64,000 bases of DNA from a virus, in the IMG/VR virus record IMGVR_UViG_3300038457_000086, positions 1 through 64,000 of that record; one strand, written 5' to 3'. A program made the translations under genes and the position numbers. Numbering within the stretch: position 1 is the first letter of the stretch; each line of letters opens with the position of its first letter. Shown here one piece after another: positions 1 through 64,000 of this stretch. The notes beneath the pieces were generated by a model. It made no database searches. It saw only the letters and a list, made by a program, of their open reading frames with translations, and was not told the origin of the DNA.

Positions 1-298
1 GTATGCCCTCGGCGAGGAAACCGGCCATCTTGAGGCGCGAATCTAATATTGAGTCGGCCTCGGCCAATTCACGCCGGGCCTTGTCGCGCTCTCCGCTGAC
101 CGTATGCAGTTCGCGATGCAGCGTGTCGATCTTCCCCAGCGCATCAGCAACTTTGTCGACGTCCGTGAGCCTTGCGTTTGTAGCGTCATACAGCGCCGCG
201 CGGTAGGTATCGCGTTCACCGACGACTGTTGTCATCTGGTCTGCTGTGAAGGTGGCGACGGCATCCTTATCGCCCTCCGGGATTCTCTCAATTCCCAT
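1..298 (-). CDS. Hypothetical coiled-coil protein, 3' part off the edge
   Basis: The reading frame opens with ATG at 298 and stays open to base 1, so the C-terminus is missing. The visible 99 residues begin MGIERIPEGDKDAVATF and are rich in charged, heptad-like helical sequence (GERDTYRAALYDATNARL, later SGERDKARRELAEADS), so a coiled coil is likely. An AGGAG sequence lies just upstream. It overlaps the end of the XRE regulator gene by 11 bases, so the two are co-transcribed. No family was recognised; the position between a regulator and the presumed portal gene gives no firm clue. Confidence 0.6.
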   Translation of the reverse strand, partial: MGIERIPEGDKDAVATFTADQMTTVVGERDTYRAALYDATNARLTDVDKVADALGKIDTLHRELHTVSGERDKARRELAEADSILDSRLKMAGFLAEGI

Positions 299-524
299 TG
301 ACTCTCTCCTGGTTCGTTAGCGCATCCAGCACCGCTAGATAAGCCCCAGCCCGCTGACCGCTGGGCCGGATTAGCCCGGTCTCGTAGCGGCTGATCGACG
401 CCGGCGTGCATCCCACATCGCGCGCGATGTCGCTGAGCGAGAGGTCCGCTGCCTCTCGTATCCGTCTGGCTGTGCCGTCCCGGCACATGAGTCGTAGCCG
501 GCTGATGTCGGTGGCTGTAGGCAT
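288..524 (-). CDS. XRE-family helix-turn-helix regulator
   Basis: A 78-residue single-domain DNA-binding protein. The HTH signature is clear: RRIREAADLSLSDIARDVG is the first part and TPASISRYETGLIRPSG the recognition part, the Cro/C1 arrangement. ATG at 524 is preferred because AGGTAGG sits five bases before it; a GTG two codons upstream is possible. It lies directly downstream of terL, separated by a palindrome (542-575) that is a natural candidate operator. Its role (repression or late-gene control) is inferred only from the fold and the location. Confidence 0.85.
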   Translation of the reverse strand: MPTATDISRLRLMCRDGTARRIREAADLSLSDIARDVGCTPASISRYETGLIRPSGQRAGAYLAVLDALTNQERVNGN

Positions 525-541
525 GTCCACCTACCTATGCC

Positions 542-575
542 CTTTGCGTAACAAGAATGGTCACGCTACGCAAAG
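542..575. promoter_or_regulatory. 9-bp perfect inverted repeat, candidate operator
   Basis: CTTTGCGTA at 542-550 is repeated inverted as TACGCAAAG at 567-575 with a 16-base spacer. It fills the gap between the terL stop and the XRE regulator start. No T-tract follows on either strand, so a protein-binding site is more likely than an intrinsic terminator. Binding by the adjacent XRE protein is inference. Confidence 0.45.
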
Positions 576-581
576 AAAAGT

Positions 582-2639
582 TCAGAGCACGTTCGGTCTG
601 CCGATCGAGCCGAAGCCCATTTTGCGCCCGTCCACAGTGCCCTCTCCCGGCACCAGCTCTCCTAGCGGGCGTTCCTTACGGTTCGCTTCCTCCTGCTGAC
701 GGAGACGGTCACCGATCGATTCGGTGCTGTTCGGATCGACGGCCTTGCGCTCTGAAGGGATGATCGCGGCGTGCGCGTACTGACTGCCGTGGCCTTTGAC
801 GGTTCCGAAGCCCATCGCCTGCGGTCCGTGTTCGCACGCGTGCTGGATCACACGGACCAGCGCGTCCCCCATGTCCTTCCCGCCGCCCTCGGGGTGGTCG
901 ATCTTCTGCCCGTCGATGAATTCGACACGCTCAAGCTCATACAACGCGCCGGGAGACTGAGGGTCTACTGATGTGATGCTCTCTGTGTTGGGGAGGTCCA
1001 CGAGCCCCTGGTAGAAGCTGGTGCGTGCATTGCGGTAGATCCCGACCTGAAAGTCCCTCGCCCACATCTCATCCGCCACGTTGAGGCGTTTGGCCTGCAT
1101 ACGCTGGATCGTCTGCGCGCTATTCCAGTGATCGAAGGTGACGGTGGGTCGGGGTTTGCTCTCCCCCCGGCGCTTCTTGGTCCAGTGCCCGATCGAGGGG
1201 TAGTGTTTGCGTAGCTCGAGGATCGTGTCCTCGACGTTCTGGAGATCCACCTGCATCCCCGTACGAGGATCGGGGCGCCAGACGATCAGAGCGACGATCA
1301 CAGTGCGGATCACATCGCGCTCCCAGTCGATCGGGTCCTCCGCCTTCAACCCGCGCACTTTCAACTGACCCGCGTCCAGCACCTCTCCTGCGGGGACCGT
1401 GACCATGATCGTCGCCGGCACCGCATAGCCCAACGCGAGCGCGAAGCTGTCCGACGATAGGCCTGGATCACCGTGGGTGTAGAGCTTGGTGCCCTCGGGC
1501 AGCTCCCGCATGGTGGTGATCTGCACGCCCCGGAGCTTTCTGACGGTCCCGTCGCCCTGTTCGCGTGGGATGACGATCGGCTCCCACTCGATCGCTGGCT
1601 GCCGAGCGGTGACGGCCTCCCAGAGGTGCTGGGGGTAGCGGAAGAACGCCTCACGCGCTTTCGGCGGCTGACAGCAGTACGTGCCGAGCGCGCTCTCGTA
1701 GTCCTCTTCGAAATCCTGCGCTAGCGAGGATGGGACTTCGGTGTCGCGGATCTTGACGCGGGGCTCCTTGCGGGTCCGCTGGTTGATCTCCCATGTGGTA
1801 GCTGGCCCGTCACCGTAGATCCCGAGCTCGGGCCGCGTCTGGGCAAGCTTCAACAGGGTCATCGTGAAGTCGTCTGCGTGACGGGGGTAGCTGATGACCA
1901 TCCCTAGCCATCTCCGGCCGAACCGGGAGCCTGCGGAGGATTTCAGGGTGTTGTAGATCGCACCGGCGTTCTCACGCTTCAGCTTGCTCAAGAATGCACT
2001 CGCCTCGTCCATCAGCCACACGAGGACGTTCAATCCCTCGTAGCTCTCGTTCTGTGCGTGACGTGACCATGCGCGGATTTTGTTCGGGAACTCAACAAAG
2101 TCGTCGTTGACCTGCACCGTGCCAAGATCAGGCCGGTAGCCGTTCTGGCGCCGGCCAGCGATCACGATGTTGTAGCCCTGTGTCAGCCACCGCCAGTTTT
2201 CAATGCGGGACTTCAGCTTCGTGAAGAACACGCGCTTCGCCTGGTCCGCGTTGTATGCCACGTTCACGATGTCGATCGCCTCGCCCGGCGCGAGCTCCAA
2301 GTACGCCTGCGGGTCATTCAGGCACAGAAGGACGTGGATGCAATAGCAGACGATGATCGAGCAGACATAATCCTTGCCCGACCCCTTACCCCACAGCCCA
2401 ACAGCGAGCTGGTAGGCACGCTTCGCCTCGCCAGCGGCCTCGAACGGGTCGTTGAACATTGCTGCGGGGTCATCCCCGAGGACCTCCCGGACGAACGCGC
2501 GCTGACGCTCGTACAGCGGCGGAAGATTGAGCTGCGCCTCCCCTTCTACGAAGTCGTCGAAGGTAACCGGCGACTCGCGCCAGACCTCAGCCTGGTCGAT
2601 GTCTGCGATGAGGGGACGCAGCTCCGCGAGGACTGTCAT
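582..2639 (-). CDS. terL: Terminase large subunit
   Basis: The 685-residue DNA-packaging motor. The ATPase half has a Walker A loop, GLWGKGSGKD at residues 81-90, and a Walker B strand ending in acidic residues, VLVWLMDE around 205-212. The C-terminal half should hold the RNase-H-like nuclease; YTHGDPGLSSDSFALALG fits its first acidic strand. Length is somewhat above the usual 450-600 residues. Its start overlaps the terS stop by four bases (ATGA), so translation is coupled. It cuts concatemers and pumps DNA into proheads through the portal, whose gene lies at the other end of the window. Confidence 0.93.
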   Translation of the reverse strand: MTVLAELRPLIADIDQAEVWRESPVTFDDFVEGEAQLNLPPLYERQRAFVREVLGDDPAAMFNDPFEAAGEAKRAYQLAVGLWGKGSGKDYVCSIIVCYCIHVLLCLNDPQAYLELAPGEAIDIVNVAYNADQAKRVFFTKLKSRIENWRWLTQGYNIVIAGRRQNGYRPDLGTVQVNDDFVEFPNKIRAWSRHAQNESYEGLNVLVWLMDEASAFLSKLKRENAGAIYNTLKSSAGSRFGRRWLGMVISYPRHADDFTMTLLKLAQTRPELGIYGDGPATTWEINQRTRKEPRVKIRDTEVPSSLAQDFEEDYESALGTYCCQPPKAREAFFRYPQHLWEAVTARQPAIEWEPIVIPREQGDGTVRKLRGVQITTMRELPEGTKLYTHGDPGLSSDSFALALGYAVPATIMVTVPAGEVLDAGQLKVRGLKAEDPIDWERDVIRTVIVALIVWRPDPRTGMQVDLQNVEDTILELRKHYPSIGHWTKKRRGESKPRPTVTFDHWNSAQTIQRMQAKRLNVADEMWARDFQVGIYRNARTSFYQGLVDLPNTESITSVDPQSPGALYELERVEFIDGQKIDHPEGGGKDMGDALVRVIQHACEHGPQAMGFGTVKGHGSQYAHAAIIPSERKAVDPNSTESIGDRLRQQEEANRKERPLGELVPGEGTVDGRKMGFGSIGRPNVL

Positions 2640-3100
2640 CCCGTGGCGCTGGGGATCGCACGCATGACGGCCTTGCGGGCGGCGGGGGTGAGATCCCGCA
2701 TCTCGGCCTGGAGTTCAGCGAGGACCTGCTTACGAGCGTCTGCCTTGATCTGCTCGATCTGCTCTGCGCGGATCTGGTCGCCATAGACCTCGGGCTTGCG
2801 GGTCTTTAGGAAGAAGATCAGTGCTGTGTCGGATGCTCCCGAGACAGCGCGGTCGTAGAGAGTGTCCTCGACCTGCTGGATAGCACCTTGAACGATTAGG
2901 TCGACCTGCCTGCCAAAGACAGGATCGTTCTTGCGAGCTTCGTACGGCGTGCCGCGCCGCACCCCGGCGTGCTTGGCGGCTGCGGTTATCGAACCGTGCC
3001 TCTCGAGGTGCTCGAGGAAGGGCTCCTTCCAGGCGCCGTCGTGGCTTTTTATAGGCGTCCGGTTGCCCGTCGTCTTTTTGGCCCCCGCAGGCTTTCGCAT
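2636..3100 (-). CDS. terS: Terminase small subunit
   Basis: A 154-residue protein immediately upstream of terL. After a basic N-terminus, residues about 37-60 form a helix-turn-helix (GSITAAAKHAGVRRGTPYEA), followed by a helical oligomerisation region and the motif ALIFFLKTRKPEVYGDQ, which recurs in small terminases of this kind. It would recognise the packaging site and regulate the large subunit. GGAG lies seven bases before ATG, and this start is embedded in a 25-bp sequence repeated one gene upstream. Confidence 0.85.
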   Translation of the reverse strand: MRKPAGAKKTTGNRTPIKSHDGAWKEPFLEHLERHGSITAAAKHAGVRRGTPYEARKNDPVFGRQVDLIVQGAIQQVEDTLYDRAVSGASDTALIFFLKTRKPEVYGDQIRAEQIEQIKADARKQVLAELQAEMRDLTPAARKAVMRAIPSATG

Positions 3101-3123
3101 TATGAGACTCCGTCTTATTTATG
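3099..3123. repeat. 25-bp junction repeat, copy A
   Basis: This copy spans the stop of the 57-residue zinc-ribbon gene and the terS start codon. It matches copy B (3307-3331) at 22 of 25 positions and has the core GAGACTCCGTCT. In this copy the changed bases supply the GGAG ribosome site of terS on the minus strand. Confidence 0.7.
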
Positions 3124-3292
3124 CTTTGGGTTCCGAGGGGTAAGCGACCCTGAGCGCACCGGGGTTTGGGGTGGTCGGGCTTCCGGCTGCTGGTTCGATG
3201 GGTGCGTTGCACATCCGGCAGACCGTGGGCTGTCCTGCGAGGAGGGACTGGTTGACTGCGTTGTGGGGGCAAATCGTGCTTGGGCCTTCCAT
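3119..3292 (-). CDS. Small zinc-ribbon protein (paralogue 1)
   Basis: A 57-residue protein with ICPH near the N-terminus and VCRMCNAPIEP in the middle: C-H plus CxxC, enough to bind one zinc. AAAGGAG stands six bases before the ATG. The same layout occurs in the 65-residue protein encoded at 3615-3812 (ICPH, then KCRKCGAPLEP), so these are diverged duplicates flanking a 104-residue gene just upstream of terS. Function unknown. Confidence 0.75.
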   Translation of the reverse strand: MEGPSTICPHNAVNQSLLAGQPTVCRMCNAPIEPAAGSPTTPNPGALRVAYPSEPKA

Positions 3293-3306
3293 CGTGCGCT
3301 CCTTTG

Positions 3307-3331
3307 ATTATGAGACTGAGTCTTGTTTATG
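3307..3331. repeat. 25-bp junction repeat, copy B
   Basis: Second copy of the 25-bp sequence. Here it encodes the last residues and TAA stop of the 104-residue gene, and its core GAGACTGAGTCT is nearly palindromic. Both copies sit at gene junctions in the terS-proximal region. Confidence 0.7.
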
Positions 3332-3622
3332 GGCTTGGAATGCGAGGATCGCCCGTTCCACATCCTGCTGGTACTCGGGCGCATCGGCACAGGCATCCCT
3401 GTGGGCTTCGAGGGCTGCTACGGCATGGGGACCGCCCGCGCGGAGGAGAAACATTGGTTCCCCTACCGGGAACGTGAAGCGAGCGCCGAGCTTGTCCAGG
3501 TCGACATTCGCGAGATCCTCGGGCGAAAGAAGAGCGGCAAGGATGGTGCCTACATCCCCATCGGGGAACAGCCGGCCATAGCGCTGGTCGTGCGGTGGGA
3601 CGACGCGAAGACGGTCAGGCAT
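3308..3622 (-). CDS. Hypothetical protein
   Basis: 104 residues starting MPDRLRVVPPHDQRYGRLFP. It holds GDVGTILAALLSPEDLANVDL and FPVGEPMFLLRAGGPHAV, then a helical tail. The ATG at 3622 overlaps the upstream zinc-ribbon stop, which decides it over an in-frame ATG farther upstream. No family recognised. Placement before terS suggests a virion or packaging accessory, without proof. Confidence 0.7.
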   Translation of the reverse strand: MPDRLRVVPPHDQRYGRLFPDGDVGTILAALLSPEDLANVDLDKLGARFTFPVGEPMFLLRAGGPHAVAALEAHRDACADAPEYQQDVERAILAFQAHKQDSVS

Positions 3623-3812
3623 TAGATTCACCGGGGTACCCAGCCGCGATCCCTGCCGGTGAGATATTGGGAGCGGCCGTAGGTTTCTGGGCGACGGCAC
3701 GCGCTTCCGGTTCCAGGGGCGCTCCGCACTTGCGGCATTTCGTAATCATGCCTGGGACCCTGACTTGTTCTTCAGCGTCGTGTGGGCAGATCGTTGCGAG
3801 GTTCTGAGGCAT
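3615..3812 (-). CDS. Small zinc-ribbon protein (paralogue 2)
   Basis: 65 residues; ICPH followed by KCRKCGAPLEP, a one-zinc ribbon, then a Pro/Ala-rich tail. AAAGGAG lies four bases before ATG. It is the diverged twin of the 57-residue protein at 3119-3292. Role unknown. Confidence 0.75.
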   Translation of the reverse strand: MPQNLATICPHDAEEQVRVPGMITKCRKCGAPLEPEARAVAQKPTAAPNISPAGIAAGYPGESNA

Positions 3813-3821
3813 ACTGCTCCT

Positions 3822-4205
3822 TTAGATCGAGCTGTTGGCGACCCAGTAGACGCTTTCGCCAGCGGCAATGACATTACCCCCGGCCTGGACGCGGTACTCC
3901 CAACGGCCAGGGAGGGATGCTGCGACGATGGTCTGCCATACCCCGAGGCTCACGCGTTCCACCGAGGGTCGCGAAATGGTCCCTTGGGGGGAGCGGATCT
4001 CGCATACGACGGTCGTCGGTTCGACCGCTTCGTCTGCATCCAAGAAGGAGGCCATGATCGCGATATCGTTGCCGAGTGGTATCGGCTCCGTCGACGGCAT
4101 CTGGGGGCTCGTTCGTATCTCAAGCACGAGTTCGGCTGTGATGATCGGGCTCACCGCACCCTCCCCCCCGTAATAGGTGTTCCCATAGGCTGAAGCTCCG
4201 TACAT
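3822..4205 (-). CDS. Hypothetical virion-associated protein
   Basis: 127 residues beginning MYGASAYGNTYYGGEG, a Tyr/Gly-rich opening that is common in small phage structural proteins, then a beta-rich body (SPIITAELVLEIRTS, ASFLDADEAVEPTTVVCEIR, WQTIVAASLPGRWEYRVQAG) resembling an Ig-like fold. The ATG at 4205 has GAAGGG seven bases upstream; an in-frame GTG at 4241 has no such site. It lies in the tail-fibre to terminase stretch, so a fibre or tip accessory is plausible. Confidence 0.7.
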   Translation of the reverse strand: MYGASAYGNTYYGGEGAVSPIITAELVLEIRTSPQMPSTEPIPLGNDIAIMASFLDADEAVEPTTVVCEIRSPQGTISRPSVERVSLGVWQTIVAASLPGRWEYRVQAGGNVIAAGESVYWVANSSI

Positions 4206-4291
4206 TTCGTGACCCTTCGTTGCGCTACGTGTCGCGGCCACCTGGTATCGGCATCATGGGCGGCCGACGACGACCCACCGGTGCCAGCAGC

Positions 4292-4432
4292 TCAGTGGTC
4301 CCGAGACCGCCGAGATAGATCGACGTGACATCGAGCCGAACGTGACCGAGCGTCCGTTTCGCAGACAGGGCACGGGCCATGCTTCCACTTCTCCGTGAAC
4401 CACTGGTTGAGCTTGTCGGGGTCGAGTTCCAC
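4292..4432 (-). pseudogene. Remnant of a phage zinc-ribbon protein
   Basis: From GTG at 4432 the frame encodes VELDPDKLNQWFTEKWKHG, then PCPVC, the start of a recognisable small phage protein family that normally continues to a second CxxC. Here the frame instead runs into an Arg/Ser-rich stretch and stops after 46 residues; the other frames downstream also fail to supply the second CxxC. An in-frame ATG at 4459 is cut off by TAG six codons later. A decayed gene fits best, but translation of the first half remains possible. Confidence 0.5.
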
Positions 4433-4466
4433 AGCCGCCTACTCGCTCGTGCGCTCCATAGATCCG

Positions 4467-4496
4467 AGGCTACCATCTGCGCCCTCCCGGCGTCGA
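4467..4496 (-). promoter_or_regulatory. Candidate leftward promoter
   Basis: On the minus strand TCGACG (4496-4491), an 18-base spacer and TAGCCT (4472-4467) resemble an actinobacterial promoter. An ATG begins seven bases past the -10 box, the leaderless spacing seen elsewhere in this genome. It lies in the only sizeable gap (4433-4594) between the fibre genes and the terminase block, and could feed terS and terL. Confidence 0.35.
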
Positions 4497-4594
4497 GTCG
4501 GCTACGCATTGCTCGAACGATCCCCTCGCGGTCGGCTGTGCCGAAGGTCACGCACAGCGACAGCCGCAGCCGCGACCCTAACCGTCGGTGATCT

Positions 4595-4942
4595 TCAAGG
4601 CTTCGCGGCCCGTTTGGGCTTTGCTTTCGCTCGCCGTGCCGCACGGTTTGGTGGTTTGATTGCGGGCGCGCTGCTGGAGGACGAGAGAACGCGCTCAGCG
4701 GCCGTCGTAGCCTTCGTTTTCGCTCGACGTGCTGCACGATTCGGCGGCGGCGGCTCGGACGCCGCATCGAGCTTCGCCTGCCATTCGGCAAACTCGCGCG
4801 GGAACCGCTCAGAGCTATACGTCGGCCATTCACTCGCGGGGATCATCGTCGCGGGGTGCTCAAGCTCCACCATGTTCTCCCCGTCGTCGAGAAGCACGAC
4901 CGGCTGTACAGCGACCTTGACGAGACGTAGCTTGGCGCTCAT
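4595..4942 (-). CDS. Hypothetical protein with duplicated NRAARRAK tail
   Basis: 115 residues starting MSAKLRLVKVAVQPVVLLDD. An N-terminal beta-rich part is followed by PREFAEWQAKLDA and a disordered basic C-terminus in which NRAARRAK occurs twice. The start overlaps the upstream fibre stop by four bases (ATGA), so it is translationally coupled to the fibre. NRA-RRA motifs are common at the C-termini of small phage tail proteins; a fibre-assembly or tail-tip helper is inferred. Confidence 0.75.
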   Translation of the reverse strand: MSAKLRLVKVAVQPVVLLDDGENMVELEHPATMIPASEWPTYSSERFPREFAEWQAKLDAASEPPPPNRAARRAKTKATTAAERVLSSSSSAPAIKPPNRAARRAKAKPKRAAKP

Positions 4943-7302
4943 CCCATCACCGAGCCAAATAGCTGCAACCCAGCAGTCGGTGCGGTCCCGAACGTGATTT
5001 CCACTTCGGAAGCGGAGATCGGCTTCCACGTGAAGTTCCCCGCGCCGGCGGCGTTCAACATTCCTTCTTCCGGTTCTTCCGCAGCCGCTTTCTGAACCAT
5101 GACATGGACGAGCCTCGTTTCGAGTTTGTGTTTGACCACGAATTTGACTAGGGCGTTGTCCCCCGTAAGCGTGAAGCCGACCTTCTGGCAAGGTGTGAGA
5201 GCTGTAGCCAGGACCGCTTTTTCGGCCTGTTTAGCGGGCTTAGCGGCAGGAGCCCCGAGCTGTTTGGTCGTGACCGTTGCGTTAGTGAGCTTTTCCCCGG
5301 TGATCGTTTCTTTGGCGATGAGCGCCGCCGTGATCGCCAGAAGTTTGATCTGAGGCGCATCGACGGACGCCAGGACGAGCTTCGCCGCCGAGATGGTTTC
5401 TTTTTTGATCGCGGCTGCTTCTACAGCTTCCGCGCCGAGCTTCGCGGCGGTGACAGCGCCAGCGGCGAGCTGGCCGCTTTCCACTGCGAGCAGTTTGATC
5501 TTTTCCGTGGTGACCGCTTCTTTAGCAAGGGCCGCTGCGGCTACGGCTTCAGCGTTTAGCGTGATCGTCGTCGCCGAAAGCGTCCCGAAGACTTTCACTG
5601 TTTTGCCTGAGAAGTCTCCCAGGATCAAAGGTTCGGTGGTTTCCGAGTTACTGATGTAGAGCTTGTTGGAGCCTAACTCTTTCTTTCCCGCTTCGTTGCC
5701 AAGGAACAAGTTGCCTTCGCCTTCGTTTTCGTATCCCGAGTAGCTGCCCAGTGCAACTTGTTTTTTACCCGTTTTCGATTTCGCTAGCGCGTGTCCGCCT
5801 ACGGCCACGCAGTTGGCGGCGGTGGTTATCGCGGTGCCAGCAGCGAATCCCAACCCGGTGTTTTCATTACCTGTACTGTGCTGCAAAGCGGCCTGCCCGA
5901 ACGCGCTACTTCCAAACCCGGTTTTGTTTTCGTTCAACGCATACGATCCAAACGCACTGTTTTTTTCACCTCCGGTGTTTGCCGCGAGGGTGCCAAACCC
6001 TCCGAACGCCGCGTTATCCGAGCCCCCGATATTTAGGGCCAGCGCGCTGGCCCCGAACGCTGCCAGATGCGATCCTGTCGTGTTTTCCTTTGCCGCAAAT
6101 GCGCCTACCGCCGTGTTGTTGTTCCCAGTCTTCTGGGACATCAAAGCCCAAAGGCCCAGCGCCGTGTTTTCTTCCCCTGACGTGAGTTCAACTCCGGCCC
6201 ACTCACCTAGCAGCGTATTGCCGCCACCATAGGTAAGGCTCCGGCCCGCCTCGAACCCTATCGCCGTGTTGTCTTCGCACGACGCCGACAGGATCATCAC
6301 GGTAGACGCAGCTTTTAGTTCCGCGCCACCGATCGTGACGATGTTTTCACCTTTACCGTATTTTTCTTCGATCTGCGCTTGCGTCACCGGATATCCGCCA
6401 GCCTGGATAAGTTCAAATTCAGTGCCCGCCGCCCCGACGATCCAGTAAGGCAAGCCCTTTTCTATCCCAGTGACGCCGGGTGTGATTTCCGAGAACGTGA
6501 TGTTAGGTATGTTGTTGGTTTTCCAGTTGACGGTCACGGCCCCCGACGGCATGTGAAACTTTTGGGAGGCGATCGCTGTACCCGCTGACGGTTTGCCCTG
6601 TTCGATGACACCGTTGAGGTGTTGTAGAGCCCCGGAACCCAATGCCGTGTGATTGAAGTGTTTTTCCTGTTCAACTTTGGACGCGGCTGCAAGCGCGACG
6701 AGTGCATTGACGCCCACGCCCAAGCTGGAGCCCGCATATGCGGACTGAACGTGGAGCTGTTCTTCGAGTTCTTTCTGGGTCTTTGCCACCCCCGACCCAG
6801 CAGAGTTTTCACTCCACGTCAAGAGCGTCGTATCGACCGTCACTTTCCCGACGTTTGCCATCACCCACACCGACCCAGCGTGTTCTTTACCAGCAACGAT
6901 CGGCTCGAACGTCCCATACTGTTCACTCCCAGACACAAACCCTGCCGGCCTGACCCACGCCCCCGCCTTCACTTCCCACGGCCCATTCTGCGATTTCACA
7001 GTCTGCCCCACCAACAACACAATCTGGTTAGCGACCAACGTCACTTCATCCGTTTCCCCTTTCGCAGGGATACCCGTAAGCGACGCAATATTCCCAGTCG
7101 CGACAGCCGTGGCAGCCGGGAGTTCCGTCTTCTTGACCGCTTCCCCGGCAATCTGTTCCGCTTCCGCCTTGGTGAGGTTCGCGCCCCACGCATAGCCATT
7201 GGAGCCATTCGCTATAGGCACCAGAGCGTTGCCTGCGCCACTGCTGCTTACCACCGAGGCGGGCAATTGCACTTGGCCGCTGGACAAAACCTTTACGCTC
7301 AT
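4939..7302 (-). CDS. Tail fibre with YadA-head-like repeats
   Basis: 787 residues. The N-terminal part carries SGQVQLPASVVSSSG, also found in the next fibre gene. Residues roughly 330-560 contain many copies of a motif like NTAIGFEAG / NTALGLWAL / NTAVGAFAA / NSAFGSYAL, the left-handed beta-roll repeat of YadA/Hia trimeric adhesin heads. A long Ala/Glu/Lys helical region follows (AVTTEKIKLLAVES), probably a trimeric coiled coil, then a small beta domain ending in LFGSVMG. It is a host-recognition fibre or an attached side fibre. Confidence 0.8.
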   Translation of the reverse strand: MSVKVLSSGQVQLPASVVSSSGAGNALVPIANGSNGYAWGANLTKAEAEQIAGEAVKKTELPAATAVATGNIASLTGIPAKGETDEVTLVANQIVLLVGQTVKSQNGPWEVKAGAWVRPAGFVSGSEQYGTFEPIVAGKEHAGSVWVMANVGKVTVDTTLLTWSENSAGSGVAKTQKELEEQLHVQSAYAGSSLGVGVNALVALAAASKVEQEKHFNHTALGSGALQHLNGVIEQGKPSAGTAIASQKFHMPSGAVTVNWKTNNIPNITFSEITPGVTGIEKGLPYWIVGAAGTEFELIQAGGYPVTQAQIEEKYGKGENIVTIGGAELKAASTVMILSASCEDNTAIGFEAGRSLTYGGGNTLLGEWAGVELTSGEENTALGLWALMSQKTGNNNTAVGAFAAKENTTGSHLAAFGASALALNIGGSDNAAFGGFGTLAANTGGEKNSAFGSYALNENKTGFGSSAFGQAALQHSTGNENTGLGFAAGTAITTAANCVAVGGHALAKSKTGKKQVALGSYSGYENEGEGNLFLGNEAGKKELGSNKLYISNSETTEPLILGDFSGKTVKVFGTLSATTITLNAEAVAAAALAKEAVTTEKIKLLAVESGQLAAGAVTAAKLGAEAVEAAAIKKETISAAKLVLASVDAPQIKLLAITAALIAKETITGEKLTNATVTTKQLGAPAAKPAKQAEKAVLATALTPCQKVGFTLTGDNALVKFVVKHKLETRLVHVMVQKAAAEEPEEGMLNAAGAGNFTWKPISASEVEITFGTAPTAGLQLFGSVMG
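7248..7266. repeat. 19-bp repeat shared by the fibre genes, copy 1
   Basis: An exact 19-base match to 8753-8771, in the same orientation, encoding LPASVV in both fibre proteins. It lies at the 5' end of the 787-residue fibre gene and internally in the 1035-residue fibre gene. Confidence 0.7.
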
Positions 7303-7337
7303 ATCAGTTTCCTTTCACTGCATAGCGACAGTCACGA

Positions 7338-10300
7338 CTAGCCCTCGATACCTGCGATAGCCCACGCGAAGTTCGTGCCCCAGCCCACGACCGGTGTCGC
7401 TGATCGCAACGACGCATCGGCTGGCAGCGGCATCATCCCTTTTTCTGCAAAGACCGTTTCATCGGGGGTTGCCGCAGTTACAAAGTAAAGCGGGTCTTCC
7501 GTCGCCCAGGACGCGGTGCGTATTTCGGCAGTCGAGCCTGTTTCCTGAAAGGACAGCACGAAGAAGTAGGACCGGCCAGCCATCAGCCACACAGGAGCTA
7601 TCAACGGCACGTACTTGCGACCCGTTGCTCCGTTGATGACCCCTTTGACGGCTCCCGAATGGCCCAGCAGGTTGAATCCCTCGTCGTAGATGCCGATGTC
7701 TATTTCGCCGTTGGCTTCTGCTTTGGCAGACAGCGCGAACGCGAGCTCGGTGATCCGCATGTTGCGCGCCGGGACGACCCTATGTCCCCTGGCTACTCCG
7801 GCTTGCCCCGACCCCTGCGTTGACCACACCCAGCCCGGACTCGGCGGACCAGGACCGATCCCTGCCTTGCGTAGATCGGGACCGTCACCCGCACCCGCTT
7901 GTTCTAGCTGGATCTTGTTCAGCAGCGTGATGAGCGTCAGTTGGGATTCGGGAGTGACGGCCTTCGACGGGTGGAGGGCACGTGGCTGGACGAGATCAAC
8001 GGCCACTGGTTTCGCCGTCGTCCATGTCACGAGGTCGGCGGAGTCGCTGTAGTAGGTGACACCCTGCCCGTAGCGGTCCATGTAGATGCGCCACGGGTTC
8101 GGGCTGTTGCCGGTGTTGATGACCTGCGGTGCCTCGTATCCGTCGCCCCAGCCTGCCCAATCTCCTTTTGTCCAGGCAGACCATGTCCCGTGAAGCGCGG
8201 TTGCGGTAGCCTTCCAGATGTAGGTTACGCCGCCGGATTCCTTGGCAAACGCCACGTATTCGCCAGGCGCCTTGATGACAACAACGGTGTCTAGGGCGGT
8301 GTTTTCCATGCCTGGGAGTTCTTTTGGAGCCGACCACGCTGTCATCGCTTCGTTCGTCGGGTGCATCTCGTAAACCGCATTGACGAGGATATGCACCGAC
8401 CCGTCGCTGTCCACAAACCAGTTGGGTGTCCAGACGGGTTTCTGGCCGGTCACGGTCACCGGACCGATCTGGGTCCAGTTGATCAGGTCCGGCGAAGTTG
8501 CCAGCCCGAAGGTTTCATCTTCCCCGCCTATCTTTTCGTTGGAGTATGCCAGCCACCAGAGGCCGTTGTGCCAGAGAAGTGAGGCGTTGCGGACGTAGGT
8601 GGCGAAGTTCGGCGGCTGGTAGCTACGCCAAGTAATCCCGTCGGCTGAGACGCCGATGAATAGCTGCTGGATTTGGTAGTTGTTCGCCGCGCCCCGAAAG
8701 TAGGGTGCAACATAGAGCGGGGGGGCGGCTCTTACGACTCCGGTACTGTCAGTTACCACCGAGGCGGGCAACTGACCCGCTTTGATGTTATACGCTTCGA
8801 GTTCCGCAAGCGTCACGAACCCGCTGATTCCTACTCCCGGCACCGACACGTACAGCGTCGAACCATCCGGGCTGTAAACATCCACTTCGACCGACGCTTC
8901 TTTTTCGGTATTGATCGGGGCTACGGCGGTATGCGTACCGTCCGAAATCGTAAGAGTATGGCCCCCGGTGCCGTCCTGTGTGAGCAGAAGCTTGGCCCGC
9001 GCCCCAACAGCGATCCCGGTGAGCGTGACCGTCGTGTTCTGCGTCAGGGTGCCGTAGAGCCACGCTTCCTTGTTCTGAGCAACGGCCAGAGATGTACTTG
9101 CGGCCAAGTTGCCAGGCGTTTCAGCGCTTCCAGTAACCACCGAACTCAGGAGCGGCACCGAGCCGCCCCCAACAGCCGGTGCTTTCCTCGCCGGGTCCGT
9201 CCCGATGACCTCGGCGGAGACAGCCGCCGCAGCCCCGGATTTGTCACTCGCCGCTTCGGCTTCGGTCTTCGCGGTCGCCGCAGCCCCGGCTTTGTCCGAT
9301 GCGGCTTCCGCTGCTGCCTTGGCGGTCGTAGCAACCTCGTGCGCAAACGCGGTAGTCGCGAGCTGCGTGTTGCTGGTCACTTCGGCGGCTGTCGGGGCGG
9401 TCGGGGTGCCCGTCAGCGCCGGTGATGCTAGGGGTGCCTTCAGGTTCTCCGCGGCTTCCGCGCGTTCCTTCTCCACTTTCACGTCAGCCGCAGCGGTGCC
9501 CGCCGGGTCGGAGCTCGTTTCCGCTTCGCCCTTCGCTACCTGGACGGCTGCCATCGTCGCGAGCTGCGTCGTGTTCGTTTTCGCGGCAGCAGTTGGGGCA
9601 GTCGGTGTCCCTGTGAGAGCGGGCGACGCCTTGGGCGCAAGCAGCCCCTCTGCCGTTTCAGCGCGCGTCTTCTCGACTGCGACCTCGGCTTCCGAGACTA
9701 CTTTCGCCGCCGCCTCGGCGACGGACTCTGAGGCGGCTTCGGCTTCGCCCCTTGCGGTCTGCACGAACTGATCCGTGGCGATCGCCGTCGTATTGTCTTT
9801 CGCGGTCTGGGTTGGGGCTTTGGGCGTGCCTGTGAGGGCGGGAGACGCGAGCGGAGCGAGGAGCGACTCTGCGGCCTCCGCGCGAGCGGTCTCGGCCGTC
9901 AGCGCGGTCGTTGAAGCCTTCGTTGCCTCGGCCGTTTCAGCCCGAGCCTTCTCCGTCGCGGTTTCGCCTTTGGCGGTCGAAATGCCGGTCGAGAGAGCGC
10001 TCTCCACTCCCTCCGCGCGCGAAGTCTCGGTGGTGATCGCCGTGGCGTTGATGGCCTCGGCTGCCTCGGCGCGCGCCTGCTCGACGGCGACTTCTGCTTT
10101 CGCCGCGCTGCTCCCGGTTTCGATGAGGATCTTGAGGTCTTCGATCGTCTTCGCGGTGAGCATGTCCGCGAACTGCCAGCCCGGTTCGATCTGCTTCGCC
10201 GAGGTCTCCTCCTCCTCTCGAGCGCTTAGGGCCACCGAGTCCTGGCTGATGCTTTCCACGCGGACGATCTCCGCATTCGAGGCGGTGGGCATTACACCAG

Positions 10301-10445
10301 GGGGCCATACCGTCGCATTGAACGGCGGCTCGGGCATGATCTCGCCGCCGCCCGCGTTCAAGACGAGCGCCAGTCCGCTCCCAGGGGGAGATGGCGCGAC
10401 CGCGACAGCGGACAGCGCGAAATTGCGTCGTGCATCGATACTCAT
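7338..10445 (-). CDS. Tail fibre with GH43-like beta-propeller
   Basis: 1035 residues. The first 400 are Ala/Glu-rich helical rod broken by three copies of a phage fibre repeat (LASPALTGTPTAPT, followed by NTTQLAT). A short beta region and the linker QLPASVVTDS lead to a propeller-like domain, roughly residues 560-830, with RNASLLWHNGLWWLAYSNE, FGLATSPDLINWTQIGP and WTPNWFVDSDGSVHILVNA, the pattern of GH43/GH117-type five-bladed glycosidases. A jelly-roll-like C-terminus ends in WAIAGIEG. A surface-polysaccharide-binding or -cleaving fibre is the best reading; catalytic residues were not assigned. Confidence 0.82.
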   Translation of the reverse strand: MSIDARRNFALSAVAVAPSPPGSGLALVLNAGGGEIMPEPPFNATVWPPGVMPTASNAEIVRVESISQDSVALSAREEEETSAKQIEPGWQFADMLTAKTIEDLKILIETGSSAAKAEVAVEQARAEAAEAINATAITTETSRAEGVESALSTGISTAKGETATEKARAETAEATKASTTALTAETARAEAAESLLAPLASPALTGTPKAPTQTAKDNTTAIATDQFVQTARGEAEAASESVAEAAAKVVSEAEVAVEKTRAETAEGLLAPKASPALTGTPTAPTAAAKTNTTQLATMAAVQVAKGEAETSSDPAGTAAADVKVEKERAEAAENLKAPLASPALTGTPTAPTAAEVTSNTQLATTAFAHEVATTAKAAAEAASDKAGAAATAKTEAEAASDKSGAAAAVSAEVIGTDPARKAPAVGGGSVPLLSSVVTGSAETPGNLAASTSLAVAQNKEAWLYGTLTQNTTVTLTGIAVGARAKLLLTQDGTGGHTLTISDGTHTAVAPINTEKEASVEVDVYSPDGSTLYVSVPGVGISGFVTLAELEAYNIKAGQLPASVVTDSTGVVRAAPPLYVAPYFRGAANNYQIQQLFIGVSADGITWRSYQPPNFATYVRNASLLWHNGLWWLAYSNEKIGGEDETFGLATSPDLINWTQIGPVTVTGQKPVWTPNWFVDSDGSVHILVNAVYEMHPTNEAMTAWSAPKELPGMENTALDTVVVIKAPGEYVAFAKESGGVTYIWKATATALHGTWSAWTKGDWAGWGDGYEAPQVINTGNSPNPWRIYMDRYGQGVTYYSDSADLVTWTTAKPVAVDLVQPRALHPSKAVTPESQLTLITLLNKIQLEQAGAGDGPDLRKAGIGPGPPSPGWVWSTQGSGQAGVARGHRVVPARNMRITELAFALSAKAEANGEIDIGIYDEGFNLLGHSGAVKGVINGATGRKYVPLIAPVWLMAGRSYFFVLSFQETGSTAEIRTASWATEDPLYFVTAATPDETVFAEKGMMPLPADASLRSATPVVGWGTNFAWAIAGIEG
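8753..8771. repeat. 19-bp repeat shared by the fibre genes, copy 2
   Basis: Second exact copy of the LPASVV-coding sequence. It sits at the boundary between the helical rod and the propeller domain of the larger fibre. Confidence 0.7.
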
Positions 10446-10463
10446 GGGACTCCTCGAGGGGGG

Positions 10464-10679
10464 TCAGCAGGTCAAGTGGTCCAGCGAAATGTTGTGCTGG
10501 CGAAACCGCAGGTCGCTACGGGCTTGCCGATGCAGGAGCGGTTCCAGCGCGCGGGCTTGCTCGGGCGTGAGCTGCGAGAGAACCCAGCCATCTTCCGCAG
10601 TGCGCCACGGTACGAGCCGGTTCAAGCCGCGTGCATCCCCGCGCGAGGGCGGCGTGCTCTCAGTAGTCCTATGCCGCAT
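10464..10679 (-). CDS. Small hypothetical protein
   Basis: 71 residues, MRHRTTESTPPSRGDARGL onward, with a helical segment LTPEQARALEPLLHRQARS. AAAGG stands six bases before this ATG; another ATG two codons upstream has no site. It overlaps the end of the HTH/zinc protein gene and ends just before the large fibre gene. Possibly a fibre-related adaptor; no family recognised. Confidence 0.55.
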   Translation of the reverse strand: MRHRTTESTPPSRGDARGLNRLVPWRTAEDGWVLSQLTPEQARALEPLLHRQARSDLRFRQHNISLDHLTC

Positions 10680-11265
10680 GGGCATCCTTTGTGGTCACGC
10701 AACTCCCCGCAGCTTCCCGGAGACATTCCCCGCACATGCTCGACGGACGCTCGATGATCTTCCATCGCCATCCGTTGCTTGTCCATACCCGTGACCGTCG
10801 CGTCGTCCTCCCCCGGGGGTTCTGGCCGCACTGCAGGCACCGGTCTACATGATCAATCGGCACTTCCTCCTCGGCTTCCCCGCCGAGTGCCACCAGGATC
10901 TCCAGAAGGGTTGCGCGCCAGCGTCGCCCAACCGTTCTGCGGCCCAATCCCAGCCTCGAGGCGACTTCCTCATCTGTATATCCCTGCAGCCGGAGCTGCG
11001 TGAGCGCAATATTCTCCTTGTTCACGCGGATACGGGCCGCAGCCATGTTGACCTCACTCCACCGAGCGATGAAAGGTGCGTCGCCGTCATCCACCGCATT
11101 CGTGTCGTGGGATTCGTCGCTACCGAGTCGTCCGATGCTATCCCTGAGCCCCGCGGCATATTCCAAGGCCTCCTGATGGTCGAGGCTCAAGAGGAACGCG
11201 ACCTCATTACGGGTGTAGCCGACCCTACGGAAATCCCGGCTGGTCTCGATTGTGCTGGCGGCCAT
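10669..11265 (-). CDS. HTH and zinc-finger DNA-binding protein, possible transcription factor
   Basis: 198 residues from ATG at 11265, chosen because GGGAG stands five bases upstream. The middle contains IALTQLRLQGYTDEEVASRL and GLGRRTVGRRWRATLLEI, a sigma-region-4/LuxR-type HTH. The C-terminus has CLQC and later CGEC, a zinc-binding pair. It precedes the fibre genes and follows the insertion-scarred region. A phage-encoded activator of downstream late genes is an attractive inference but unproven. Confidence 0.7.
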   Translation of the reverse strand: MAASTIETSRDFRRVGYTRNEVAFLLSLDHQEALEYAAGLRDSIGRLGSDESHDTNAVDDGDAPFIARWSEVNMAAARIRVNKENIALTQLRLQGYTDEEVASRLGLGRRTVGRRWRATLLEILVALGGEAEEEVPIDHVDRCLQCGQNPRGRTTRRSRVWTSNGWRWKIIERPSSMCGECLREAAGSCVTTKDAHAA

Positions 11266-11341
11266 TGATTCTCCCGTCCGAAGGTTTTGGGAATATTCCG
11301 TCGCACGTTGAGGAGCGTGTGTCCAGCAATGTCTCGACCAG

Positions 11342-11366
11342 GGCCCGCTCTGCCAAGAAGCGGGCC
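11342..11366. other. GC-rich hairpin
   Basis: GGCCCGCT (11342-11349) pairs with AGCGGGCC (11359-11366) around a nine-base loop, between the 39-residue gene and the HTH/zinc gene. No convincing T-tract follows on either strand, so termination would be weak. Confidence 0.4.
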
Positions 11367-11385
11367 TTCGTCGTTCCAAGGGGGG

Positions 11386-11505
11386 CTACACGCTCTTCAT
11401 CTCCTCGATCGCGGCGCGTGCTGTCTTCTGCGCGCCCTCAGCGGTCCACTCGCCACGAGCGATGCTGCGCAACGCGCCAGCAGCTACGTGGAGACGGTTC
11501 ATCAT
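11386..11505 (-). CDS. 39-residue hypothetical protein
   Basis: A short frame with two adjacent ATGs: MMNRLHVAAGALRSIARGE followed by a helical WTAEGAQKTARAAIEEMKSV. The amphipathic helix and lack of Arg/Pro-rich shadow composition suggest it is real. It begins a few bases past the 24-bp repeat at 11510-11533. No good ribosome site was seen. Confidence 0.4.
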   Translation of the reverse strand: MMNRLHVAAGALRSIARGEWTAEGAQKTARAAIEEMKSV

Positions 11506-11509
11506 GGAT

Positions 11510-11533
11510 GATGGGGTATCCACTTAGATGACC
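11510..11533. repeat. 24-bp exact direct repeat, copy 1
   Basis: Identical over 24 bases to 24251-24274, in the same orientation. On the minus strand it could encode GHLSGYPI, which is the N-terminus of the protein encoded at 24026-24280. The transposase remnant ends on the very next base (11534). Confidence 0.8.
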
Positions 11534-11767
11534 TCACAAGAGTTTGATCTGCGGCGTGAGCAGATTCCGGTAGGGATGAGGTTCGGTCACGACGCCCTGC
11601 TCAATCAGCCGGTAGAACAGCAGGCCCCTGGAGCGGCTTGCGCGTCGGTTGAAGCGGAACACGTACTCGTCGCAGTAGTAGTCCAACTGCTCACGGCTCA
11701 TGCCGCCTTGGTGCGTTCCGAGAAGCCACCGCTTCAAGAGCGGCGCGACGCGGTGCGCGTGCGGCAT
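11534..11767 (-). pseudogene. IS1595/ISXO2-like transposase, C-terminal fragment
   Basis: 77 residues match the C-terminal end of IS1595-type transposases: HRVAPLLKRWLLGTHQGG, then the conserved DEYVFRFNRR and SRGLLFYRLIEQ. The DDE catalytic core and the whole N-terminal two-thirds are absent, so this is a remnant. Its 5' end runs into a rightward HNH gene and its 3' end abuts the 24-bp repeat. Family assignment is from the recognised motif order. Confidence 0.75.
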
Positions 11768-12062
11768 CCACGTTGACCGCTACGTGCGCGAGCGCCGCGA
11801 ATGGCTTGACGCCTACAAGCGGGAGCGCGGGTGCCTGGACTGCGGCACGACCGAGGGACGACTGGACTTCGACCATCGGCCCAGCACCGACAAGCGGCTC
11901 AATCTCGGCCGTCCGCGAGCGTCTTGGGCAACGATCAAGGCTGAGGTTGCCAAGTGCGACGTGCGATGCGCGAGCTGCCACACGAAACGTCATGCTGCCG
12001 CCTCCCCGGGATTACGAAGTCCCTCAAGCTCAACCGTCCCGAGTGAGCCATCCCCGGCGTAG
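11700..12062 (+). CDS. HNH endonuclease (homing-type), possibly truncated
   Basis: Rightward, against its neighbours. The domain is clear: WLDAYKRERGCLDC, LDFDHRPSTDK and AEVAKCDVRCASCHTKRH, that is CxxC, a central DH and a final CxxCH, a free-standing HNH nuclease. The true start is uncertain: ATG at 11700 lies inside the opposite-strand transposase remnant, and GTG at 11784 is an alternative. The last 70 bases overlap the methyltransferase gene tail to tail, so the C-terminus may be recruited sequence. Such genes often mobilise by homing; activity here is unproven. Confidence 0.7.
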   Translation: MPPWCVPRSHRFKSGATRCACGIHVDRYVRERREWLDAYKRERGCLDCGTTEGRLDFDHRPSTDKRLNLGRPRASWATIKAEVAKCDVRCASCHTKRHAAASPGLRSPSSSTVPSEPSPA

Positions 12063-12607
12063 TCCCAGCCGAAACGCGCACGGCGAGCAAAACACTCAAG
12101 ACGCGGGGCCGGGCTCGCCTGCTCAACAACATCGAGGAAAGCGTCGGGCTTAGCCGAATGGGTCGGGCCGCCGCCGTGGATGTAGGGGCGCGACCACTCC
12201 CACCATGTGCGCTCGACCCGGGAGAGGGCCGGGAGCGTGCCTTTGCGGGCGAACAGCACGAACTCCGTCGTATTGACGAACGTCCCGCCGAGGCCGAGGC
12301 CCATCGGCTTCTTGCACCACGTCAGGAGCGTCGAAGGCCTGAACCCCCACGCTCGCGCCACGGCGTAAGCCTCGGGCAGATAGGCGTTGACGGCCCACAG
12401 GTACAGATGCGCGTCGTCAGCGGCTAGGTCACGAATCGAGAGCGCTTCGATCTCCGCGATCGACAGCCGCTCATACGGCACCACGGATCGCTTGCCAGCC
12501 GTTCCCTGCCCGCGTTCCCAGTAGCCGCCGCTCGACGCCGTGCGCGGGCCACTGTCCTTGATCGGCCACGGCGGATCGGCGACGATTGTGCGGTACTTGC
12601 CGCTCAC
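11990..12607 (-). CDS. MT-A70-type adenine-N6 DNA methyltransferase
   Basis: 205 residues. The catalytic DPPW motif is at residues 11-14 (TIVADPPWPI), followed by IRDLAADDAHLYLWAVNAYL and PSTLLTWCKKPMGLG, typical of the MT-A70 family (Dam-like, Ime4-like). It uses S-adenosylmethionine to methylate adenine. No restriction partner is nearby, so it is an orphan enzyme that probably protects phage DNA from host restriction. It sits one small gene away from a cytosine methyltransferase in the same operon. Confidence 0.9.
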   Translation of the reverse strand: MSGKYRTIVADPPWPIKDSGPRTASSGGYWERGQGTAGKRSVVPYERLSIAEIEALSIRDLAADDAHLYLWAVNAYLPEAYAVARAWGFRPSTLLTWCKKPMGLGLGGTFVNTTEFVLFARKGTLPALSRVERTWWEWSRPYIHGGGPTHSAKPDAFLDVVEQASPAPRLECFARRARFGWDYAGDGSLGTVELEGLRNPGEAAA

Positions 12608-12619
12608 GAGAGCACCTCG

Positions 12620-12925
12620 TCACCCATCCTTGTCCTCCTTACCCGAACCGAGCCGCTCCTGCTCGGTGTCCCGCACGCCAAGAATGGACATCGCAATCTC
12701 TCTAGCATCCTTCTTACGGCTAGGCCGAAGATCGTCCACGATGAGTTGCTGAATGCGCCAGATCTCGCCCTCGTCCGGTCGCTCGGTGTCCTCACGGCCG
12801 GCGCCGATCAGTTCATCAACGATGGCACCTTTCCGCGGCTCCTCACGGGCAGCGCGAGCAGCTTCTCTGATACCGAGCCGTGGACGGCCAGGCGTGTCGA
12901 TGCGCGGGTGAAGGCGAAACCTCAC
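12620..12925 (-). CDS. AAREEP/EDTERP mosaic-family protein (short member)
   Basis: 101 residues from a GTG that overlaps the upstream TGA (GTGA). It is assembled from the family linkers: AAREEP near residue 24, REDTERPDE near 45, and DTEQE near 85. Between them lies IWRIQQLIVDDLRPSRKKDA, then REIAMSILGVR. The same block with the same flanks appears in the protein encoded at 27429-28331, so the two share a cassette. Function unknown. Confidence 0.8.
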   Translation of the reverse strand: MRFRLHPRIDTPGRPRLGIREAARAAREEPRKGAIVDELIGAGREDTERPDEGEIWRIQQLIVDDLRPSRKKDAREIAMSILGVRDTEQERLGSGKEDKDG

Positions 12926-13581
12926 GCCGCGACCTTTGCTCGGGTCTCAGCCAGCAGGAAGCGGCCTATGTGTTCGGTGTATGCCGGCGGGATCGCCTCG
13001 CAGACCTCACGGACGTTCGACATCCAAGGCACCCCCATTTGCTCAGCCGCCGCTCGGACCCAGGCTTTCGAGTGGCGCCCGCCGTGGATCGACATGAACG
13101 GCGCCGCTGGGTTCGGTAGGTAGCCATTCCGAGCGCATCGCGCGACATGCCTTGTGTGCCTTGGCGTGTCGAGCTCGACACTGGACTCGAAGGCGCGATG
13201 TCGATAGATCCGGAGCCCGAACATCGGGCCACACAGCCGCACGGGATCGAGAAGCGGCGCCTGGGGGACGTTCTCGATCACATACGGCAGCCCGGTCTGT
13301 AGGAGTAGCGCGCGAACTGAGTCAACGAGGTCGGGGTACTCCTTGCCGTTGTAGGCATTCAGCGGCGAATAGGCCTGGCACGGCGGCGACGCGTGGATCG
13401 CGTCGAAGTCGCAGATATCCCATGGCCCGTAATCATTGGCCAACGCATCGGTCTGCCAGAACTCAAACGGGTAGTTCGGCTGGGGCTGGTTGTCCACGCC
13501 CACCACCTCGAAGCCTGCCCGGTGATAGCCCACCGCAGCGCCACCCGCGCCGCAGAAAAGATCGAGGAGGCGCGGTCTCAC
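12922..13581 (-). CDS. DNA (cytosine-5) methyltransferase
   Basis: 219 residues with the ordered C5-methylase motifs: LLDLFCGAGGAAVGYHRAGF (motif I, SAM binding) at residues 5-24, SPPCQAYS with the catalytic cysteine, and ENVPQA (motif VI). It is shorter than most 300-400-residue C5 enzymes, so the target-recognition region is small. It overlaps its neighbours by four bases on both sides. With the nearby MT-A70 enzyme it probably serves anti-restriction. Confidence 0.9.
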   Translation of the reverse strand: MRPRLLDLFCGAGGAAVGYHRAGFEVVGVDNQPQPNYPFEFWQTDALANDYGPWDICDFDAIHASPPCQAYSPLNAYNGKEYPDLVDSVRALLLQTGLPYVIENVPQAPLLDPVRLCGPMFGLRIYRHRAFESSVELDTPRHTRHVARCARNGYLPNPAAPFMSIHGGRHSKAWVRAAAEQMGVPWMSNVREVCEAIPPAYTEHIGRFLLAETRAKVAA

Positions 13582-13790
13582 GCCGCGCTCCGGTACCGCT
13601 CGCGCAGCTTGTCACTGACAACCTCGACCGGCTCATCATCAGCCCATCGTTCGGTCTCGCATAGCCCGCAAATCTCTAGGCCACCGCCAGCGGCGATCCA
13701 AGAGTGCCCGGCGAAGCCGCACTCAATCCCGGTCGGCTCGTCGCTCCACCCGTCCCGCTCCGCCTCGTCGATACTCCGTGGCGCGCTCAT
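13578..13790 (-). CDS. Small zinc-ribbon protein
   Basis: 70 residues starting MSAPRSIDEAERDGW. C-x-F-x-x-H-x-W (ECGFAGHSW) followed by ICGLC forms a likely zinc site. ATG at 13790 overlaps the upstream TGA and has AGGAG in reach, deciding it over an ATG 25 codons upstream. Unknown role. Confidence 0.75.
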   Translation of the reverse strand: MSAPRSIDEAERDGWSDEPTGIECGFAGHSWIAAGGGLEICGLCETERWADDEPVEVVSDKLRERYRSAA

Positions 13791-14872
13791 CGGGACTGCT
13801 CCTGCTCGGTGTCCTGCGCGCCAGCAAGCGCGTTTTCGAGGACCGCACGGGAGTTGTCTCCCCAATAGCTGCGACCGTTAGTCTCCACGCACCACCTGCC
13901 CACGTCGTGCGGGTTCGACCACACCGTGACGCGACCCAGCGACGCGAGTCGATCGAGAAGGCCGTCCGGTCGCTCGGTGTCAACCTCTCGGTTCAGCGAA
14001 GCTGCAACCGAAGGTTCCTTGGCCTCACGGGCGCTTAGTAGCCGAATTGACTGAATGCGACCGCGCCCTGTACCCGCCCATTTTAGCTCTCGATCAACGG
14101 CGTCTAGCTGGCGCTTGAGACTGGCACGCTCGCGGGCAATCCTCTGGGTCTCGGACAGCTCGCTGTATGGCCGCTTGTCCCGGTCGGGATCATAATCAGC
14201 CTCACGGACGGCGACGAAAACAACACCTACCGCAGCGCGAGCTTCGTTGTAGGCGAACTCTCTCTGCCGATCAGACAGGTCCTCCCATCCCCGGCGAGAA
14301 GTCGTCGGCCCCGCTTCCCACATTGCTCGTGCGGCACGCCAGACCAGCGCAGCGTCAGGCTCACCTAAGTCCTGCGCCTCCTCACGGGCAGCGAGCTTGG
14401 CGCGGAGTTCGTCACGCTCCTTTTCCACAGTGCTGCGCTCAGCAATCCAAGCCTCACGGGCGGCGACACAGAGGCTCTTCAGGTGATTCCGCGCCCAAGC
14501 CTTCGCGTCAGCGGGCTCGCCGGGGAGCTTAGGCAGACCCTCCAGGAGAGCATCGATCCTGAGAAACTGCCCGTGCCGTGTCGGGCCTTTCCCCGGGCGT
14601 TCGTCGAGAGGCTCGTCACAGATCGCCTTGACCGCGGTGAGTAGATCGGAGGCGCGGCCGAAGAGATCGTGCTCTTCGGCTAGATGCTCCGTGATTCCCA
14701 TCAGAATACTCGATGGCGGCTCCTCACGGACAGCGAGAGCGGCCCGGTAGTAATCGCGAGCCGCCATCCAACCCTTGTAATAAGCGCTGTGCGCGATGGC
14801 TCCCCCGAAGGCACTAATCGGTGGGCGATCTTTCTCCAGCGCCTCGCGCTCTTGACCGTCGAGATCAGACAT
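13787..14872 (-). CDS. AAREEP/DTERP mosaic-family protein (long member)
   Basis: 361 residues opening with the family start MSDLDGQEREALEKDRP, then RDYYRAALAVREEPP. The body contains further linkers: KLAAREEAQ, SAREAKEP, VDTERPDG and a terminal AQDTEQEQ. Between linkers are unrelated helical blocks, one with ERSTVEKERDELRAKLA (coiled coil) and one ending in WCVETNGRSYWGDN. It has the richest set of linkers in the operon. No catalytic motif recognised. Confidence 0.8.
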   Translation of the reverse strand: MSDLDGQEREALEKDRPPISAFGGAIAHSAYYKGWMAARDYYRAALAVREEPPSSILMGITEHLAEEHDLFGRASDLLTAVKAICDEPLDERPGKGPTRHGQFLRIDALLEGLPKLPGEPADAKAWARNHLKSLCVAAREAWIAERSTVEKERDELRAKLAAREEAQDLGEPDAALVWRAARAMWEAGPTTSRRGWEDLSDRQREFAYNEARAAVGVVFVAVREADYDPDRDKRPYSELSETQRIARERASLKRQLDAVDRELKWAGTGRGRIQSIRLLSAREAKEPSVAASLNREVDTERPDGLLDRLASLGRVTVWSNPHDVGRWCVETNGRSYWGDNSRAVLENALAGAQDTEQEQSR

Positions 14873-15122
14873 CGGCCAGCATCTCCTCTATCGAAGGCTG
14901 CTGAATCACGCAGACCCACTCGCGGTGCTTGTAAGCCAACTCCCAAGCCGCGTCGGGACCATTATCAAAGTACAGAACAAGCCCATCCGTGCCGTACTGC
15001 TTGCGGCCGATAACCGTGCGCCAACAGCCTGGGCTCGGAGGATCGGTCAAAACCTTGTCGCCTTCGCGGACGTACGCCGCTTGCATTTTGACCTCATGTC
15101 CTTGATCTTTGAGATCAGTCAT
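14865..15122 (-). CDS. Hypothetical small beta-rich protein
   Basis: 85 residues: MTDLKDQGHEVKMQAAYVRE, then GDKVLTDP, WRTVIGRKQY and GLVLYFDNG suggest a small SH3-like barrel. It overlaps both neighbours by eight bases, so it is embedded in the operon. No family recognised. Confidence 0.7.
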   Translation of the reverse strand: MTDLKDQGHEVKMQAAYVREGDKVLTDPPSPGCWRTVIGRKQYGTDGLVLYFDNGPDAAWELAYKHREWVCVIQQPSIEEMLADV

Positions 15123-15423
15123 CGCTCAGGCTCCTCTCACCACAACACACCCTCACCAACAAGACACGCTGACGGTCAGTAAGCGAACACACCTCGCGCC
15201 GCTCACCGATCCGCAACGTCCGGAGCGTCTTCGACACCCGCAGCTGACCCCACCGGCGCTGACACATCAACAAATCCCCAACACACAACGTCTGGCAGCA
15301 CGAGTGGTCCATCGCCGCGGCCAAACTCATCCGGCCCATCGCGACATCACGCTTCACCCGAGCGCGCTCCAAACGCACCACGTTCGCTCTCTCGAGCGCA
15401 TCCATGTACTGCGGCTGGCTCAT
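15115..15423 (-). CDS. Mycobacterial-IHF-like DNA-binding protein
   Basis: 102 residues. ANVVRLERARVKRDVAMGRM, then LCVGDLLMCQRRWGQLRVSK and SLTDRQRVLLV, reproduce the helical layout of actinobacterial integration-host-factor-like proteins carried by phages. These bind and bend DNA in replication, recombination and packaging. The three extra cysteines (SCCQTLC) are unusual. It is one of the best host-taxon clues in the window. Confidence 0.75.
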   Translation of the reverse strand: MSQPQYMDALERANVVRLERARVKRDVAMGRMSLAAAMDHSCCQTLCVGDLLMCQRRWGQLRVSKTLRTLRIGERREVCSLTDRQRVLLVRVCCGERSLSDD

Positions 15424-16172
15424 GCGGCAACAGCCTCCGCGACGAGATCGGCCGCTGTTAGGAGTTCGATGAGCTTGTCCGCCGACGCCTTGTTAAACGC
15501 AGCCCGCGCAGCCCGCGCATCCCGCGCAGCCCACGCAGCCCGCGCATCCCGCGCATCCCGCGCAGCCCACGCAGCCCGCGCAGCCCACGCAGCCCGCGCA
15601 GCCCGCGCAGCCCGCGCATCCCGCGCAGCCCGCGCATCCCACGCAGCCCGCGCATCCCACGCAGCCCACGCAGCCCACGCAGCCCACGCAAGCTTCTCCA
15701 CCTCCTCGTCGCTAAGGGGGTTGCCCTCCACGTCGCGGGTATACCCGTCGGCCACGCGCCGGCAGATCGCCTTCACGTCCTCCCCCTCGGCGACGTTCAC
15801 CAGGCCCCACTCCGGGTCGACCATCAGCCAGGCCGCGAACTGTGGCCACACCTTCGACAGGTCCGCACCGGGCTCGATCGCGCCCATGAACCGCTCCGGC
15901 CACGGGATCGCCAGCGGGTCAGGGAACGACTCGAAGATCCCGTCCTCCAAGTAGGCGAGCTGGGCTGGTATCCCGAACTCGCTCTCGTAGCGCATATGGC
16001 CCCCGTTAAGGTCTTCCAGAACGCAACCCACCGCGCAGTACGTGGGCTTCTCGCCCGCTCGTACATAGGCGCCCTTCGCGATCTCATCCAGCAGGCGGTG
16101 CGCCTGGATCTTCCCCAGCACCTTGCTCTTCAACTCCGGTTTGCCGTGGTAGGCGATCAGCGTGTCGGACAT
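15420..16172 (-). CDS. Protein with AAW/DAR tripeptide repeat tract
   Basis: 250 residues starting [20 protein letters not shown]. The N-terminal 160 residues look globular ([54 protein letters not shown]). The next 60 or so residues are a pure alternation of WAA, RAA and DAR tripeptides encoded by 21 tandem 9-bp units, and a short helix closes the protein. The repeat should form a long Ala-rich helix whose length can change by slippage. Function unknown; position next to the DnaA-like gene hints at a DNA-replication or host-takeover role. Confidence 0.75.
15499..15687. repeat. Minisatellite of 21 tandem 9-bp units
   Basis: 189 bases made of exactly 21 units such as GCAGCCCGC, GCATCCCGC and GCAGCCCAC. 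The length is a multiple of three, so unit gain or loss keeps the frame of the surrounding gene. There are no spacers, which rules out a CRISPR array. Confidence 0.9.
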
Positions 16173-16639
16173 GATTCTCTCCCTTGGTTGATGTCACAAA
16201 TCACGAACCTGACCGGAGTCTGCGCAGCCTTCTCCCACAGGCGTCCAAAGCGCACCGCGATCCAGTCCCGGCTATTCGCGGGGCACGCCAGCATCCACAC
16301 GCCATCGACGAAGCGGTGAGCGTGCACATCGTCGAGCCAGATATCGAAGACGAGCCCGTCGACCATCCCGCGCATCTCCCGACGCAGCGCCTCCCAGGCT
16401 GCCAGCAGCTCTGAGGACGGACTAGTGTTGTGCGGGTCAAGGAGCGCCCGGGAACGCTCCGCCCGGCCGTACTCGACGACAGCTTGCTCCGCTGCCAGGT
16501 GCTTAGCGTGGGCTCGCTCCGCGTCTTGGCGAGCTTGACGCGCTTCAGCAGTAAGGCGACGTAGCACTCGATCTTTCCCCAGCTGCTGGGCTGGAGCAGC
16601 GTCGCTACGGCCCACTGTTGCCACGGCATTAGCGCTCAT
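16157..16639 (-). CDS. DnaA domain-I-like protein
   Basis: 160 residues. After a charged helical N-terminus, AWEALRREMRGMVDG, FDIWLDDVHAHRFVDGVWML and ACPANSRDWIAVRFGRLWE follow the pattern of DnaA domain I (a tryptophan-anchored helix, a beta hairpin, then the ANxFxxDWI-type helix). The AAA+ and DNA-binding domains of DnaA are absent. In DnaA, domain I recruits helicase and modulators, so this protein could hijack host initiation factors for the phage origin. AGGGGATC precedes ATG. Confidence 0.65.
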   Translation of the reverse strand: MSANAVATVGRSDAAPAQQLGKDRVLRRLTAEARQARQDAERAHAKHLAAEQAVVEYGRAERSRALLDPHNTSPSSELLAAWEALRREMRGMVDGLVFDIWLDDVHAHRFVDGVWMLACPANSRDWIAVRFGRLWEKAAQTPVRFVICDINQGRESCPTR

Positions 16640-16754
16640 AGTGATCCCCTAGCGCTTGTCTCGGGATAAGCCCCAGCCACCAATACAACACAGGGGTTTG
16701 TCCCTACTCTTTTCTTCTTCTTAACTTCGGGGGTGTGATTTCGACGTGACAAGC
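16640..16754. other. AT-richer intergenic gap with a purine tract
   Basis: One of the few gaps in the early operon. On the minus strand it holds AAGTTAAGAAGAAGAAAAGA followed by GACAAACCCC and GGGGCTTATCC, a possible weak stem. No convincing promoter or terminator was seen. Its base composition and its place between two replication-linked genes make it a candidate origin or regulatory region. Confidence 0.3.
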
Positions 16755-17159
16755 TCACGATGTCACGCCCCTATGTCCCGCGTGACCTTCGCGTGACCTG
16801 CGCTTACGGTCACGCCACGCCTCACGTGTCTCGGACGGCTTGGGGTCTTTCTGTACGTCGTGCCAGTCGTGGACGTACTCAACGCCCATCTCGGCGTCCA
16901 TCTCCAGCAGCTCAAACTGACGCATCTTCTTAACCGTCGAGCGCGCGATGGCCAGCGTGACGCCGGCTTGCGCCGCGTAATCCTCCTCGGTCGCCTTCTC
17001 GTTGTTAGCGATGAAGAGATATCCCCGCACGGGAGACTCTGCGGCGGTTGCCCACACGCCGAACACCGCGCACCATTTCTCGGCATGGCTGAGGCGCCGG
17101 AACTTTCGATCAGTGCCGAGTTTCGTGTAGACGAGGAAGAGGTCATAACCCTTGGCCAT
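16755..17159 (-). CDS. Replisome-organizer-like winged-helix protein
   Basis: 134 residues from ATG at 17159. YDLFLVYTKLGTDRKFRRLS, then EKWCAVFGVWATAAESPVRG and IARSTVKKMRQFELLEM, fit the N-terminal winged helix of phage replisome organizers (DnaD/gp39-like), which bind the origin and recruit helicase. The C-terminus is basic. Its ATG overlaps the stop of a tiny leader frame (TAATG), which explains the lack of its own ribosome site. A longer GTG-started form would overlap the upstream gene. Confidence 0.65.
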   Translation of the reverse strand: MAKGYDLFLVYTKLGTDRKFRRLSHAEKWCAVFGVWATAAESPVRGYLFIANNEKATEEDYAAQAGVTLAIARSTVKKMRQFELLEMDAEMGVEYVHDWHDVQKDPKPSETREAWRDRKRRSREGHAGHRGVTS

Positions 17160-17215
17160 TACGCTGTCGTGTTCATGGTCCCCGGCATCCAGCCGCGGTT
17201 TGGCGCGAGCATCAT
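17159..17215 (-). CDS. Possible 18-residue leader peptide
   Basis: MMLAPNRGWMPGTMNTTA has AGGAG well placed before its tandem ATGs, which overlap the upstream stop; its own TAA overlaps the ATG of the replisome-organizer gene. It most likely serves translational coupling. Confidence 0.4.
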   Translation of the reverse strand: MMLAPNRGWMPGTMNTTA

Positions 17216-17406
17216 GCTGCGCTCCTGCGAGAAGATTCACTAGCGGTCTCGGCGGCTTCCTTGGCGGCCTTGGCGCGTTCACGTGCGCGTCGTTTGGCTC
17301 GTGCCCGGATTTCCTTCTGGAGCGTGCGACTGAAATACGGCTGCCCTCCGACGATCCTGTACTGGTTTGCCCGGTTTCCCGCTGAGCGGTCGATATCAGG
17401 TGCCAC
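17212..17406 (-). CDS. Small basic protein
   Basis: 64 residues from a GTG overlapping the upstream TAG. VGGQPYFSRTLQKEIRARAK begins a highly basic helix ending in SSRRSAA. It may bind nucleic acid. No family recognised. Confidence 0.65.
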   Translation of the reverse strand: MAPDIDRSAGNRANQYRIVGGQPYFSRTLQKEIRARAKRRARERAKAAKEAAETASESSRRSAA

Positions 17407-17774
17407 TACGCCACCAGCCGTTCATAGTCGTAGGGAGACATAGGCTTCCGCTCAACCGTGTCGAGAGGCTCGGGGTCCACAGGAACGCCAGCGCCTGTCT
17501 GGTGAGCCTCTCCGGCGGACAGGACTAGCTCGCCTTTCCTGGGCTCACCGTCGCTCGCTGACGCTCCTGCCGACCCCGAATCTGCAAGGAGTGTGTACCT
17601 CCAGCCTCCGGCGCTGAGACGCTGCTTAGCGATCCGATACCCGGCCTTCCTAAGCTCCTCTATACGTGCGCCGTACCTGACGATTCCCGCCTCGACAAAC
17701 TGCCCGTTAGTCACACCACGGCGGTCTACACGGGCCTGGTCGAGCATCCGGAGCACGTCCTGTTTCTGGGTCAT
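17406..17774 (-). CDS. Winged-helix DNA-binding protein
   Basis: 122 residues starting MTQKQDVLRMLDQARVDRRG. TNGQFVEAGIVRYGARIEEL, then RKAGYRIAKQRLSAGGWRYT, is a common phage winged helix (DNA-reading helix, then beta wing). The C-terminal third is disordered and acidic with PMSPYDYERL at the end. The ATG at 17774 overlaps the upstream stop by four bases. A regulator or replication accessory. Confidence 0.75.
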   Translation of the reverse strand: MTQKQDVLRMLDQARVDRRGVTNGQFVEAGIVRYGARIEELRKAGYRIAKQRLSAGGWRYTLLADSGSAGASASDGEPRKGELVLSAGEAHQTGAGVPVDPEPLDTVERKPMSPYDYERLVA

Positions 17775-18295
17775 GCCGCCTCCGCCATTGGCCGGTATTC
17801 CCGCTCGAGCCACGGCATCAGATCGAGCCATTCAGCGAGCCTCACCGTTTCAGACGGCAAGTCCTCGAAGGGAATGCGGAGCTTGCGCGAACGGTCAAGC
17901 ATCCCGTGGTGACCGTCGCAGCCACAGAGGCCACCGCACCCCGGCACCCATGTCGCCGGCAGTTCGCACAGCTCCTGCAATGACCGTGGGAACGGCCCGC
18001 AGCCATACAGCCCCCACGTCTCTGCTAGCTCGGCGCGCCTCGGCCATATCTCACGACGCAGCACTTGTTTGCTTATCAGGTGGCAGCGCACGAGCTGCCC
18101 GTCGCACGGTACGCCCGGCGCGAACCGTGCGAGGAAACACACGGCGGTCACGCCTGGCAGATCACACGCATAGGTGTATTTGGCTGCGCGGGCACACTTA
18201 CGACGACGCAAGCCCTTCACGGTCTTCTCTCGCTTCACCGGCCTCTCGACTGGCAGAACGGTCGCCTTGGCCTCACTGGACGGTAAAGGGCTCAT
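17771..18295 (-). CDS. HNH-like zinc nuclease domain protein
   Basis: 174 residues. A CDGQLVRCHLISKQVLRREI stretch supplies a CH pair, and GCGGLCGCDGHHGMLDRSRK supplies a cysteine cluster and HH, the arrangement of compact HNH/NinG-type phage nucleases that work with recombination systems. It neighbours the RuvC-like resolvase, overlapping its gene by four bases. Substrate unknown; DNA-branch processing is inferred. Confidence 0.65.
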   Translation of the reverse strand: MSPLPSSEAKATVLPVERPVKREKTVKGLRRRKCARAAKYTYACDLPGVTAVCFLARFAPGVPCDGQLVRCHLISKQVLRREIWPRRAELAETWGLYGCGPFPRSLQELCELPATWVPGCGGLCGCDGHHGMLDRSRKLRIPFEDLPSETVRLAEWLDLMPWLEREYRPMAEAA

Positions 18296-18783
18296 AGTTC
18301 GTTCCCCTCAGCCACGGTGACGGCGACAGCTAGCGCAGCCCAACAGTCGCCACTCATGCCGTACAGCGGCCCCGGTGTGGCCTTTTTGCCGATCGCCTTG
18401 TCCTTGCCTGGGCCGTAGCGGTCGATCAGCGCCTGGCGGACGTTCGGGTCTTTCGCCCGCGTGCTGCCGCACAGGTGTAGCTTCACATTCTTGCGATAGA
18501 TGCACGTGTGCTCCGGTCGTGCGAACTTCGCCTGCCCCATCCTCCACCGCTCAATGAAACGACCGGCCCAGACGCACGTGTCGAACACTGTGGCGCCGAC
18601 AGCCATGCCGTAGCTGGCCACCATCTCAATCGCCAGCAAGTTCTCCGACCTCGACGACATCTCGATCATCGTCAGCGCAGTCACGTTGTCGACCTTTTCC
18701 CACTCGACCGGCAGACGACTCTCGGTGTCGTAGATCAGCAACGCCGATTCCTCGTTGCCGGGATCGATCGCCAACAGCCTCAC
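18292..18783 (-). CDS. RuvC-like Holliday junction resolvase
   Basis: 163 residues with the RNase-H-fold acidic residues in order: D7 in LLAIDPGN, E53 in LAIEMVASYG and D146 in SGDCWAALAVAV. KNVKLHLCGSTRAKDPNVRQ is the conserved basic segment of phage RuvC-type enzymes. It would cut branched DNA made by the RecT pathway before packaging. Overlaps on both sides place it inside the early operon. Confidence 0.85.
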   Translation of the reverse strand: MRLLAIDPGNEESALLIYDTESRLPVEWEKVDNVTALTMIEMSSRSENLLAIEMVASYGMAVGATVFDTCVWAGRFIERWRMGQAKFARPEHTCIYRKNVKLHLCGSTRAKDPNVRQALIDRYGPGKDKAIGKKATPGPLYGMSGDCWAALAVAVTVAEGNEL

Positions 18784-18944
18784 GCCGCTCGCCTCCGCTC
18801 ATCCCGAGCAAGGAACTCCTCACGAAGCCGGCGGTGTGTCTCCCGGATCTCTTCCCTCTCGCGATCCTCCTCTAGCCGTTTCGCCTGGGATACGGAGATG
18901 CCCTTGCGGGGCTTGTGGATCTCCCTGCCCTTCCACGCGCTCAC
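18780..18944 (-). CDS. Small charged helical protein
   Basis: 54 residues from GTG at 18944, chosen because GAGGTG precedes it and it overlaps the upstream TGA. After SAWKGREIHKPRKGIS the rest is a charged helix, RLEEDREREEIRETHRRLRE. Function unknown. Confidence 0.65.
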   Translation of the reverse strand: MSAWKGREIHKPRKGISVSQAKRLEEDREREEIRETHRRLREEFLARDERRRAA

Positions 18945-19330
18945 GAAGACACCTCGGCGCGGGAAATCGGCGCGTAAATCGCTGGACACGTCGGACCGTG
19001 CATCCCGCAGAAGGAAAGTCCTGGGCGTGTCCAGTCTTCAGCGGCGCACGCGGAGCAAGGACAATGGCGTCCGTGGGTGAGACGCGGCTCCTCACGGGCA
19101 GCGAGACGCGCCTCCGCCTGTTCAGCGCGAACCTTCCACTGAAGCCATGCGACACCGCACTCCGGACATGCGTCGTCGTCCGCATGGGACGGCTCCTCAG
19201 GGGCAGCGAGAGCGGCCCCGAAGCCATCGGCAAACTGCTCACTCACGAAGCCCACGATTTTCATTTCACCGCGAGCCTCGCAGCGCTTACGCCACGCCCC
19301 CTCCAGCGCCTCGCGCTCTTGACCGCCCAT
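18941..19330 (-). CDS. Mosaic-family protein with two cysteine clusters
   Basis: 129 residues starting MGGQEREALEGAWRKRCEA, the family opening. It carries a degraded linker ALAAPEEPS, a CPECGVAWLQW zinc knuckle, then RLAAREEPR and a cysteine-rich C-terminus (HCPCSACAAEDW, FCGMHGPTC). It shows how unrelated zinc blocks have been spliced between linkers. Confidence 0.75.
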   Translation of the reverse strand: MGGQEREALEGAWRKRCEARGEMKIVGFVSEQFADGFGAALAAPEEPSHADDDACPECGVAWLQWKVRAEQAEARLAAREEPRLTHGRHCPCSACAAEDWTRPGLSFCGMHGPTCPAIYAPISRAEVSS

Positions 19331-19566
19331 CAGACTTCGCCTACTTCCTCAATGCGAGCCTCGATGCACTCGATCGTGTTGGGATCGCGCACACGACGAC
19401 CACGGCCGATGATTTTCAGGTCAGACGGGCTTCCGGCGAAGTCCGGGACACCACCACTCAGTCGCTTAGCACGTGCCTCCTTAGCCGTGCGCGCTTTGAC
19501 CCAAAACGGGCGAGGCAGTATCTCGACTTGCTCAAACTCATACCAGTACTCGCGCTCTTGACCCAT
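19330..19566 (-). CDS. Hypothetical protein with QERE start
   Basis: 78 residues: MGQEREYWYEFEQVEILPRP, then FWVKARTAKEARAKRLSGG and IIGRGRRVRDPNTIECIEAR. The compact alpha/beta pattern resembles other small proteins here that begin with a short beta strand and an AKEAR-type helix. TGATG overlap with the upstream mini-gene sets the start. Confidence 0.7.
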   Translation of the reverse strand: MGQEREYWYEFEQVEILPRPFWVKARTAKEARAKRLSGGVPDFAGSPSDLKIIGRGRRVRDPNTIECIEARIEEVGEV

Positions 19567-19643
19567 CAGGCACCCCGACCTTGCGCACGGAGCAGCTTGC
19601 GTCGGTGGCAGCGGATGGCGCCGACGATGCACTCACTAGTCAC
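19566..19643 (-). CDS. 25-residue Cys/His mini-protein
   Basis: VTSECIVGAIRCHRRKLL, then RAQGRGA. The GTG overlaps the upstream TGA (GTGA), AGGGG sits upstream, and its own TGA overlaps the downstream ATG. Perfect coupling on both sides supports a real gene despite its size. Confidence 0.5.
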   Translation of the reverse strand: MTSECIVGAIRCHRRKLLRAQGRGA

Positions 19644-19957
19644 GATCGCCCCTGTGCCTTCAGAATTGCCATACCGATCGCAGCACGCGTGTCCAAGACC
19701 TTGACAACACCGCGCAAACCCTCCCAACGGCCCTCCTCCTCCACGCCCATCAGAGCGGTCTCCTGGTCGGCCTTCGCGGACCGTTCCGCGACCGTGCCCT
19801 CCGCTTTCATGAACTCTTCGGCGCGGGTCTTCTCCTTCAAGCGCCGGGCGAGGAAGTGAGCTTGCGCGGCCTCCTCGTACTCATTCTGGTGCACGGCCAG
19901 CGCCTGGTCGATTGCCTCAAGGCGTTCTTGTACCGCTGCGGGATGAGAGAGGGTCAC
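19640..19957 (-). CDS. Hypothetical helical protein of the recombination cluster
   Basis: 105 residues from a GTG overlapping the upstream TGA. AVQERLEAIDQALAVHQNEY and EEAAQAHFLARRLKEKTRAE form a long helical hairpin, ending GLRGVVKVLDTRAAIGMAIL. Similar helical proteins often lie beside phage recombinase genes. No enzyme motif seen. Confidence 0.7.
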   Translation of the reverse strand: MTLSHPAAVQERLEAIDQALAVHQNEYEEAAQAHFLARRLKEKTRAEEFMKAEGTVAERSAKADQETALMGVEEEGRWEGLRGVVKVLDTRAAIGMAILKAQGRS

Positions 19958-20049
19958 GACTTGCCCTTCCCGTCGCAGGCCGGGCACTCTTTGATGTGCT
20001 CGCCGTGCTTGACCCAGCCACCCCCGTTGCACTTTCCGCAGACGCTCAT
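19954..20049 (-). CDS. 31-residue DnaJ-like zinc knuckle
   Basis: MSVCGKCNGGGWVKHGEHIK, then ECPACDGKGKS: two CxxCxGxG-type motifs, i.e. a single DnaJ-style zinc centre. ATGA overlap with the nuclease gene upstream and GTGA with the gene downstream argue it is real. Such mini-knuckles usually mediate protein contacts. Confidence 0.65.
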   Translation of the reverse strand: MSVCGKCNGGGWVKHGEHIKECPACDGKGKS

Positions 20050-20900
20050 GCTGCCGCCTTCCTCGCCGCTTTGCGCTGGACCGCCATGTCGGCGTTGATC
20101 CGTTTCCGTGACTGGTGGACGGCCAAGAGGCCGAGGAAGTCGAGCTCGGTGGCCTCGCAATGCACGAGCTCAACCTCGCCGAGGTCGCTGATGCCGACGA
20201 TGATGATGTCGTCGACTGGCTCGATCTGGGACGGCTCAAGCGCCATCGCGTAGCCGCGGGTCTGATAGTGCGCCTGCTCGTAAATCCTTCCTTTGCCGGT
20301 CTTGTAGTCGATCAGGGTGCGACGGTTGTTGATGCGGCAGATCAGGTCAGGGCGTCCCGCGTAACGGTGCGCGGGTTCGCAGACGATCTTCTCGGCCTCT
20401 TCGGGCTCCGGATCCAGTAGTAGCCACGCCCGCGCAGCGCCCTTGACCCATGCGCGCCACTCCTCCGGATAGTCGGCCAGCTTCGGTGCCTCACCGGTGG
20501 TCGCGAGCTTCTCGAACGCGGAGTGGATCGCCCTCCCACGCTCAGCCCCCTCATCCCGCGCACCTTCGGCGCCCATCTTCTCCCGGCGCACCAGGTTGAC
20601 CGCTTGCTCCGGGCTCACGATGATCACGTCGTCGAGGACCAGGCGCGCCAGGCCTTCGATGCCCTTCTGCTCTGCCCACGGGATCAGGGCCGGCTTCTCC
20701 AGCGTGCCCGTGATCGATGACACGGCCGTGAAGTCGTCGCCGTTCAGGGCGTAGCGGCGCCGGTCCTTCTTCGCCGGCTCCCCCTTCTTCGTGAGCCATT
20801 CGCCCGGGCCCAGATCTTCAAAACGGAGCGTGCCAAGACCCTCGATCTCGCGCTCGACGATCTCCCCGTCGACGACTAGGTCTATCGCCGTGGCGCTCAT
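20046..20900 (-). CDS. PD-(D/E)XK exonuclease (RecB/Cas4-like)
   Basis: 284 residues. The nuclease residues are visible in order: GRAIH (H126), CEPAHRYAGRPDLI (E175, D185), LIDYKTGK (D198, K200) and EQAHYQTRGYAM (the QxxxY motif near 209-216). It should degrade one strand of double-stranded DNA ends to load the RecT annealing protein encoded two genes upstream. The coiled-coil protein and a small gene lie between them. Confidence 0.88.
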   Translation of the reverse strand: MSATAIDLVVDGEIVEREIEGLGTLRFEDLGPGEWLTKKGEPAKKDRRRYALNGDDFTAVSSITGTLEKPALIPWAEQKGIEGLARLVLDDVIIVSPEQAVNLVRREKMGAEGARDEGAERGRAIHSAFEKLATTGEAPKLADYPEEWRAWVKGAARAWLLLDPEPEEAEKIVCEPAHRYAGRPDLICRINNRRTLIDYKTGKGRIYEQAHYQTRGYAMALEPSQIEPVDDIIIVGISDLGEVELVHCEATELDFLGLLAVHQSRKRINADMAVQRKAARKAAA

Positions 20901-21145
20901 GCCCTCGCCTCGAAAGCCGCGAGGTGATGGGAGTTGACGCTCGCCAGGTCACGCTCCAGGACCTCGACGTTCTCCCACTCCCGGAGCGGGTGATTCTCGG
21001 TCCAGCGCCGGAGCGCGACCCAGCAGTAGTCGGCCGATCCGCACGCGATCAGATCGAGAGATGGGCCGTGTCCGCGCAGCTCCTCGGCCGGATGCTCGCC
21101 GTCGGGGTCGCCGCTGAACATGATGACGCCGTAGTGGGTGTTCAT
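20897..21145 (-). CDS. Hypothetical protein of the recombination cluster
   Basis: 82 residues starting MNTHYGVIMFSGDPDGEHPA. DLIACGSADYCWVALRRWTE and LREWENVEVLERDLASVNSH give a small alpha/beta protein. ATG at 21145 overlaps the upstream stop by four bases. No family recognised. Confidence 0.65.
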   Translation of the reverse strand: MNTHYGVIMFSGDPDGEHPAEELRGHGPSLDLIACGSADYCWVALRRWTENHPLREWENVEVLERDLASVNSHHLAAFEARA

Positions 21146-22023
21146 CGGGTCCTCACCGCCAGTCCGTCGACTTGCTCGATCGTGACGCCGGGGATCTCCC
21201 GCACACCGTCTTTGACGGCCGCGTTGATCAGGCGCTCGTCGACGATCAGGTACTTGCGCGGCACGAGGTCGGGGTCCACAACGGTGGCCTTCCACCGTTT
21301 CGTGCCCGAGGTCCCTGCAAGCTTCGTCCTGCCCACAGTGGTCGCCGGGGTGCTCTTCGCTGCGACCTCGGCCTGTGTTGCCTCGTCAGCCTCCCGGCGT
21401 GCCCGATCAGCACGCTCCTGGGCTTCCCGGCCGTCCTGACGCGCCTGTGCCTCTGCGGCGAGCAGCCGATACGCCTCGGAGCGTTCATCCGCGTTGCCGA
21501 GAGCGACTTCGAGGGCCTCGTCGCCCATGGCGGCGATCTCGCGGGCGCGCTCGTTCGCGGCCTCCCGCAGCTCGCGCTGACGTGCCTGCTCAGCCTCGCG
21601 AGCTTGACGCTCGATCCTCGCCGCCTCCTCCGCTCTCGCGCGGCGCTCAGCCTCGGCCTTCTCCTCCGCAGCACGGCGCTCGGCGTCGATGCGTGCCTGC
21701 TCCGCGGCGACACGCTCGGCCTCCTCGCGTTGGAACGCGATGACCTTGCCGCGCACGAGCTGGTCGGCCTCATCGAGCGGCGCTGCGGCTGATTTGAACC
21801 GGGCGTTGATCGCTTTGACATGGCTGTTCAGCGGGTCGACAAGGAACTTGCGTGCCGTCTCCCCTTTGCGCTTCGCCGTCGCGATCTCGCCGAGGAACTC
21901 CGTCGCGGTCCGTGCCTGCTCGGGTGTGTTGACCTCAAGGGCCTGCGCACGCTGAACGACCGCGGAGACCTCCTCGGTGACCACGGCGACGGCCTCCTGA
22001 TCGATGGTGGCCAGATCGCTCAT
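21142..22023 (-). CDS. Long coiled-coil protein associated with RecT
   Basis: 293 residues. N-terminal FLGEIATAKRKGETARKFLV and a long Glu/Arg/Ala coiled coil (residues about 95-215) precede a conserved C-terminal domain, RWKATVVDPDLVPRKYLIVD, then LINAAVKDGVREIPGVTIEQ. This architecture is frequent beside phage RecT/exonuclease pairs. It may tether recombination factors or protect ends; the activity is not established. Confidence 0.75.
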   Translation of the reverse strand: MSDLATIDQEAVAVVTEEVSAVVQRAQALEVNTPEQARTATEFLGEIATAKRKGETARKFLVDPLNSHVKAINARFKSAAAPLDEADQLVRGKVIAFQREEAERVAAEQARIDAERRAAEEKAEAERRARAEEAARIERQAREAEQARQRELREAANERAREIAAMGDEALEVALGNADERSEAYRLLAAEAQARQDGREAQERADRARREADEATQAEVAAKSTPATTVGRTKLAGTSGTKRWKATVVDPDLVPRKYLIVDERLINAAVKDGVREIPGVTIEQVDGLAVRTR

Positions 22024-22910
22024 GACGCCGCACCGGTCTTCGCAAGGTGCGCTCCGAGGGCCTGGCGGAACTCGTCAAGCAGTGCGGGCGTGAGATCCTC
22101 TGTGCAGTCCACGCCGACCGAGGACAGGAGCATCGTCAGTGTGTTGTCGCTGATGCCCGCAGCGTTGAGCGCTTCGGTGAGCGCCGTGAGTTCCTCCTCG
22201 CTGATGCGCTCCGGCTCGTCTGTCGCTGCGCGGGTCTCAACGACGTCGGCCTCAACGTACTCCGTACCGTTCGATGCCGGCTCGGCGATCTCAACAGCGG
22301 TGGCTTGGACGATCTCGCCCTCGGCGTACACGCGGATGCCGTTCATCACATCCGGGCAGTACCAGGCGACCCCGTTGCTCATCGCCCGGGCGAAGAACAT
22401 GTTGCGGGGGTACTTGACGTAGTTCGACGGAGCGCCGCTTTTTGACGGTTTCGTCAGCAATGCAGCTTCGGCGTCGGCTTGAGTGAAGTCGGAGGTCCCG
22501 AACGCATCGGGCCACGGGAGCCACTGGCCGTGCTCATCCTTTCCGGGTGCGGTGCCGCGCCCAAACTCGATCGAGCATCCGTCAGCGTCGAGCTCCAGGA
22601 CTCGGTAGTCGTACTTCCCCGAGGCCTTGACCTTCGACGCCTGCAGGTTTGCCGACATCTCGGGTTTCCCCTCGATGATGTGGATGTCCGTCATCGCCTG
22701 CGTGGCGCTGAGCCCGAGGTCCCGGCCGAAGATCAGCTTCGCGAACGCCTGATCGGCTTGGCGAGCATCCTTGAACATCCCGGACCTGGCGAGCCCGTTG
22801 CCGAGCCTGTACAGCATGTCTATCTCGCCGTTGGTGATCGGAGCGTCGATCTCCGTGGAATGCCGGTCGTCGAGCTCGGCTGGCTGTACGTCTATCGTCT
22901 GATCCATCAC
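22020..22910 (-). CDS. recT: RecT-family single-strand annealing protein
   Basis: 296 residues. AFAKLIFGRDLGLSATQAMT, IIEGKPEMSANLQASKVKAS and YPRNMFFARAMSNGVAWYCP are diagnostic of the RecT/Redbeta superfamily. The C-terminal 80 residues are acidic and flexible, as is usual for partner binding. Together with the exonuclease at 20046-20900 it forms the phage recombination system, well suited to joining very short homologies such as those repeated in this operon. Confidence 0.9.
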   Translation of the reverse strand: MMDQTIDVQPAELDDRHSTEIDAPITNGEIDMLYRLGNGLARSGMFKDARQADQAFAKLIFGRDLGLSATQAMTDIHIIEGKPEMSANLQASKVKASGKYDYRVLELDADGCSIEFGRGTAPGKDEHGQWLPWPDAFGTSDFTQADAEAALLTKPSKSGAPSNYVKYPRNMFFARAMSNGVAWYCPDVMNGIRVYAEGEIVQATAVEIAEPASNGTEYVEADVVETRAATDEPERISEEELTALTEALNAAGISDNTLTMLLSSVGVDCTEDLTPALLDEFRQALGAHLAKTGAAS

Positions 22911-23137
22911 GAACCTCGATTCGTGGTCGCGCGCCCGGGTGTTCCAGCACCGCGGGCGCTATTTGTGTGTGAAAAGCCCGTTGCGCCGGACATGACGCTC
23001 ACCAAATGTCGGTTCACGCGCACATCGCTCTGCGCCTTACGCTCCTGCCGTTCCCCGAGCCGCTCACGGTCGAAGTCCTCGATCGTCGGCTGTTTGTTGC
23101 GCTTGCGAAGCCACTCGCTGAGTTTCTGCCCGTTCAT
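22907..23137 (-). CDS. Hypothetical protein
   Basis: 76 residues: MNGQKLSEWLRKRNKQPTIE, then DFDRERLGERQERKAQSDVR, followed by a flexible Ser/Gly/Thr tail. The N-terminal helix is amphipathic. TGATG overlap sets ATG at 23137. Unknown role before recT. Confidence 0.6.
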   Translation of the reverse strand: MNGQKLSEWLRKRNKQPTIEDFDRERLGERQERKAQSDVRVNRHLVSVMSGATGFSHTNSARGAGTPGRATTNRGS

Positions 23138-24021
23138 CACTTGGGCTTCCGCTCAGCGTCTCGCACCATCTCACGGCAAGCGTCAGCGGCGTCCTCGTTG
23201 ATCGGAGGATCGAGATCGGGCACCGGAAATACCTCGACCATCACCGCTGGTCCCTCCCCAGCCTTGTTGCTGAAGATCCGAGCGTGGAGCTTCGCCGCCC
23301 TTGCCACACCCTCCTCATCGCTGTGCGCGCCGTCTATGACATTCAGCCCCATGCCTGGCGGCTCACGACGCGCTAGATACAGCTCCCTCTCAGGCCCGTT
23401 GGCACGCTCGGTGACATCGACACACTCACCTATCGGAAGCGCCGGACCGTCCTCGATCTCAAAGAGTAGGTGCTTGCCGTGAAGCGTTTGCTTGAGAGTC
23501 CATCGCCTATGCCCCTCCGGTCGCTCGGTGTCCTCACGGGCAGCGAGGTCGTCACACACGGCGTCGATGATCTGCCCGTAGAGGTCAGCGTGTGCTTCCT
23601 CTGGCGACGGCTCACCGAAGGTGCCTGTCAAGACCTCCTCGGCCGCATGGAATGCTTGATCGCTCTGCAAGTCGTCGCGCGAGAATCGCGCGGGTAGGAT
23701 GAACTCCTGCGGCTCCTCACGGGCAGCGAGGGCGGCCTCTGAGCAGGCGCCGTCGTGACCCTTAGGCAACTTGCAGGTAGGGTGGTGCGAGCCCTCGCCG
23801 CCGAAGCCGATCATGATGCGGCCACACCGATCGGCGTCTCCCGACGTGACCTCGCGGTCTTCGTTCACCCCCGGTGGCTCCTCACGGGCAGCGAGCGCGG
23901 CCTCGTACTTCTTGCGCCCGAGCCATCCACGCTCGAAACCTTTGATCCACTGAATCGGCAGCATCCGGCCATCACCAAAACGGGCCATCTCTGCCTCCAG
24001 CGCCTCGCGCTCTTGGGTCAT
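23137..24021 (-). CDS. AAREEP/EDTERP mosaic-family protein
   Basis: 294 residues from MTQEREALEAEMARFGDGRM. Linkers are KYEAALAAREEPP, ALAAREEPQ, LAAREDTERPE and LARREPPG. The segment between the second and third linker (FILPARFSRDDLQSDQAFHA, then LYGQIIDAVCDDL) is shared with the protein encoded at 25055-25564, including a 68-bp DNA identity. Another block has GSHHPTCKLPKGHDGACS, a zinc-like cluster. The opening (helix, then IKGFERGWLGRKKYEAALAA) recalls the short N-terminal modules of mosaic Ea22-type phage proteins; that comparison is inference. Confidence 0.8.
   Translation of the reverse strand: MTQEREALEAEMARFGDGRMLPIQWIKGFERGWLGRKKYEAALAAREEPPGVNEDREVTSGDADRCGRIMIGFGGEGSHHPTCKLPKGHDGACSEAALAAREEPQEFILPARFSRDDLQSDQAFHAAEEVLTGTFGEPSPEEAHADLYGQIIDAVCDDLAAREDTERPEGHRRWTLKQTLHGKHLLFEIEDGPALPIGECVDVTERANGPERELYLARREPPGMGLNVIDGAHSDEEGVARAAKLHARIFSNKAGEGPAVMVEVFPVPDLDPPINEDAADACREMVRDAERKPK
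23672..23739. repeat. 68-bp exact repeat, copy 1
   Basis: Identical to 25374-25441, inside a roughly 190-bp region of high similarity. It covers the AAREEP linker and the start of the shared cassette in two mosaic-family genes. Confidence 0.85.
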
Positions 24022-24025
24022 GCGA

Positions 24026-24280
24026 TCACCAGCACTCGCCGGATGTCGGGTGATGTTCGTCCAGCCCGGCGAGGCGAGCCTTGTGCTCCAGGATCGCTTG
24101 CACCTCCAGGGGGTCGGCATCGGGAGTGATTGCGACGGTTCCGTCCGGTTTGACGCGGAACGCCCCCCGGTAGTTATCAGACGACCCCATAGGCTCAATG
24201 TAGGTGACGTCGGGACGTTGAACAACGGGAACCGTTGTAAGGTCTTTCCAGATGGGGTATCCACTTAGATGACCCTTCAT
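24026..24280 (-). CDS. Hypothetical protein beginning with the 24-bp repeat
   Basis: 84 residues: MKGHLSGYPIWKDLTTVPVV, then RPDVTYIEPMGSSDNYRGAF and an alpha-helical end (LEVQAILEHKARLAGL). Codons 3-10 lie in the 24-bp sequence duplicated at 11510-11533. Overlap of four bases with the upstream gene confirms the ATG. Unknown function. Confidence 0.7.
   Translation of the reverse strand: MKGHLSGYPIWKDLTTVPVVQRPDVTYIEPMGSSDNYRGAFRVKPDGTVAITPDADPLEVQAILEHKARLAGLDEHHPTSGECW
24251..24274. repeat. 24-bp exact direct repeat, copy 2
   Basis: The intact-gene copy of the repeat at 11510-11533, coding GHLSGYPI at the N-terminus of the 84-residue protein. Confidence 0.8.
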
Positions 24281-24792
24281 AGCGCCCGCGTGTGCAGCGC
24301 ACCGTCAGCGCCGCAGTAGACCTCTTTGGGACCGTCACCCTCAGGCCGCGCACGATGTGAGCGCAGCTCGGCGAGCAGGTCCTGCTCAATCCGCTTTATC
24401 GCCTCCGCAAAGCACTCCCACGCGGTCGACGATACACAACCGTGTGAACCGACCATGAGCGGCGCTGAATGATCGTCTGGACCGCATAGCGTCCAACCCT
24501 TATCGCCGAACCTCTCGACGATATATCCAGCGTTCTTTACTCGTTGCTTGTCTGCCAGCGATACGGACGTGTGCGTAGATGGGGCGCAGTGGCGCTCGTA
24601 GATCAGCGCCTCGATCTCATCCAGCGTCAGCGTCACAGTCCGCTCAGAGGGGTCTGAGCGTTGATCGTGTTCGAGCATGATGGTCGCGAGAGCCGTCAGC
24701 GTCAAATCGCGGTCGAAGTCCTCCGGTACGCGCTGCCCAACGTGAAGGCTCGCGGCCTTCACTAGGTGCTGCCGCGCCTCGTCGCGGTCCAT
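24277..24792 (-). CDS. Hypothetical protein
   Basis: 171 residues: MDRDEARQHLVKAASLHVGQ, then TLTALATIMLEHDQRSDPSE, TLDEIEALIYERHC and LADKQRVKNAGYIVERFGDK. It looks like a mixed alpha/beta protein; the C-terminal half has CVSSTAWECFAEAIKRIEQD. TGATG overlap sets the ATG. It lacks the AAREEP linkers of its neighbours. Confidence 0.65.
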   Translation of the reverse strand: MDRDEARQHLVKAASLHVGQRVPEDFDRDLTLTALATIMLEHDQRSDPSERTVTLTLDEIEALIYERHCAPSTHTSVSLADKQRVKNAGYIVERFGDKGWTLCGPDDHSAPLMVGSHGCVSSTAWECFAEAIKRIEQDLLAELRSHRARPEGDGPKEVYCGADGALHTRAL

Positions 24793-25058
24793 CACTCACT
24801 CCCCTTTCCTGCTGGCTCAGGCCCCGCGTACCAACCTTCGACCTTGCGACGAACGCACCCACGGAACCGGTGGTAGTCGATCGTCTCCACATAGTCCGTG
24901 AGTTCGTCGCCGTTGCTTACAGCGTCCGAGACGTAGCGGTCGAGCCGGTCGAAGTCTTCCTCGGGCGTCCGGCCGTTTCCCTCGGCGTTGGCGACGAGCG
25001 CCTTGCTGGCCCGAACGGCCGCAAGAAGGATCGCGTCCAGCCGCTTGCTCTTGCTCAT
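24792..25058 (-). CDS. Small helical hypothetical protein
   Basis: 88 residues: MSKSKRLDAILLAAVRASKA, then FDRLDRYVSDAVSNGDELTD and YHRFRGCVRRKVEGWY. Mostly helical. Four-base overlaps on the upstream side and TGATG downstream place it firmly in the operon. Confidence 0.65.
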   Translation of the reverse strand: MSKSKRLDAILLAAVRASKALVANAEGNGRTPEEDFDRLDRYVSDAVSNGDELTDYVETIDYHRFRGCVRRKVEGWYAGPEPAGKGSE

Positions 25059-25564
25059 GCCGCGTTCCTCTCGCTGTCGAACTCGAAGCCTTCGTAGGCC
25101 TCAAGCGCGCTGATAACCGTCGAGTGATCCGCGCCCGACTCTCCCGACAGCTCGCATGAACGCATGAAGGCAAGCGCCTCATGGAGATGGTGGGCCAACG
25201 CTCGGAGCCTCTCGGCTTCGCCCTCACGAGCAGCATCGCCCGCGCCTAGGTCGTCACAAACAGCGTCGATAATCTGCCCGTAGAGATCGGTGTGCGCCTC
25301 CTGTGGGGACGGGTCGCCGAAGGTGCCGGTCAGGATCTCCTCGGCCGCACGGAACGCCTCGTCGCTCTGCAAATCGTCGCGCGAGAATCGCGCGGGTAGG
25401 ATGAACTCCTGCGGCTCCTCACGGGCAGCGAGGGCGGCCTCGGCTTCCTCGTAGATCAGCTTCATCGCGCCGCGCTGTTGCGAGCGCGCTTCATCCTTGT
25501 AGTGGCTCGCCCACGCACGGATTCGTCCCAGCGCATCGCGCTCTTGATCGTCGGGGTTAGTCAT
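25055..25564 (-). CDS. AAREEP mosaic-family protein
   Basis: 169 residues starting MTNPDDQERDALGRIRAWAS, the family opening, then ALAAREEPQ and the cassette FILPARFSRDDLQSDEAFRA to LYGQIIDAVCDDL, shared with the protein encoded at 23137-24021. The following linker is altered (DAAREGEAE). The C-terminus, LAHHLHEALAFMRSCELSGE and GADHSTVISALEAYEGFEFD, is unique. TGATG overlap with a membrane mini-gene fixes the start. Confidence 0.8.
   Translation of the reverse strand: MTNPDDQERDALGRIRAWASHYKDEARSQQRGAMKLIYEEAEAALAAREEPQEFILPARFSRDDLQSDEAFRAAEEILTGTFGDPSPQEAHTDLYGQIIDAVCDDLGAGDAAREGEAERLRALAHHLHEALAFMRSCELSGESGADHSTVISALEAYEGFEFDSERNAA
25374..25441. repeat. 68-bp exact repeat, copy 2
   Basis: Second copy of the identity at 23672-23739. 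Divergence rises away from it, a pattern expected from recombination or recent conversion within the cassette. Confidence 0.85.
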
Positions 25565-25647
25565 CACAGTCCCCCATCCCAGATGAGGAAGGCGATGAAC
25601 AGAGCCTCCAAGACGGCGACGATGCCGAGGAGCATTTCGCCGTTCAC
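25564..25647 (-). CDS. 27-residue single-pass membrane protein
   Basis: VNGEMLLGIVAVLEALFIAF, then LIWDGGL: one hydrophobic helix of about 18 residues. GTGA overlap with the upstream stop and TGATG with the downstream start bracket it precisely. A small inner-membrane effector or regulator is plausible. Confidence 0.6.
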   Translation of the reverse strand: MNGEMLLGIVAVLEALFIAFLIWDGGL

Positions 25648-26498
25648 AGCGCATCTCTCAGCGTGCGGATTGCTACGGCAGCCACCTGTAGAACCTCAGC
25701 GCGGGTAGCCTCCCAATGCGTTGCCGCCCTCTCATCGCGCCATGCCTTCAGCGCCTCGGCGACCTCATCCTCCAGCGTCCCCAAGGCGAGCCGTGACCGT
25801 CCTAGCATCGTGCCCTCGTAGCGCCCGTGCTTCTCGTCCTGTCGCTCGATCTCCCTTTCGAGGGCAAAGATCAACGGGTGGACGACGCGTTCCGTCAGTA
25901 GCTCATTGTCCCGCATGGCATCTGCCACTCGCTGGACCGCCGTCTGAATGCGCTCATGTCGTTCCACGTCGATAATCCAACTCGCCGCTTTGGCTAAATC
26001 AGCCCTGGCTTGCTGCAAGACTTTGATTAGCCACTCCGGTCGCTCCTCCGGTCGCTCGGTGTCCTCACGCGGGAGAGCAGCGACAATCAAGTGAGCCAGC
26101 CGCTCGGCCTCGTTGCTCGGGAAACCATCCCGTTCGAGAACACTCCGAATCCGCAAGACCATCCACGCAGCCTCGGGCATCTCGTACTCGTGCGTCTTAG
26201 CGGGTGGCTCCTCACGGATCGGGAAACGGCGACGTTTCTTCTCGTTTTCTAGACTCTCCTTGCATTTCTCCCACGCTCTGTCTGCGGCTGCGAGTTCGGC
26301 GCGCAGCCCCTCTAACTGGCGCTCCGCACTCTCAGCCTCCAGCCAGCGGCCGGGCATAGCCTCATGGCCACAGTTGCCGCACGACTGCCCCTCACCGTGA
26401 TTCCCGCACGACAGGCACGTCCAGACGGTGATCTCCACCTGCGGCTCCTCACGGGCAGCGAGCAGCTTCGCCACGTTCTCAGCCTGCTCGTCAGTCAT
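25644..26498 (-). CDS. Mosaic-family protein with zinc ribbon and MazG-like C-terminus
   Basis: 284 residues. Near the start, LLAAREEPQ is followed by CLSCGNHGEGQSCGNCGHE, a four-cysteine ribbon; then a coiled coil, PIREEPP, and LPREDTERPEE. The last 90 residues (IERQDEKHGRYEGTMLGRSR, then LEDEVAEALKAWRDE and EVLQVAAVAIRTL) look like the helical MazG-like nucleotide-pyrophosphohydrolase fold common in actinophages. If active it would trim nucleotides or alarmones. The metal-binding acidic residues E and D are present but were not tested. Confidence 0.7.
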   Translation of the reverse strand: MTDEQAENVAKLLAAREEPQVEITVWTCLSCGNHGEGQSCGNCGHEAMPGRWLEAESAERQLEGLRAELAAADRAWEKCKESLENEKKRRRFPIREEPPAKTHEYEMPEAAWMVLRIRSVLERDGFPSNEAERLAHLIVAALPREDTERPEERPEWLIKVLQQARADLAKAASWIIDVERHERIQTAVQRVADAMRDNELLTERVVHPLIFALEREIERQDEKHGRYEGTMLGRSRLALGTLEDEVAEALKAWRDERAATHWEATRAEVLQVAAVAIRTLRDAL

Positions 26499-26661
26499 CG
26501 ACAGCCCTTTCCACTCCAGTGATTGCTATGACATCCGTGTCCCACACATCGCGGCCCCCGTGGTCCTGGGCATTGGCCTTGATTTCAGCGTCGCTTTTGG
26601 ATTTCGCCTCGATGTCGTAGGTGGCCTGCGTGCTCTCAACCACATGCACTCGATATCTCAT
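26491..26661 (-). CDS. 56-residue hypothetical protein
   Basis: MRYRVHVVESTQATYDIEAK, then SKSDAEIKANAQDHGGRDVW: beta strand, helix, strand (VIAITGVERAV), a common small phage fold that resembles the double-psi or ferredoxin-like helpers in phage operons. ATGA overlap upstream and an overlap downstream support the frame. Confidence 0.65.
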   Translation of the reverse strand: MRYRVHVVESTQATYDIEAKSKSDAEIKANAQDHGGRDVWDTDVIAITGVERAVDD

Positions 26662-26960
26662 CCCTCGTGCTCCTGCTCGGTGGCCCGCACGACCGGCCGC
26701 TCGATCGTGAGTTGGACGGCCTTGTCAATGTGCCCAACGAACATAGGCTCCCTATACGCCCAAGAACGGCCTTCGGACTCCCGTTGCGCATGTTCGTCAA
26801 GATCACGTTCTGCGGACGCCTGCGTAAAATGACCCCTCGCGTACCCGCAGTCGCAGCGAACGTGATAGAGCGGCACCGGCGGCAATTTGTTGTGCCTGCG
26901 CCCACCGCCCAGATCGGGCATCTGGCCCTTGAAGATCCTCGCGTTGATGATGTTGCTCAT
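26658..26960 (-). CDS. Hypothetical protein with zinc-like CDC motif
   Basis: 100 residues: MSNIINARIFKGQMPDLGGG, then YHVRCDCGYARGHFTQASAE, with cysteines and histidine suggesting metal binding. It ends VVRATEQEHEG, a variant of the DTEQE linker seen at the ends of three other proteins in the operon. Confidence 0.7.
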   Translation of the reverse strand: MSNIINARIFKGQMPDLGGGRRHNKLPPVPLYHVRCDCGYARGHFTQASAERDLDEHAQRESEGRSWAYREPMFVGHIDKAVQLTIERPVVRATEQEHEG

Positions 26961-27436
26961 CGCTCCACCTTCGGTCGCCCGGTTTCCTCGCCCGCTAGGA
27001 ACCGTTCGGCAGCCTCAATGTCGGTCGCCGCGTCGCTCTCGCTGACCTTACCGCGCACGACGCGCAACAGCCCCCCCACGATCGCCAGCGCAGGATCACG
27101 TCGCTCGGTGTCCTCACGGGCGGCGGCCCATCGAAACACCCCGTCGCGCTCCTGAGGCGAATAGAGCACACCATCACCTTGCATCGCTTGGAGGTCGCGC
27201 ACCACGCAGTAGGCCTCAATCGCAGGCACGTAGGCTGCACCGTCGATGACACGCTCGGCGTCCGCGATCCGGTTCGCGTGGTCAGCCCATGCCGCTACCC
27301 CATCTGTCTGCGGCTCCTCACGGGCAGCGAGAGCGGCGCGGTAATAGTTACGTGCAGCGCGCCAAATGGCTCCACCATTTCCGAGTAATTCCGCTCTCTC
27401 TAATGCTTCGTACTCTTGTGGATCTAGATCAGGCAT
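26957..27436 (-). CDS. AAREEP/EDTERR mosaic-family protein
   Basis: 159 residues: MPDLDPQEYEALERAELLGN, then ARNYYRAALAAREEPQ and WAAAREDTERRDP. The N-terminal module matches that of the 361-residue member (RDYYRAALAVREEPP). The middle block VIDGAAYVPAIEAYCVVRDL and the tail GGLLRVVRGKVSESDAATDI are unique. Confidence 0.8.
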   Translation of the reverse strand: MPDLDPQEYEALERAELLGNGGAIWRAARNYYRAALAAREEPQTDGVAAWADHANRIADAERVIDGAAYVPAIEAYCVVRDLQAMQGDGVLYSPQERDGVFRWAAAREDTERRDPALAIVGGLLRVVRGKVSESDAATDIEAAERFLAGEETGRPKVER

Positions 27437-28331
27437 CTGTCTCTAGGCGTCGCTGAATATGCCGGTCGGTGGTTCGCAGTGCGACAATCACGAGTGCCTG
27501 CTCGGCCTCACGGGCAGCGATCGTCGCTGTTGTAGCCCACATCGGCGCGTCCACATGAGCAAGGCCCTCCGTCGCCGAACCCGCACAATGAGCATCAACA
27601 CCCCGCCGAGGCTGTATCTCCCCACAGGTAGTGCAAACCCAAACATCAAGCACCGTGCGCTCGGTGTCCTCTCGAACGGCGAGGGCATTAGAAAGTCGGT
27701 CCTCCAACTCGTCGACTTCGCGACCTGCCTCTAGTGCCCGCTCGCGCTGATCGTCGCGTTCCGCCGTAATACGCTCAATCGTGGATTGTGGCTCCTCACG
27801 GGCAGCGAGAGCGGCTTCTCTGATTACGAGCCGCAGATCCCTAGCCTCTCGGGACGACGCGGCCCGCACGCCGAGGACAGCCATCGCAATCTCTCGCGCA
27901 TCTCTCTGGCGGCTGGGGCGTAGATCCTTCACGAGAAGCTGCTGTACACGCCAGATTTCATCCTCGTCCGGTCGCTCGGTGTCCTCACAGGCAGCGGCAG
28001 ATGAGCCGATAAGCGCCTCTTTCGCCTTCTCGATCAGGCGCTCCAGGGTGATCGTCCGACGCACGCTCGCGGCGATCGGCTTATCCAGCGCCGCCACGAA
28101 CAATGCGAAGCTATGCGCGCGATTGTTCTGCTCCCACTCCTCGCGGTCAAGGACCACTTGATCAAGGCGAATATTCGCAGCGAGAGCGGCACGGTAGCCA
28201 GCGGCGAAATCATCGCCAGGCGACTGAGTCCCGGGCAGGTGCTTGCTGAAGTGCTCTCGCCGGGCGGCTCTCAGCTCTTTCTGCCTCACCTTCCACGGCA
28301 CCAGCGCCTCGCGCTCTTGATCGGTGCTCAT
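27429..28331 (-). CDS. AAREEP/EDTERP mosaic-family protein (long member)
   Basis: 300 residues: MSTDQEREALVPWKVRQKEL, GYRAALAANIRLD, AACEDTERPDE, then the block IWRVQQLLVKDLRPSRQRDA shared with 12620-12925, ALAAREEPQ, a coiled coil, LAVREDTER, a CTTCGEIQPRRGVDAHC zinc knuckle and ATIAAREAEQ. This is the clearest example of linker-separated modules. The ATG at 28331 overlaps the membrane mini-gene stop. Confidence 0.8.
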   Translation of the reverse strand: MSTDQEREALVPWKVRQKELRAARREHFSKHLPGTQSPGDDFAAGYRAALAANIRLDQVVLDREEWEQNNRAHSFALFVAALDKPIAASVRRTITLERLIEKAKEALIGSSAAACEDTERPDEDEIWRVQQLLVKDLRPSRQRDAREIAMAVLGVRAASSREARDLRLVIREAALAAREEPQSTIERITAERDDQRERALEAGREVDELEDRLSNALAVREDTERTVLDVWVCTTCGEIQPRRGVDAHCAGSATEGLAHVDAPMWATTATIAAREAEQALVIVALRTTDRHIQRRLETDA

Positions 28332-28441
28332 AAGATTTCCTGCCAGATCGTCACACACAACACGACCGTGAACGTGAGCATTAGCGCGCAGACACATCCG
28401 AGAACAACGGCGGCGACCACTTTTCCGATTGCGTCACTCAT
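28328..28441 (-). CDS. 37-residue membrane protein
   Basis: MSDAIGKVVAAVVLGCVCAL, then MLTFTVVLCVTIWQEIL: one long hydrophobic helix. ATGA overlaps at both ends. A second operon-embedded single-pass mini-protein, like the one at 25564-25647. Confidence 0.65.
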   Translation of the reverse strand: MSDAIGKVVAAVVLGCVCALMLTFTVVLCVTIWQEIL

Positions 28442-29052
28442 GGCTCGGGCTCCTGCTCGGTGTCCCGCACGACCGGCGACATATCGCGTGAGGAGGCTGC
28501 GACGGCGCGATAAAGGCGCTGCATGGCGGCTTCGAGGGTGCGATCTTGCAGCAGGGACTTGGCGCGACGATGGAAGTAGTGGTCCAGCACGCCATTGGCG
28601 GCCTCCCGCAATCCCTGGTTGTCTTGGTCTGTGTCCTCACCTGCGAAGGCGTCACGAACCTCCTGAGCACACGCTTGAAGATCGGCAAGGTCGTCGTCGG
28701 AAGTGCGCGTGGCCGGTCGCTCGATGTCCCGCATGGCCCCAGTGGGGAGCTTCCTGCCATACCGCTGGAGAACACGCTCGGTCCGTTCAACCAGTCGCTC
28801 TTGCTCGCCCACTGACATCTCTACGTCTCGCAAGCCCGCACGGAACAGCCCTTCGATGATCTCTAGTGTCTCCGTGTCCGGTCGCTCGGTGTCCTCACGG
28901 GCAGCGGCCAACTCCCGATAGCGTCTGTTAGCGGCGTCTCGTTCTAGTTCGGCCTCGTGCAGTCGCTCTAGGTATTTCCCAGCCTTCTCCATCCAGTCGG
29001 CACGCTCTCTTGCCAGCTCCGGTGCCAGCTCGCGTTCGGCCATGTCGCTCAC
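28438..29052 (-). CDS. EDTERP/DTEQE mosaic-family helical protein
   Basis: 204 residues from a GTG overlapping the upstream TGA. A coiled coil (DWMEKAGKYLERLHEAELER) leads to LAAAREDTERPD, a helical block, MRDIERPATRT, another block and a terminal VVRDTEQEPEP. The three linker variants in one protein show stepwise drift of the same DNA motif. Confidence 0.75.
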   Translation of the reverse strand: MSDMAERELAPELARERADWMEKAGKYLERLHEAELERDAANRRYRELAAAREDTERPDTETLEIIEGLFRAGLRDVEMSVGEQERLVERTERVLQRYGRKLPTGAMRDIERPATRTSDDDLADLQACAQEVRDAFAGEDTDQDNQGLREAANGVLDHYFHRRAKSLLQDRTLEAAMQRLYRAVAASSRDMSPVVRDTEQEPEP

Positions 29053-29384
29053 GACGACACCAGTCCGTCCATCGCGCTCACATAGGCCGGGTAATCGTCC
29101 AGCTCCATGCGAACACGCTCCGCTAGGCCCTCGGCGATCTCGGCGTTTTGATCGCGCTCCTCTATCGCAAGGCGCAGTTCGCGTCGGAGAGATTCGTAGC
29201 TATCGGTTTTGCCTTCCACGAAACGTGAGCACTTGCAGTCCTTGTTCGCTTCGCATTCGCCCTGGCCCTGCTGACGCTCGACGTCTGACTGGTTGATCCG
29301 TAGCTCGCTGGCGTCGAGGATCGCGTTGTGCCAGTGCGCTGTATGCCCGCAGGTGCAGACGCGGGCGTGTAGGTCGGCGCTCAT
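29049..29384 (-). CDS. Zinc-binding hypothetical protein
   Basis: 111 residues. CTCGHTAHWHNAILDASELR and later CEANKDCKCSRF give C/H ligands in the CxCGHxxxxH ... CxCxxF order of a small actinophage zinc module. A charged coiled coil follows (LRRELRLAIEERDQNAEIAE). Confidence 0.7.
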   Translation of the reverse strand: MSADLHARVCTCGHTAHWHNAILDASELRINQSDVERQQGQGECEANKDCKCSRFVEGKTDSYESLRRELRLAIEERDQNAEIAEGLAERVRMELDDYPAYVSAMDGLVSS

Positions 29385-29590
29385 CGGACGCCTCTCCGGT
29401 CCGGCATCCCCACGCCATCCCTAAAGACAGCGTGAGTGCGCGCCCCACAAGCAGGGGTCTCCCGTAGTTCCGCGAGCGCGTCGCGTTCCTGCTCATCGCC
29501 GATCCGGGCTGCCGCACACAAAGCCAGCGCGAGTAGCAACGGCACGACCACCACAGACAACGCGGCGAAGATCAGGGCGACCGTGACCAT
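29381..29590 (-). CDS. Single-pass membrane protein with QERDAL motif
   Basis: 69 residues: MVTVALIFAALSVVVVPLLL, then ALALCAAARIGDEQERDALA. An N-terminal membrane anchor has been joined to the QERDAL opening of the mosaic family. The ATG overlaps the upstream TAA (TAATG). Confidence 0.7.
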   Translation of the reverse strand: MVTVALIFAALSVVVVPLLLALALCAAARIGDEQERDALAELRETPACGARTHAVFRDGVGMPDRRGVR

Positions 29591-29889
29591 TAGCGCCGCC
29601 CCTCGCCTTCGGCCGTATCCAGGCGGTCCGCGTGCTGCCACGGAGACACGTCCCACGGGTGCCGGTCAAACACCCGGGCCTCGGCGAGCATCTCCCCATA
29701 GTGCGCCTGCGCGCGCTCCCCCTCGCCGACCTCAAGAGCATGAGCGAGCTTCTGCAAAGCGATAGCCCTCGGGCTCCCCCCACGCGGATGCTCACTCCGT
29801 ACCCCCAGCGCGCCGAAGCATTCGTCGGCGAACCTGACAGTCGCGGCCAGCGCCCGCGCCTCGTTCTCCTCCAGCTCCAAGCGGATCAC
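29590..29889 (-). CDS. Hypothetical helical protein
   Basis: 99 residues from GTG at 29889, overlapping the upstream TGA: VIRLELEENEARALAATVRF, then ALQKLAHALEVGEGERAQAH and GEMLAEARVFDRHPWD. Mostly amphipathic helix. No family recognised. Confidence 0.65.
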   Translation of the reverse strand: MIRLELEENEARALAATVRFADECFGALGVRSEHPRGGSPRAIALQKLAHALEVGEGERAQAHYGEMLAEARVFDRHPWDVSPWQHADRLDTAEGEGRR

Positions 29890-30062
29890 GCCTTCACGCG
29901 CCCGCCGCATTTCGGGCAGCAAGCCCGCTCCCGCTGCTCCCGAGTATCCGCAGTCCGGTACCCAGACCAGCCACACTGCGCTGTCCGCTGGCAACGCACA
30001 TACTCACGCCGCAGCAGGACGGGCGGCTCCTCTCGGGCGCTCACGATGCCACCCACCGGCAT
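29886..30062 (-). CDS. AREEP zinc-ribbon mini-protein
   Basis: 58 residues from ATG at 30062 (GTG at 30044, with GGTGG upstream, is an alternative). SAREEPPVLLRREYVRCQRT begins with the family linker; CGWSGYRTAD and CCPKCGGRVKA complete a zinc ribbon. This is the smallest linker-bearing protein. Confidence 0.65.
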   Translation of the reverse strand: MPVGGIVSAREEPPVLLRREYVRCQRTAQCGWSGYRTADTREQRERACCPKCGGRVKA

Positions 30063-30069
30063 GGCCGCG

Positions 30070-30249
30070 TCAACACCGGGCCACACCACCCGACATCAAG
30101 AACAGTAGGTCCGTCAACGCCTGACTACGCGCCGCCTGGTCCGTCTCGAGGAGGTCATACAGGCCGGAGTCGTAGGCGACCTCATCCAGCGTCGGTGAGA
30201 AGCCGGCACGGTCGAGCCATTCGGCTAGGGATGCCCGGCGAAGATTCAC
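30070..30249 (-). CDS. 59-residue hypothetical protein
   Basis: VNLRRASLAEWLDRAGFSPT, then LDEVAYDSGLYDLLETDQAA: small helical protein. GTG overlaps the upstream TGA. No family recognised. Confidence 0.6.
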   Translation of the reverse strand: MNLRRASLAEWLDRAGFSPTLDEVAYDSGLYDLLETDQAARSQALTDLLFLMSGGVARC

Positions 30250-30398
30250 GACTGGCCTCGGTTCCGTCGACGGGCCTCACGCTGCGCCTTACGCGCTTTA
30301 CGACGGGCCTTGTCACGCTCATCCTGCCGCTCACGTTCAGCGGCCAGCTCGCGGGCTTCCTGTTCCTGAAGGCGACGGGTATAGACGACACCGTTCAT
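30246..30398 (-). CDS. 50-residue basic helical protein
   Basis: MNGVVYTRRLQEQEARELAA, followed by a continuous Arg/Lys/Glu helix ending RRRNRGQS. It immediately follows the XRE regulator with an ATGA overlap. Possibly nucleic-acid binding. Confidence 0.6.
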   Translation of the reverse strand: MNGVVYTRRLQEQEARELAAERERQDERDKARRKARKAQREARRRNRGQS

Positions 30399-30622
30399 GC
30401 CGCAACCCCGTCGAGCATCAGGTCCGTGACCTGCACACCGAAATACTCCGCGACCCGCAACGCCTTCGCCGGATGGATCGGCTCGCCAGCCTCAAGACGC
30501 GCGAGCGTCCTGCGGTCTATATCGAGCACGGCAGCGAGCGAACCCACTGAGTGGCCAGCGTTCAAGCGAGCTGCTGCGAGGTCGAACCGCGCCTGTGCAT
30601 GCCCTCGGTCTGTGTCGCTCAT
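30395..30622 (-). CDS. Leaderless XRE-family repressor-like regulator
   Basis: 75 residues: MSDTDRGHAQARFDLAAARL, then GHSVGSLAAVLDIDRRTLAR and LEAGEPIHPAKALRVAEYFG, a Cro/C1-type HTH. It is the first gene of the early operon. The ATG at 30622 is exactly where transcription should begin from the promoter at 30629-30658, so the message is probably leaderless. Autoregulation is likely, since repeated ATTGTG elements lie inside the promoter. Confidence 0.85.
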   Translation of the reverse strand: MSDTDRGHAQARFDLAAARLNAGHSVGSLAAVLDIDRRTLARLEAGEPIHPAKALRVAEYFGVQVTDLMLDGVAA

Positions 30623-30628
30623 AGGCAC

Positions 30629-30658
30629 AATGTAGCAGATTGCGCCACAATATGTCAA
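30629..30658 (-). promoter_or_regulatory. Early leftward promoter with operator-like repeats
   Basis: On the minus strand TTGACA (30658-30653), an 18-base spacer and TACATT (30634-30629). The spacer and -10 region contain ATATTGTGGC and ACATTGTGCC as direct repeats, and ATTGTGGCGCAAT is an interrupted palindrome. Six bases separate the -10 box from the ATG, giving a leaderless transcript. Confidence 0.75.
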
Positions 30659-31086
30659 GAGGCGTCAGGATATCGCGCGCAGAGGCACGCCAAACGCCCC
30701 ACTCTCTCTAGTCATGGACGACTTCGATCACCCCCTTGAGCAGCGCATACGCCAGTTCGGGCCGGTCGTGGACGAATGGGCCATCGCACCGCGACTCTAT
30801 AGAAACGGCCGTGGAGCTGCCCGTCTTGCGCCCCCAACACAAAAGAGCCCCCCAGCCACACAAGGGGGCTGGGGGGCTCATGTTCGCAACGAGCCCGACG
30901 GGCTCTTGCATCTCGCCCGCCGAAGCGCAGCGAGGGGATATGTGGTGGCCTAGGTCCTCAGTTATTCCCCGGCCGGGAGGACTCCACGCGACGCCCGAGG
31001 GCGTTTCTGCTTTCGCTTCATCAGGCGTAGTGCCGGGCCAGATGTCTCCATGTCAGCCACCGTGGGAGACCCACGCACAGCGAATG
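30659..31086. other. Gap between lysis block and early operon
   Basis: It holds the intrinsic terminator and, between 30708 and about 30835 on the minus strand, a frame ending in FVHDRPELAYALLKGVIEVV that reads like real protein but has no start outside the terminator stem. Another small hairpin (GAGCCCG/CGGGCTC) lies near 30890-30910. The rest appears noncoding. Confidence 0.4.
30841..30879 (-). terminator. Strong intrinsic terminator of the late operon
   Basis: A perfect 13-bp stem: GAGCCCCCCAGCC on each arm (30845-30857 and its complement 30867-30879), nine-base loop, followed on the minus strand by TTTTGTGTT. It stops leftward transcripts coming from the lysis genes before they reach the early promoter. 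Confidence 0.85.
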
Positions 31087-31512
31087 TTACCAGCAGCTCC
31101 ACCGCGACTGTTCGCCACGGCTCCAGTACCACATGGCTCCCAGGGAGGACCAGTGCGCCGAGAACACCGAGTGGCGCGCGTACGGTGTCGCAGCCCATGT
31201 GGCCGCTTCGAACTGCCATAGCCCGGCATCACCCGATTCGCTGTTGACCGCCGACGGATCGTCGCGGCTCTCGCACCACGCTACATCCTCGGCCTCGTCT
31301 ACGGACTGGTGGTAGCGCTCTGCGGCCTGGACGATGCACGGGACCGGACGGGAGTTCGAGCACGTCGAGCTAACCGTGTAATGACGGCCGGGCGCTCGCC
31401 CGAGCATCGCTGGGCTTTGGCGGGGGCTCTGTCGGCGATGGTGCGTTGCTCTCTTGCCGGAAGCCACCGCTGGTTTCGACGATGGTGTGTCCTGTACGCC
31501 GGTCAGAAGCAA
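31087..31512 (-). CDS. Lytic transglycosylase (SLT-like)
   Basis: 141 residues from TTG. The domain is unmistakable: VAWCESRDDPSAVNSESGDA (catalytic Glu in CES), GLWQFEAATWAATPYARHSV and AAMWYWSRGEQSRWSCW-like end (SLGAMWYWSRGEQSRWSCW). It would cleave peptidoglycan during lysis or entry. A hydrophobic stretch in the same frame upstream (ILATTLTIAALLLTG) looks like a signal peptide, but an in-frame TGA at 31548-31546 leaves only CTG at 31539 as a start there, while the good AGGAGG-TTG signal is in another frame. A one-base error or unusual start is suspected. Confidence 0.75.
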   Translation of the reverse strand: MLLTGVQDTPSSKPAVASGKRATHHRRQSPRQSPAMLGRAPGRHYTVSSTCSNSRPVPCIVQAAERYHQSVDEAEDVAWCESRDDPSAVNSESGDAGLWQFEAATWAATPYARHSVFSAHWSSLGAMWYWSRGEQSRWSCW

Positions 31513-31631
31513 CGCGGCGATTGTCAGAGTGGTTGCCAGGATCGGTCAAGGTGCCTCCTGTCTCGTTGAGCCACGGCGCGATGCCGAGGCCGGTCACGCC
31601 CTCTTCGGCGTCATCGCTCCACTTCGAGCGG

Positions 31632-31637
31632 TAAACT
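31632..31637 (+). promoter_or_regulatory. Leaderless -10 box (TAAACT)
   Basis: TAAACT ends six bases before the ATG at 31644. No clear -35 match was found. The spacing matches other leaderless starts in this window. Confidence 0.5.
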
Positions 31638-31643
31638 CATGCG

Positions 31644-31844
31644 ATGGCCATGAGCGTCACGGTCGCGGAGATCCCCGTTTCGCAGATGCCGTGCTCGATC
31701 TGCCTGGTTAGACCAGCGCGCGTCAAGACAACGACAGACGGCCTCGACAAGCACACAGAACGCTTGCCGTGCGAGACCTGCGAACAGCTCTGGCCGTACT
31801 TCGAGACCAGGCTCCAGCCGGAGGACTACTCGCCACCCCAGTGA
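31644..31844 (+). CDS. Small zinc-finger protein, rightward
   Basis: 66 residues: MAMSVTVAEIPVSQMPCSIC, then ERLPCETCEQLWPYFETRLQ. Two CxxC pairs (CSIC, CETC) separated by about 24 residues could bind zinc. Opposite to its neighbours, in the junction between the late and early operons, with a leaderless-type promoter. Possibly a regulator of the lysis/early switch. Confidence 0.65.
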   Translation: MAMSVTVAEIPVSQMPCSICLVRPARVKTTTDGLDKHTERLPCETCEQLWPYFETRLQPEDYSPPQ

Positions 31845-31899
31845 AGTTCTAGGCCGGTCAACGCCAGCCGTCGGCGTTCATCCCGTCACATAGACGAGG

Positions 31900-31905
31900 T
31901 ACGAT
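31900..31905 (+). promoter_or_regulatory. Leaderless -10 box (TACGAT)
   Basis: TACGAT followed by six bases and GTG at 31912. It repeats the TANNNT-N6-start pattern. Confidence 0.5.
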
Positions 31906-31911
31906 CAGACG

Positions 31912-32043
31912 GTGGACGAGCAGTTCGACATGCGGCGCATCGCCCGCCTCTACGATGTGCCTCCCTGGATCGTCAGCGGGGACTACTCGGCGCCACGCTT
32001 TCCGCGCCTGCGCTGGGCGCTACGGCGCATCTGGCCCGTTTAG
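31912..32043 (+). CDS. 43-residue rightward protein
   Basis: VDEQFDMRRIARLYDVPPWI, then SGDYSAPRFPRLRWALRRIW. The phrase ARLYDVPPW recurs in small phage proteins. It ends tail to tail with the minus-strand gene at 32040-32213, sharing four bases, which supports both frames. Confidence 0.6.
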   Translation: MDEQFDMRRIARLYDVPPWIVSGDYSAPRFPRLRWALRRIWPV

Positions 32044-32213
32044 ACGGTCCCCTGTAGACGACCCGCGTCCGAAGGCGTCCGGCGCACGCGCGCACATCGC
32101 AGGACAGCCCAAGGAAACGGCCGAGCGCGCCACAGCTCCCTAGCTTCCCGCCGCCAGCCAACCACCCGGCCGTCTTCGTAGACGGGTTCGCCGGTCAACA
32201 GGAACAGGCGCAT
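32040..32213 (-). CDS. 57-residue hypothetical protein
   Basis: MRLFLLTGEPVYEDGRVVGW, then RREARELWRARPFPW and a basic tail. TGATG overlap with the upstream mini-zinc gene and a four-base convergent overlap downstream define it. Unknown. Confidence 0.55.
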   Translation of the reverse strand: MRLFLLTGEPVYEDGRVVGWRREARELWRARPFPWAVLRCARVRRTPSDAGRLQGTV

Positions 32214-32302
32214 CAGTGACCTTTGCAGGGTTGGCCCGGCTCGGCACCGCACAACAGACAGGGCAGCGGAGAAGGCCACGGGCGCTTGGGCTTCCTGGAC
32301 AT
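32213..32302 (-). CDS. 29-residue zinc-knuckle protein
   Basis: MSRKPKRPWPSPLPCLLCGA, then EPGQPCKGH: the CxxCGAxPGxPC...GH signature of a small zinc motif common in actinophages. Coupled to both neighbours. Confidence 0.6.
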   Translation of the reverse strand: MSRKPKRPWPSPLPCLLCGAEPGQPCKGH

Positions 32303-32306
32303 CACG

Positions 32307-32489
32307 TCAGTCATAGAACAAGAACCACGAAGCGAACCAAACCAGCCCCACGGTGAGCGTCACGCCAATGAAGCCGAGCATGATGACGCTCCCGGTCGAC
32401 TGATGCTTCTCGGCTGCTTCGACGAGCAGCCAGTCCAGAGGGACGGGCAGCGCGCCGAACCAGATAGCCATGAAGACGCGGCCGATCAT
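32307..32489 (-). CDS. Two-helix membrane protein, possible holin
   Basis: 60 residues: MIGRVFMAIWFGALPVPLDW and SVIMLGFIGVTLTVGLVWFA are two hydrophobic helices linked by a short charged loop. It follows the phospholipase-D-like gene with ATGA overlap. A holin or antiholin is likely from size and location. Confidence 0.6.
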   Translation of the reverse strand: MIGRVFMAIWFGALPVPLDWLLVEAAEKHQSTGSVIMLGFIGVTLTVGLVWFASWFLFYD

Positions 32490-33115
32490 GCCGCCTTGGC
32501 CTTGGCTTCCTGGCGCTGACGACCAACGATCGCCGAGTACTTGATCCGTGCGGCAAGCTTCGCCAACTGCACGGGGTTCGTGAACACCATCAGCGTGTTC
32601 TCCTGGGCCTTGAAGCCCTTGGCGTTCGCAGCGCCATGCAGGCCGATCCCCTGTCCCTCGCCGGAGGAACTCCAGTTCATTGAGCCCTCGTAGCCCACGA
32701 TCCCGTCGAGAACGCCGCCCTTCGTGTGGACGATCTGCGATGTCTCCGAGGTCGTGATCACGAAGTCGGCAGCGAACTTCACTGGGTCCTTAGCGACGTC
32801 GGAGGCGACAATCTTCTTCTCATGAACGCCGCCGGACTGCGACTTGTCGAGCACGAACTCCGTCACGACGCTCGGGTCTTCGACCTTGCCCCAGATCACT
32901 TCGTTGAGCTGGTCGTCATCGAAACCGAACATCGTGGACTCGATCGACAGCGACACCCGCTCGTATAGGTGCATCAGCACCCCGTGGCAGTCATCGCGGC
33001 CAACGAGAAACAGCCGCGAGTCCGGACTGTCGCTCGCCGAGAACGCGCCCTCAGCCGCGTACTGCGCCAGGTCGCCGAGGTCGAACGTCTGGAGGCTCGG
33101 CTGCGGAGTGCTCAT
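32486..33115 (-). CDS. Phospholipase-D-like (HKD) protein
   Basis: 209 residues with one complete HxKx4D motif: H130, K132 and D137 in QIVHTKGGVLDG, followed by GYEGSMNWSSSGEG (the GS-N residues of the family). Most PLD enzymes have two motifs, so a dimer or nuclease-type member is expected. It may attack membrane lipid or DNA during lysis or host degradation. It sits between a membrane protein and a papain-like protease. Confidence 0.8.
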   Translation of the reverse strand: MSTPQPSLQTFDLGDLAQYAAEGAFSASDSPDSRLFLVGRDDCHGVLMHLYERVSLSIESTMFGFDDDQLNEVIWGKVEDPSVVTEFVLDKSQSGGVHEKKIVASDVAKDPVKFAADFVITTSETSQIVHTKGGVLDGIVGYEGSMNWSSSGEGQGIGLHGAANAKGFKAQENTLMVFTNPVQLAKLAARIKYSAIVGRQRQEAKAKAA

Positions 33116-33957
33116 GCTGTCAACTGCCTGAAGTCACAGGCGCCACTGATCGCGACGAGCGTCGAGGCATGGATGCGGTAGCAGCCCTGGTCGCCCCACG
33201 GTTTCGTCCAGTGATTCCTCCCACGGAGGACCGTGCTCACCAGATCCACATGGCCTGTAGGCAGGAACTTGATCGTCTCGATCGCCGTCAGCGACGTCTC
33301 ATGTCCCCCGGCAACACCCGAGCGGATCGATTCTTCGATCGCCGCGACCGACCCATCCCCGTCGATGAAGCCCTGCGCGTCCGGTTCCTCCCACTTGTAG
33401 AACCACGGACTCCCCATCATCACGAGCCCTTTCTGCATCAGCGAGAGCAGGCTTTCCCCGGCGGACGCGATGACCGCGCCCTGGACAACACCGAGCTTCT
33501 GTAGCAGCTGCACCACGTACGCCCCGGTGGAGCCGCAGTCCGTGGGCGGCCACTCTTCCGCCGGCTGCCCCGTCTGATCAGTACACAGGTGATAGCCCGC
33601 TATCGCAGCGCGCTCGAGCTGCGGCGCCTGGTCGTAGCTCGTCGGGTGTTCAGCATAGTCCGAGCTGATCAGCCGCTTGCAAAACGCCAAGAACTCCGCC
33701 TCCGGCAGCAGCTTTGCAGTCGCCTCGATCGCCGTGTTGAACGTGCACGACCCGAGAGCCGTAGCGTCCGTCCTGCAGCCCGGAATGAACCGGGACGTGT
33801 GGATGCCCTGCTCGACCAGATCAGACTGGTCGAGCACCGTGATCGGGGTTTCGTTATCGACCTCCTTCAACGGGGTCGAGGTGTCGTGCACATGCAGGCC
33901 GAGGAGCGCTGACGGAGCCTCCTCGACCTGGTAGCGGCCGTAGACGGGGTAGCTCAT
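33112..33957 (-). CDS. Papain-like cysteine peptidase
   Basis: 281 residues. A papain layout is visible: Cys71 in ALGSCTFNTAIEA, His219 in VAGGHETSL and Asn248 in RGRNHWTKPWGDQGCYRI, the N-x-W...WG-x-x-GY pattern of the C1 family. In lysis blocks such enzymes may process virion or lysis proteins or cut peptidoglycan peptides. ATGA overlaps tie it to the holin-like and PLD genes. Confidence 0.75.
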   Translation of the reverse strand: MSYPVYGRYQVEEAPSALLGLHVHDTSTPLKEVDNETPITVLDQSDLVEQGIHTSRFIPGCRTDATALGSCTFNTAIEATAKLLPEAEFLAFCKRLISSDYAEHPTSYDQAPQLERAAIAGYHLCTDQTGQPAEEWPPTDCGSTGAYVVQLLQKLGVVQGAVIASAGESLLSLMQKGLVMMGSPWFYKWEEPDAQGFIDGDGSVAAIEESIRSGVAGGHETSLTAIETIKFLPTGHVDLVSTVLRGRNHWTKPWGDQGCYRIHASTLVAISGACDFRQLTA

Positions 33958-34337
33958 GACGCCGGCACCGTCTTCGAGATCAGCGCGTGCGCGATCTGGG
34001 CCGCCGCGATCACCACCGCAGTCACGATCACGACAATGTGCGCCGCTTCCGCTTCAGTGATGAACAGAAACGACACGAGCAGGGCAACGGCCTGTGTGAC
34101 GACGGCCACGACAGACGTGACGATCGCGGACGGTTCGATCGCGCCCGTGTGAATCGCGTTGGCGACCAAGCCGACGGCGGCGATACCCGCCGTTGTCGTA
34201 GCGACAAGCAGGCCCTCCTGTGAGGAGGAAATCAGGCCGACGCCCACGATGAGACCACCAACAGCGGTCACGACCGCGAGGATCGTTGCGTTTAGCGAGC
34301 TTGCTTGGACTTTCAGCTTCAAGGCGACAGAAGACAT
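33954..34337 (-). CDS. Four-helix membrane protein, holin candidate
   Basis: 127 residues with four predicted hydrophobic helices (TILAVVTAVGGLIVGVGLIS, LVATTTAGIAAVGLVANAI, SVVAVVTQAVALLVSFLFI, HIVVIVTAVVIAAAQIAHAL). This is the most holin-like gene in the lysis block; timing of endolysin release would be its role. Confidence 0.7.
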   Translation of the reverse strand: MSSVALKLKVQASSLNATILAVVTAVGGLIVGVGLISSSQEGLLVATTTAGIAAVGLVANAIHTGAIEPSAIVTSVVAVVTQAVALLVSFLFITEAEAAHIVVIVTAVVIAAAQIAHALISKTVPAS

Positions 34338-34356
34338 GGTTACCTTTCGTTAGTGG

Positions 34357-34584
34357 TCAGGCTGCTTCACAGACCGCCGGACGCTCGACGAGCGTCCCGT
34401 ACTCCCTCGGCGGCACAACAAGCTCTTGACCCGTGGTTTCGATGACGGGGAACGGCTGGACCACGGCGAAGCCGGGGTGTAGCGGCGAATCGGGGATCGG
34501 TTCGGGGATCGGTTCGTTAGTCACGATGATGGGCCACACCCGGCCAGCTTCATCGCGCATCGGGATGTAGCCGAGTTCGCGCAT
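34357..34584 (-). CDS. Hypothetical proline-rich protein
   Basis: 75 residues: MRELGYIPMRDEAGRVWPII, then NEPIPEPIPDSPLHPGFAVV. TGATG overlap sets ATG at 34584. Possibly a tail or lysis accessory. Confidence 0.6.
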   Translation of the reverse strand: MRELGYIPMRDEAGRVWPIIVTNEPIPEPIPDSPLHPGFAVVQPFPVIETTGQELVVPPREYGTLVERPAVCEAA

Positions 34585-34940
34585 CAGCAGCTCTCCCACA
34601 CGCCAGCGCGGAGATAGCCATGCCAATAGGTGCCGGTGCTGGCGGGGACGATCAGTGCAACCACGGGGACCACGTCTGCGCCCTGGATTGACCCCCCCAC
34701 GCTGATCGAGCCGTCATCGTGCTCGGTGATGATGTGCCGACATCCGTTTTTGTCGTCCTCGTTGACCCACAGCCGAGTTGTCGAGCCATCGGGGCAGCAC
34801 ACGAACCAATCCCATTGCACGGCGCTTGTGTCGGAGCCAGCACCCGGCGTGACGTTACAGCGGCCGTAGTCGCCGGGCTTGATCTCGCCGTCAGCCGCAC
34901 GGTTGAGCCATTCGTCGTCGGGTAGCCGCGTGCCCTGCAT
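34584..34940 (-). CDS. Hypothetical beta-rich protein with Cys/His ligands
   Basis: 118 residues. WDWFVCCPDGSTTRLWVNED and GCRHIITEHDDGSISVGGSI, ending LRAGVWESC, loosely resemble a small zinc beta-sandwich family (DUF6527-like); that match is tentative. It lies directly downstream of the endolysin. Confidence 0.55.
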   Translation of the reverse strand: MQGTRLPDDEWLNRAADGEIKPGDYGRCNVTPGAGSDTSAVQWDWFVCCPDGSTTRLWVNEDDKNGCRHIITEHDDGSISVGGSIQGADVVPVVALIVPASTGTYWHGYLRAGVWESC

Positions 34941-35858
34941 CTAATACACCCCGATCCGATGAAACTTCAGGATCTCGCGGTTCTCGATTGCGCCCTGCAC
35001 AAGCCAGGTCCGGCAGGCGTCCTTGTAGGCGCGCGTGCTGGGCTTCGGGTGGGGCCACGGTGGTTTGCGGCACTCGTGCCTTGTGAGCAGGGCACGCAGT
35101 TGCTCGCGGAGCCGGTAGTGCGCGTCGAGCTCCCGGTGCTCCCGCGCGAGGATCTCCGCATGCGAGGGCGGCTTAGGCTTCGAGACCGGGGTGAGGAACA
35201 GCCGCACCTCATCCGCACGCCGGACGGCGAGACCGGGGAGCACCTGGCCACCCGCATGGTCGTAGGCCAGCATCTGTCGTGACGCGGCGTAGAACGCCCG
35301 GGCGCGCAGATCCGCGCCGACCGTGGTGCCTTGGAAGATCCCGGCGCCGAGGTTGTAGACAAAAGAGCACAGGGCATCCCACTGGTTCTGGTTCAAGGTC
35401 ACGTCCAAGGCGCGGAGCGCCCACTCGTATTCGCTCTCCACCGAGGACTTGAGGTTGGCTTCGGCCGCCGCACGCCCGGAGAAGCAGAAGCCTTGGTAGG
35501 CCCCATGGGTCTGCCCAAAACCCACCGTCCAGACCCCGCCATAAGGGTCCCAGTACGCGCAGCGGCTGTAGCCCTCGAACTGCTCGATCAGGTGCAGGCC
35601 CGCGGCGTCGACGTGTTTCTCCGACACGCCGAGGAACAACGAGACGGGAGGTGCCTCGGGTTTCGCGCCTTCCGGGACGCGAGCGGATTCCGGCGGCACC
35701 GCGATGCTCCCTGGTGGGATGCCAGTGGTGGTCGCCGGCTGGGGAGCCACCCGCGGAGGAGGGAGAGGGGACGAATGACCCCCACAGCCAGCGATCGTGG
35801 CCGCACACACGGCGGCGAGGAGTAGCGCGGCCGTGGCCGCGAGAAGAAAACGCTTCAT
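34941..35858 (-). CDS. Endolysin, GH24 muramidase with lipoprotein-type signal
   Basis: 305 residues. The N-terminus MKRFLLAATAALLLAAVCAA ends in a lipobox-like IAGC (Cys25), then a Pro-rich linker. The T4-lysozyme-type triad is visible: E95 in EQFEGY, D104 in YWDPYGG and T111 in VWTVGFG. The C-terminal third is a charged helical region. A signal-bearing muramidase can reach peptidoglycan through Sec, with holins controlling timing. Confidence 0.9.
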   Translation of the reverse strand: MKRFLLAATAALLLAAVCAATIAGCGGHSSPLPPPRVAPQPATTTGIPPGSIAVPPESARVPEGAKPEAPPVSLFLGVSEKHVDAAGLHLIEQFEGYSRCAYWDPYGGVWTVGFGQTHGAYQGFCFSGRAAAEANLKSSVESEYEWALRALDVTLNQNQWDALCSFVYNLGAGIFQGTTVGADLRARAFYAASRQMLAYDHAGGQVLPGLAVRRADEVRLFLTPVSKPKPPSHAEILAREHRELDAHYRLREQLRALLTRHECRKPPWPHPKPSTRAYKDACRTWLVQGAIENREILKFHRIGVY

Positions 35859-35866
35859 GAGGTCTC

Positions 35867-36301
35867 CTATTCCGAGGGTGCGCGGCCGGACCGCTGCGGC
35901 TTGGGCTTCTGGTCAAGGGCCGCGTCATCTAGCCGGCCGTGTAGATCCGCAACGCTCTTGCCGAGAGTCTCGATCCGGTCCACGACGACCTGCAAGCCAC
36001 CCGGCGACACGGGGTCCAGGCGGTCCAGCACGTCCGCGATCCCGCCGTCTGTCTCGGGGTTCAGCAGGTCGAGCACTTTCTTCATGTGCTCCGCGTGAAC
36101 GTCGGCGCGCGCCGCTGCGGCGTCGAGCTTGCGGTGCATCTCCTCCACAGCACCCTTGTGCCAGAACCAGCCGAACAGCGCGAGGACCGCGAGGGGCAGC
36201 ACGGCGACCACATTGCCCCATACGGCCGCTTCGTAGAAGTGCGGGCCGCCAGGCATCCCGAAAAAGAAGGCCCAGAAGTGTTCGGTGAGGAAGAACGGCA
36301 T
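35867..36301 (-). CDS. Membrane-anchored coiled-coil protein, lysis block
   Basis: 144 residues: MPFFLTEHFWAFFFGMPGGP, then AAVWGNVVAVLPLAVLALFG, a membrane helix, followed by a long helix (MHRKLDAAAARADVHAEHMK). Orientation and length resemble holin or spanin-like accessories. ATG at 36301 overlaps the upstream stop. Confidence 0.65.
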   Translation of the reverse strand: MPFFLTEHFWAFFFGMPGGPHFYEAAVWGNVVAVLPLAVLALFGWFWHKGAVEEMHRKLDAAAARADVHAEHMKKVLDLLNPETDGGIADVLDRLDPVSPGGLQVVVDRIETLGKSVADLHGRLDDAALDQKPKPQRSGRAPSE

Positions 36302-36777
36302 CACTCACCCGGCCCGACGGTCAGCGTCGACGGTGGCGGCAACTGCTTCGAAAACGGGATCGGCGACGGCGGGACATAGGTCAGGGGGTCGTCGGTGGCA
36401 GGCACACATTTCGCTAATTCCGTCCACTGCTTGTCCTTCGCGTCCGCCTCTAGACCCGACGTGAACTCGTCGACGAGATGCCTGTCGCCCGCTTGCTGCG
36501 AGGGCGACAGCCGCCGGTCGGGTTCCTGTGGCTGCGCGAGGCTGATCCGGAGCAGCGCAGCGAGCGTCGAGTCGAAGCGGTAGTCGTCGAAGTGGCTACG
36601 GTTGTCCTCGGCCCTGATCACGTTCAGGCGGTGGCAGGACCGCAGCTGCGCGGTGCGTAGCGATTCCTCGCTGACGCCCTGGCTATGGATCTGCGAGAAG
36701 CCGAGTGCGATCAGCCCGATCGCGATCCATGGGCTCAGCTTGTCCAGCGCTCGCCCAACAGTCTTGAGCTTAGACAT
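36301..36777 (-). CDS. Signal-anchored lysis-block protein
   Basis: 158 residues: an N-terminal anchor (LSPWIAIGLIALGFSQIHSQ) then a soluble domain with paired cysteines (RSCHRLNV, ELAKCVPATDD) and a Pro-rich end. It may be a spanin-like or cell-wall accessory. Confidence 0.6.
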   Translation of the reverse strand: MSKLKTVGRALDKLSPWIAIGLIALGFSQIHSQGVSEESLRTAQLRSCHRLNVIRAEDNRSHFDDYRFDSTLAALLRISLAQPQEPDRRLSPSQQAGDRHLVDEFTSGLEADAKDKQWTELAKCVPATDDPLTYVPPSPIPFSKQLPPPSTLTVGPGE

Positions 36778-36862
36778 GGAACAAGCCGATCCACTGCGCG
36801 ACCGCCGCGACCGCGCTACCCGCTAGCACCCACACCAGATGATGATGCTGTAGGCCCTGCAT
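36770..36862 (-). CDS. 30-residue membrane protein
   Basis: MQGLQHHHLVWVLAGSAVAA, then VAQWIGLFHV: one hydrophobic helix. TGATG overlap with the upstream stop and an eight-base overlap downstream. One of several tiny membrane proteins in the lysis block. Confidence 0.6.
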   Translation of the reverse strand: MQGLQHHHLVWVLAGSAVAAVAQWIGLFHV

Positions 36863-37083
36863 CAGGGGCCGCCACGGGCGTCGTGGTCTTTGGAGGGGCG
36901 GGCAGACGCCACACGCTGGAACATCAACAGGGCTCCAGCGAATGTGATCGCCCCGAGGTTGGGTTCGTGGCCTCCCGCCCACCACGAGACGATCTGCTGC
37001 GCCCCGAGTAGGAGTCCCCCGATCTGCGCCCACCGGGGCCAGTCCCGGGACACGCGCCGCCATAGCTTCCTGACGGGCGCCAT
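36862..37083 (-). CDS. Small membrane protein, lysis block
   Basis: 73 residues: MAPVRKLWRRVSRDWPRWAQ, then a hydrophobic stretch IGGLLLGAQQIVSWWAG and LGAITFAGALLMFQRVA. Two membrane segments with a positive N-terminus fit a class II holin. Confidence 0.6.
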   Translation of the reverse strand: MAPVRKLWRRVSRDWPRWAQIGGLLLGAQQIVSWWAGGHEPNLGAITFAGALLMFQRVASARPSKDHDARGGP

Positions 37084-37155
37084 TCATCTGGCCGCTCTAT
37101 GCAGGTTGCTTACGATCATTCCGGACCTCCCGGGGTTCCACGGGTTTGACGGCAT
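37084..37155 (-). CDS. Possible 23-residue peptide
   Basis: MPSNPWNPGRSGMIVSNLHR, then AAR. AAGGGGAG lies seven bases before ATG and its TGA abuts the next ATG. Weak evidence beyond context. Confidence 0.35.
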   Translation of the reverse strand: MPSNPWNPGRSGMIVSNLHRAAR

Positions 37156-37203
37156 GGGCGCTCTCCCCTTCTATGCCATCCGCCAGCCCGAACTGGCCAG
37201 TCG

Positions 37204-37776
37204 TCAGACCTGGCTCATCTGAAGATTGGCGCGCACCGCAACAGCCGATTTGGCCGCGGCGCTACCCGAAACCACGACCGCGACGGCATACAGGCCCGCG
37301 GATGGGCACGTGAACAGGCCGCTCGCCTGCTCAACCTGGACTTCTTTGGCTGGCGTTGTAAACGCAGCCGTCGACCCAGACACGACCGATCCAAGCGTCA
37401 ATTCGACCTTTTTTTCCGCGCCAGCAGACCCAGACACCGGATACAACCCCACCGTGAACGTCACCGCAGGAGCAACCGCGTTCGTGACGCATGTTGCCTG
37501 GAGGTTCAGTTTCACCGTCCGTTCGTTGACCGCCGACTCTTTGTAGTCCGCCGGGTTCAGGTAGAACGCCGCGAGGCCGGCGAGTTCCGCCGTATGGATC
37601 ACGTTCGGGCTCCCCGCGCCGAGCAGATATGTAGCGGCACCCGGTTCCTGGAGGAGCGTGGACTGCGCCAGCAGGTGCTTTTTGTATTCGTATGCGCCGC
37701 CATAGTCAGTGGCAATCGCGTTCAAATCACCAGGGAGTAGCGTGCCTCCATTTACGAAGACCTTGATGGCCGACAT
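37204..37776 (-). CDS. Virion appendage protein (jelly-roll-like)
   Basis: 190 residues: MSAIKVFVNGGTLLPGDLNA, then a beta-rich body (TVKLNLQATCVTNAVAPAVT, VELTLGSVVSGSTAAFT, LYAVAVVVSGSA). The opening is typical of short phage baseplate/fibre appendages. It lies just after the gpI-like gene, as fibre genes do. Confidence 0.7.
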   Translation of the reverse strand: MSAIKVFVNGGTLLPGDLNAIATDYGGAYEYKKHLLAQSTLLQEPGAATYLLGAGSPNVIHTAELAGLAAFYLNPADYKESAVNERTVKLNLQATCVTNAVAPAVTFTVGLYPVSGSAGAEKKVELTLGSVVSGSTAAFTTPAKEVQVEQASGLFTCPSAGLYAVAVVVSGSAAAKSAVAVRANLQMSQV

Positions 37777-37802
37777 GTGCGCTCCTTACTGTGGGGTTGG
37801 TC

Positions 37803-38573
37803 TTAGACGGCTTCGACTTCGCGGATGACCGCCGGAAGGCAGTCCGCGGGTTCGTAGCGTTCGACAGCGCGTTGGAAGGCTTTGCGATCGAACGTCAGCC
37901 AGCTACACACTTCGACCGTGAACTGATCCGGGGTCGGTGTGTTCTGCTGGATGGACACGAAGCCGTTCTGGCTGAAGATCAAGCCTGGACCTGCGCCGGG
38001 TGGTGTTTCGCCGGTAGCGCCGATCACATTGTCCGACGGCAGGCTCAAGGGGAGGACGGGGAACGTGAGCCCGTCTCCGTTAGCGGGGAAGATCAGGCCG
38101 GCAGTCGGCTCGTCGCCGGGGGCGAACTGGTAGAGCTTGAGCCCTTCACCGTTTGCTGGGAACGTGAACCCTTCCCCACCCGAGGGGAACGTGAGGACCG
38201 CTCCCCCGGTGGTGTTGATCGATGTTTCCAGAAGCGCTGTGAGCGTGTTGAGGAGGCTCTCGAGGCTCCCGTCGGATTCCGCGCACGCTTTGATATAGGA
38301 GCGGATCTGTTCGACCGTGGGGGGTAGCTGTTCCGACTGCAAGCCCCATGCGAACGCGAAGTTCCGCAACAGGCCTTCCCCGTCGGCCGTGTCGAGGACC
38401 GAGTTCAGATACGGGTTCTCCCACAGCCATGCGAGCTGGTCGAACACCACACCAGAAGCCGCGAGGAGGCTGTAGAGCGCCGAGTTCGGCTCGCGAGATG
38501 CCCACCAGTACGGCAGATGGTCTTGAAGGTCTTCGAGCGCCGGCGCGAAGTCTGGGGCGATCTCTTCGGCCAT
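37803..38573 (-). CDS. Baseplate protein, gpI/Mu gp48-like
   Basis: 256 residues. SVLDTADGEGLLRNFAFAWG and PPTVEQIRSYIKACAESDGS fit the tail-protein-I family, and VIREVEAV the end. A mid-region repeat, LTFPSGGEGFTFPANGEGL then GLIFPANGDGLTFP, recurs in the protein encoded at 50646-51491 (LVFPENGEGLNF). It follows baseplate J in the leftward order, with an inserted rightward cassette and a fibre gene between. Confidence 0.65.
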   Translation of the reverse strand: MAEEIAPDFAPALEDLQDHLPYWWASREPNSALYSLLAASGVVFDQLAWLWENPYLNSVLDTADGEGLLRNFAFAWGLQSEQLPPTVEQIRSYIKACAESDGSLESLLNTLTALLETSINTTGGAVLTFPSGGEGFTFPANGEGLKLYQFAPGDEPTAGLIFPANGDGLTFPVLPLSLPSDNVIGATGETPPGAGPGLIFSQNGFVSIQQNTPTPDQFTVEVCSWLTFDRKAFQRAVERYEPADCLPAVIREVEAV

Positions 38574-38585
38574 ACGGCCCCTCCA

Positions 38586-38614
38586 TTCCGCTCACTGGAC
38601 TGTTCTGGTAAGGT
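38586..38614 (+). promoter_or_regulatory. Candidate rightward promoter
   Basis: TTCCGC (38586-38591), 17 bases, TAAGGT (38609-38614). The ATG at 38626 starts about five bases after the expected transcript start, so the leader is very short and lacks a ribosome site. Confidence 0.45.
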
Positions 38615-38625
38615 CCTCGACCCAA

Positions 38626-39075
38626 ATGGGCTTCCTCGACGCGCTCCACCGGCTCTACAACCAGCTCTGCGCCATCATCGCGGGCCTCTTCGTCGGCTAC
38701 TGGGGGGCCGTCGGGTTCCACAACAGCTGGGCCGCACCGATGCGCTACCCCGCCCTGGGTGCTGTCTCAGGTCTCGCCGTGTTCCTGGCGGTCCTGGCGC
38801 TCGGAGCGCGGGGGGACCGCAAGCGAGCCCGCAAGCGCGTGAAGGCTCGTGAAGCGGAGATCGCATGGGAGGAGAGCGTAAGAGCCCGCTCACGGACAAC
38901 CCGGGAGCCCGAGAGCCTTCCCACGTGGGCGCGCCACACAGCCCCGGAGACAACAGACGCCTCCGAGCGGCGTGGCATACGCTGGGGACGACACCTCACG
39001 CTGCTCCTCGCTCCGATAGCTGTGCTCGCCGTCATCGCGGGACTCACAACCCTCTTAAGCCTCATCGGGTCTTGA
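38626..39075 (+). CDS. Rightward membrane protein, accessory cassette
   Basis: 149 residues: LYNQLCAIIAGLFVGYWGAV and YPALGAVSGLAVFLAVLALG near the start and LTLLLAPIAVLAVIAGLTTL at the end are three or four membrane helices; the middle is charged and cytoplasmic (RKRARKRVKAREAEIAWEES). It is transcribed against all neighbours with its own promoter, followed by a secreted protease gene. Possibly expressed from a prophage. Confidence 0.7.
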   Translation: MGFLDALHRLYNQLCAIIAGLFVGYWGAVGFHNSWAAPMRYPALGAVSGLAVFLAVLALGARGDRKRARKRVKAREAEIAWEESVRARSRTTREPESLPTWARHTAPETTDASERRGIRWGRHLTLLLAPIAVLAVIAGLTTLLSLIGS

Positions 39076-39100
39076 CAGGCGTTCCGATCCGTGGGATGCT
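39072..39100 (+). promoter_or_regulatory. Promoter for the metzincin gene
   Basis: TTGACA (39072-39077), 17 bases, GATGCT (39095-39100). The -35 box overlaps the preceding stop codon. A GCCCCCG/CGGGGGC stem lies between it and the AGGAGG ribosome site. Confidence 0.55.
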
Positions 39101-39163
39101 GGGCCTACAAAGCGCCCCCGCGCGGTTGGACGCCGGGGGCATGGACACAGGAGGTTAGATCCC

Positions 39164-39646
39164 ATGTCACGCCCAAAGCTAGCAGCCATCCTCGCCGTAC
39201 TCGTCTCGCTCTCGCTGCCCGCTAGCACAGTCGCCTATCCCATCGGGATGAATGTTGTCAACGGCCCCACATTGAGGGCTGAGGCCACCGCTACGTCCTA
39301 CTGGGGGCAACAGCTCCATTGCCCGACGGGTGTGCGCGTGCAGTACAGCAGCACTGCAGGTGTGTCCTTCGCGGATGCTTCGTCGGATGCGGGGGTGCTT
39401 GCCTGGTCTATCGTTGATGATCCGCTGTGCGTGATTCACCTAAACGAAGAAGTATGGGCACGACGGAATCCCGCAACAACGGAGGCCATAAACTACCGCT
39501 GGTTTTGTGATGTAGTGGTACATGAGGAGGGACATTTCGCGGGTATCCCTGACGGCGGTTCACCCAGCTCGATAATGAACGCCATCGTAGAAGAAGGCTC
39601 GCCTAACTTTGATGCTGTGCCTCAATGTCGTGTCGCTACAAGATGA
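39164..39646 (+). CDS. Secreted metzincin-like metalloprotease
   Basis: 160 residues with a Sec signal peptide (MSRPKLAAILAVLVSLSLPA, then STVA). The zinc site HEEGHFAGIPD at 120-130 fits HExxHxxGxxD, used by snapalysin-type metzincins with Asp as third ligand, and SIMNA (M138) can supply the Met-turn. Paired cysteines (C53, C89, C115, C155) suggest disulphides. AGGAGG precedes ATG. A secreted protease has no place in phage assembly, so it looks like a cargo gene altering the host's surroundings. Confidence 0.75.
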   Translation: MSRPKLAAILAVLVSLSLPASTVAYPIGMNVVNGPTLRAEATATSYWGQQLHCPTGVRVQYSSTAGVSFADASSDAGVLAWSIVDDPLCVIHLNEEVWARRNPATTEAINYRWFCDVVVHEEGHFAGIPDGGSPSSIMNAIVEEGSPNFDAVPQCRVATR

Positions 39647-39692
39647 TGACTGTATAGATGGCGTTGTCGCTGGCTGCCGGGTTCCACGGTGG

Positions 39693-40418
39693 CTAGCTAG
39701 CACTGAGGGCGACGAAGCTAAAGTTAACTCCAACCGCCACGTTTTCCGAGAACTGCCTCATTATAAAGCCTTTTGCGGTCGTCGTTTCTACAGTGGCCAC
39801 GCAATTTTTGTTGGCGCATGTGCTAATCACCGCGTAGTTAGCCGATGACTTTTCTTTAGTCCAGGTAATTTCGTACTTACCTGTTTCGATTTTTACCGCC
39901 GTAAAGTCCCCGCTCCCGGACAAAGTCGCTCCGGTGGTTCCGGTGATCTCGCCCCATGATAGGAAGCTTTGCGTGGTGCCCGTCTCCTGGCGCACGGTAC
40001 CCTCACCGAGCTTCACTCCGGTGACAGCCGCGGCGGCAAGCTTGGGTTCCGTGACCGCAAGGTTCGCTAGTAGGGGGGTCCCAACCGATTCGGGCTCGGC
40101 CGAGACGAGGTCCCGGACGATATACACCGATTTGAGCCCCGCACCGGATATCAGGATGTCGTATGTAGCTGGCGCGATCCAGTAGCAGGCCCACGCCGGG
40201 GAGGCAGATTCGCCCTGGGTCAACGACCCCCTGCTGTCTGTCGTCAGTACGTTTGAGCCCGTGGTGGTCGCTTCGGTCTCGGTGGTATAGATGGTTGCGG
40301 CCGCCCCAGACCCGAGAGATTTGCCGGGTTCGTGAATCGTAAACGTGAATTTGTCGCCTACCAGCGCGGAGCCCGTAACTGGAGACTGGAGCACGAAAGG
40401 TATAGGGCAGCGTGCCAT
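39693..40418 (-). CDS. Fibre or baseplate appendage protein
   Basis: 241 residues: MARCPIPFVLQSPVTGSALV, then a beta-rich N-terminus, a helical linker (NLAVTEPKLAAAAVTGVKLG) and a C-terminal beta domain (GKYEITWTKEKSSANYAVIS). The linker resembles the C-terminal helices of the 787-residue fibre. It follows baseplate J directly, the usual place for fibre genes. Confidence 0.65.
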   Translation of the reverse strand: MARCPIPFVLQSPVTGSALVGDKFTFTIHEPGKSLGSGAAATIYTTETEATTTGSNVLTTDSRGSLTQGESASPAWACYWIAPATYDILISGAGLKSVYIVRDLVSAEPESVGTPLLANLAVTEPKLAAAAVTGVKLGEGTVRQETGTTQSFLSWGEITGTTGATLSGSGDFTAVKIETGKYEITWTKEKSSANYAVISTCANKNCVATVETTTAKGFIMRQFSENVAVGVNFSFVALSAS

Positions 40419-40428
40419 TGTCAGCTCC

Positions 40429-41604
40429 TCAGATTTCCGTGAGGGTTAGGGAGATGTCTGATTCGGCCAGCGAGACGTACTGGTCCGGGAACGTCGGGAT
40501 GTCCGTCGCCCCCGTTTCCGGATAGATCGCGAGTCTAGTAAGCGGAATGCTAATCGAGATCACGTTCGGGAGGGCGTGGATCGCCTCGATTAGCCCACTC
40601 ATAAACAGAGTGCCACCGAGGCCGACTTTCTGGACATATTCGACCGCGAGCTTCACGACTTCCGCTTCCAACGTCGTCGGGTCAATACCCGGTGCATAGT
40701 AGATCGTCCCGCTGAACCGGAGACGCTGTTTGCCCCGTGGAGAGCCAAGGGCCGCCGCGGAGACCACGACCACTTTCTGGTTGATCGTGGCGGCTTCTTC
40801 ACACGCCGACGTGACCGCCGCAAGGAGGCCTTCGACGCCCTGGTAGGCCACTTCGACATAGCTCGGTTCGACGACGGTGCTGTTGCTGCGCTCCGTGCCG
40901 GCCCTGAGCACACCGACCGATTCCACGCCGGGTACGGAGAGAGCGGCGCCTTCGAAGCTGACCTTGCGGCCCTTCACGCGGCCCTGCACAACCTTCGGGA
41001 TGCGTGCTCGGTACGCTTCGTCGGTCTCTTCGTTGACGCCCCCTGTGAACGTCACGGAGACGACGAAGCCGGTGGCGCTCGAGATGCCGCTCACGGGACT
41101 GATCGGCACGAGCACCGTTCCCTCGGTGATGTTTCCGACGGTTCCGCCGATCACGGCCTGCGCTTGCACGGTCGCTTCCGTAACGCCTTCCGCAAATTCA
41201 GCGTCCGTCGTCGTGAGGAACGCGACACCTTCCCCACCCGGTACCGACGGAGGCACAGTCAGCTGGCCCCATGCGGCGGGGATCGTCAGTGCTCCATCGC
41301 CGGATTCGCGGGTGATCTTGACAGTGCCCGTCGCCTGAACAGCAGGGAGTCTGGTGACCTGCCAGTTGGAGCCCTGCGCATCCAACGCCGCTTCCGTCGC
41401 CGTTTCCAAGAACGAGTCCTGCTGGAGCTGGTCCGCGACCTGGGACTGGGTACTCACAAGGATCGCCGTGTTCTCAATCATCGTCCGCGTCGCCGAGCCT
41501 TCGCTAAAATCGCTTAGCGGCGAGTCTTCAGACTGCATGGAGGCGATCTGCAATCCGACGGCCGTATCGACGGGGATGTAGACGCTAGTGACGGGTCCGG
41601 GCAC
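40429..41604 (-). CDS. Baseplate protein J-like
   Basis: 391 residues. FSEGSATRTMIENTAILVST, the pattern TVGNITEGTVLVPISPVSGI and GGVNEETDEAYRARIPKVVQ are signatures of the gpJ/gp47-like family, with the C-terminal LFMSGLIEAIHALPNVISIS. It forms baseplate wedges in contractile tails and is one of the strongest signs of a myovirus. Confidence 0.9.
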   Translation of the reverse strand: MPGPVTSVYIPVDTAVGLQIASMQSEDSPLSDFSEGSATRTMIENTAILVSTQSQVADQLQQDSFLETATEAALDAQGSNWQVTRLPAVQATGTVKITRESGDGALTIPAAWGQLTVPPSVPGGEGVAFLTTTDAEFAEGVTEATVQAQAVIGGTVGNITEGTVLVPISPVSGISSATGFVVSVTFTGGVNEETDEAYRARIPKVVQGRVKGRKVSFEGAALSVPGVESVGVLRAGTERSNSTVVEPSYVEVAYQGVEGLLAAVTSACEEAATINQKVVVVSAAALGSPRGKQRLRFSGTIYYAPGIDPTTLEAEVVKLAVEYVQKVGLGGTLFMSGLIEAIHALPNVISISIPLTRLAIYPETGATDIPTFPDQYVSLAESDISLTLTEI

Positions 41605-41607
41605 GGG

Positions 41608-42153
41608 TCAGCTCCCTGTGATGTCATTTACCAAGCTGTTGACTTCCGATTCGTCTTCGATTTCGCGTGTTTCGTCTTCCCCCGCGAAGTAGGGCTGTTC
41701 TTCGAACGGGCTCAGGTCGGATTCCCCGGATACATTCCCGGTGAGCGTCACTTCGCTCAGCCGGACTTCGCCGGGTAGCCCGGAGACCGCGAACTGCTCA
41801 CCGCCGGCCAGAAGCACGGTCACTTCGAGGGACACGGCCGTAGGGTTACCCGACGCGGGGTATTCCACGCCTGTCACGGTCGCGGACTGGATACGTGGGT
41901 CGTTGACTATCGCCTGCGCCAACTCGCCGTTCAACGCTGCCGCTACCGCGGTCGGGTCCATCTTCGACCCGGTCGGTAGGTCCGTACCGTACGTCGGGTG
42001 CAACGCGAGGTCGCCCAACGCTGTGCGTATGCGCAGCTGGAGGGCCTGCGCCATCACCTGGTATTCGCCGATTGTCGTCAGGCCGCCAGCCGAGTTGACC
42101 GCGAGATCCCCATCACCTTCGATCGCGAGGTCCACGCCGTATTCGTTGCCCAT
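41608..42153 (-). CDS. Baseplate wedge protein, gpW/gp25-like
   Basis: 181 residues. YQVMAQALQLRIRTALGDLA and LHPTYGTDLPTGSKMDPTAV match the gp25/gpW fold; NDPRIQSATVTGVEY follows. The C-terminal 40 residues are acidic and disordered (EDETREIEDESEVNSLVNDI), beyond the usual 120-140-residue length. It precedes gpJ as in other myophages. Confidence 0.88.
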   Translation of the reverse strand: MGNEYGVDLAIEGDGDLAVNSAGGLTTIGEYQVMAQALQLRIRTALGDLALHPTYGTDLPTGSKMDPTAVAAALNGELAQAIVNDPRIQSATVTGVEYPASGNPTAVSLEVTVLLAGGEQFAVSGLPGEVRLSEVTLTGNVSGESDLSPFEEQPYFAGEDETREIEDESEVNSLVNDITGS

Positions 42154-42154
42154 G

Positions 42155-42454
42155 TCAGCTCACCACTTTCGGCGCCCCACCGGTCTTGTCGCTCATCACC
42201 TGGAGCACAACGCGCATCCGCTCGTCTCCTTGTAGTTCGCCGAGCAGCACCCTGTCTCCGATCTGCGGTTCGTACCAGAGCGGGTAGCGCGCACCGACCG
42301 TCACAGAGCGCCCCGATGTCATCCGGGCATCCAGCTTGCCATGCGCATGGACCGTCACGACTTCGGCTTCGCGCAGCCCAGTGGCCGCGCCTGCGTTAGA
42401 GCGTGTGAGGCCTCGCACACCCTGTAGCCGGTCGATGTCGTTCTGGCGCAGCAT
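42155..42454 (-). CDS. Baseplate spike/OB-fold accessory
   Basis: 99 residues. ARMTSGRSVTVGARYPLWYE and PQIGDRVLLGELQGDERMRV suggest a small OB-fold as found in baseplate spike proteins (gpV or gp45-like N-terminal domain). It lies between the hub and gpW genes. Confidence 0.65.
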   Translation of the reverse strand: MLRQNDIDRLQGVRGLTRSNAGAATGLREAEVVTVHAHGKLDARMTSGRSVTVGARYPLWYEPQIGDRVLLGELQGDERMRVVLQVMSDKTGGAPKVVS

Positions 42455-44379
42455 TAGAAGCCCTTTGGGTGACGAACGACGAACCTCGACAGATCCTCAT
42501 TACCATCCCCGCGCATGCCCTGATACCAGTGCCCTTCGCCGTGGTCCCAGGAGATCCCGGCGACGACCATCCACACGTGTTCGGCGTTGGCGTAGATAGT
42601 CACCCACTTCCCAGGACCCGATTCGAACATTCCCTCGAGGTCGCCGCTCGTGGGTGTTTCGTTCCCGATCAGGCCAGCATGGAAGAGAAGGTAGTCGACT
42701 GAGCTGGAGCAGTCGTAGGATTGCGCCGGGGTTTCAAGGGATTGCCCGTGGCCACCGCCGTAGACATACGGCTTGTTGCGGATTTCGTTGCCGGCGGAAA
42801 GCATCTGCCGTACCTGCCGTGGGGCTTCAGCTGGTGCTACGGCTTCGCCGTTCGCGAGGACCTTGCCCGACTCGCCGGGGATCGTGTTCGCTTCCTGTCC
42901 TTCCGCAGCCCCCGAGTTTGGTTCGCTCACACCCCCGACTTCGGCGAGCATCGCGGCTTCCGACGGGTTAGCAGCGAGAACCATGCTCTTCCACTCGGGG
43001 TCCCACGGGTCCCGACCATGCGTCAGTTCGAGTGTGGTCTTGTAGCCCTGGCCGTCGATGTATTCGTGGCTGACACCTTCGATGTAGAAGGTCCGTTCGA
43101 TTTTCTTTCCGCGCAAAGTGCCCTTGATCAGGATCGTCGTGCCGAGGCGAATGTTCGGCTCGCCGGGGATCGTCACGGTACCGGTCTTTGTGAGGCGGTT
43201 CCCGAGGAATTTCAGCAGCCCCTGGGCCTGGGCTTGGGCTTGGGCCTGGCTGACGAGCAGCGGGCTGGTGACCTGGTAGGGACGGAGCCCGTACTTGCGT
43301 TGCCGTCGGTACCAGTAGTTCTCGGCGCCCTTCTTTGTGACTTCGCCTTTCCCGTTCGCGTCGATCACGAATTCTTTGTCTACATAGGCGTGGCCTTCGT
43401 CCCCGGTGCCCGTGATGCTCGCGTGATAGTTTGATGGCATCGGAGCGCGACCAGCCGCCGTGGCTTGCTGTGCGGCGGTGCTGATTCCCAGCGCCCCGGA
43501 TGGCACGACCTCTACGTAGGTCACGAGCCCGACATCGGAGCCGCCTAGCTGGTCGTTCAGGAGTCCTTCCGTGGAGAGCACGTAGTTGACGGGGAGATCC
43601 CACCCTGGTGGGCGGTAGACGACGTACCCAAACTCGTCAACCCAACCCTCGGTGAAACCTGTGATCGTGAGCGCCGTGAGGACCTGGTCGGTGGTGTTTT
43701 CGTCGAACTGGATGTAGGGAACATGGTAGGTCCCCTCACCTTTGACTTTGACCTCTTCGAAGCGGGTGTCCTTGTTCAACCAGTGCTTGGCGGCGGGGGT
43801 GCCGGAGATCCCGACGCGTTTGGATTCACCGACTATGTAGCGTCGGTAGACGTAGCCAAAGATTTCCTTGGGGACGGTCACACTGACGGTCGTACCGGCC
43901 TTTTCGGTGCTATCACCCAGACCGAACGTCAACGCGGTTGGAAGGAGTCCCTGCGTTTCCCAGACCGGCAGGAACAGGCTGTTGATCTGCAAATACTTCC
44001 CCATGCAGCGGCCTTCGATGACCGTGTTCTCCGAAGCCGATTCGAGTTCAGCCGCATCTTCTTTTTCGACGTTATCTACAACCCCGTGTAGAACTGTCGT
44101 CAGGGGTACGTTGTGCCCCTTGAGCTTGATGATCGCCACATCCATCGGAGCTATGGCGTGTTCGGCCCTGGCGTCCTTGAGTACGATCCGAAACGTCCCA
44201 GAGATGTTCGTGATGTTCTTCGACGTTTCGATACTGACGATCGACGTGGTATCGAACTCGCCGTGAATCACCTTCGCCGGGTTGCCGTCCCGATACCAGT
44301 CGATCTGGTAGGCCGGGGTGTAGCGGCGGTCCCATGGGCCGAGCCTGACAACATCCTTTGAGATCGCCTGGACGGCCAT
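42454..44379 (-). CDS. Baseplate hub with NlpC/P60 peptidase domain
   Basis: 641 residues. The first 480 form a gp27/gpD-like hub (FDTTSIVSIETSKNITNISG; YIQFDENTTDQVLTALTITG). From about 530 an NlpC/P60 domain appears: KPYVYGGGHGQSLETPAQSY, catalytic Cys in YDCSSSVDYLL and His in YANAEHVWMVVAG. It would puncture the cell wall by cleaving peptidoglycan peptides at infection. Confidence 0.88.
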   Translation of the reverse strand: MAVQAISKDVVRLGPWDRRYTPAYQIDWYRDGNPAKVIHGEFDTTSIVSIETSKNITNISGTFRIVLKDARAEHAIAPMDVAIIKLKGHNVPLTTVLHGVVDNVEKEDAAELESASENTVIEGRCMGKYLQINSLFLPVWETQGLLPTALTFGLGDSTEKAGTTVSVTVPKEIFGYVYRRYIVGESKRVGISGTPAAKHWLNKDTRFEEVKVKGEGTYHVPYIQFDENTTDQVLTALTITGFTEGWVDEFGYVVYRPPGWDLPVNYVLSTEGLLNDQLGGSDVGLVTYVEVVPSGALGISTAAQQATAAGRAPMPSNYHASITGTGDEGHAYVDKEFVIDANGKGEVTKKGAENYWYRRQRKYGLRPYQVTSPLLVSQAQAQAQAQGLLKFLGNRLTKTGTVTIPGEPNIRLGTTILIKGTLRGKKIERTFYIEGVSHEYIDGQGYKTTLELTHGRDPWDPEWKSMVLAANPSEAAMLAEVGGVSEPNSGAAEGQEANTIPGESGKVLANGEAVAPAEAPRQVRQMLSAGNEIRNKPYVYGGGHGQSLETPAQSYDCSSSVDYLLFHAGLIGNETPTSGDLEGMFESGPGKWVTIYANAEHVWMVVAGISWDHGEGHWYQGMRGDGNEDLSRFVVRHPKGF

Positions 44380-45272
44380 CAGGCCGGGACCGTGATTATC
44401 TCGCCCTCATGGACATGGTTGCGCTTCACTTCTACCGTGGAGACCGGCGTTGTGCTGTTCAGCGGCGAGTAGATGTTCTCTGGCCGGTTCTTTGCGATGC
44501 TCGGGTTGAGCTTGACGATCGCTTTCTCCATCGCCAGCGTTTGCTTCGCTGTCGGTTTCTTCCCAGCGAGTTGGGTGGCGATCTTCTTCAGCGTCTCGTT
44601 CGCTTTCACGCGGTAAGGCTTCGTCTTCCCCTTTGCCCCAGGGAGGGCGGTCGGGTTGGATGGCTTTTCGAGGCCGATCATCGTGATCGTGAGCTGCCAC
44701 ACGTTGTTCTGCGACACGGAGCGCATCAGCGAAAAGCTGTTCTGTGCCGGGAAGTACACGCGCTCGGGTATCTTCGCGGCGGCAGGTAGGCCAGCGAACA
44801 GGTGGTTGTCGTAGAAGAACACTTCCACGGGCGTATTGCTATATCCGGGACCTGCGGCTGGCACCCAGATCTGGTCGTAGAACCCGAGGACGCTCTCTCT
44901 CAGTGATTGGTATTCCCCGGGCTTCTGGATGCCAGCTCCGATGAGCTGGTTGATCTGGATCGAAGTTGGGCCGGCACCGAAGTCATCGACGTAGAATGCT
45001 CCCCTGGTCGCAAACATCTGCGTTCTGGTAGTCGGAGACCGGGTGATCGCCTGCGGGTTGATCGAAAACGCCCAATTTGCGATTTCCTTGCCATCCTGCT
45101 TCAAAATCCAGCCGACGCGCGGGTTAGCTGTAGGGCTCTTAGCGTTCCACGAGAACGGGGACGCGTTGGCGGTCGCGAGCTGCTTGGTTGCGCCTGCAGC
45201 AAAGCCTTCGATTGCGCGTTCCCCGTCGAGCTTGAGGGCTTCCTGGCTACCGGGATAGGCGTAGACGCTCAT
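44379..45272 (-). CDS. LysM-containing tail protein (gp53/gpX-like)
   Basis: 297 residues. An N-terminal domain (VGWILKQDGKEIANWAFSIN) precedes a C-terminal LysM module, KPYRVKANETLKKIATQLAG and IVKLNPSIAKNRPENIY, ending GEIITVPA. Such proteins join tube and hub and bind peptidoglycan. It lies directly after the tape measure with a four-base overlap. Confidence 0.85.
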   Translation of the reverse strand: MSVYAYPGSQEALKLDGERAIEGFAAGATKQLATANASPFSWNAKSPTANPRVGWILKQDGKEIANWAFSINPQAITRSPTTRTQMFATRGAFYVDDFGAGPTSIQINQLIGAGIQKPGEYQSLRESVLGFYDQIWVPAAGPGYSNTPVEVFFYDNHLFAGLPAAAKIPERVYFPAQNSFSLMRSVSQNNVWQLTITMIGLEKPSNPTALPGAKGKTKPYRVKANETLKKIATQLAGKKPTAKQTLAMEKAIVKLNPSIAKNRPENIYSPLNSTTPVSTVEVKRNHVHEGEIITVPA

Positions 45273-47617
45273 ACGAGCTGCCCTCCGACCTTGGCCTTGT
45301 GCTGTTCGACCTTTGACCCTCCGACGTTCACATTGACGTTGATGTGCAACTGCTTAGCGAGCGCCGCAAGATCTTCAGCCGACATGCGCGCATCCGTTCC
45401 GAAGTTGCCAGATGTACCGGTGCCCGGATATTGCCCGGTCAGGCCGAAGTTGCTCTTGGCCTTCCCGAAGCTCGACTCGGCCCCATAAACGCCCCACAGA
45501 ACGTTGAAGGGGATGCCGTACTTCTTAGCGTCCGCTTCAACCGTCGCGCGATCACCAGCGTGTGCTCCGCCGCCGGACTGTTCGCCGGCGAGCTGTTCGA
45601 CGTGAGAGAGACCGTAGCTGTTGCCGCTGTACTTCTCGAGCACCGAGTTCCAGCCACCGCTAGCCGATCCGGAGTAGGACGCCAATTGAGTTCCCGCACC
45701 CGCGCTCATCGGGGTCGTGCCGCCCCCCTTCGATAGGAACGCGGCCATGACCATCCCCGGAACACTGGACTGCATTGCCGCTACCGCAGGTGCACCCATG
45801 AACGACGCGTTGTGCATCGCCGCACCCCCGCCGTAGGAGGTGCTGTGGGTGCCGGTCATCTTCGCGACGGCTTCGGAGAACTTCTTGACCGCTTCGGAGA
45901 ACTGTGCCCCTTCCCCGCCGCCGCTAGCGGTCCCGGCCGCGTTGAGGGACTGCTGGAGAAGATGCGTCGCGGCCCATGGGTGCATGCTTGTCTGCGATTC
46001 CCCGATCCCCACCGACGTCTCCTGGTCATAGTGGGAGTGCGGGTTGTTCAGTTCTTTTTCCATCCACTTGCGTCCGGCGCCCGTGTTCCACCCGGACCCA
46101 AACTTTCGCTGGGCGGCAGCCGCGACCCCTTCGACGGCTTTCGCGTTAGCGCGCTGTTCGATCGCCTTGCGTGAGTTGCCCGACACGTTTCCAGAGAGGC
46201 CTCCACCGGTAAGTTTCCCGATGATGTCGCCGCTGCCACCCGGATCGATCAGCGACATGACCGTCGACAGTACACCAGCCGTTGCCACACCGCCGGCCAG
46301 ATCCCCGAGCGTTGCACCACCTGCCTCCGCGGCACCCTCCGCGCCCCCGCCGAACAGTCCCTCTATACCGCTCTGCACTCCTCCGATGGCGGCTTTCCCC
46401 GCGCCCGCGCCAAGGATCAGTCCGCCAAGAGTCGCCCCAGCCCCGCCGAGGCTTCCGAATGCGAATCCCTGCACTTTGCCGGCGAGTTTCGACAGCCATG
46501 ATTCAGGGGTCGTGAGAGTCTGTGCGTTGTGAGCTTCTTTGGCTTCCTTCTTCACCTGCGGCGTAGCGACATGTAGAGCCTTGGTCCCCCCATGCGTCGC
46601 GGATTCGATGCGTTCCAACGCGTCGGCCCCAGCCTCACCCTGGCCGAGTTCGAGGTACAAGAGGCGCCGCATTTTCCAGTCCGTTTCGGTGTTCCCGGGG
46701 TACTGGCGGTTGGCCTCCCGCACGATCTTTTCCATGGTGGCCGGGTCGTTGAACCCGAGCTGCGATTCCTTGAAGCTAACACCGGCCATTTTCATGAACG
46801 CGTACACGCGCGGGTTCTGGTAGGCACCCTGCAGAGTTCCACCAATGCCCTGCGCGGCCTGTTCGGCGACACCGGGCTGACGCAGCACGCTCCCAGGGCC
46901 GGAGATCGCGTTGATGAGCGAGGAGATCCCGCCAACGCTCACGCCCTTACCAGACCCCCCTGCAGTCCCGAGGGCCGCGGAGGTCGTGAGGTTCGAGACG
47001 ACGGGCAGCATCCCTTCGATCTGCGAGCCGGGAAAGGCTGTGAGGTTCGCTCGAGCTTCTCCAAGCGTGTACGCAGACGCACTAGCTGTCGATCCTCGTC
47101 CCTCGGCCTGCAGCATCGGTCCCAGAATGGCTCCGAGCGTGGACGAGGGCATGCCGGTGACCTTGCTGTAGCCGGCGATGACTTCGGCGAGCATCCCGGC
47201 CTGTCCAGCGCGTGGGGAGAGGCCCACGCTCGCCGCGAGGGACCGCAGCGCGGATTCGGATTCGCCGACCGTCACGCCGGTGCGGGACTGCACGCCGAGC
47301 AGTTCCTGGCCGATGGGGTGATATGCGCCTGGGCCGCCGGTGACCTTGCCCATCGCGAGTGCGACATTTGACGCGGAGGTCTCGACCTTCACGAACTTGT
47401 CCAGCAGCGCACCAACCCCGGCGACACCGGCGAGGTCGGCGACTGTGCGGGCGACGCCCTCCATCCCGGTCCCGATACGAGTAACGGTCTGCTCGACTTT
47501 GGTGAACGACTCGTCCTGTTTCTTGAGCTGGTCTTCGATCGCCTGGGTGCCACCGCGGTCGATGATCAGTTTCAGGACCGCCTGCACAGGGATCGAGCCG
47601 CTGCTGTCAACTGCCAT
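45269..47617 (-). CDS. Tape measure protein with transglycosylase-like C-terminus
   Basis: 782 residues; longest tail gene. N-terminal coiled coils (QAIEDQLKKQDESFTKVEQT) are followed by Gly/Ala hydrophobic segments (GGAGATLGGLILGAGAGKAA). Residues about 690-740 (YGIPFNVLWGVYGAESSFGK, then NFGLTGQYPG) resemble the SLT fold with its Glu, giving the tail wall-cutting ability. By the usual ratio of about 1.5 angstrom per residue the tail would be roughly 115-120 nm; that is inference. Confidence 0.88.
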   Translation of the reverse strand: MAVDSSGSIPVQAVLKLIIDRGGTQAIEDQLKKQDESFTKVEQTVTRIGTGMEGVARTVADLAGVAGVGALLDKFVKVETSASNVALAMGKVTGGPGAYHPIGQELLGVQSRTGVTVGESESALRSLAASVGLSPRAGQAGMLAEVIAGYSKVTGMPSSTLGAILGPMLQAEGRGSTASASAYTLGEARANLTAFPGSQIEGMLPVVSNLTTSAALGTAGGSGKGVSVGGISSLINAISGPGSVLRQPGVAEQAAQGIGGTLQGAYQNPRVYAFMKMAGVSFKESQLGFNDPATMEKIVREANRQYPGNTETDWKMRRLLYLELGQGEAGADALERIESATHGGTKALHVATPQVKKEAKEAHNAQTLTTPESWLSKLAGKVQGFAFGSLGGAGATLGGLILGAGAGKAAIGGVQSGIEGLFGGGAEGAAEAGGATLGDLAGGVATAGVLSTVMSLIDPGGSGDIIGKLTGGGLSGNVSGNSRKAIEQRANAKAVEGVAAAAQRKFGSGWNTGAGRKWMEKELNNPHSHYDQETSVGIGESQTSMHPWAATHLLQQSLNAAGTASGGGEGAQFSEAVKKFSEAVAKMTGTHSTSYGGGAAMHNASFMGAPAVAAMQSSVPGMVMAAFLSKGGGTTPMSAGAGTQLASYSGSASGGWNSVLEKYSGNSYGLSHVEQLAGEQSGGGAHAGDRATVEADAKKYGIPFNVLWGVYGAESSFGKAKSNFGLTGQYPGTGTSGNFGTDARMSAEDLAALAKQLHINVNVNVGGSKVEQHKAKVGGQLV

Positions 47618-48313
47618 TGCGGAACTCCTCTATGCTCGCGGGCTGAAGATCCTTTGGTGAGTCGAGGCCCAGAGCCTCCCATTCCCCGGCTGCGGCGCGT
47701 CCTAGTTCCTCCTCGAACTCATCCTCAGCGTCGGCTGCGCTCGGGTCTACGAGGGCACCTTTCGCCTCGAGGTCGATGAATGCGAACTCGCGGAGATAGT
47801 CGGCGTCCGTCCAGTCTTCTAGGCGGGGGTCGTTGAAGGGGAGTCCGTATCCACGGGCGACGATGCGTCGGACCCGTTGCCATTCGTCTCCCCGGAGGAT
47901 TTCCCCAGGTCACCGGCCCTGTTCAAGAGGCTTTGGCGCCAGTCGCAGAAGTTGAGCCACACCCTGACGGGGATCTCCATGTTCTCGTCGTCCATCGGGT
48001 CGTAGAGGTGCTTTTCGATGCGCTCATGGCCGTCCTCGGGATCGACCGTACGGCTCTCTGCCGTCACGATCGGCGCGAAGATCACCCTGAACCCGGCGAG
48101 CGCGCCGGCGAAGCGTGTGGTGCCTTCGCTCGCGGCATTTGGGTCTCCCCCCATCTCCCGGATCAGGAGGTCACATTCGTTGGCGTGCTTGAGCCAATCC
48201 CGGTTTTTCGGGAGGTTCGCCACCCGTGCGGTTAGCTCACCGTGCTGCGGGTGCTTGAAGGTCTCGCTCCACGGCACCGCGTCGCCCGCTGCGATCTGTT
48301 GAAGCTCGTCCAT
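47607..48313 (-). CDS. Tail assembly chaperone, -1 frameshift fusion
   Basis: The frame-0 product is 164 residues (47819-48313), from MDELQQIAAGDAVPWSETFK to SSPVDTDSPSTTPA. At GGGGAAA (47906-47900) a -1 slip continues as GEILRGDEWQRVRRIVARGY, then GLPFNDPRLEDWTDADYLRE and an acidic tail, stopping at 47607, inside the tape-measure start. The extension reads as real protein only in the -1 frame. This is the classic G/GT arrangement upstream of the tape measure, chaperoning tail-length assembly. Confidence 0.85.
47900..47906 (-). promoter_or_regulatory. Programmed -1 frameshift site
   Basis: The minus strand reads CTG GGG AAA TCC; slipping back one base on GGGGAAA opens the downstream frame. 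The location, about 80 bases before the frame-0 stop, is typical. Confidence 0.8.
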
Positions 48314-48341
48314 GTTCTCTCTCCTTTGCTCGTACAACGAC

Positions 48342-48465
48342 AAAAAGCGCCACGGGCCGTCCACCCGAATCCGTCCCCGAGAGACGGCTCAACCCCAGGG
48401 AGGGGTTGCGACCTAGGTTGGGTGGGCGACCTGTGGCGCCTATATGACGACACCCGGAGGGTGTC
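48342..48465 (-). ncRNA. Multibranched structured RNA ending in a T-tract
   Basis: On the minus strand GCGCCAC pairs with GTGGCGC (48439-48433 with 48353-48347), then CCACCC with GGGTGG (48425-48420 with 48366-48361). Inside are two hairpins, AACCCC/GGGGTT (48407-48391) and CCGTC/GACGG (48387-48371). TTTTT follows the closing stem. A separate perfect hairpin, GACACCC/GGGTGTC, lies just upstream (48465-48449). It separates the tail tube from the chaperone gene and may be a terminator or attenuator. Confidence 0.55.
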
Positions 48466-48497
48466 TATGTTCGTGGCTGCCTATTCGGCTGCCACTC

Positions 48498-48965
48498 TCA
48501 GCCTTCTGAAAGCTGGCCGCCCTGCGGCTGGCCGATGACGACTACCGAGACGTTCGCCGCAACCGTGGCCTGCCCCGCGGTGTACTGGCGGTCGAGGCTG
48601 TTGATCGCGCAGTATTTGAACAGGTCGAGGATTTCGGTACTGCCGCTGCCCGTGATGGGGTTCTGTGCGGATTCGTCGACGGTCTCGAGTTCGAAGATCG
48701 CTCCCTGTTCGAGTTCGTCGATCACATCGTTGTGGACCCACATCTTCGCGATCGTGAACGTGTATTCGCTGATGCCCTTCTTCAGCTCTACGGCGACCTG
48801 TGCGCCGAGCTCGCGGAGGACCTGCACGTTGTTGTTCGCGGAGCGTCCCATGCTTTGGACACGTCCGACGCGGTTGTTGTTGATCCGCAGGTTGATCCGT
48901 GTCGCGTTGCGGGACGTGATCCCTCCGGCACCCGGTTCTTCTTTTGGCTGCAAGATAGTAGCCAT
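48498..48965 (-). CDS. Tail tube protein
   Basis: 155 residues. NATRINLRINNNRVGRVQSM, the strand AVELKKGISEYTFTIAKMWV and LFKYCAINSLDRQYTAGQAT fit myophage/XkdM-like tube proteins. The gene sits between sheath and chaperones, the standard place. Hundreds of copies form the inner tube. Confidence 0.8.
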   Translation of the reverse strand: MATILQPKEEPGAGGITSRNATRINLRINNNRVGRVQSMGRSANNNVQVLRELGAQVAVELKKGISEYTFTIAKMWVHNDVIDELEQGAIFELETVDESAQNPITGSGSTEILDLFKYCAINSLDRQYTAGQATVAANVSVVVIGQPQGGQLSEG

Positions 48966-48970
48966 TCAGA

Positions 48971-50455
48971 TCACGCCCCTGTCTGGATCGCGTTGGGTGA
49001 CTGGAGCGCCACTTCGATGAACGTGTACTTGTCCGCGTCGATCAGCATCACCGGCGCGTTGAGGATGTACGAGTTCGACGACGTAACCACCGCACCCGTA
49101 GTCGGCCCGGGCTCCACGGTAGGCGGCTTGAACGCACGGATGATCTGCGCCGACAGCAACTCTTTCAGCAGCAGTTCCGCTGTCTTTTCCTGGGATTCGG
49201 CGGTCCCGTTGAGATTCTTTCCGCCCGTGTACTTTGCTTCGAGTTCAGTGCGCAGAAACCGCGACACATAGTCGGCCGAGCGTGTCTTGTGGTAGTCCCG
49301 GTAGTACCCGGCTGCTTCGTTGCTCGTCGAGAGACTGTCCACCACGTACGTCCCCCCACCGGGCTTGGGCGCGGATGGTGAGGCGCCGGCGAGCAGGAGC
49401 TGGTCGAGTTCCGCACCCTGCGCGGTGGAGTAGACGGTCTCGGGTGCCACCTCGATCGTTTCCTCATGGCAGAGGGATGTCGCGACGTCCGGTAGACCGC
49501 AGTGCATGCCGGCGTACATCGCTGCCCGGTAGTAGGGGGGGTAGAGTGTGAGCTGCCCGGTGGAGTTGTAGAAGTACATGGCGGGGCAGGCGATCTGGGT
49601 GCGCTTGTTCTGCAGTGGGCTTGAGCCGTTGATCCGTTCGATCGTTTTCGTGTACGTCTCCCCGACCGCTCCGCCGCCGATCCAGGTGCGCTCTTTGCGA
49701 GCGTTCCCGTTGCTCATGATGTTGCAGTGTTCTTCGACCATCGCATGCACGCTCGCTTCAGCGGTCATCGGTGTGATGATGCTGATCGGCTGCGATTCCA
49801 GCGCGGCGAGACCCGCAACCCAGTTGGCCGCTTCGGGGGCTTCTTCTTCACCACCCGCCAGTGCGGTAGCGGACGCTGTTTTCAGTTCGCCCGTGCCAGC
49901 CTTCGCTTCGGCGGTGACGAAGTTACTCGCGGTGTAGCCGAACAGTTCGCCGTTGATCGCCGCAGCGATATGCGCGTTGGTCGGTTTGCCAGATTCAAGG
50001 CTGGCGAAGTTCCATTTCTCACGGTACACGTTGCCGGACGGGTCGGTGTACTTGAGGACCACGATCGGGCCCGCTTCCACTGCGACGGTGATCGCGTTCG
50101 CCCATATGCCATAGCCGAAGGAGGTGAGCTTCACGAGCTCACCTGTCGCACCGGCCAGTTCGATGGTGGCCTGCGTGACTTTCTTGCCGACCCGTACTAC
50201 ACAAACCTGCGAGCACTTCGCGAGCGCAATTCGGGCCCCATCGTATGCCGGTCCGGATCGCAGGACGGAGGCGAGGATACCCGGGGAGCTGAAGTACATC
50301 GCTTCGCCCGACTTACCACCCGTGCAGGCACCCAGGATCGCGGGTATCGGACCGGTGTTGGGTGCGGGGTTTTGCAGTTCGCTCGCGTTGACCGCACTAT
50401 AGGCACCCGGCTGTACGACGTTGAAGTCGGGGCGCGTGACGAGATTAGCCGGCAT
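48971..50455 (-). CDS. Tail sheath protein
   Basis: 494 residues from ATG at 50455 (GAGGA five bases upstream). GAYSAVNASELQN at the start, RSGPAYDGARIALAKCSQVC, and a conserved C-terminal handle (YVSRFLRTELEAKYTGGKNL; SSNSYILNAPVMLIDADKYT) are typical of contractile sheaths. It proves a myovirus-type tail. Confidence 0.88.
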   Translation of the reverse strand: MPANLVTRPDFNVVQPGAYSAVNASELQNPAPNTGPIPAILGACTGGKSGEAMYFSSPGILASVLRSGPAYDGARIALAKCSQVCVVRVGKKVTQATIELAGATGELVKLTSFGYGIWANAITVAVEAGPIVVLKYTDPSGNVYREKWNFASLESGKPTNAHIAAAINGELFGYTASNFVTAEAKAGTGELKTASATALAGGEEEAPEAANWVAGLAALESQPISIITPMTAEASVHAMVEEHCNIMSNGNARKERTWIGGGAVGETYTKTIERINGSSPLQNKRTQIACPAMYFYNSTGQLTLYPPYYRAAMYAGMHCGLPDVATSLCHEETIEVAPETVYSTAQGAELDQLLLAGASPSAPKPGGGTYVVDSLSTSNEAAGYYRDYHKTRSADYVSRFLRTELEAKYTGGKNLNGTAESQEKTAELLLKELLSAQIIRAFKPPTVEPGPTTGAVVTSSNSYILNAPVMLIDADKYTFIEVALQSPNAIQTGA

Positions 50456-50636
50456 CTGGGTCCTCACTGGGGTTGAGGTAGGCGTCGAGTAGCTCTTGCC
50501 ACTCCGCGTGGGTGTGCTGCTCGTTCCGCAGGTTTGGCCGCTCCGCAAGTAGGCCCGCGAACGGGATTCGTTCGCGTGTGTCGTCGCCGATCGCGTCCTC
50601 TGCGGAGACCGTCGGCTCTGTCGTTTTGCGGGGCAT
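50445..50636 (-). CDS. Small hypothetical protein next to the sheath gene
   Basis: 63 residues: MPRKTTEPTVSAEDAIGDDT, then HTHAEWQELLDAYLNPSEDP. The stop overlaps the sheath start. Possibly a sheath-assembly helper. Confidence 0.6.
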   Translation of the reverse strand: MPRKTTEPTVSAEDAIGDDTRERIPFAGLLAERPNLRNEQHTHAEWQELLDAYLNPSEDPDAG

Positions 50637-50645
50637 GCGCCCTCC

Positions 50646-51491
50646 TTAGTACGGCTCGATGTTCAGTTCGACGTCGACCGCCGCCTCGATCGATCCGATG
50701 ACGGCCGGGTTGACCTGCACCTGTGTCGGGATCAGCGCCTCCGACCAGAATTCGACGGTGAAAAGGCTCACGTAGATGGTGTTCGGCTGCTCGTCGACGG
50801 GGAGGTCCTGCTTCTCGGCCTGGACCTGCAGCTCCTTGACCTGTGAACTCGACGACGGCACGAGATGTCTGAGCGGGTAGAGCTTGCGGCGCAGCTGATT
50901 GTGCAGCCGATCTCGCTCGTCGCGATTGACATGGATCAGCTCGACTACGACAACGCTGTACAGCGGCTCCGCGTAGTAGGCACACGTTGCGACGATGTTG
51001 TCTTCCCCATCGCGCACATACGCGTCCCCGGCGAAGCCACCCTGCCCGAGCCTCCCGGCGCCGTCCTCGCTCTCCGTAGCGATTGCCACGCCGATCTGCG
51101 GCATCGCCCCGGGGTAGGTGGGCCAGCCCTTGACGATCTTGATCGGGCTGTTCGTGATTCCGCTGACTGTGGGGTACGTTTCCGGGTCGATGCCGGCGAA
51201 TAGCCCAATGTCGGGTGGTGTCTCGAATGTGAGGGGAAGGGTGAGGCCCTGGTCGGTGTCCTCTGGAAAGAACACGGCAACCTGCGTCGCATCGTTCAGG
51301 GTGTCCCAAACGATCTGCTCCGGATTCGGCAGATACGACGGGAAGAAACCGCTGGCGTCGGGTGCAACGGAAGGAAACGCAAGCCCTGCGGGACCGAAGT
51401 TCAGTCCTTCCCCGTTTTCGGGGAAAACGAGGCCTTCCTGTGTCGGGTAGGTGACGGTCGGCGTGGGGATTTCCGCGATCTGCTGCTCCAT
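50646..51491 (-). CDS. Neck or tail-terminator candidate
   Basis: 281 residues. The N-terminus contains EGLVFPENGEGLNFGPAGLA, the same FP-x-NGEGL phrase as the gpI-like protein. The C-terminal half is alpha/beta (LYSVVVVELIHVNRDERDRL, NTIYVSLFTVEFWSEALIPT) like tail-completion proteins. Position directly before the sheath supports a tail-terminator or neck role. Confidence 0.6.
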   Translation of the reverse strand: MEQQIAEIPTPTVTYPTQEGLVFPENGEGLNFGPAGLAFPSVAPDASGFFPSYLPNPEQIVWDTLNDATQVAVFFPEDTDQGLTLPLTFETPPDIGLFAGIDPETYPTVSGITNSPIKIVKGWPTYPGAMPQIGVAIATESEDGAGRLGQGGFAGDAYVRDGEDNIVATCAYYAEPLYSVVVVELIHVNRDERDRLHNQLRRKLYPLRHLVPSSSSQVKELQVQAEKQDLPVDEQPNTIYVSLFTVEFWSEALIPTQVQVNPAVIGSIEAAVDVELNIEPY

Positions 51492-51493
51492 CG

Positions 51494-52261
51494 CTACCTT
51501 TCCGCGAGGACCACCCTCACCTTCCCGCCAATAATCCGGCGCACGTCCTGTGTCGATGCCTGCGCCGCCGCGTCCATGAACGGCCGGGGCTTCGCCTCGG
51601 GGATGATCCAGCCCTTTTTACCGACCTTCCGGAACGCGATGAAGTAGCTGCCGCCGGACGCGGTGCGCTTACGGTCGAAGTTCATCGGCGACTTGCCCTG
51701 AGAGCGAAGTTTCTGCTCGAGGCTCTCGCTGCGATAGCTACTGGCGCGCTTCAGCACACCATCGGAGCCTTCGGTCAGGTATTCGGTCTTCCGCAACCCG
51801 GTTGCCGAATATGGACCGGAGGGGTTCAGGGCCCGGGCGCCGAAGAACGGGACGGTCTTGCCGAGCATCGTCTTCTTCAGGTCGATCTCTTTGTGGCCGC
51901 GCTCGATCGCGCCAGCATACCGGCTGACCGGAACCGGCTTTCCCGGGTAACCACCCGTGTTCGAAGTTGAGGTGTGCGTGCCGTTGACGAACACGCGCGC
52001 GGTCCACTGGCTCGTGAACGGCCATTCTGTTTCCATCGCGCCCTTCAACGCCCCGGTCTTGACCCTGACCACGAACGCGCCGCCCGTGTACGTCACGGGG
52101 TAGCCCGACACATTGCGGACTGCGCGCTGACGGATCTTCTCCGCGCCATCCCGCACGCCTTCGCCGAGCACACGGTTACCACCACCGAGCTGCGTCAGCG
52201 TGGCGCGTTTCATCAGGACCTGCAGGCTGCCCCGTTCGTAGCGCGCTTCGATGAGGGCCAT
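51494..52261 (-). CDS. HK97 gp10-like head-tail connector
   Basis: 255 residues. GEGVRDGAEKIRQRAVRNVS, VRVKTGALKGAMETEW and PRPFMDAAAQASTQDVRRII follow the gp10/minor-tail pattern (amphipathic helix, VDTG-like loop, C-terminal helix), with a long middle insertion (KTMLGKTVPFFGARALNPSG). A connector or tail-completion function is inferred. Confidence 0.7.
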   Translation of the reverse strand: MALIEARYERGSLQVLMKRATLTQLGGGNRVLGEGVRDGAEKIRQRAVRNVSGYPVTYTGGAFVVRVKTGALKGAMETEWPFTSQWTARVFVNGTHTSTSNTGGYPGKPVPVSRYAGAIERGHKEIDLKKTMLGKTVPFFGARALNPSGPYSATGLRKTEYLTEGSDGVLKRASSYRSESLEQKLRSQGKSPMNFDRKRTASGGSYFIAFRKVGKKGWIIPEAKPRPFMDAAAQASTQDVRRIIGGKVRVVLAER

Positions 52262-52264
52262 GGT

Positions 52265-52780
52265 TTACACCCCATAGTTGACGAGCTGGTCGGCTTCGCT
52301 CGCGGACTGCAGGCTCACCCGCCACGCACGCTGGGCGCCAGCGAAGATAAAGGGCTTGGCTTGCGCGGCGGGATAGAAAACCCGGCCTTCCTCGGCGTCT
52401 CCTACGGCGGAGAGGGTGATGATCCGATCCCTGACGCGACGGTCGATGTAGCCTGGGCGGATGTCAAGTGGGGTTGTGAGCTGGGCTTCGCCTCGCTCCA
52501 GCTCCCCCTCCCGGCGAAAGGATAGCCAGCGGTCTTGGCTGCGGAACAGGCCTTTGATTTCTACTCGTGGGGCGTATATGACACCCAACCCCTTGCAAGG
52601 TTCGTGTCCCCACTCCGGCTGTTTGCTATCAGCCGAGTAGCACGAGCAGCGACTTGCCACCTCCCACCCTAGGGACACGGCACCCTCCCACGAGAACAAC
52701 TCTTCCATGACCGCCGAGTCCAAGTCCACTGTTGAGGGTGTGAACTGGGGGACGGGGCCGTTGGGAGATTCGAAGCTCAT
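52265..52780 (-). CDS. Head closure/connector protein
   Basis: 171 residues: SRCSCYSADSKQPEWGHEPC supplies a cysteine cluster, then GVIYAPRVEIKGLFRSQDRW and RVRDRIITLSAVGDAEEGRV form beta strands like the SPP1 gp16 or HK97 gp7 class. Overlaps the upstream adaptor gene by four bases. Confidence 0.6.
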   Translation of the reverse strand: MSFESPNGPVPQFTPSTVDLDSAVMEELFSWEGAVSLGWEVASRCSCYSADSKQPEWGHEPCKGLGVIYAPRVEIKGLFRSQDRWLSFRREGELERGEAQLTTPLDIRPGYIDRRVRDRIITLSAVGDAEEGRVFYPAAQAKPFIFAGAQRAWRVSLQSASEADQLVNYGV

Positions 52781-53721
52781 CCGATCGTACTCATGATGTA
52801 GCGGCGCTTGCGGCGACCCATCAGCTCGTCGCGCCGGGAGATCAGGGCCTGGACCTCCGACTGGAACGGGGAGGTGGAGAGGCCCCGGCTGTACCCGTCG
52901 AAGCTGACGCTCGAGACGACGCCTCTCGCGAGACCGGCCGACTGACCCAAGAATTCGGCCGCTGCATTGCAGACCGCGGCCTGCTGCAGGTTCCGCAGCC
53001 AGTTGAGCTGCTCTGGGTCACGGATGTCCCCTACATGCCAGTACCGTCCACCGTCGTAGCTTGTGCCAGGCCCAACCCCGACAGTGCCGCCGAATTCGTG
53101 CTCCGGGTCGAACAGCGGGTAGCCGTACGCGTAGGCGAGCTGCACCGCCTGGGGGAGTGGCGGGAAGAGGGAACCCCAGGCCTGGTAGTCGATCGTCTGC
53201 AGAAGGGCCTGCTCGACAGCCAACTTGTAGGTCCAGACCTTGACGACGCCCTCCTTGACGTAGTTCTTGATCTCTTCCGCCGTGTACACCCTCGTGTAGC
53301 CGAGGATCGGAGTGACGACCTGCAGTGCAGCTATCCGGGCAATCGGGCGCTTACGAGGCTGGATCTGGTTCGTGGTGTTCCCGTCGAACACCTCGTAGCC
53401 GACTTCTTCCCCGTACTCGAAGCACTGACCTTCGGGGAGCTTGAACCCCCGTTCGAGGATCTCTTTCCCTTCGCCCTGTTCGCCTTCGGGCTCCGGTTCG
53501 AGCGCGATGCCTTCCTGGGTGACGGGGAGATAGCGACAGTTGAATGCGGTGGTGGCCTGGTCCTCGACCCATGCGATCGACTCCCACAGGAGTTCTTCGA
53601 TCAGCGGGTAGATCGTAACATCGCCCTCCTTCAGTTCGAACGGGGAGAGCAATGCTGCCGGTAGGGCTCCGAGCCGGCGCAGGACCTGCGAGACCTGGGG
53701 ACGGTTGTCGTTTACGGCCAT
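52777..53721 (-). CDS. Head-tail adaptor candidate
   Basis: 314 residues: VSQVLRRLGALPAALLSPFE, IEELLWESIAWVEDQATTAF and LNWLRNLQQAAVCNAAAEFL give a mainly helical protein placed where gp6-like adaptors occur. The C-terminus has SRRDELMGRRKRRYI. Assigned from gene order. Confidence 0.55.
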   Translation of the reverse strand: MAVNDNRPQVSQVLRRLGALPAALLSPFELKEGDVTIYPLIEELLWESIAWVEDQATTAFNCRYLPVTQEGIALEPEPEGEQGEGKEILERGFKLPEGQCFEYGEEVGYEVFDGNTTNQIQPRKRPIARIAALQVVTPILGYTRVYTAEEIKNYVKEGVVKVWTYKLAVEQALLQTIDYQAWGSLFPPLPQAVQLAYAYGYPLFDPEHEFGGTVGVGPGTSYDGGRYWHVGDIRDPEQLNWLRNLQQAAVCNAAAEFLGQSAGLARGVVSSVSFDGYSRGLSTSPFQSEVQALISRRDELMGRRKRRYIMSTIG

Positions 53722-53742
53722 TGGTTCCTCTCCCTCAAGGGT

Positions 53743-53820
53743 GCCGGGCCGTCCCGCGAGCGGAGAGAGGGTGACGCGCGGGACGCCCGGCCGCTTCCGT
53801 CCTTGCGGGGAGGACGGAAG
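53743..53820. other. Two strong adjacent hairpins
   Basis: First, a 15-bp stem with one bulge (53743-53758 with 53777-53791). Second, a perfect 10-bp stem, CTTCCGTCCT/AGGACGGAAG (53794-53803 with 53811-53820). No T-tract follows, so RNA processing, stability or partial termination between head genes is more likely than simple termination. Confidence 0.55.
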
Positions 53821-53824
53821 GTGT

Positions 53825-54550
53825 CTACTTCACGAGCTTTTTGTGGGCTGCAAGACCGCAGGCATGACTGTTCTCGAGCGACGCGTTGGAGCACTGGGTA
53901 CCGTCACCCTTACGTGCCCAGCAGCGAGGCTCGCCGTCCGTGGTGAGCGGCTCGACGCCCTCGGGCAGCACAGCCTCATCCGGAGGGAGCACCTTGACAC
54001 TCGTGGTGATTTCCTTCGATTTGCCATCGGGGCCTTCCAGCGACGCGGTGTGTGGCTTGCCATCAGCCGGGAACTCGATGCCCTGTCGCTTCCCGCCATC
54101 CGGCAAAGCGTCCCCCGTCTTCTTGGTGTTCAGGTCCACACTACTGGCGACCATTGCCTCCAGCTCCGCGATCCTGGCCTTCAACTCCTCCGTCTCCGCT
54201 GAAGGTGCCACGGGCGCCACACGCTCTGGGATAGGGATGCCCTGGCTGCGCAGATACTCCTCCGATGCAGCTACCCGGGCCTCGGTCTCTGCCGGGGACT
54301 CCTGACGCTGCTGGCGGACATCACCGGCGATCTCCGCCGCGACATTCGGCACCTTCGGGGCTGCCGGTCCGGTGTAGCCTGGAACCATCAGCTTCGGATT
54401 GCGAAGCACCTCGGGTGCGTACTGCTCTGCGACCTTGCTACGGCCGTTCTTGAACTCCAGGGCGACTTCCCCCATCTGCAACGTGCAGTTGCTGTAAACG
54501 GGCTCGTCGTTGGAGTCCAAGACCGACAGTACGTCCAGCATCGTGTCCAT
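53825..54550 (-). CDS. Hypothetical head-region protein with C-terminal zinc motif
   Basis: 241 residues. A short globular N-terminus (MDTMLDVLSVLDSNDEPVYS) is followed by coiled coil (SAETEELKARIAELEAMVAS) and a C-terminal CWARKGDGTQCSNASLENSH, then ACGLAAHKK, a likely zinc finger. It lies between decoration-like genes and the adaptor. Confidence 0.6.
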   Translation of the reverse strand: MDTMLDVLSVLDSNDEPVYSNCTLQMGEVALEFKNGRSKVAEQYAPEVLRNPKLMVPGYTGPAAPKVPNVAAEIAGDVRQQRQESPAETEARVAASEEYLRSQGIPIPERVAPVAPSAETEELKARIAELEAMVASSVDLNTKKTGDALPDGGKRQGIEFPADGKPHTASLEGPDGKSKEITTSVKVLPPDEAVLPEGVEPLTTDGEPRCWARKGDGTQCSNASLENSHACGLAAHKKLVK

Positions 54551-54574
54551 GTTCTCTCTCCTTCTGCTTGCTGT

Positions 54575-55078
54575 CTAGAAGCCGCCGACCGGCGACTCGT
54601 TGCCCGCGCTGTACTTGATCGCCGTGAACGTGCAGAGTGACGTTTTGCTGGTGCCGACGGTGAACGATTCCGGCACCAGGATTTCCGCGACCGCGATCCG
54701 CTTCGGTTTCGCTGCGGTACCAGCCGTCAAGGCCGGGAGGACTGGGGTTCCGGACGTGAGGGCGGACGCCGTGGCGAAAACTTCTTCCGCAGCGTTGACC
54801 TCGACGAGAACGAGGCACTTCTGCCCGGCGCCGGTCGTTGCCCCGGACGGTAGCGCAAGCGCTGTCTGGGCTTTGATCGACACCGGCAAAGAAACCCCGT
54901 CCGGTGCGTATTCCCCGGCAGTGATTTCGTATTTGACGGTGGTGCCTTCGGCTTTCGCTTCGAGACCGAAGATGATCTGCTGGGCGTTGGCCTGGCCGGC
55001 CTGGAGCTGCTCGGACTGGAAGACCTCCGCAAGCCGCTGTGCGCGCGGCTTCAGGAGATCGCGTGGTGTTGCTGGCAT
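54575..55078 (-). CDS. Hypothetical virion protein
   Basis: 167 residues: RDLLKPRAQRLAEVFQSEQL helix, then beta-rich (GTTVKYEITAGEYAPDGVSL, KCLVLVEVNAAEEVF, FTVGTSKTSLCTFTAIKY). Downstream of the capsid gene; a decoration or head-fibre protein is plausible. Confidence 0.6.
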   Translation of the reverse strand: MPATPRDLLKPRAQRLAEVFQSEQLQAGQANAQQIIFGLEAKAEGTTVKYEITAGEYAPDGVSLPVSIKAQTALALPSGATTGAGQKCLVLVEVNAAEEVFATASALTSGTPVLPALTAGTAAKPKRIAVAEILVPESFTVGTSKTSLCTFTAIKYSAGNESPVGGF

Positions 55079-55106
55079 GTCACGATCCTTTGTTTGCGGT
55101 GGTCTC

Positions 55107-55574
55107 TTAGCCTTCGACGACTCGAACTTCGGAGATCGTCGCGGTGGTCACTTCTACGAGCACCCACCACTTCGGCGGGAGCCGGAACTCCTCGACGTTG
55201 ACGGCGAGGGTCGTTGCAGCGGGGATGATCTCGTTCGTTTTCGCTTCCGCGATAGCCTTGGATGACCCGATCGAGACGTTGATTTTCCCGGCGGTCGCGG
55301 TCACGACATACCATGTCGACCAGACACCGGTGACGTCCTGGATCGGTTCGCCGGAGACCACTGTCGGTTTCGACACTGCGGCCGTAACACCGGGGGAGCC
55401 GAGCACGGTCGCGAGGCTCCCGTTCACCCAGTAGCCTTCACTGTTACGGGTGATGATGTCGCCCGTCGCAGGGCTGTTCTGGACGATCACGACAGGCCCG
55501 TTACCGGTCCCCGCAGGCCCCTCGCCGAGTGCGATCGGGTCGGGCCGGAGGATCTCTGGAGGGTATGCAGTCAT
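55107..55574 (-). CDS. Hypothetical virion protein
   Basis: 155 residues from ATG at 55574 (GGAAGGAAGC just upstream): MTAYPPEILRPDPIALGEGP, then beta-rich (GWSTWYVV-like strand GVWSTWYVVTATAGKINVSI, FRLPPKWWVLVEVTTATISE). Resembles its neighbour in layout: small beta-sandwich. Decoration protein is the likely role. Confidence 0.6.
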   Translation of the reverse strand: MTAYPPEILRPDPIALGEGPAGTGNGPVVIVQNSPATGDIITRNSEGYWVNGSLATVLGSPGVTAAVSKPTVVSGEPIQDVTGVWSTWYVVTATAGKINVSIGSSKAIAEAKTNEIIPAATTLAVNVEEFRLPPKWWVLVEVTTATISEVRVVEG

Positions 55575-55600
55575 GCTTCCTTCCTCACCTAGTTCTGTGA

Positions 55601-55606
55601 TACCAT
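55601..55606 (+). promoter_or_regulatory. Leaderless -10 box (TACCAT)
   Basis: TACCAT lies seven bases before the ATG of the rightward HNH gene. Confidence 0.4.
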
Positions 55607-55613
55607 ATTCCAC

Positions 55614-56048
55614 ATGGAGCATGGGACCCTCAATGGATACAACTACCACGCCTGCCGATGTGAGGCATGTCGCGCCATACACCGCGAGTACAAGGGCAAA
55701 CGCGAACGCCGCGTCGAACACGAACGCCGGGGCGCATGGTTCGCTGGGAAGATCTGCGTCAAATGTGGCTCAACCAAGCGCCTTGTTGCCCATCACCGGG
55801 ATAAGACCACGAAGGCCCCCAACTTTACGCGAGTGTGGCACTGGGGTCATGATCGCCGGGAAGCCGAGTTGGCTAAGTGCGACGTGCTCTGCGACCACTG
55901 TCATCGCGCTCTGCACATCATGGAAAGACAATCGCCTTGGCGACATGGTACTAACGGTGGATACACCAACGGTCATTGCCGCTGCGACGCTTGTCGCGCT
56001 GCCCATGCTGGCGCAGCGCGAGCCTACCGAGAGAACTCAGGCTGTTAG
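55614..56048 (+). CDS. HNH endonuclease with flanking HGT-GY-CRC motifs
   Basis: 144 residues, rightward between head genes. A central HNH core (ICVKCGSTKRLVAHHRDKTT, then AKCDVLCDHCHRALH) is bracketed by EHGTLNGYNYHACRCEACRA and RHGTNGGYTNGHCRCDACRA, duplicated zinc DNA-binding motifs typical of phage homing nucleases. Its stop overlaps the capsid stop by 12 bases. Likely a mobile intergenic homing gene. Confidence 0.85.
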   Translation: MEHGTLNGYNYHACRCEACRAIHREYKGKRERRVEHERRGAWFAGKICVKCGSTKRLVAHHRDKTTKAPNFTRVWHWGHDRREAELAKCDVLCDHCHRALHIMERQSPWRHGTNGGYTNGHCRCDACRAAHAGAARAYRENSGC

Positions 56049-57047
56049 CCCAGTTATTTCCGCGTTCCACTGGGGAGCGCGGCAGATGGGTGCCTCGTAC
56101 TCATTTATCATAAACCTCTCCGAGTCGTCGATCTTCGCGAGGGGCTGCGAGCCGATTTTCTGGAGCTCGGCGATCTCGATGATGTTCTCGCCGGCGGTCT
56201 TCTCGCAGAACACGAACGCCTGCGATTCGTTGGTGCCAGCTTCCGGGGTGATGTAACGCGTGGGGATGATCGGCAGGCTGCCGAAGTCCGAGTCGTAGTA
56301 CATAACCGACGTGCCGAGCTGGCGCTCGACGTGAACGACCCCGTCGCCGTTGTAGCGCACGAAGGACTGCAGCAGCTCGTTGAAGAACCGCTTCTCCCTC
56401 GCCCCTACCAGGATCGAGGTGGGCTCCCCGTTGTTGTTGTAGATTTTTTCGATCACGCTGTTCAGCAGCGGGATGCTGATCTTCGTGCCGCCGGCAAATC
56501 CGGAGGCGGAGAACACGACGCCGCCCTCGTTGTTGATGATCCGGCTGATACCGTCGAATTCGAGGAACTCAACGGTCTGTGACCCGTCGGCGTTGACGAT
56601 GGTCTTCGGGTTCGCCGCGGAGGCGTAGACAAGGCCTTTCTCCTCTTCCTGGAGGACACTGACCATCCGGGCCTGCTGCTCCAGCGCGAGCTGGTCCGCG
56701 AAGGAGCGACCTGCGGCGATCATCAGTCCCGTGACGCGGCCGACCTCGCCGATGCACTTGATCATCTTGCCCTTGCGGAGGTACTTCGTCGTTCCGTCCG
56801 GTGGGAGCTGTCCGTCGGCGTAGAACGCCCCGCCTTCCGGCGTGCCGAGTGAGGTGCGCTGCGTGTACTCGTGCGTGAGGCCGTTCGCTTTGATGCGACC
56901 CCACCGCTTACGCAGCGGTGTGCCTTTCATGTCGATCCGGGTGATTGCGGGCTCCAAGTCCTGTCGGATGAGAGCGCGCTCGGTTGAATCGACCGCCTTG
57001 TTCACGTCCGGCATGTCGAATGCGCCTGGGTCAATCCATTCAGCCAT
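56037..57047 (-). CDS. Major capsid protein, SU10-like
   Basis: 336 residues from ATG at 57047 (GGAGGAG nine bases upstream). TPLRKRWGRIKANGLTHEYT, then QRTSLGTPEGGAFYADG, a helical spine (RSFADQLALEQQARMVSVLQ) and SVIEKIYNNNGEPTSILVGA agree with SU10-type HK97-fold capsids (DUF5309-like). It follows the protease-scaffold gene in transcription order. Confidence 0.8.
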   Translation of the reverse strand: MAEWIDPGAFDMPDVNKAVDSTERALIRQDLEPAITRIDMKGTPLRKRWGRIKANGLTHEYTQRTSLGTPEGGAFYADGQLPPDGTTKYLRKGKMIKCIGEVGRVTGLMIAAGRSFADQLALEQQARMVSVLQEEEKGLVYASAANPKTIVNADGSQTVEFLEFDGISRIINNEGGVVFSASGFAGGTKISIPLLNSVIEKIYNNNGEPTSILVGAREKRFFNELLQSFVRYNGDGVVHVERQLGTSVMYYDSDFGSLPIIPTRYITPEAGTNESQAFVFCEKTAGENIIEIAELQKIGSQPLAKIDDSERFMINEYEAPICRAPQWNAEITGLTA

Positions 57048-57186
57048 AGTTAACTCCTCCCCTCGTGGGGACCTTTCTGCTGGTTTATGAGATCCGCCAG
57101 AGGGGGCGGTTGTGTGACTCCCGCACGCGGGCGCGGGCAAGCTAGACAGCCATGGGGCTGTAGGGGATCTGGGTCTAGGCCCGGAT
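57048..57186. other. Gap upstream of the capsid gene
   Basis: 139 bases containing the capsid ribosome site and a CCGCC/GGCGG hairpin near 57095-57111. No gene or clear promoter; the hairpin may protect the capsid message. Confidence 0.4.
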
Positions 57187-57453
57187 CTAGGCGGCGAGCG
57201 CTATGGGCTCGTCAAGGGTGAAGACGATGGCGCGTCGGACTGGCCGGATGGTGCTGTCCGGGTGCTCAACGGTCGTCCCGTCGATCGGTGAGACCTCTGG
57301 GGGGTTCCATCCGCAGGCGCAGCAGTGCCAGCCGTCACGGTCCGGGGGGTTGACCCAGCGCCACCACTCCGACATGTGCGCGTCGGAGCCGTGTGGGCCG
57401 GGGCAGAGACGCCGCACGGTGTACTCGCGTTGAGGCGCCTCACCCCAGCGCAT
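57187..57453 (-). CDS. Small zinc-binding head-region protein
   Basis: 88 residues: MRWGEAPQREYTVRRLCPGP, then WHCCACGWNPPEVSPIDGTT. A CxxC-type knuckle with upstream Cys/His. The ATG abuts the upstream TAG. Unknown role between scaffold and capsid. Confidence 0.65.
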   Translation of the reverse strand: MRWGEAPQREYTVRRLCPGPHGSDAHMSEWWRWVNPPDRDGWHCCACGWNPPEVSPIDGTTVEHPDSTIRPVRRAIVFTLDEPIALAA

Positions 57454-58896
57454 CTAGTGGATGCCGTACGTCTCGCGGTTCATGACCTTCAGCACGTCCG
57501 TGACGGACTCGGCGTCGTCGATCTCCTTCTCCACCGTGGTCTCCGCGTCGTCCTCTTTGCCGTTCTTCAGGACGCGGGCGACGCTCTTACGGCCGGCCGG
57601 GAGCTTGCCGACGGTCTCCCTGAGCTCCATCAGCGCCTTCGCGACGAGCTCGAAGCCCTCCTTGGATTCGGTGCGCGTCTTCTCCAGATCCTCCGACAGG
57701 TCGCCTGTCGCGAGCGCGACGACCTTCAGGACACCGGGGTCGACACCCTCGTCGGTGGCCATCTTCAGGACAGCGTCGCTGACCTTCTTGGACTTCGCCA
57801 CCTCGGTGGCGGACTGCTGCTTCGCGTCGTCGGCCTGCTTCGCCAGAAGAGCCTCTAGCTCCTCAATGCGCTTCTCGAGATCCATCGTGGCCTCCTTGGA
57901 CTTCTTGGTCGACTTCGACGGTTTGTCGTCGTCATCGTCGTCGTCCTGTTGGTTGTTATCAGCAGGCTTGTCCTCGGAGGATTCGCCATCGTTCTTACTG
58001 CCGGCCCCGGAGCCATCGCCGGGGACGCTGTCTTCAAGTTCGTTCTTGCGCTTGTCCTGGTCCTGGCGTTCCTCCGGGGTCATGTCGACCGGGATATCCG
58101 CCGCGAACTCGTGACCGCACTGGGGGCAGGAGAGGTGCCGCTCGGCCGGTTCGACGGTGTCCTCGTTGTCGTCGTCCTCGGGCTTGTCCTTGCCGTCGTC
58201 GTCGACGCTGAGGCCCTTGCTGCCGGGCTTCTTGGTGCCGGCGTTTCGTTTGCCGCCCGTTTCACTGTCCTGGCCGCTGTTACCGCCGCCGCCGGGCACC
58301 CACGAGCCCGTCACATCCTTCGCGATGTCCTCCTCTACGAAAGCGTCGTCGGCTGGCTCATCGCCGTCCCAGGTCTTGGCGACTGCGTGCGCGAAGCTGT
58401 GCTGGTAGGCAGGCTTGTCGGTCAGGCACATGTGGCGCGGGTCAACGAGGTCGAGTACCTTGCGCTTCTTGCCAGTGTCGGTGAGCTCGTGGAATGCGGC
58501 GCGGAGCTTGCCGCCGACCGACCATGCCATCTTGCGCTTGCGTGTCTCGTCCCACGCCTTGTCAGCGATCGCGTCGGCGCCCGCCGGGGGAAGCTCCGTC
58601 TTGATCATCAGCTGGTCGGTCTCGGGGTCGATGTGCGCCTGGACGACATCGCCGATCTCGGTCATCCAGTTCTGGTCATGGGTGCCTGCGGTGACCTTCA
58701 CGCCGCCTGCGTTGATCGCGCGCATCATGCCGTCGATCGCGCGCTTGGACATGCGCTCGCCGTCCTGGTCCTCCTCGAGCCCGGTCGCAGCACCGATGAT
58801 GTAACGCTTCCCGGTGGCCTCGTCGATGTACGACTTCGTGATGTCGCCGACGTACTCGAAGTCCTCGTTAAGTGCAACTGCATCGGTGCGTTTCAT
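57454..58896 (-). CDS. Prohead protease fused to scaffold
   Basis: 480 residues. The protease part has His in VTAGTHDQNWMTEIGDV and Ser in RKMAWSVGGKLR, with KVLDLVDPRHMCLTDKPAYQ, the HK97/XkdF-type serine protease layout. A zinc ribbon (CPQCGHEF), an acidic Asp/Ser-rich linker and a coiled-coil scaffold (DLEKRIEELEALLAKQADDA) follow. It assembles and then matures the capsid. Confidence 0.82.
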   Translation of the reverse strand: MKRTDAVALNEDFEYVGDITKSYIDEATGKRYIIGAATGLEEDQDGERMSKRAIDGMMRAINAGGVKVTAGTHDQNWMTEIGDVVQAHIDPETDQLMIKTELPPAGADAIADKAWDETRKRKMAWSVGGKLRAAFHELTDTGKKRKVLDLVDPRHMCLTDKPAYQHSFAHAVAKTWDGDEPADDAFVEEDIAKDVTGSWVPGGGGNSGQDSETGGKRNAGTKKPGSKGLSVDDDGKDKPEDDDNEDTVEPAERHLSCPQCGHEFAADIPVDMTPEERQDQDKRKNELEDSVPGDGSGAGSKNDGESSEDKPADNNQQDDDDDDDKPSKSTKKSKEATMDLEKRIEELEALLAKQADDAKQQSATEVAKSKKVSDAVLKMATDEGVDPGVLKVVALATGDLSEDLEKTRTESKEGFELVAKALMELRETVGKLPAGRKSVARVLKNGKEDDAETTVEKEIDDAESVTDVLKVMNRETYGIH

Positions 58897-60530
58897 GCCG
58901 CTACCAGTGAGCGGAGCGCGTCAAAGGCCGAGGTCTCCTTCTCGGTCTTGGTGACACCGAGCAGTCCCTCAAGACACTTGTGTGTGGGCGCGCCCTCCTC
59001 GGTCTTGGCGTCGAGTTCGGCGATCACCTGACCGCAGTGCGGGCAGGTCGTTGGGACACCGGACAGGTTGCCGTGGTGGTCGCTGTCCTTGTGCTCCCGC
59101 TCGGGGACCTCGGGGCCATCCGGGTCAGAGGTGGCCTGCCCGGTCTGTTGGCCCTGGGAGTGGGGGGAGCCATCCCATGTCACGGTCTGGCCGCCGGCGC
59201 CCGGGTCGGCGGCGGCGCCGAACGCCTTGCGGAGCTCGCCGAAGGATGTGTTGGTCTTGTCAGCGACGCCGGGTGTGGAGCTGTCTTCGCTAGAGCCGTT
59301 GCCGTCGCCCTTCTCGCGTGAGATGACGCCGGGCTCGTGAGCCTTGAGGACCGTGTTGCAGTCCGGGCAGCGACCGTCGTCCGTGAGCTTGCCCTTCTGC
59401 TCCCGGCATTCCGGACAGTAGCTACCGGCACCCTTTGCGCCCGCGAGCGTCGCACGGCCTTCCTCCGCCTGGACTGCGGTCTCGGCGACCGTGACCTCCT
59501 TGGCGATCGTCGTGACGCCGGACCACTCGCTATAGGAGCGGAGGCGTTCGCTGGGGAGACGGACCTTCGCCACATTGAGCAGGGAGCCAGTGGTCTTGCC
59601 GAGGCTTTGGTGATGGGCAACGATCGCCTGGTGGGCTTCCCTATGCGATGCGAAGTGACCAGCAAGAGGCCGCGATGTGCTGCCCGTAATCCCACTGGCC
59701 GTGATGCCGTCCCGATTACTCGCATGGCTAGAGATGCCGATGACATTGCTGCCGTGATAGTGCTCGTGCATACCAGAGCGAAGGCCTCCAACCGTGATCT
59801 CACTATGGCTATACCCCGGCTCACCCGCCGCCTTCGCTACATCGTCCTCGCCTAGCAGCGTCTTGAGGTGATCGACGACTGACCAGTCAGCGTCAACGTC
59901 AGAGCGCCCGTTCGTGTTGCCCGGCCCCTCGCTGACGGGCTGTACAGGTGTTCCGATGTCCGGTGCCGCACCGCGCTTAGCGCCGTGCGCAATCTGATCC
60001 CAAGCGGAAGGCGCCTCGGCAGTCGAACGCTCAGCAGTGGTCGTCGCGTTGTCCATCGACGGTGACCGGTAGCCGAGGAACTGGCCGAGATCGACCTCCA
60101 CGGCCTTCCCTCCGCCGCGCGGTGCGACCATTACAACACCGTCCTGGCGTACGTGGTCGACGATCCCTTCGCTGTCCTGACCGTCGTAGATGAACTTGAC
60201 CTGTGTAGAGGGCTGGAAGAGGTCGAACAGCGGGCCTTGACTCGACTGGTTGGCGGTGTGCTCGCCGAAGCCCTCGTCGAACATCGTCCCGCCGTGCGCG
60301 TCTGGCATGGAGGTCCACTCGCGCCAGTCGTCGAAGATTTCGCCGTGCTGCCCGTTCTCCGGTGCGGTCGGGTTGCCGAACTCATCGAAGTTCCTGCCAG
60401 CTCGGCCTGCAGGCTTCGGCTGGAGGTTGAACCCCTCGTCGAATTTCGCGCCGCCGTGTAGGGACTGCGGACGGTCGGGGAAGCTGTCGAACAGCGCGCC
60501 GTGCCCGGTATCGGTCTTGGTGGGAGCCAT
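58893..60530 (-). CDS. Modular head-region protein with FD repeats, zinc ribbons and possible ART-like domain
   Basis: 545 residues. The first 110 residues repeat HG-x-x-FD or similar six times (HGALFDSF, HGGAKFDEGF, HGEIFDDW, HGGTMFDEGF, QGPLFDLF). The middle, HYHGSNVIGISSHASNRDGI to VAETAVQAEE, has the YHGS-start and beta-rich finish of ADP-ribosyltransferase-like folds, though key residues were not confirmed. Two zinc ribbons follow (CPECREQKGKLTDDGRCPDC and CPHCGQVIAEL). It lies between portal/MuF and scaffold; an internal or ejected protein is plausible. Confidence 0.6.
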   Translation of the reverse strand: MAPTKTDTGHGALFDSFPDRPQSLHGGAKFDEGFNLQPKPAGRAGRNFDEFGNPTAPENGQHGEIFDDWREWTSMPDAHGGTMFDEGFGEHTANQSSQGPLFDLFQPSTQVKFIYDGQDSEGIVDHVRQDGVVMVAPRGGGKAVEVDLGQFLGYRSPSMDNATTTAERSTAEAPSAWDQIAHGAKRGAAPDIGTPVQPVSEGPGNTNGRSDVDADWSVVDHLKTLLGEDDVAKAAGEPGYSHSEITVGGLRSGMHEHYHGSNVIGISSHASNRDGITASGITGSTSRPLAGHFASHREAHQAIVAHHQSLGKTTGSLLNVAKVRLPSERLRSYSEWSGVTTIAKEVTVAETAVQAEEGRATLAGAKGAGSYCPECREQKGKLTDDGRCPDCNTVLKAHEPGVISREKGDGNGSSEDSSTPGVADKTNTSFGELRKAFGAAADPGAGGQTVTWDGSPHSQGQQTGQATSDPDGPEVPEREHKDSDHHGNLSGVPTTCPHCGQVIAELDAKTEEGAPTHKCLEGLLGVTKTEKETSAFDALRSLVAA

Positions 60531-60541
60531 GATGTGCTCTC

Positions 60542-60775
60542 TCAGTCGATGGTGAAGAGTGCGTTGACGGTCCCCGCGACACCGCTGCCACCAGCGGCGA
60601 GCGTGACTTTGATCGGTTTCCCCGGAGCACCTTGAAATTCGGGGTTGAGTTCCACCGGGCCAACAGCGGGCACAAGCATGGTCAGCGTGGTCACCGTGTC
60701 CGTGATCACCAGTTCGCCGCCCGAGAGTGTGCCGGGACCGTAGCCGAACAGCACCCGGATGAGACGCATCCTCAT
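60542..60775 (-). CDS. Hypothetical head-region protein
   Basis: 77 residues from ATG at 60775, with GGAAG five bases upstream; a GTG at 60838 is an alternative. MRMRLIRVLFGYGPGTLSGG, then beta-rich (TVTTLTMLVPAVG, IKVTLAAGGSGVAGTVNALF). Unknown. Confidence 0.55.
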   Translation of the reverse strand: MRMRLIRVLFGYGPGTLSGGELVITDTVTTLTMLVPAVGPVELNPEFQGAPGKPIKVTLAAGGSGVAGTVNALFTID

Positions 60776-60996
60776 GCTTTCTTCCGGGGTCTTCGATTCG
60801 GCTACAGCGGCTTTGTTTGCGGCGGGGGCGGCTGGCACCCAGGCAAGATTTTCACGCGGATATGGGATAGGGCATCAGTCCTTGCACATGCGGCAGTCGC
60901 AGGGGGAAGTGGATCAAGCGATGCGTCCGGGACCGCGAACGGGTGTCCCTCTCTGTAGTGCCTATGCCATGCGTGCCGGTAAAACGGTCACGGGGC

Positions 60997-61263
60997 TCAG
61001 ATGCTGTCAGCGATGCGTGCCGCTGGGGTATCGAACTCCTTGTGCAGATCATCCCCTGGGTTGGGACGTCGTTTGCGTCCGATCCGACCAGTCACGTCGG
61101 TTGAGTAGAAGCCCGGGCCCCTGAAGCAGATCGCTGCGGGCGGCTCAAATACACGCCTCGCGCGTTTCCCGCAGTCGCACTGGATGTGCTCAGGGTGGTC
61201 GCTCATCTTGAACAAGCCCTCGGTGTGATGACCCTCGGGGCACCGGTAGGTATAAGTCGGCAT
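60997..61263 (-). CDS. FmdB-like zinc-ribbon protein
   Basis: 88 residues: MPTYTYRCPEGHHTEGLFKM, then CDCGKRARRVFEPPAAICFR and GPGFYSTDV. This matches the FmdB-type ribbon, including the PxxxFxGxGFY ending. AGAGGA precedes the ATG. Phage copies often sit near portal genes; role unknown. Confidence 0.8.
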   Translation of the reverse strand: MPTYTYRCPEGHHTEGLFKMSDHPEHIQCDCGKRARRVFEPPAAICFRGPGFYSTDVTGRIGRKRRPNPGDDLHKEFDTPAARIADSI

Positions 61264-61270
61264 CGCAGGG

Positions 61271-61276
61271 TATCCT
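61271..61276 (+). promoter_or_regulatory. Leaderless -10 box (TATCCT)
   Basis: TATCCT ends six bases before the GTG at 61283. It overlaps the ribosome-site region of the divergent FmdB-like gene. Confidence 0.5.
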
Positions 61277-61282
61277 CTCTTT

Positions 61283-61555
61283 GTGGATCTCTTTGGCTCA
61301 CCTAGCGACATGAGCTTCTGGAGCTCCTGTATGCACGCTGAGCACACGGAGATCCTTGACGGACAGGCGATATGCACGAGCTGCGGAGCGACGGTCGAAC
61401 CGGCACTTACCGAGCGCGCTTTCGACCGTACATGCGAGCTGATATGGCGCGACTTCGGGGCTGCGGGCCGTCACTCACTTCGATGTGTTGAGACGCCCGA
61501 CGGCTGGTGCTGTGCAGATGACTGCAAAATTATCCGGCGGCCAGCAGCTCTTTGA
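61283..61555 (+). CDS. Rightward zinc-ribbon protein
   Basis: 90 residues from GTG: MDLFGSPSDMSFWSSCMHAE, then ILDGQAICTSCGATVEPALT and ETPDGWCCADDCKIIRR. CTSC is one half of a ribbon and later cysteines may complete it. Apparently leaderless, divergent from FmdB and converging with the MuF gene (26-base overlap). Regulatory or accessory gene. Confidence 0.65.
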   Translation: MDLFGSPSDMSFWSSCMHAEHTEILDGQAICTSCGATVEPALTERAFDRTCELIWRDFGAAGRHSLRCVETPDGWCCADDCKIIRRPAAL

Positions 61556-63272
61556 CTTCCTGCAGCGGGCCGAAGTTCGACAGGTATGCCCAGGTGAAGT
61601 TCCCGCGGTCTTCCTGCCCGTTGCCGTCGAGGAACCCGATGGTGCGATCGTCGTAGAGGGTGTCCATCAGTGCCTGGAGTGGCTCAAGAGTGCCGGGCAC
61701 TCGATCGGCTTGGTAGGCCGCAAGCAGATCCTGTAGTTCGTTCCCGGCTCGCTCGGCGTGCTGCACCCACTCGGGGTGCTCGTGAGCGAGTCGTCCTCCG
61801 GTGCCGGCGAGCATGTGCCCGTGCTTGACGTATTCGCCGTTCGCCGGCTGGGCCGGACCGATCACCCACGCGTCCCCGCCGACGTCGTAGACGCCCTGAC
61901 CGGTATGGCGGATGTCCCGCTCGAACTCGTCCTCGGTGGCCTCAAGCCGCACGTATGCGTCTAGTCGAAGTCCGGGGGCGACCTCGACATCGGCCTTGGC
62001 GCGCTTGACCCAGGACTCCAGGAGCTTCCGTAGCTCCATCGGGCTCATGCCTGCCCACAATGGTCGGTCCTTGCGGACCTGCGCGTAGTCGATCACGAGG
62101 TGCGTGTCCACATCCGGATAGGTCGGGGTGTGGTGCGAGCCAAGCCATGGGTGCGCCCAGCCCGTGCCCCACTGGTAGCTCGTGGCGGAGCCGGTGATGT
62201 AGACCTTCGCCCATTCCCGCCAGCCGTCGCCGAGCACGCCCGTCCAGAAGTTGAGGATCGCGGTGCGGACGTCCGGCTTGAGCTGTTTGTCTTCCCATAC
62301 CAGCGGGTCGAGGCCGACCTGCGGCGGGTCGAAGAACCCCTTGCTCACCCGTCCCGTGGAGCGGACCTTCTCGACGACGTGGCCGAGCATGTGATCGAAG
62401 GGGTCGCGGATCGTCTTGCCGGCGAAGAACGCTTCCAGGCGCTCGTTGTGCGCGTACTGCGGTCGGAGCTGCCCGGACGTGTCGAACATCTCGCTCAGCG
62501 CCTCGTCGTCCAGGCCCGTGTCGCGCATGTGCGCGTACTGCTCCTGCGCTTCCTGATACAGCTCCTCCACATATGGCAAAGCCGCGTGACTACATCTGGG
62601 GTGCAATGGTATACACGGCACCCATTCCGCGCGTTTCTTGCCGTAGTTGCTGTTCGTCTTCAAGATGCTCGCGAGGAACACCCTATTCTCGATCAGCTCT
62701 TTGCAGGCTGCGCATGCGCCGGCATGGGGAGGGACCCAAACTTCGTCATAGCCCATCTGCACGCAGCCATCGAGTCGGCCCAGCGCATTGGCGCGTGCCA
62801 TCTCGGTCTGTGCGACGAGCCGCCAGTCACGATCGGCGGCTTCCGTGGCCTTGTATAGCGCGCTCGCGACATTGACGGGGTTCGTCTCGCCCTGCACCCC
62901 ATACAGCACCGCGGAGCGGATGTCGTCCGCGTAGCGGTCCAGTGTGCCGGTGAGCTCGTGCTCGAGTAGCCATCGCAGCCACTCGCTCGTCGCACGGTCA
63001 GGCGCGGGCGTGACCATTGGTGCGCGGGTGCCGAGTAGCCGCAGGAACCGTGTGGTCTGCCCATGACCCTGCAGGTACGCCTGGTGCGGCATGTCCCGGG
63101 CACCGTGCAGGACGTTCTGCTTCCACCGCTGGATAGCGTCGTTGACCGCCTCCCAGCGCTTTGGGGTGAGCAGACCCTTGTGGAGGCCGAAGCGCTTGAC
63201 TACATCTAGCTCATGCGCTGGGGTCGGGATGCTTAGCTGGGTGCGGAGGCCCGCGAGGAGATCATCGGTCAT
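61530..63272 (-). CDS. MuF-like minor head protein fused to nucleotidyltransferase-like domain
   Basis: 580 residues. Residues about 95-235 show the MuF pattern: WRLVAQTEMARANALGRLDG, VPPHAGACAACKELIENRVF and PCIPLHPRCSHA. From about 350, KVYITGSATSYQWGTGW with G361-S362, then YPDVDTHLVIDY with D387/D389 and RLDAYV with D438, fits a nucleotidyltransferase (MNT/polymerase-beta) fold. The C-terminus is helical. MuF proteins are packaged in heads; fused toxin domains can be delivered with DNA. Activity is unproven. Confidence 0.75.
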   Translation of the reverse strand: MTDDLLAGLRTQLSIPTPAHELDVVKRFGLHKGLLTPKRWEAVNDAIQRWKQNVLHGARDMPHQAYLQGHGQTTRFLRLLGTRAPMVTPAPDRATSEWLRWLLEHELTGTLDRYADDIRSAVLYGVQGETNPVNVASALYKATEAADRDWRLVAQTEMARANALGRLDGCVQMGYDEVWVPPHAGACAACKELIENRVFLASILKTNSNYGKKRAEWVPCIPLHPRCSHAALPYVEELYQEAQEQYAHMRDTGLDDEALSEMFDTSGQLRPQYAHNERLEAFFAGKTIRDPFDHMLGHVVEKVRSTGRVSKGFFDPPQVGLDPLVWEDKQLKPDVRTAILNFWTGVLGDGWREWAKVYITGSATSYQWGTGWAHPWLGSHHTPTYPDVDTHLVIDYAQVRKDRPLWAGMSPMELRKLLESWVKRAKADVEVAPGLRLDAYVRLEATEDEFERDIRHTGQGVYDVGGDAWVIGPAQPANGEYVKHGHMLAGTGGRLAHEHPEWVQHAERAGNELQDLLAAYQADRVPGTLEPLQALMDTLYDDRTIGFLDGNGQEDRGNFTWAYLSNFGPLQEVKELLAAG

Positions 63273-64000
63273 CAGACATGCGCGGTCAGCAGGTTCGCGC
63301 GTTTCTCCTCCAACTGCTGCGGATCTTTCGCCACAAGCGCCTCATGATGGGTGCGGCCGGCGAGCATCATCGCTTTCACACGATGCTGCCCGTCAGTGAT
63401 CCAGAGACTGCCGTCTTCGCGCTCATTGACCTTCACATCGCCGTCCAACTCGATGCCAGCACGTAGGCGCTTGAGCATGCTCAACACCTTCTCGCGGTCT
63501 TCGGGACGCTGGTAGTCCGTGTCGACGCGCAGCTCAGCCAGGTTGACCTGCCGGCGCTGCGGCATCGTGACGGTCTTCCCAAGCGGCATTTGTAGGATGC
63601 CCTCCAGCTCCTTGACGAGGCTGTCGGACGCTTTCTCGAAGACGCTCTCGGCATCCTCCTGCCGCTCAACGAGCTGAGGGTTGTGCTGGTCGAAAACCTT
63701 TGCGGTCTTCTCGGCCTCTGGGCTTCCGAACTCCGGAGCGGACTCGCCCGTAGTGTTCCCGCCCTTCCCGCCGGCGTTTAGCTCCGCAAAGCGTTCCTTC
63801 GCTTCTTCGGACTTCTGCTCAGCACGAGCCGCCGGAGAGAGCGCTTCCAGATCCTCGGGCGTGGCGGGCAAAGGGAAGATTTCCGTGTCGGTGGTGTACT
63901 CGTCCAGGCCCTCGTTTTCGCCTGGTTCCAGGCCGATGGCCTCGCGCCACTCCGCACGGGTAGCAACGCCCTTTTCGACGCGGATCGAGAACCGTGCGTC
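63272..64000 (-). CDS. Portal protein C-terminus with ParB-like domain (5' end missing)
   Basis: The frame is open to the window edge; 242 residues are visible. RFSIRVEKGVATRAEWREAI, then GLEPGENEGLDEY, fits the last helix and loop of portal proteins. After an acidic linker and coiled coil, VNLAELRVDTDYQRPEDREK, EREDGSLWITDGQHRVKAMM and LAGRTHHEALVA match the ParB/sulfiredoxin fold (DGQHR signature). It stops where the MuF gene starts. The portal identity needs the missing part. Confidence 0.65.
   Translation of the reverse strand, partial: DARFSIRVEKGVATRAEWREAIGLEPGENEGLDEYTTDTEIFPLPATPEDLEALSPAARAEQKSEEAKERFAELNAGGKGGNTTGESAPEFGSPEAEKTAKVFDQHNPQLVERQEDAESVFEKASDSLVKELEGILQMPLGKTVTMPQRRQVNLAELRVDTDYQRPEDREKVLSMLKRLRAGIELDGDVKVNEREDGSLWITDGQHRVKAMMLAGRTHHEALVAKDPQQLEEKRANLLTAHV

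Follow-up and report, generated by a model that had tools for sequence, protein, structure and literature searches.

A predicted DnaA domain I encoded beside a winged-helix replisome organiser in a soil bacteriophage: a candidate two-gene replication initiator

How can a phage without a detectable helicase begin to copy its genome? The question is raised by two small neighbouring genes in a soil bacteriophage record of 67,096 bases, of which 64,000 make up the stretch analysed here (the window). All genes recognised in the window lie on the minus strand, and an early block includes genes for a RecT-like protein, an exonuclease, a Holliday junction resolvase and the two proteins of interest, P0002 and P0001. 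A first-pass annotation, made from the sequence alone, had read the pair as a mimic of DnaA domain I next to a replisome organiser. Both open reading frames are found on the minus strand where that reading placed them; its outer limit at 17159 is an internal ATG (M42) of the P0002 frame, which gives 175 residues from a GTG start or 134 from this ATG.

16157–16639, minus strand: P0001, 160 residues, with an N-terminal helical region (residues about 20–65, by eye) and a C-terminal DnaA domain I (profiles, AF2 model)
16193–16414, minus strand: predicted DnaA domain I of P0001, residues about 76–149 (profile matches; AF2, Z 11.2 to 4tps_B)
16640–16754, no strand assigned: candidate unwinding element, an AT-richer gap of 51% GC with a minus-strand purine tract (composition)
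16745–16814, no strand assigned: CGTGAC in five copies on both strands; candidate iterons (hexamer cluster test)
16755–17282, minus strand: P0002, probable winged-helix replisome organiser (Phage_rep_org_N, E 5.5e-5; phrog_4880, E 0.051)
18292–18783, minus strand: Holliday junction resolvase, context (phrog_1770, E 6e-16)
20046–20900, minus strand: exonuclease, context (phrog_298, E 1.4e-26)
22020–22910, minus strand: RecT-like annealing protein, context (phrog_4171, E 1.4e-9)

The gene block and the completeness of the record

The end of P0001 overlaps the start of the gene at 15420–16172, its ATG is preceded by AGGGGA, and its base composition per codon position (0.73, 0.51 and 0.68) is coding-like, if less marked than that of the exonuclease gene. 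The product of 15420–16172 matches phrog_3416, of unknown function (E 0.0004). Within this gene, positions 15458–15700 contain about 20 copies of a 9-nt unit resembling GCAGCCCGC, and the array makes the product a protein of AAW/AAR/DAR repeats, encoded immediately after P0001. The early block also holds two DNA methyltransferase genes (11990–12607 and 12922–13581; phrog_359, E 6e-39, and phrog_363, E 2e-39). The peptides A[AV]REEP and REDTER recur at nine and six sites, respectively, inside otherwise different reading frames (12779–28882, minus strand); the hosts are nine ORFs between 12620 and 29052, the underlying DNA is nearly identical (GCTGCCCGTGAGGA..), and the pattern looks like mosaic genes with a common short junction sequence.

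A helicase gene could in principle lie in a part of the genome missing from the record, but this objection falls because an independent contig (L017) joins the record ends. Bases 202–4765 of L017 correspond to the end of the record (99.93% identity) and bases 4667–7181 to its start (100%); the overlaps are short, and a 618-base stretch at the end of the record is absent from L017. A second contig (L018, 86–97% identical) also bridges the ends, with a differing stretch of its own. The record thus seems to be essentially complete, and no helicase seems to be hidden in a missing part. The ends of the record (window positions 1–99 and the final 800 bases) partly overlap, with a variable spot between the terminase and portal genes.

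A DnaB_C search over the 67 kb gave no match. The Walker A pattern [GA]xxxxGK[ST], applied to all ORFs of at least 60 residues, found two motifs, both spurious as judged by eye: the first belongs to a sheath-like protein, the second to a short ORF rich in cysteine. The terminase has a variant Walker A that this pattern misses, so that odd motifs could escape it. Among 27 window ORFs scanned with Pfam and/or PHROGs, a set that covers few structural genes, none matched a helicase, primase, polymerase or loader, apart from a stray match to an archaeal polymerase domain (E 0.097). As judged by these searches, the phage is without a detectable helicase, which agrees with the first-pass annotation.

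P0001, P0002 and the sequence between them

The match of P0001 to the Pfam DnaA_N family is below the Pfam cut-off both for the whole protein (E 0.071) and for the last 84 residues (E 0.016). Because this match alone is weak, we built our own profile, for which 15 domain sequences were taken from DnaA proteins and from initiators of plasmids and phages, and ranked all 998 stop-to-stop frames of at least 40 residues in the whole record. P0001 came first (E 1.4e-7; runner-up frame, E 3.3), and a 79-residue stretch of it scored 29.5 bits, compared with 12.9 bits for the best of 20,000 shuffles. One profile member, a protein from Leptolinea, had been found with P0001 itself, and the profile was therefore rebuilt without it; P0001 again ranked first of 998 (E 3.2e-6), as it did with profiles made from seven DnaA proteins only (E 6.1e-6) or from seven fused plasmid and phage initiators only (E 3.1e-4). 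In every version the real stretch outscored all 20,000 shuffles. A PF11638 search of the whole record returned no match and missed P0001 itself; the search is therefore too insensitive, and its zeros in other records carry little weight.

From the single sequence, AF2 produced an unusable model (pLDDT 43.6). With an alignment of four sequences, three of them domain I relatives, the model reached a pLDDT of 82.1 and a pTM of 0.69, a fold result that is conditioned on the relatives supplied. The elements follow the order alpha-alpha-beta-beta-alpha-beta, and the closest solved structure is Bacillus subtilis DnaA domain I (4tps_B; Z 11.2, 75 residues, 1.5 Å), followed by Helicobacter pylori domain I–II (Z 9.9). 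In a library of predicted viral structures, the initiator of Brevibacillus phage SecTim467 ranks first, and an uncultured-phage protein whose name refers to the DnaA N-terminal domain ranks second. By profile and predicted fold, residues 76–149, approximately, are a DnaA domain I, as the first-pass annotation had proposed. P0001 as such is not a DnaA protein: it has 160 residues and neither the AAA+ nor the DNA-binding domain, and a Walker A motif search of it found none.

The residues known to make contacts in domain I are only partly present. According to the excerpted text of PMC5448010, E21 and F46 of Escherichia coli domain I make the contact with DnaB, a face that uses W6 serves its dimerisation, and F46 is absent from H. 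pylori domain I as well. Excerpts of PMC10201431 describe T26, W27 and F49 of B. subtilis domain I as required for binding the N-terminal domain of DnaD, which contains a winged helix, and DnaD as being recruited to oriC by domain I. In the profile alignment, P0001 keeps tryptophans at the W6 (W82) and W25/W27 (W101) positions, has V97 at E. coli E21 and I100 at B. subtilis T26, and lacks F46/F49. Of the helicase and loader contacts (E21 and F46; T26, W27 and F49), only the tryptophan is thus kept. Since H. pylori domain I also lacks F46, this loss does not exclude P0001 from domain I membership, but with E21, T26 and F46/F49 changed the recruiting face is altered, which would imply either a different host partner or a shifted role.

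The neighbouring protein, P0002, matches Phage_rep_org_N with 23.6 bits, passing the family cut-off (23.3) by 0.3 bits, and the phrog_4880 replisome organiser weakly. The first of these matches covers the model through its final position and stops 10 residues short of the P0002 C-terminus, leaving no room for a further partner domain. Other members of the family carry a C-terminal partner domain of their own. The winged-helix initiator proposed by the first-pass annotation is thereby borne out at the cut-off, and P0002 is likely the origin-binding protein of the phage.

Between the two genes lie 115 bp with a GC content as low as that of only 0.9% of all 115-bp windows of the record. The five CGTGAC copies fall within 70 bp that overlap the edge of this gap as well as the P0002 gene at its 3′ end, and form the sole non-tandem site in the record with at least five copies of any hexamer per 80 bp; the other such site, the 9-nt array in gene 15420–16172, was disregarded because it is a tandem repeat. 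In 60 dinucleotide-shuffled versions of the record, such clusters numbered 0.08 on average, and shuffling the local 315 bp 2000 times produced none. We regard the cluster as candidate iterons and the gap as a candidate origin or unwinding element, a suggestion of the first-pass annotation that the cluster strengthens. Three observations count against an initiator acting here: the CGTGAC copies are irregular in strand and spacing, unlike regular iterons; the record contains no exact DnaA box; and the GC skew, proposed earlier as a check, does not change sign at the locus and lends no support.

Relatives of the two genes and fused counterparts

No relatives of P0001 or P0002 were found in viral contigs or phage records. 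In six related virus records each was found in 0/6, by a search whose empty result proves nothing, and PF11638 likewise in 0/6, by a search that is also blind to P0001. With the P0001 domain as query (E ≤ 10), tblastn returned six phage records, none with more than 80% of the query covered, and three plasmid records, including Leptolinea (E 1, 94% covered); the matching region of Gordonia phage Suerte was inspected and gave no lead. An alignment of P0001 with the Leptolinea protein yielded 42 candidate stretches in viral contigs, none of which was confirmed; among genome contigs it recovered nothing but the Leptolinea plasmid. A relative carrying P0001 and P0002 together was not found in the collections searched, which also counts against a shared role as initiator.

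The Leptolinea protein (DnaA_N, E 8e-11) was the starting point for finding relatives in which the two kinds of domain are fused. Proteins with HTH_36 and DnaA_N occur on plasmids of Thermobacillus and Paenibacillus, in both cases adjoining genes annotated as replication initiation proteins. In PLSDB, 42 records match the Paenibacillus protein, 30 of them over at least 80% of its length; the shorter matches include dnaA genes. The same combination is found in the replication initiation protein of Brevibacillus phage Jenst (347 residues) and on a further virus contig (L027), and on a Chloroflexota contig (L066) a Phage_rep_O-like domain (E 5.2e-6, 27.3 bits, cut-off 28.7) is joined to DnaA_N. 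An alignment of the fused kind met only two loci among viral contigs, one being Jenst itself, and at the sensitivity of that search the domain therefore seems rare in viruses. The best phage matches of the terminase in the window are Jenst-type phages, at 31–32% identity. P0001 and P0002 are separate ORFs, with no single protein carrying both domains, and P0001 is for that reason not one of the fused initiators; as far as the sequences tell, the window holds a split form of the pairing of winged helix and DnaA_N, a pairing that is known, though little studied, in fused form.

A second split form was sought in Chloroflexota, where DnaA_N matches occur in at least 185 of 201 genomes, at least 31 of which have two or more. 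Eight loci (L030–L032 and L063–L067) gave no clear case: L030 is DnaA, L063 runs off the contig edge, L064 is a dnaA gene interrupted by masked bases, and L065 begins near a contig edge. For L005, L031 and L067 only DnaA_N is above the Pfam cut-off and the winged helix is assigned by eye, as it is for L032. L032 and L067, both from Chloroflexota, encode long proteins that start with DnaA_N, in ParA-containing loci resembling mobile elements. On a Leptolinea chromosome, L031:718–1722 encodes 334 residues with a C-terminal DnaA_N (E 2e-7) and adjoins an ORF that by eye resembles a single-strand-binding protein.

Two further leads were rejected. Four human-faecal “Bacteriophage sp.” records with DnaA_N (MT838018, MT835859, MT839132 and MT837670) contain full or near full-length dnaA with dnaN-like neighbours, and are therefore probably pieces of bacterial chromosomes. 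RepN of the pBS32/pLS32 type, which as a carrier of domain I would have explained DnaD at oriN, was discarded: replication initiator protein A of pBS32, taken as RepN from its annotation, scores 0.2 bits for domain I, and the best of 167 pBS32 ORFs of at least 60 residues, in two stretches covering 74,216 of 84,215 bases, scores 4.3 bits. Among literature titles and abstracts, in which few subscription journals are represented, none concerned a phage-borne free DnaA domain I or the fused initiators.

The exonuclease offers another view of the gene slot. Its alignment found nothing in genome contigs and the protein only two weak matches in 301 Chloroflexota genomes, and it is present at 49–57% identity in four contigs, in which the stretches examined contain no DnaA_N-like ORF (best E 0.49). 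Following an HNH-like gene, L002:11954–12487 encodes a helical start and then, at residues 48–150, a match (E 2.5e-4) to the C-terminal part of phrog_16167, a phage replication initiation family. Versions that are 30–33% identical and do not reach phrog_16167 are encoded at L003:13403–13858 and L004:12554–12997; all three proteins stand alone and begin with a helical part. These sequences suggest that the slot may be occupied by an unattached partner domain, and that one such domain may have replaced another.

Possible roles at the start of replication and comparison with known systems

We lean, by a narrow measure, towards reading P0002 and P0001 as the two halves of one split replication initiator, acting at the CGTGAC copies and the gap, with domain I attracting a host helicase or loader; our confidence is no higher because the recruiting face is altered. 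We infer that the winged helix of P0002 would bind the CGTGAC copies at the 3′ end of the P0002 gene, and that the adjoining AT-richer gap would open. P0001 would join P0002, perhaps by its N-terminal helical region or by a contact between domain I and the winged helix, and its domain I would attract the host replicative helicase or helicase loader, after which the host replisome would copy the phage. A direct contact of P0001 with P0002 is possible in light of the binding by B. subtilis domain I of the DnaD N-terminal domain with its winged helix. Should this hold, P0001 would work by analogy with the fused initiators, and the arrangement suggests a phage that hires the host unwinding machinery with a borrowed domain. 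Recruitment of the host helicase had been proposed by the first-pass annotation; the domain I, the organiser and the lack of a helicase all speak for it, and the loss of every contact residue but the tryptophan speaks against it.

The same residues allow another role, in which domain I would serve self-assembly or bridging of origin-bound P0002 and the helicase would arrive by a different route, such as recombination-dependent restart. Dimerisation of E. coli domain I through W6, as given in the excerpts of PMC5448010, fits with the retention of W82 and the loss of most of the DnaB/DnaD face, and the phage carries genes for an exonuclease, a RecT-like protein and a resolvase. This would leave P0002 without any other domain able to recruit a helicase, and a loader match was found in 0/27 of the window ORFs scanned, and we consider such a role unlikely.

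If P0001 instead acted outside the phage initiator, as a decoy, the free domain I would titrate a host DnaA partner or cap DnaA domain I and so stop host initiation. The excerpted PMC5448010 describes YfdR, a prophage protein that acts on E. coli DnaA by way of domain I, and a domain standing alone could be a competitor for that surface. However, the fused versions in mobile elements place the domain within initiator proteins, which speaks for a component of an initiator and not for a decoy, and P0001 directly follows the organiser gene and the candidate origin. A decoy is therefore, in our judgement, quite unlikely, and the term mimic, while right as to the domain I identity, may be too narrow given the fused versions elsewhere.

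It is more doubtful still that the two genes are chance neighbours, P0002 being a regulator, P0001 having an unrelated task and the hexamer cluster being an operator or accidental. The small margin by which P0002 clears its family cut-off and the failure to find a relative with the same gene pair would allow it, but the two genes share their operon order, fused counterparts exist elsewhere, and the cluster is absent from the local shuffles. It is highly improbable that P0001 is not a DnaA domain I but a helicase operator of the DciA (DUF721) type: DciA, which acts on the helicase, comes next among the replication proteins of the fold lists (8a3v, Z 7.0; 7ykm), in the company of unrelated folds, but the fold is nearer to domain I, the sequence profile match is to DnaA_N, and DUF721 is absent from the Pfam matches up to E 10, a list from which filters drop weak ones.

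Beyond the split initiator at this locus, the fused and separate forms allow the tentative generalisation, which we would not yet back, that DnaA domain I is a portable recruiter which mobile elements add, by fusion or as a subunit of its own, to unrelated origin-binding winged helices, and that the initiator here has two subunits with domain I acting in trans, free of the ATPase and DNA-binding parts of DnaA. If true, the split initiator would explain how replication starts in a phage without a detectable helicase. A natural domain I apart from the rest of DnaA would also let its solo role and its host partner be tested, and the locus points to little-studied initiators of mobile elements that bear DnaA domain I.

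Compared with bacterial DnaA, P0001 has the sequence and predicted fold of domain I in common but not the AAA+ ATPase and DnaA-box-binding domains, and domain I lies at its C-terminus. Initiator-like proteins of Bacillaceae and Paenibacillaceae plasmids, annotated as “DnaA N-terminal domain-containing protein”, likewise combine a winged helix with DnaA domain I, but in the HTH_36 and DnaA_N proteins the two are fused, whereas here they are encoded by two genes with the candidate origin in between. The FDTW and PN-F motifs kept by these plasmid proteins are partly lost in P0001. The initiator of phage Jenst is also a phage-borne combination of DnaA_N and a winged helix, but it is a fused protein and matches a different winged-helix family. 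For the lambda O-like initiators (Phage_rep_O), L066 links such a domain to DnaA_N, although in fused form and in Chloroflexota. Relative to the replisome organisers of the Phage_rep_org_N family, P0002 matches their N-terminal domain but stops after it, and a separate gene for a predicted DnaA domain I follows.
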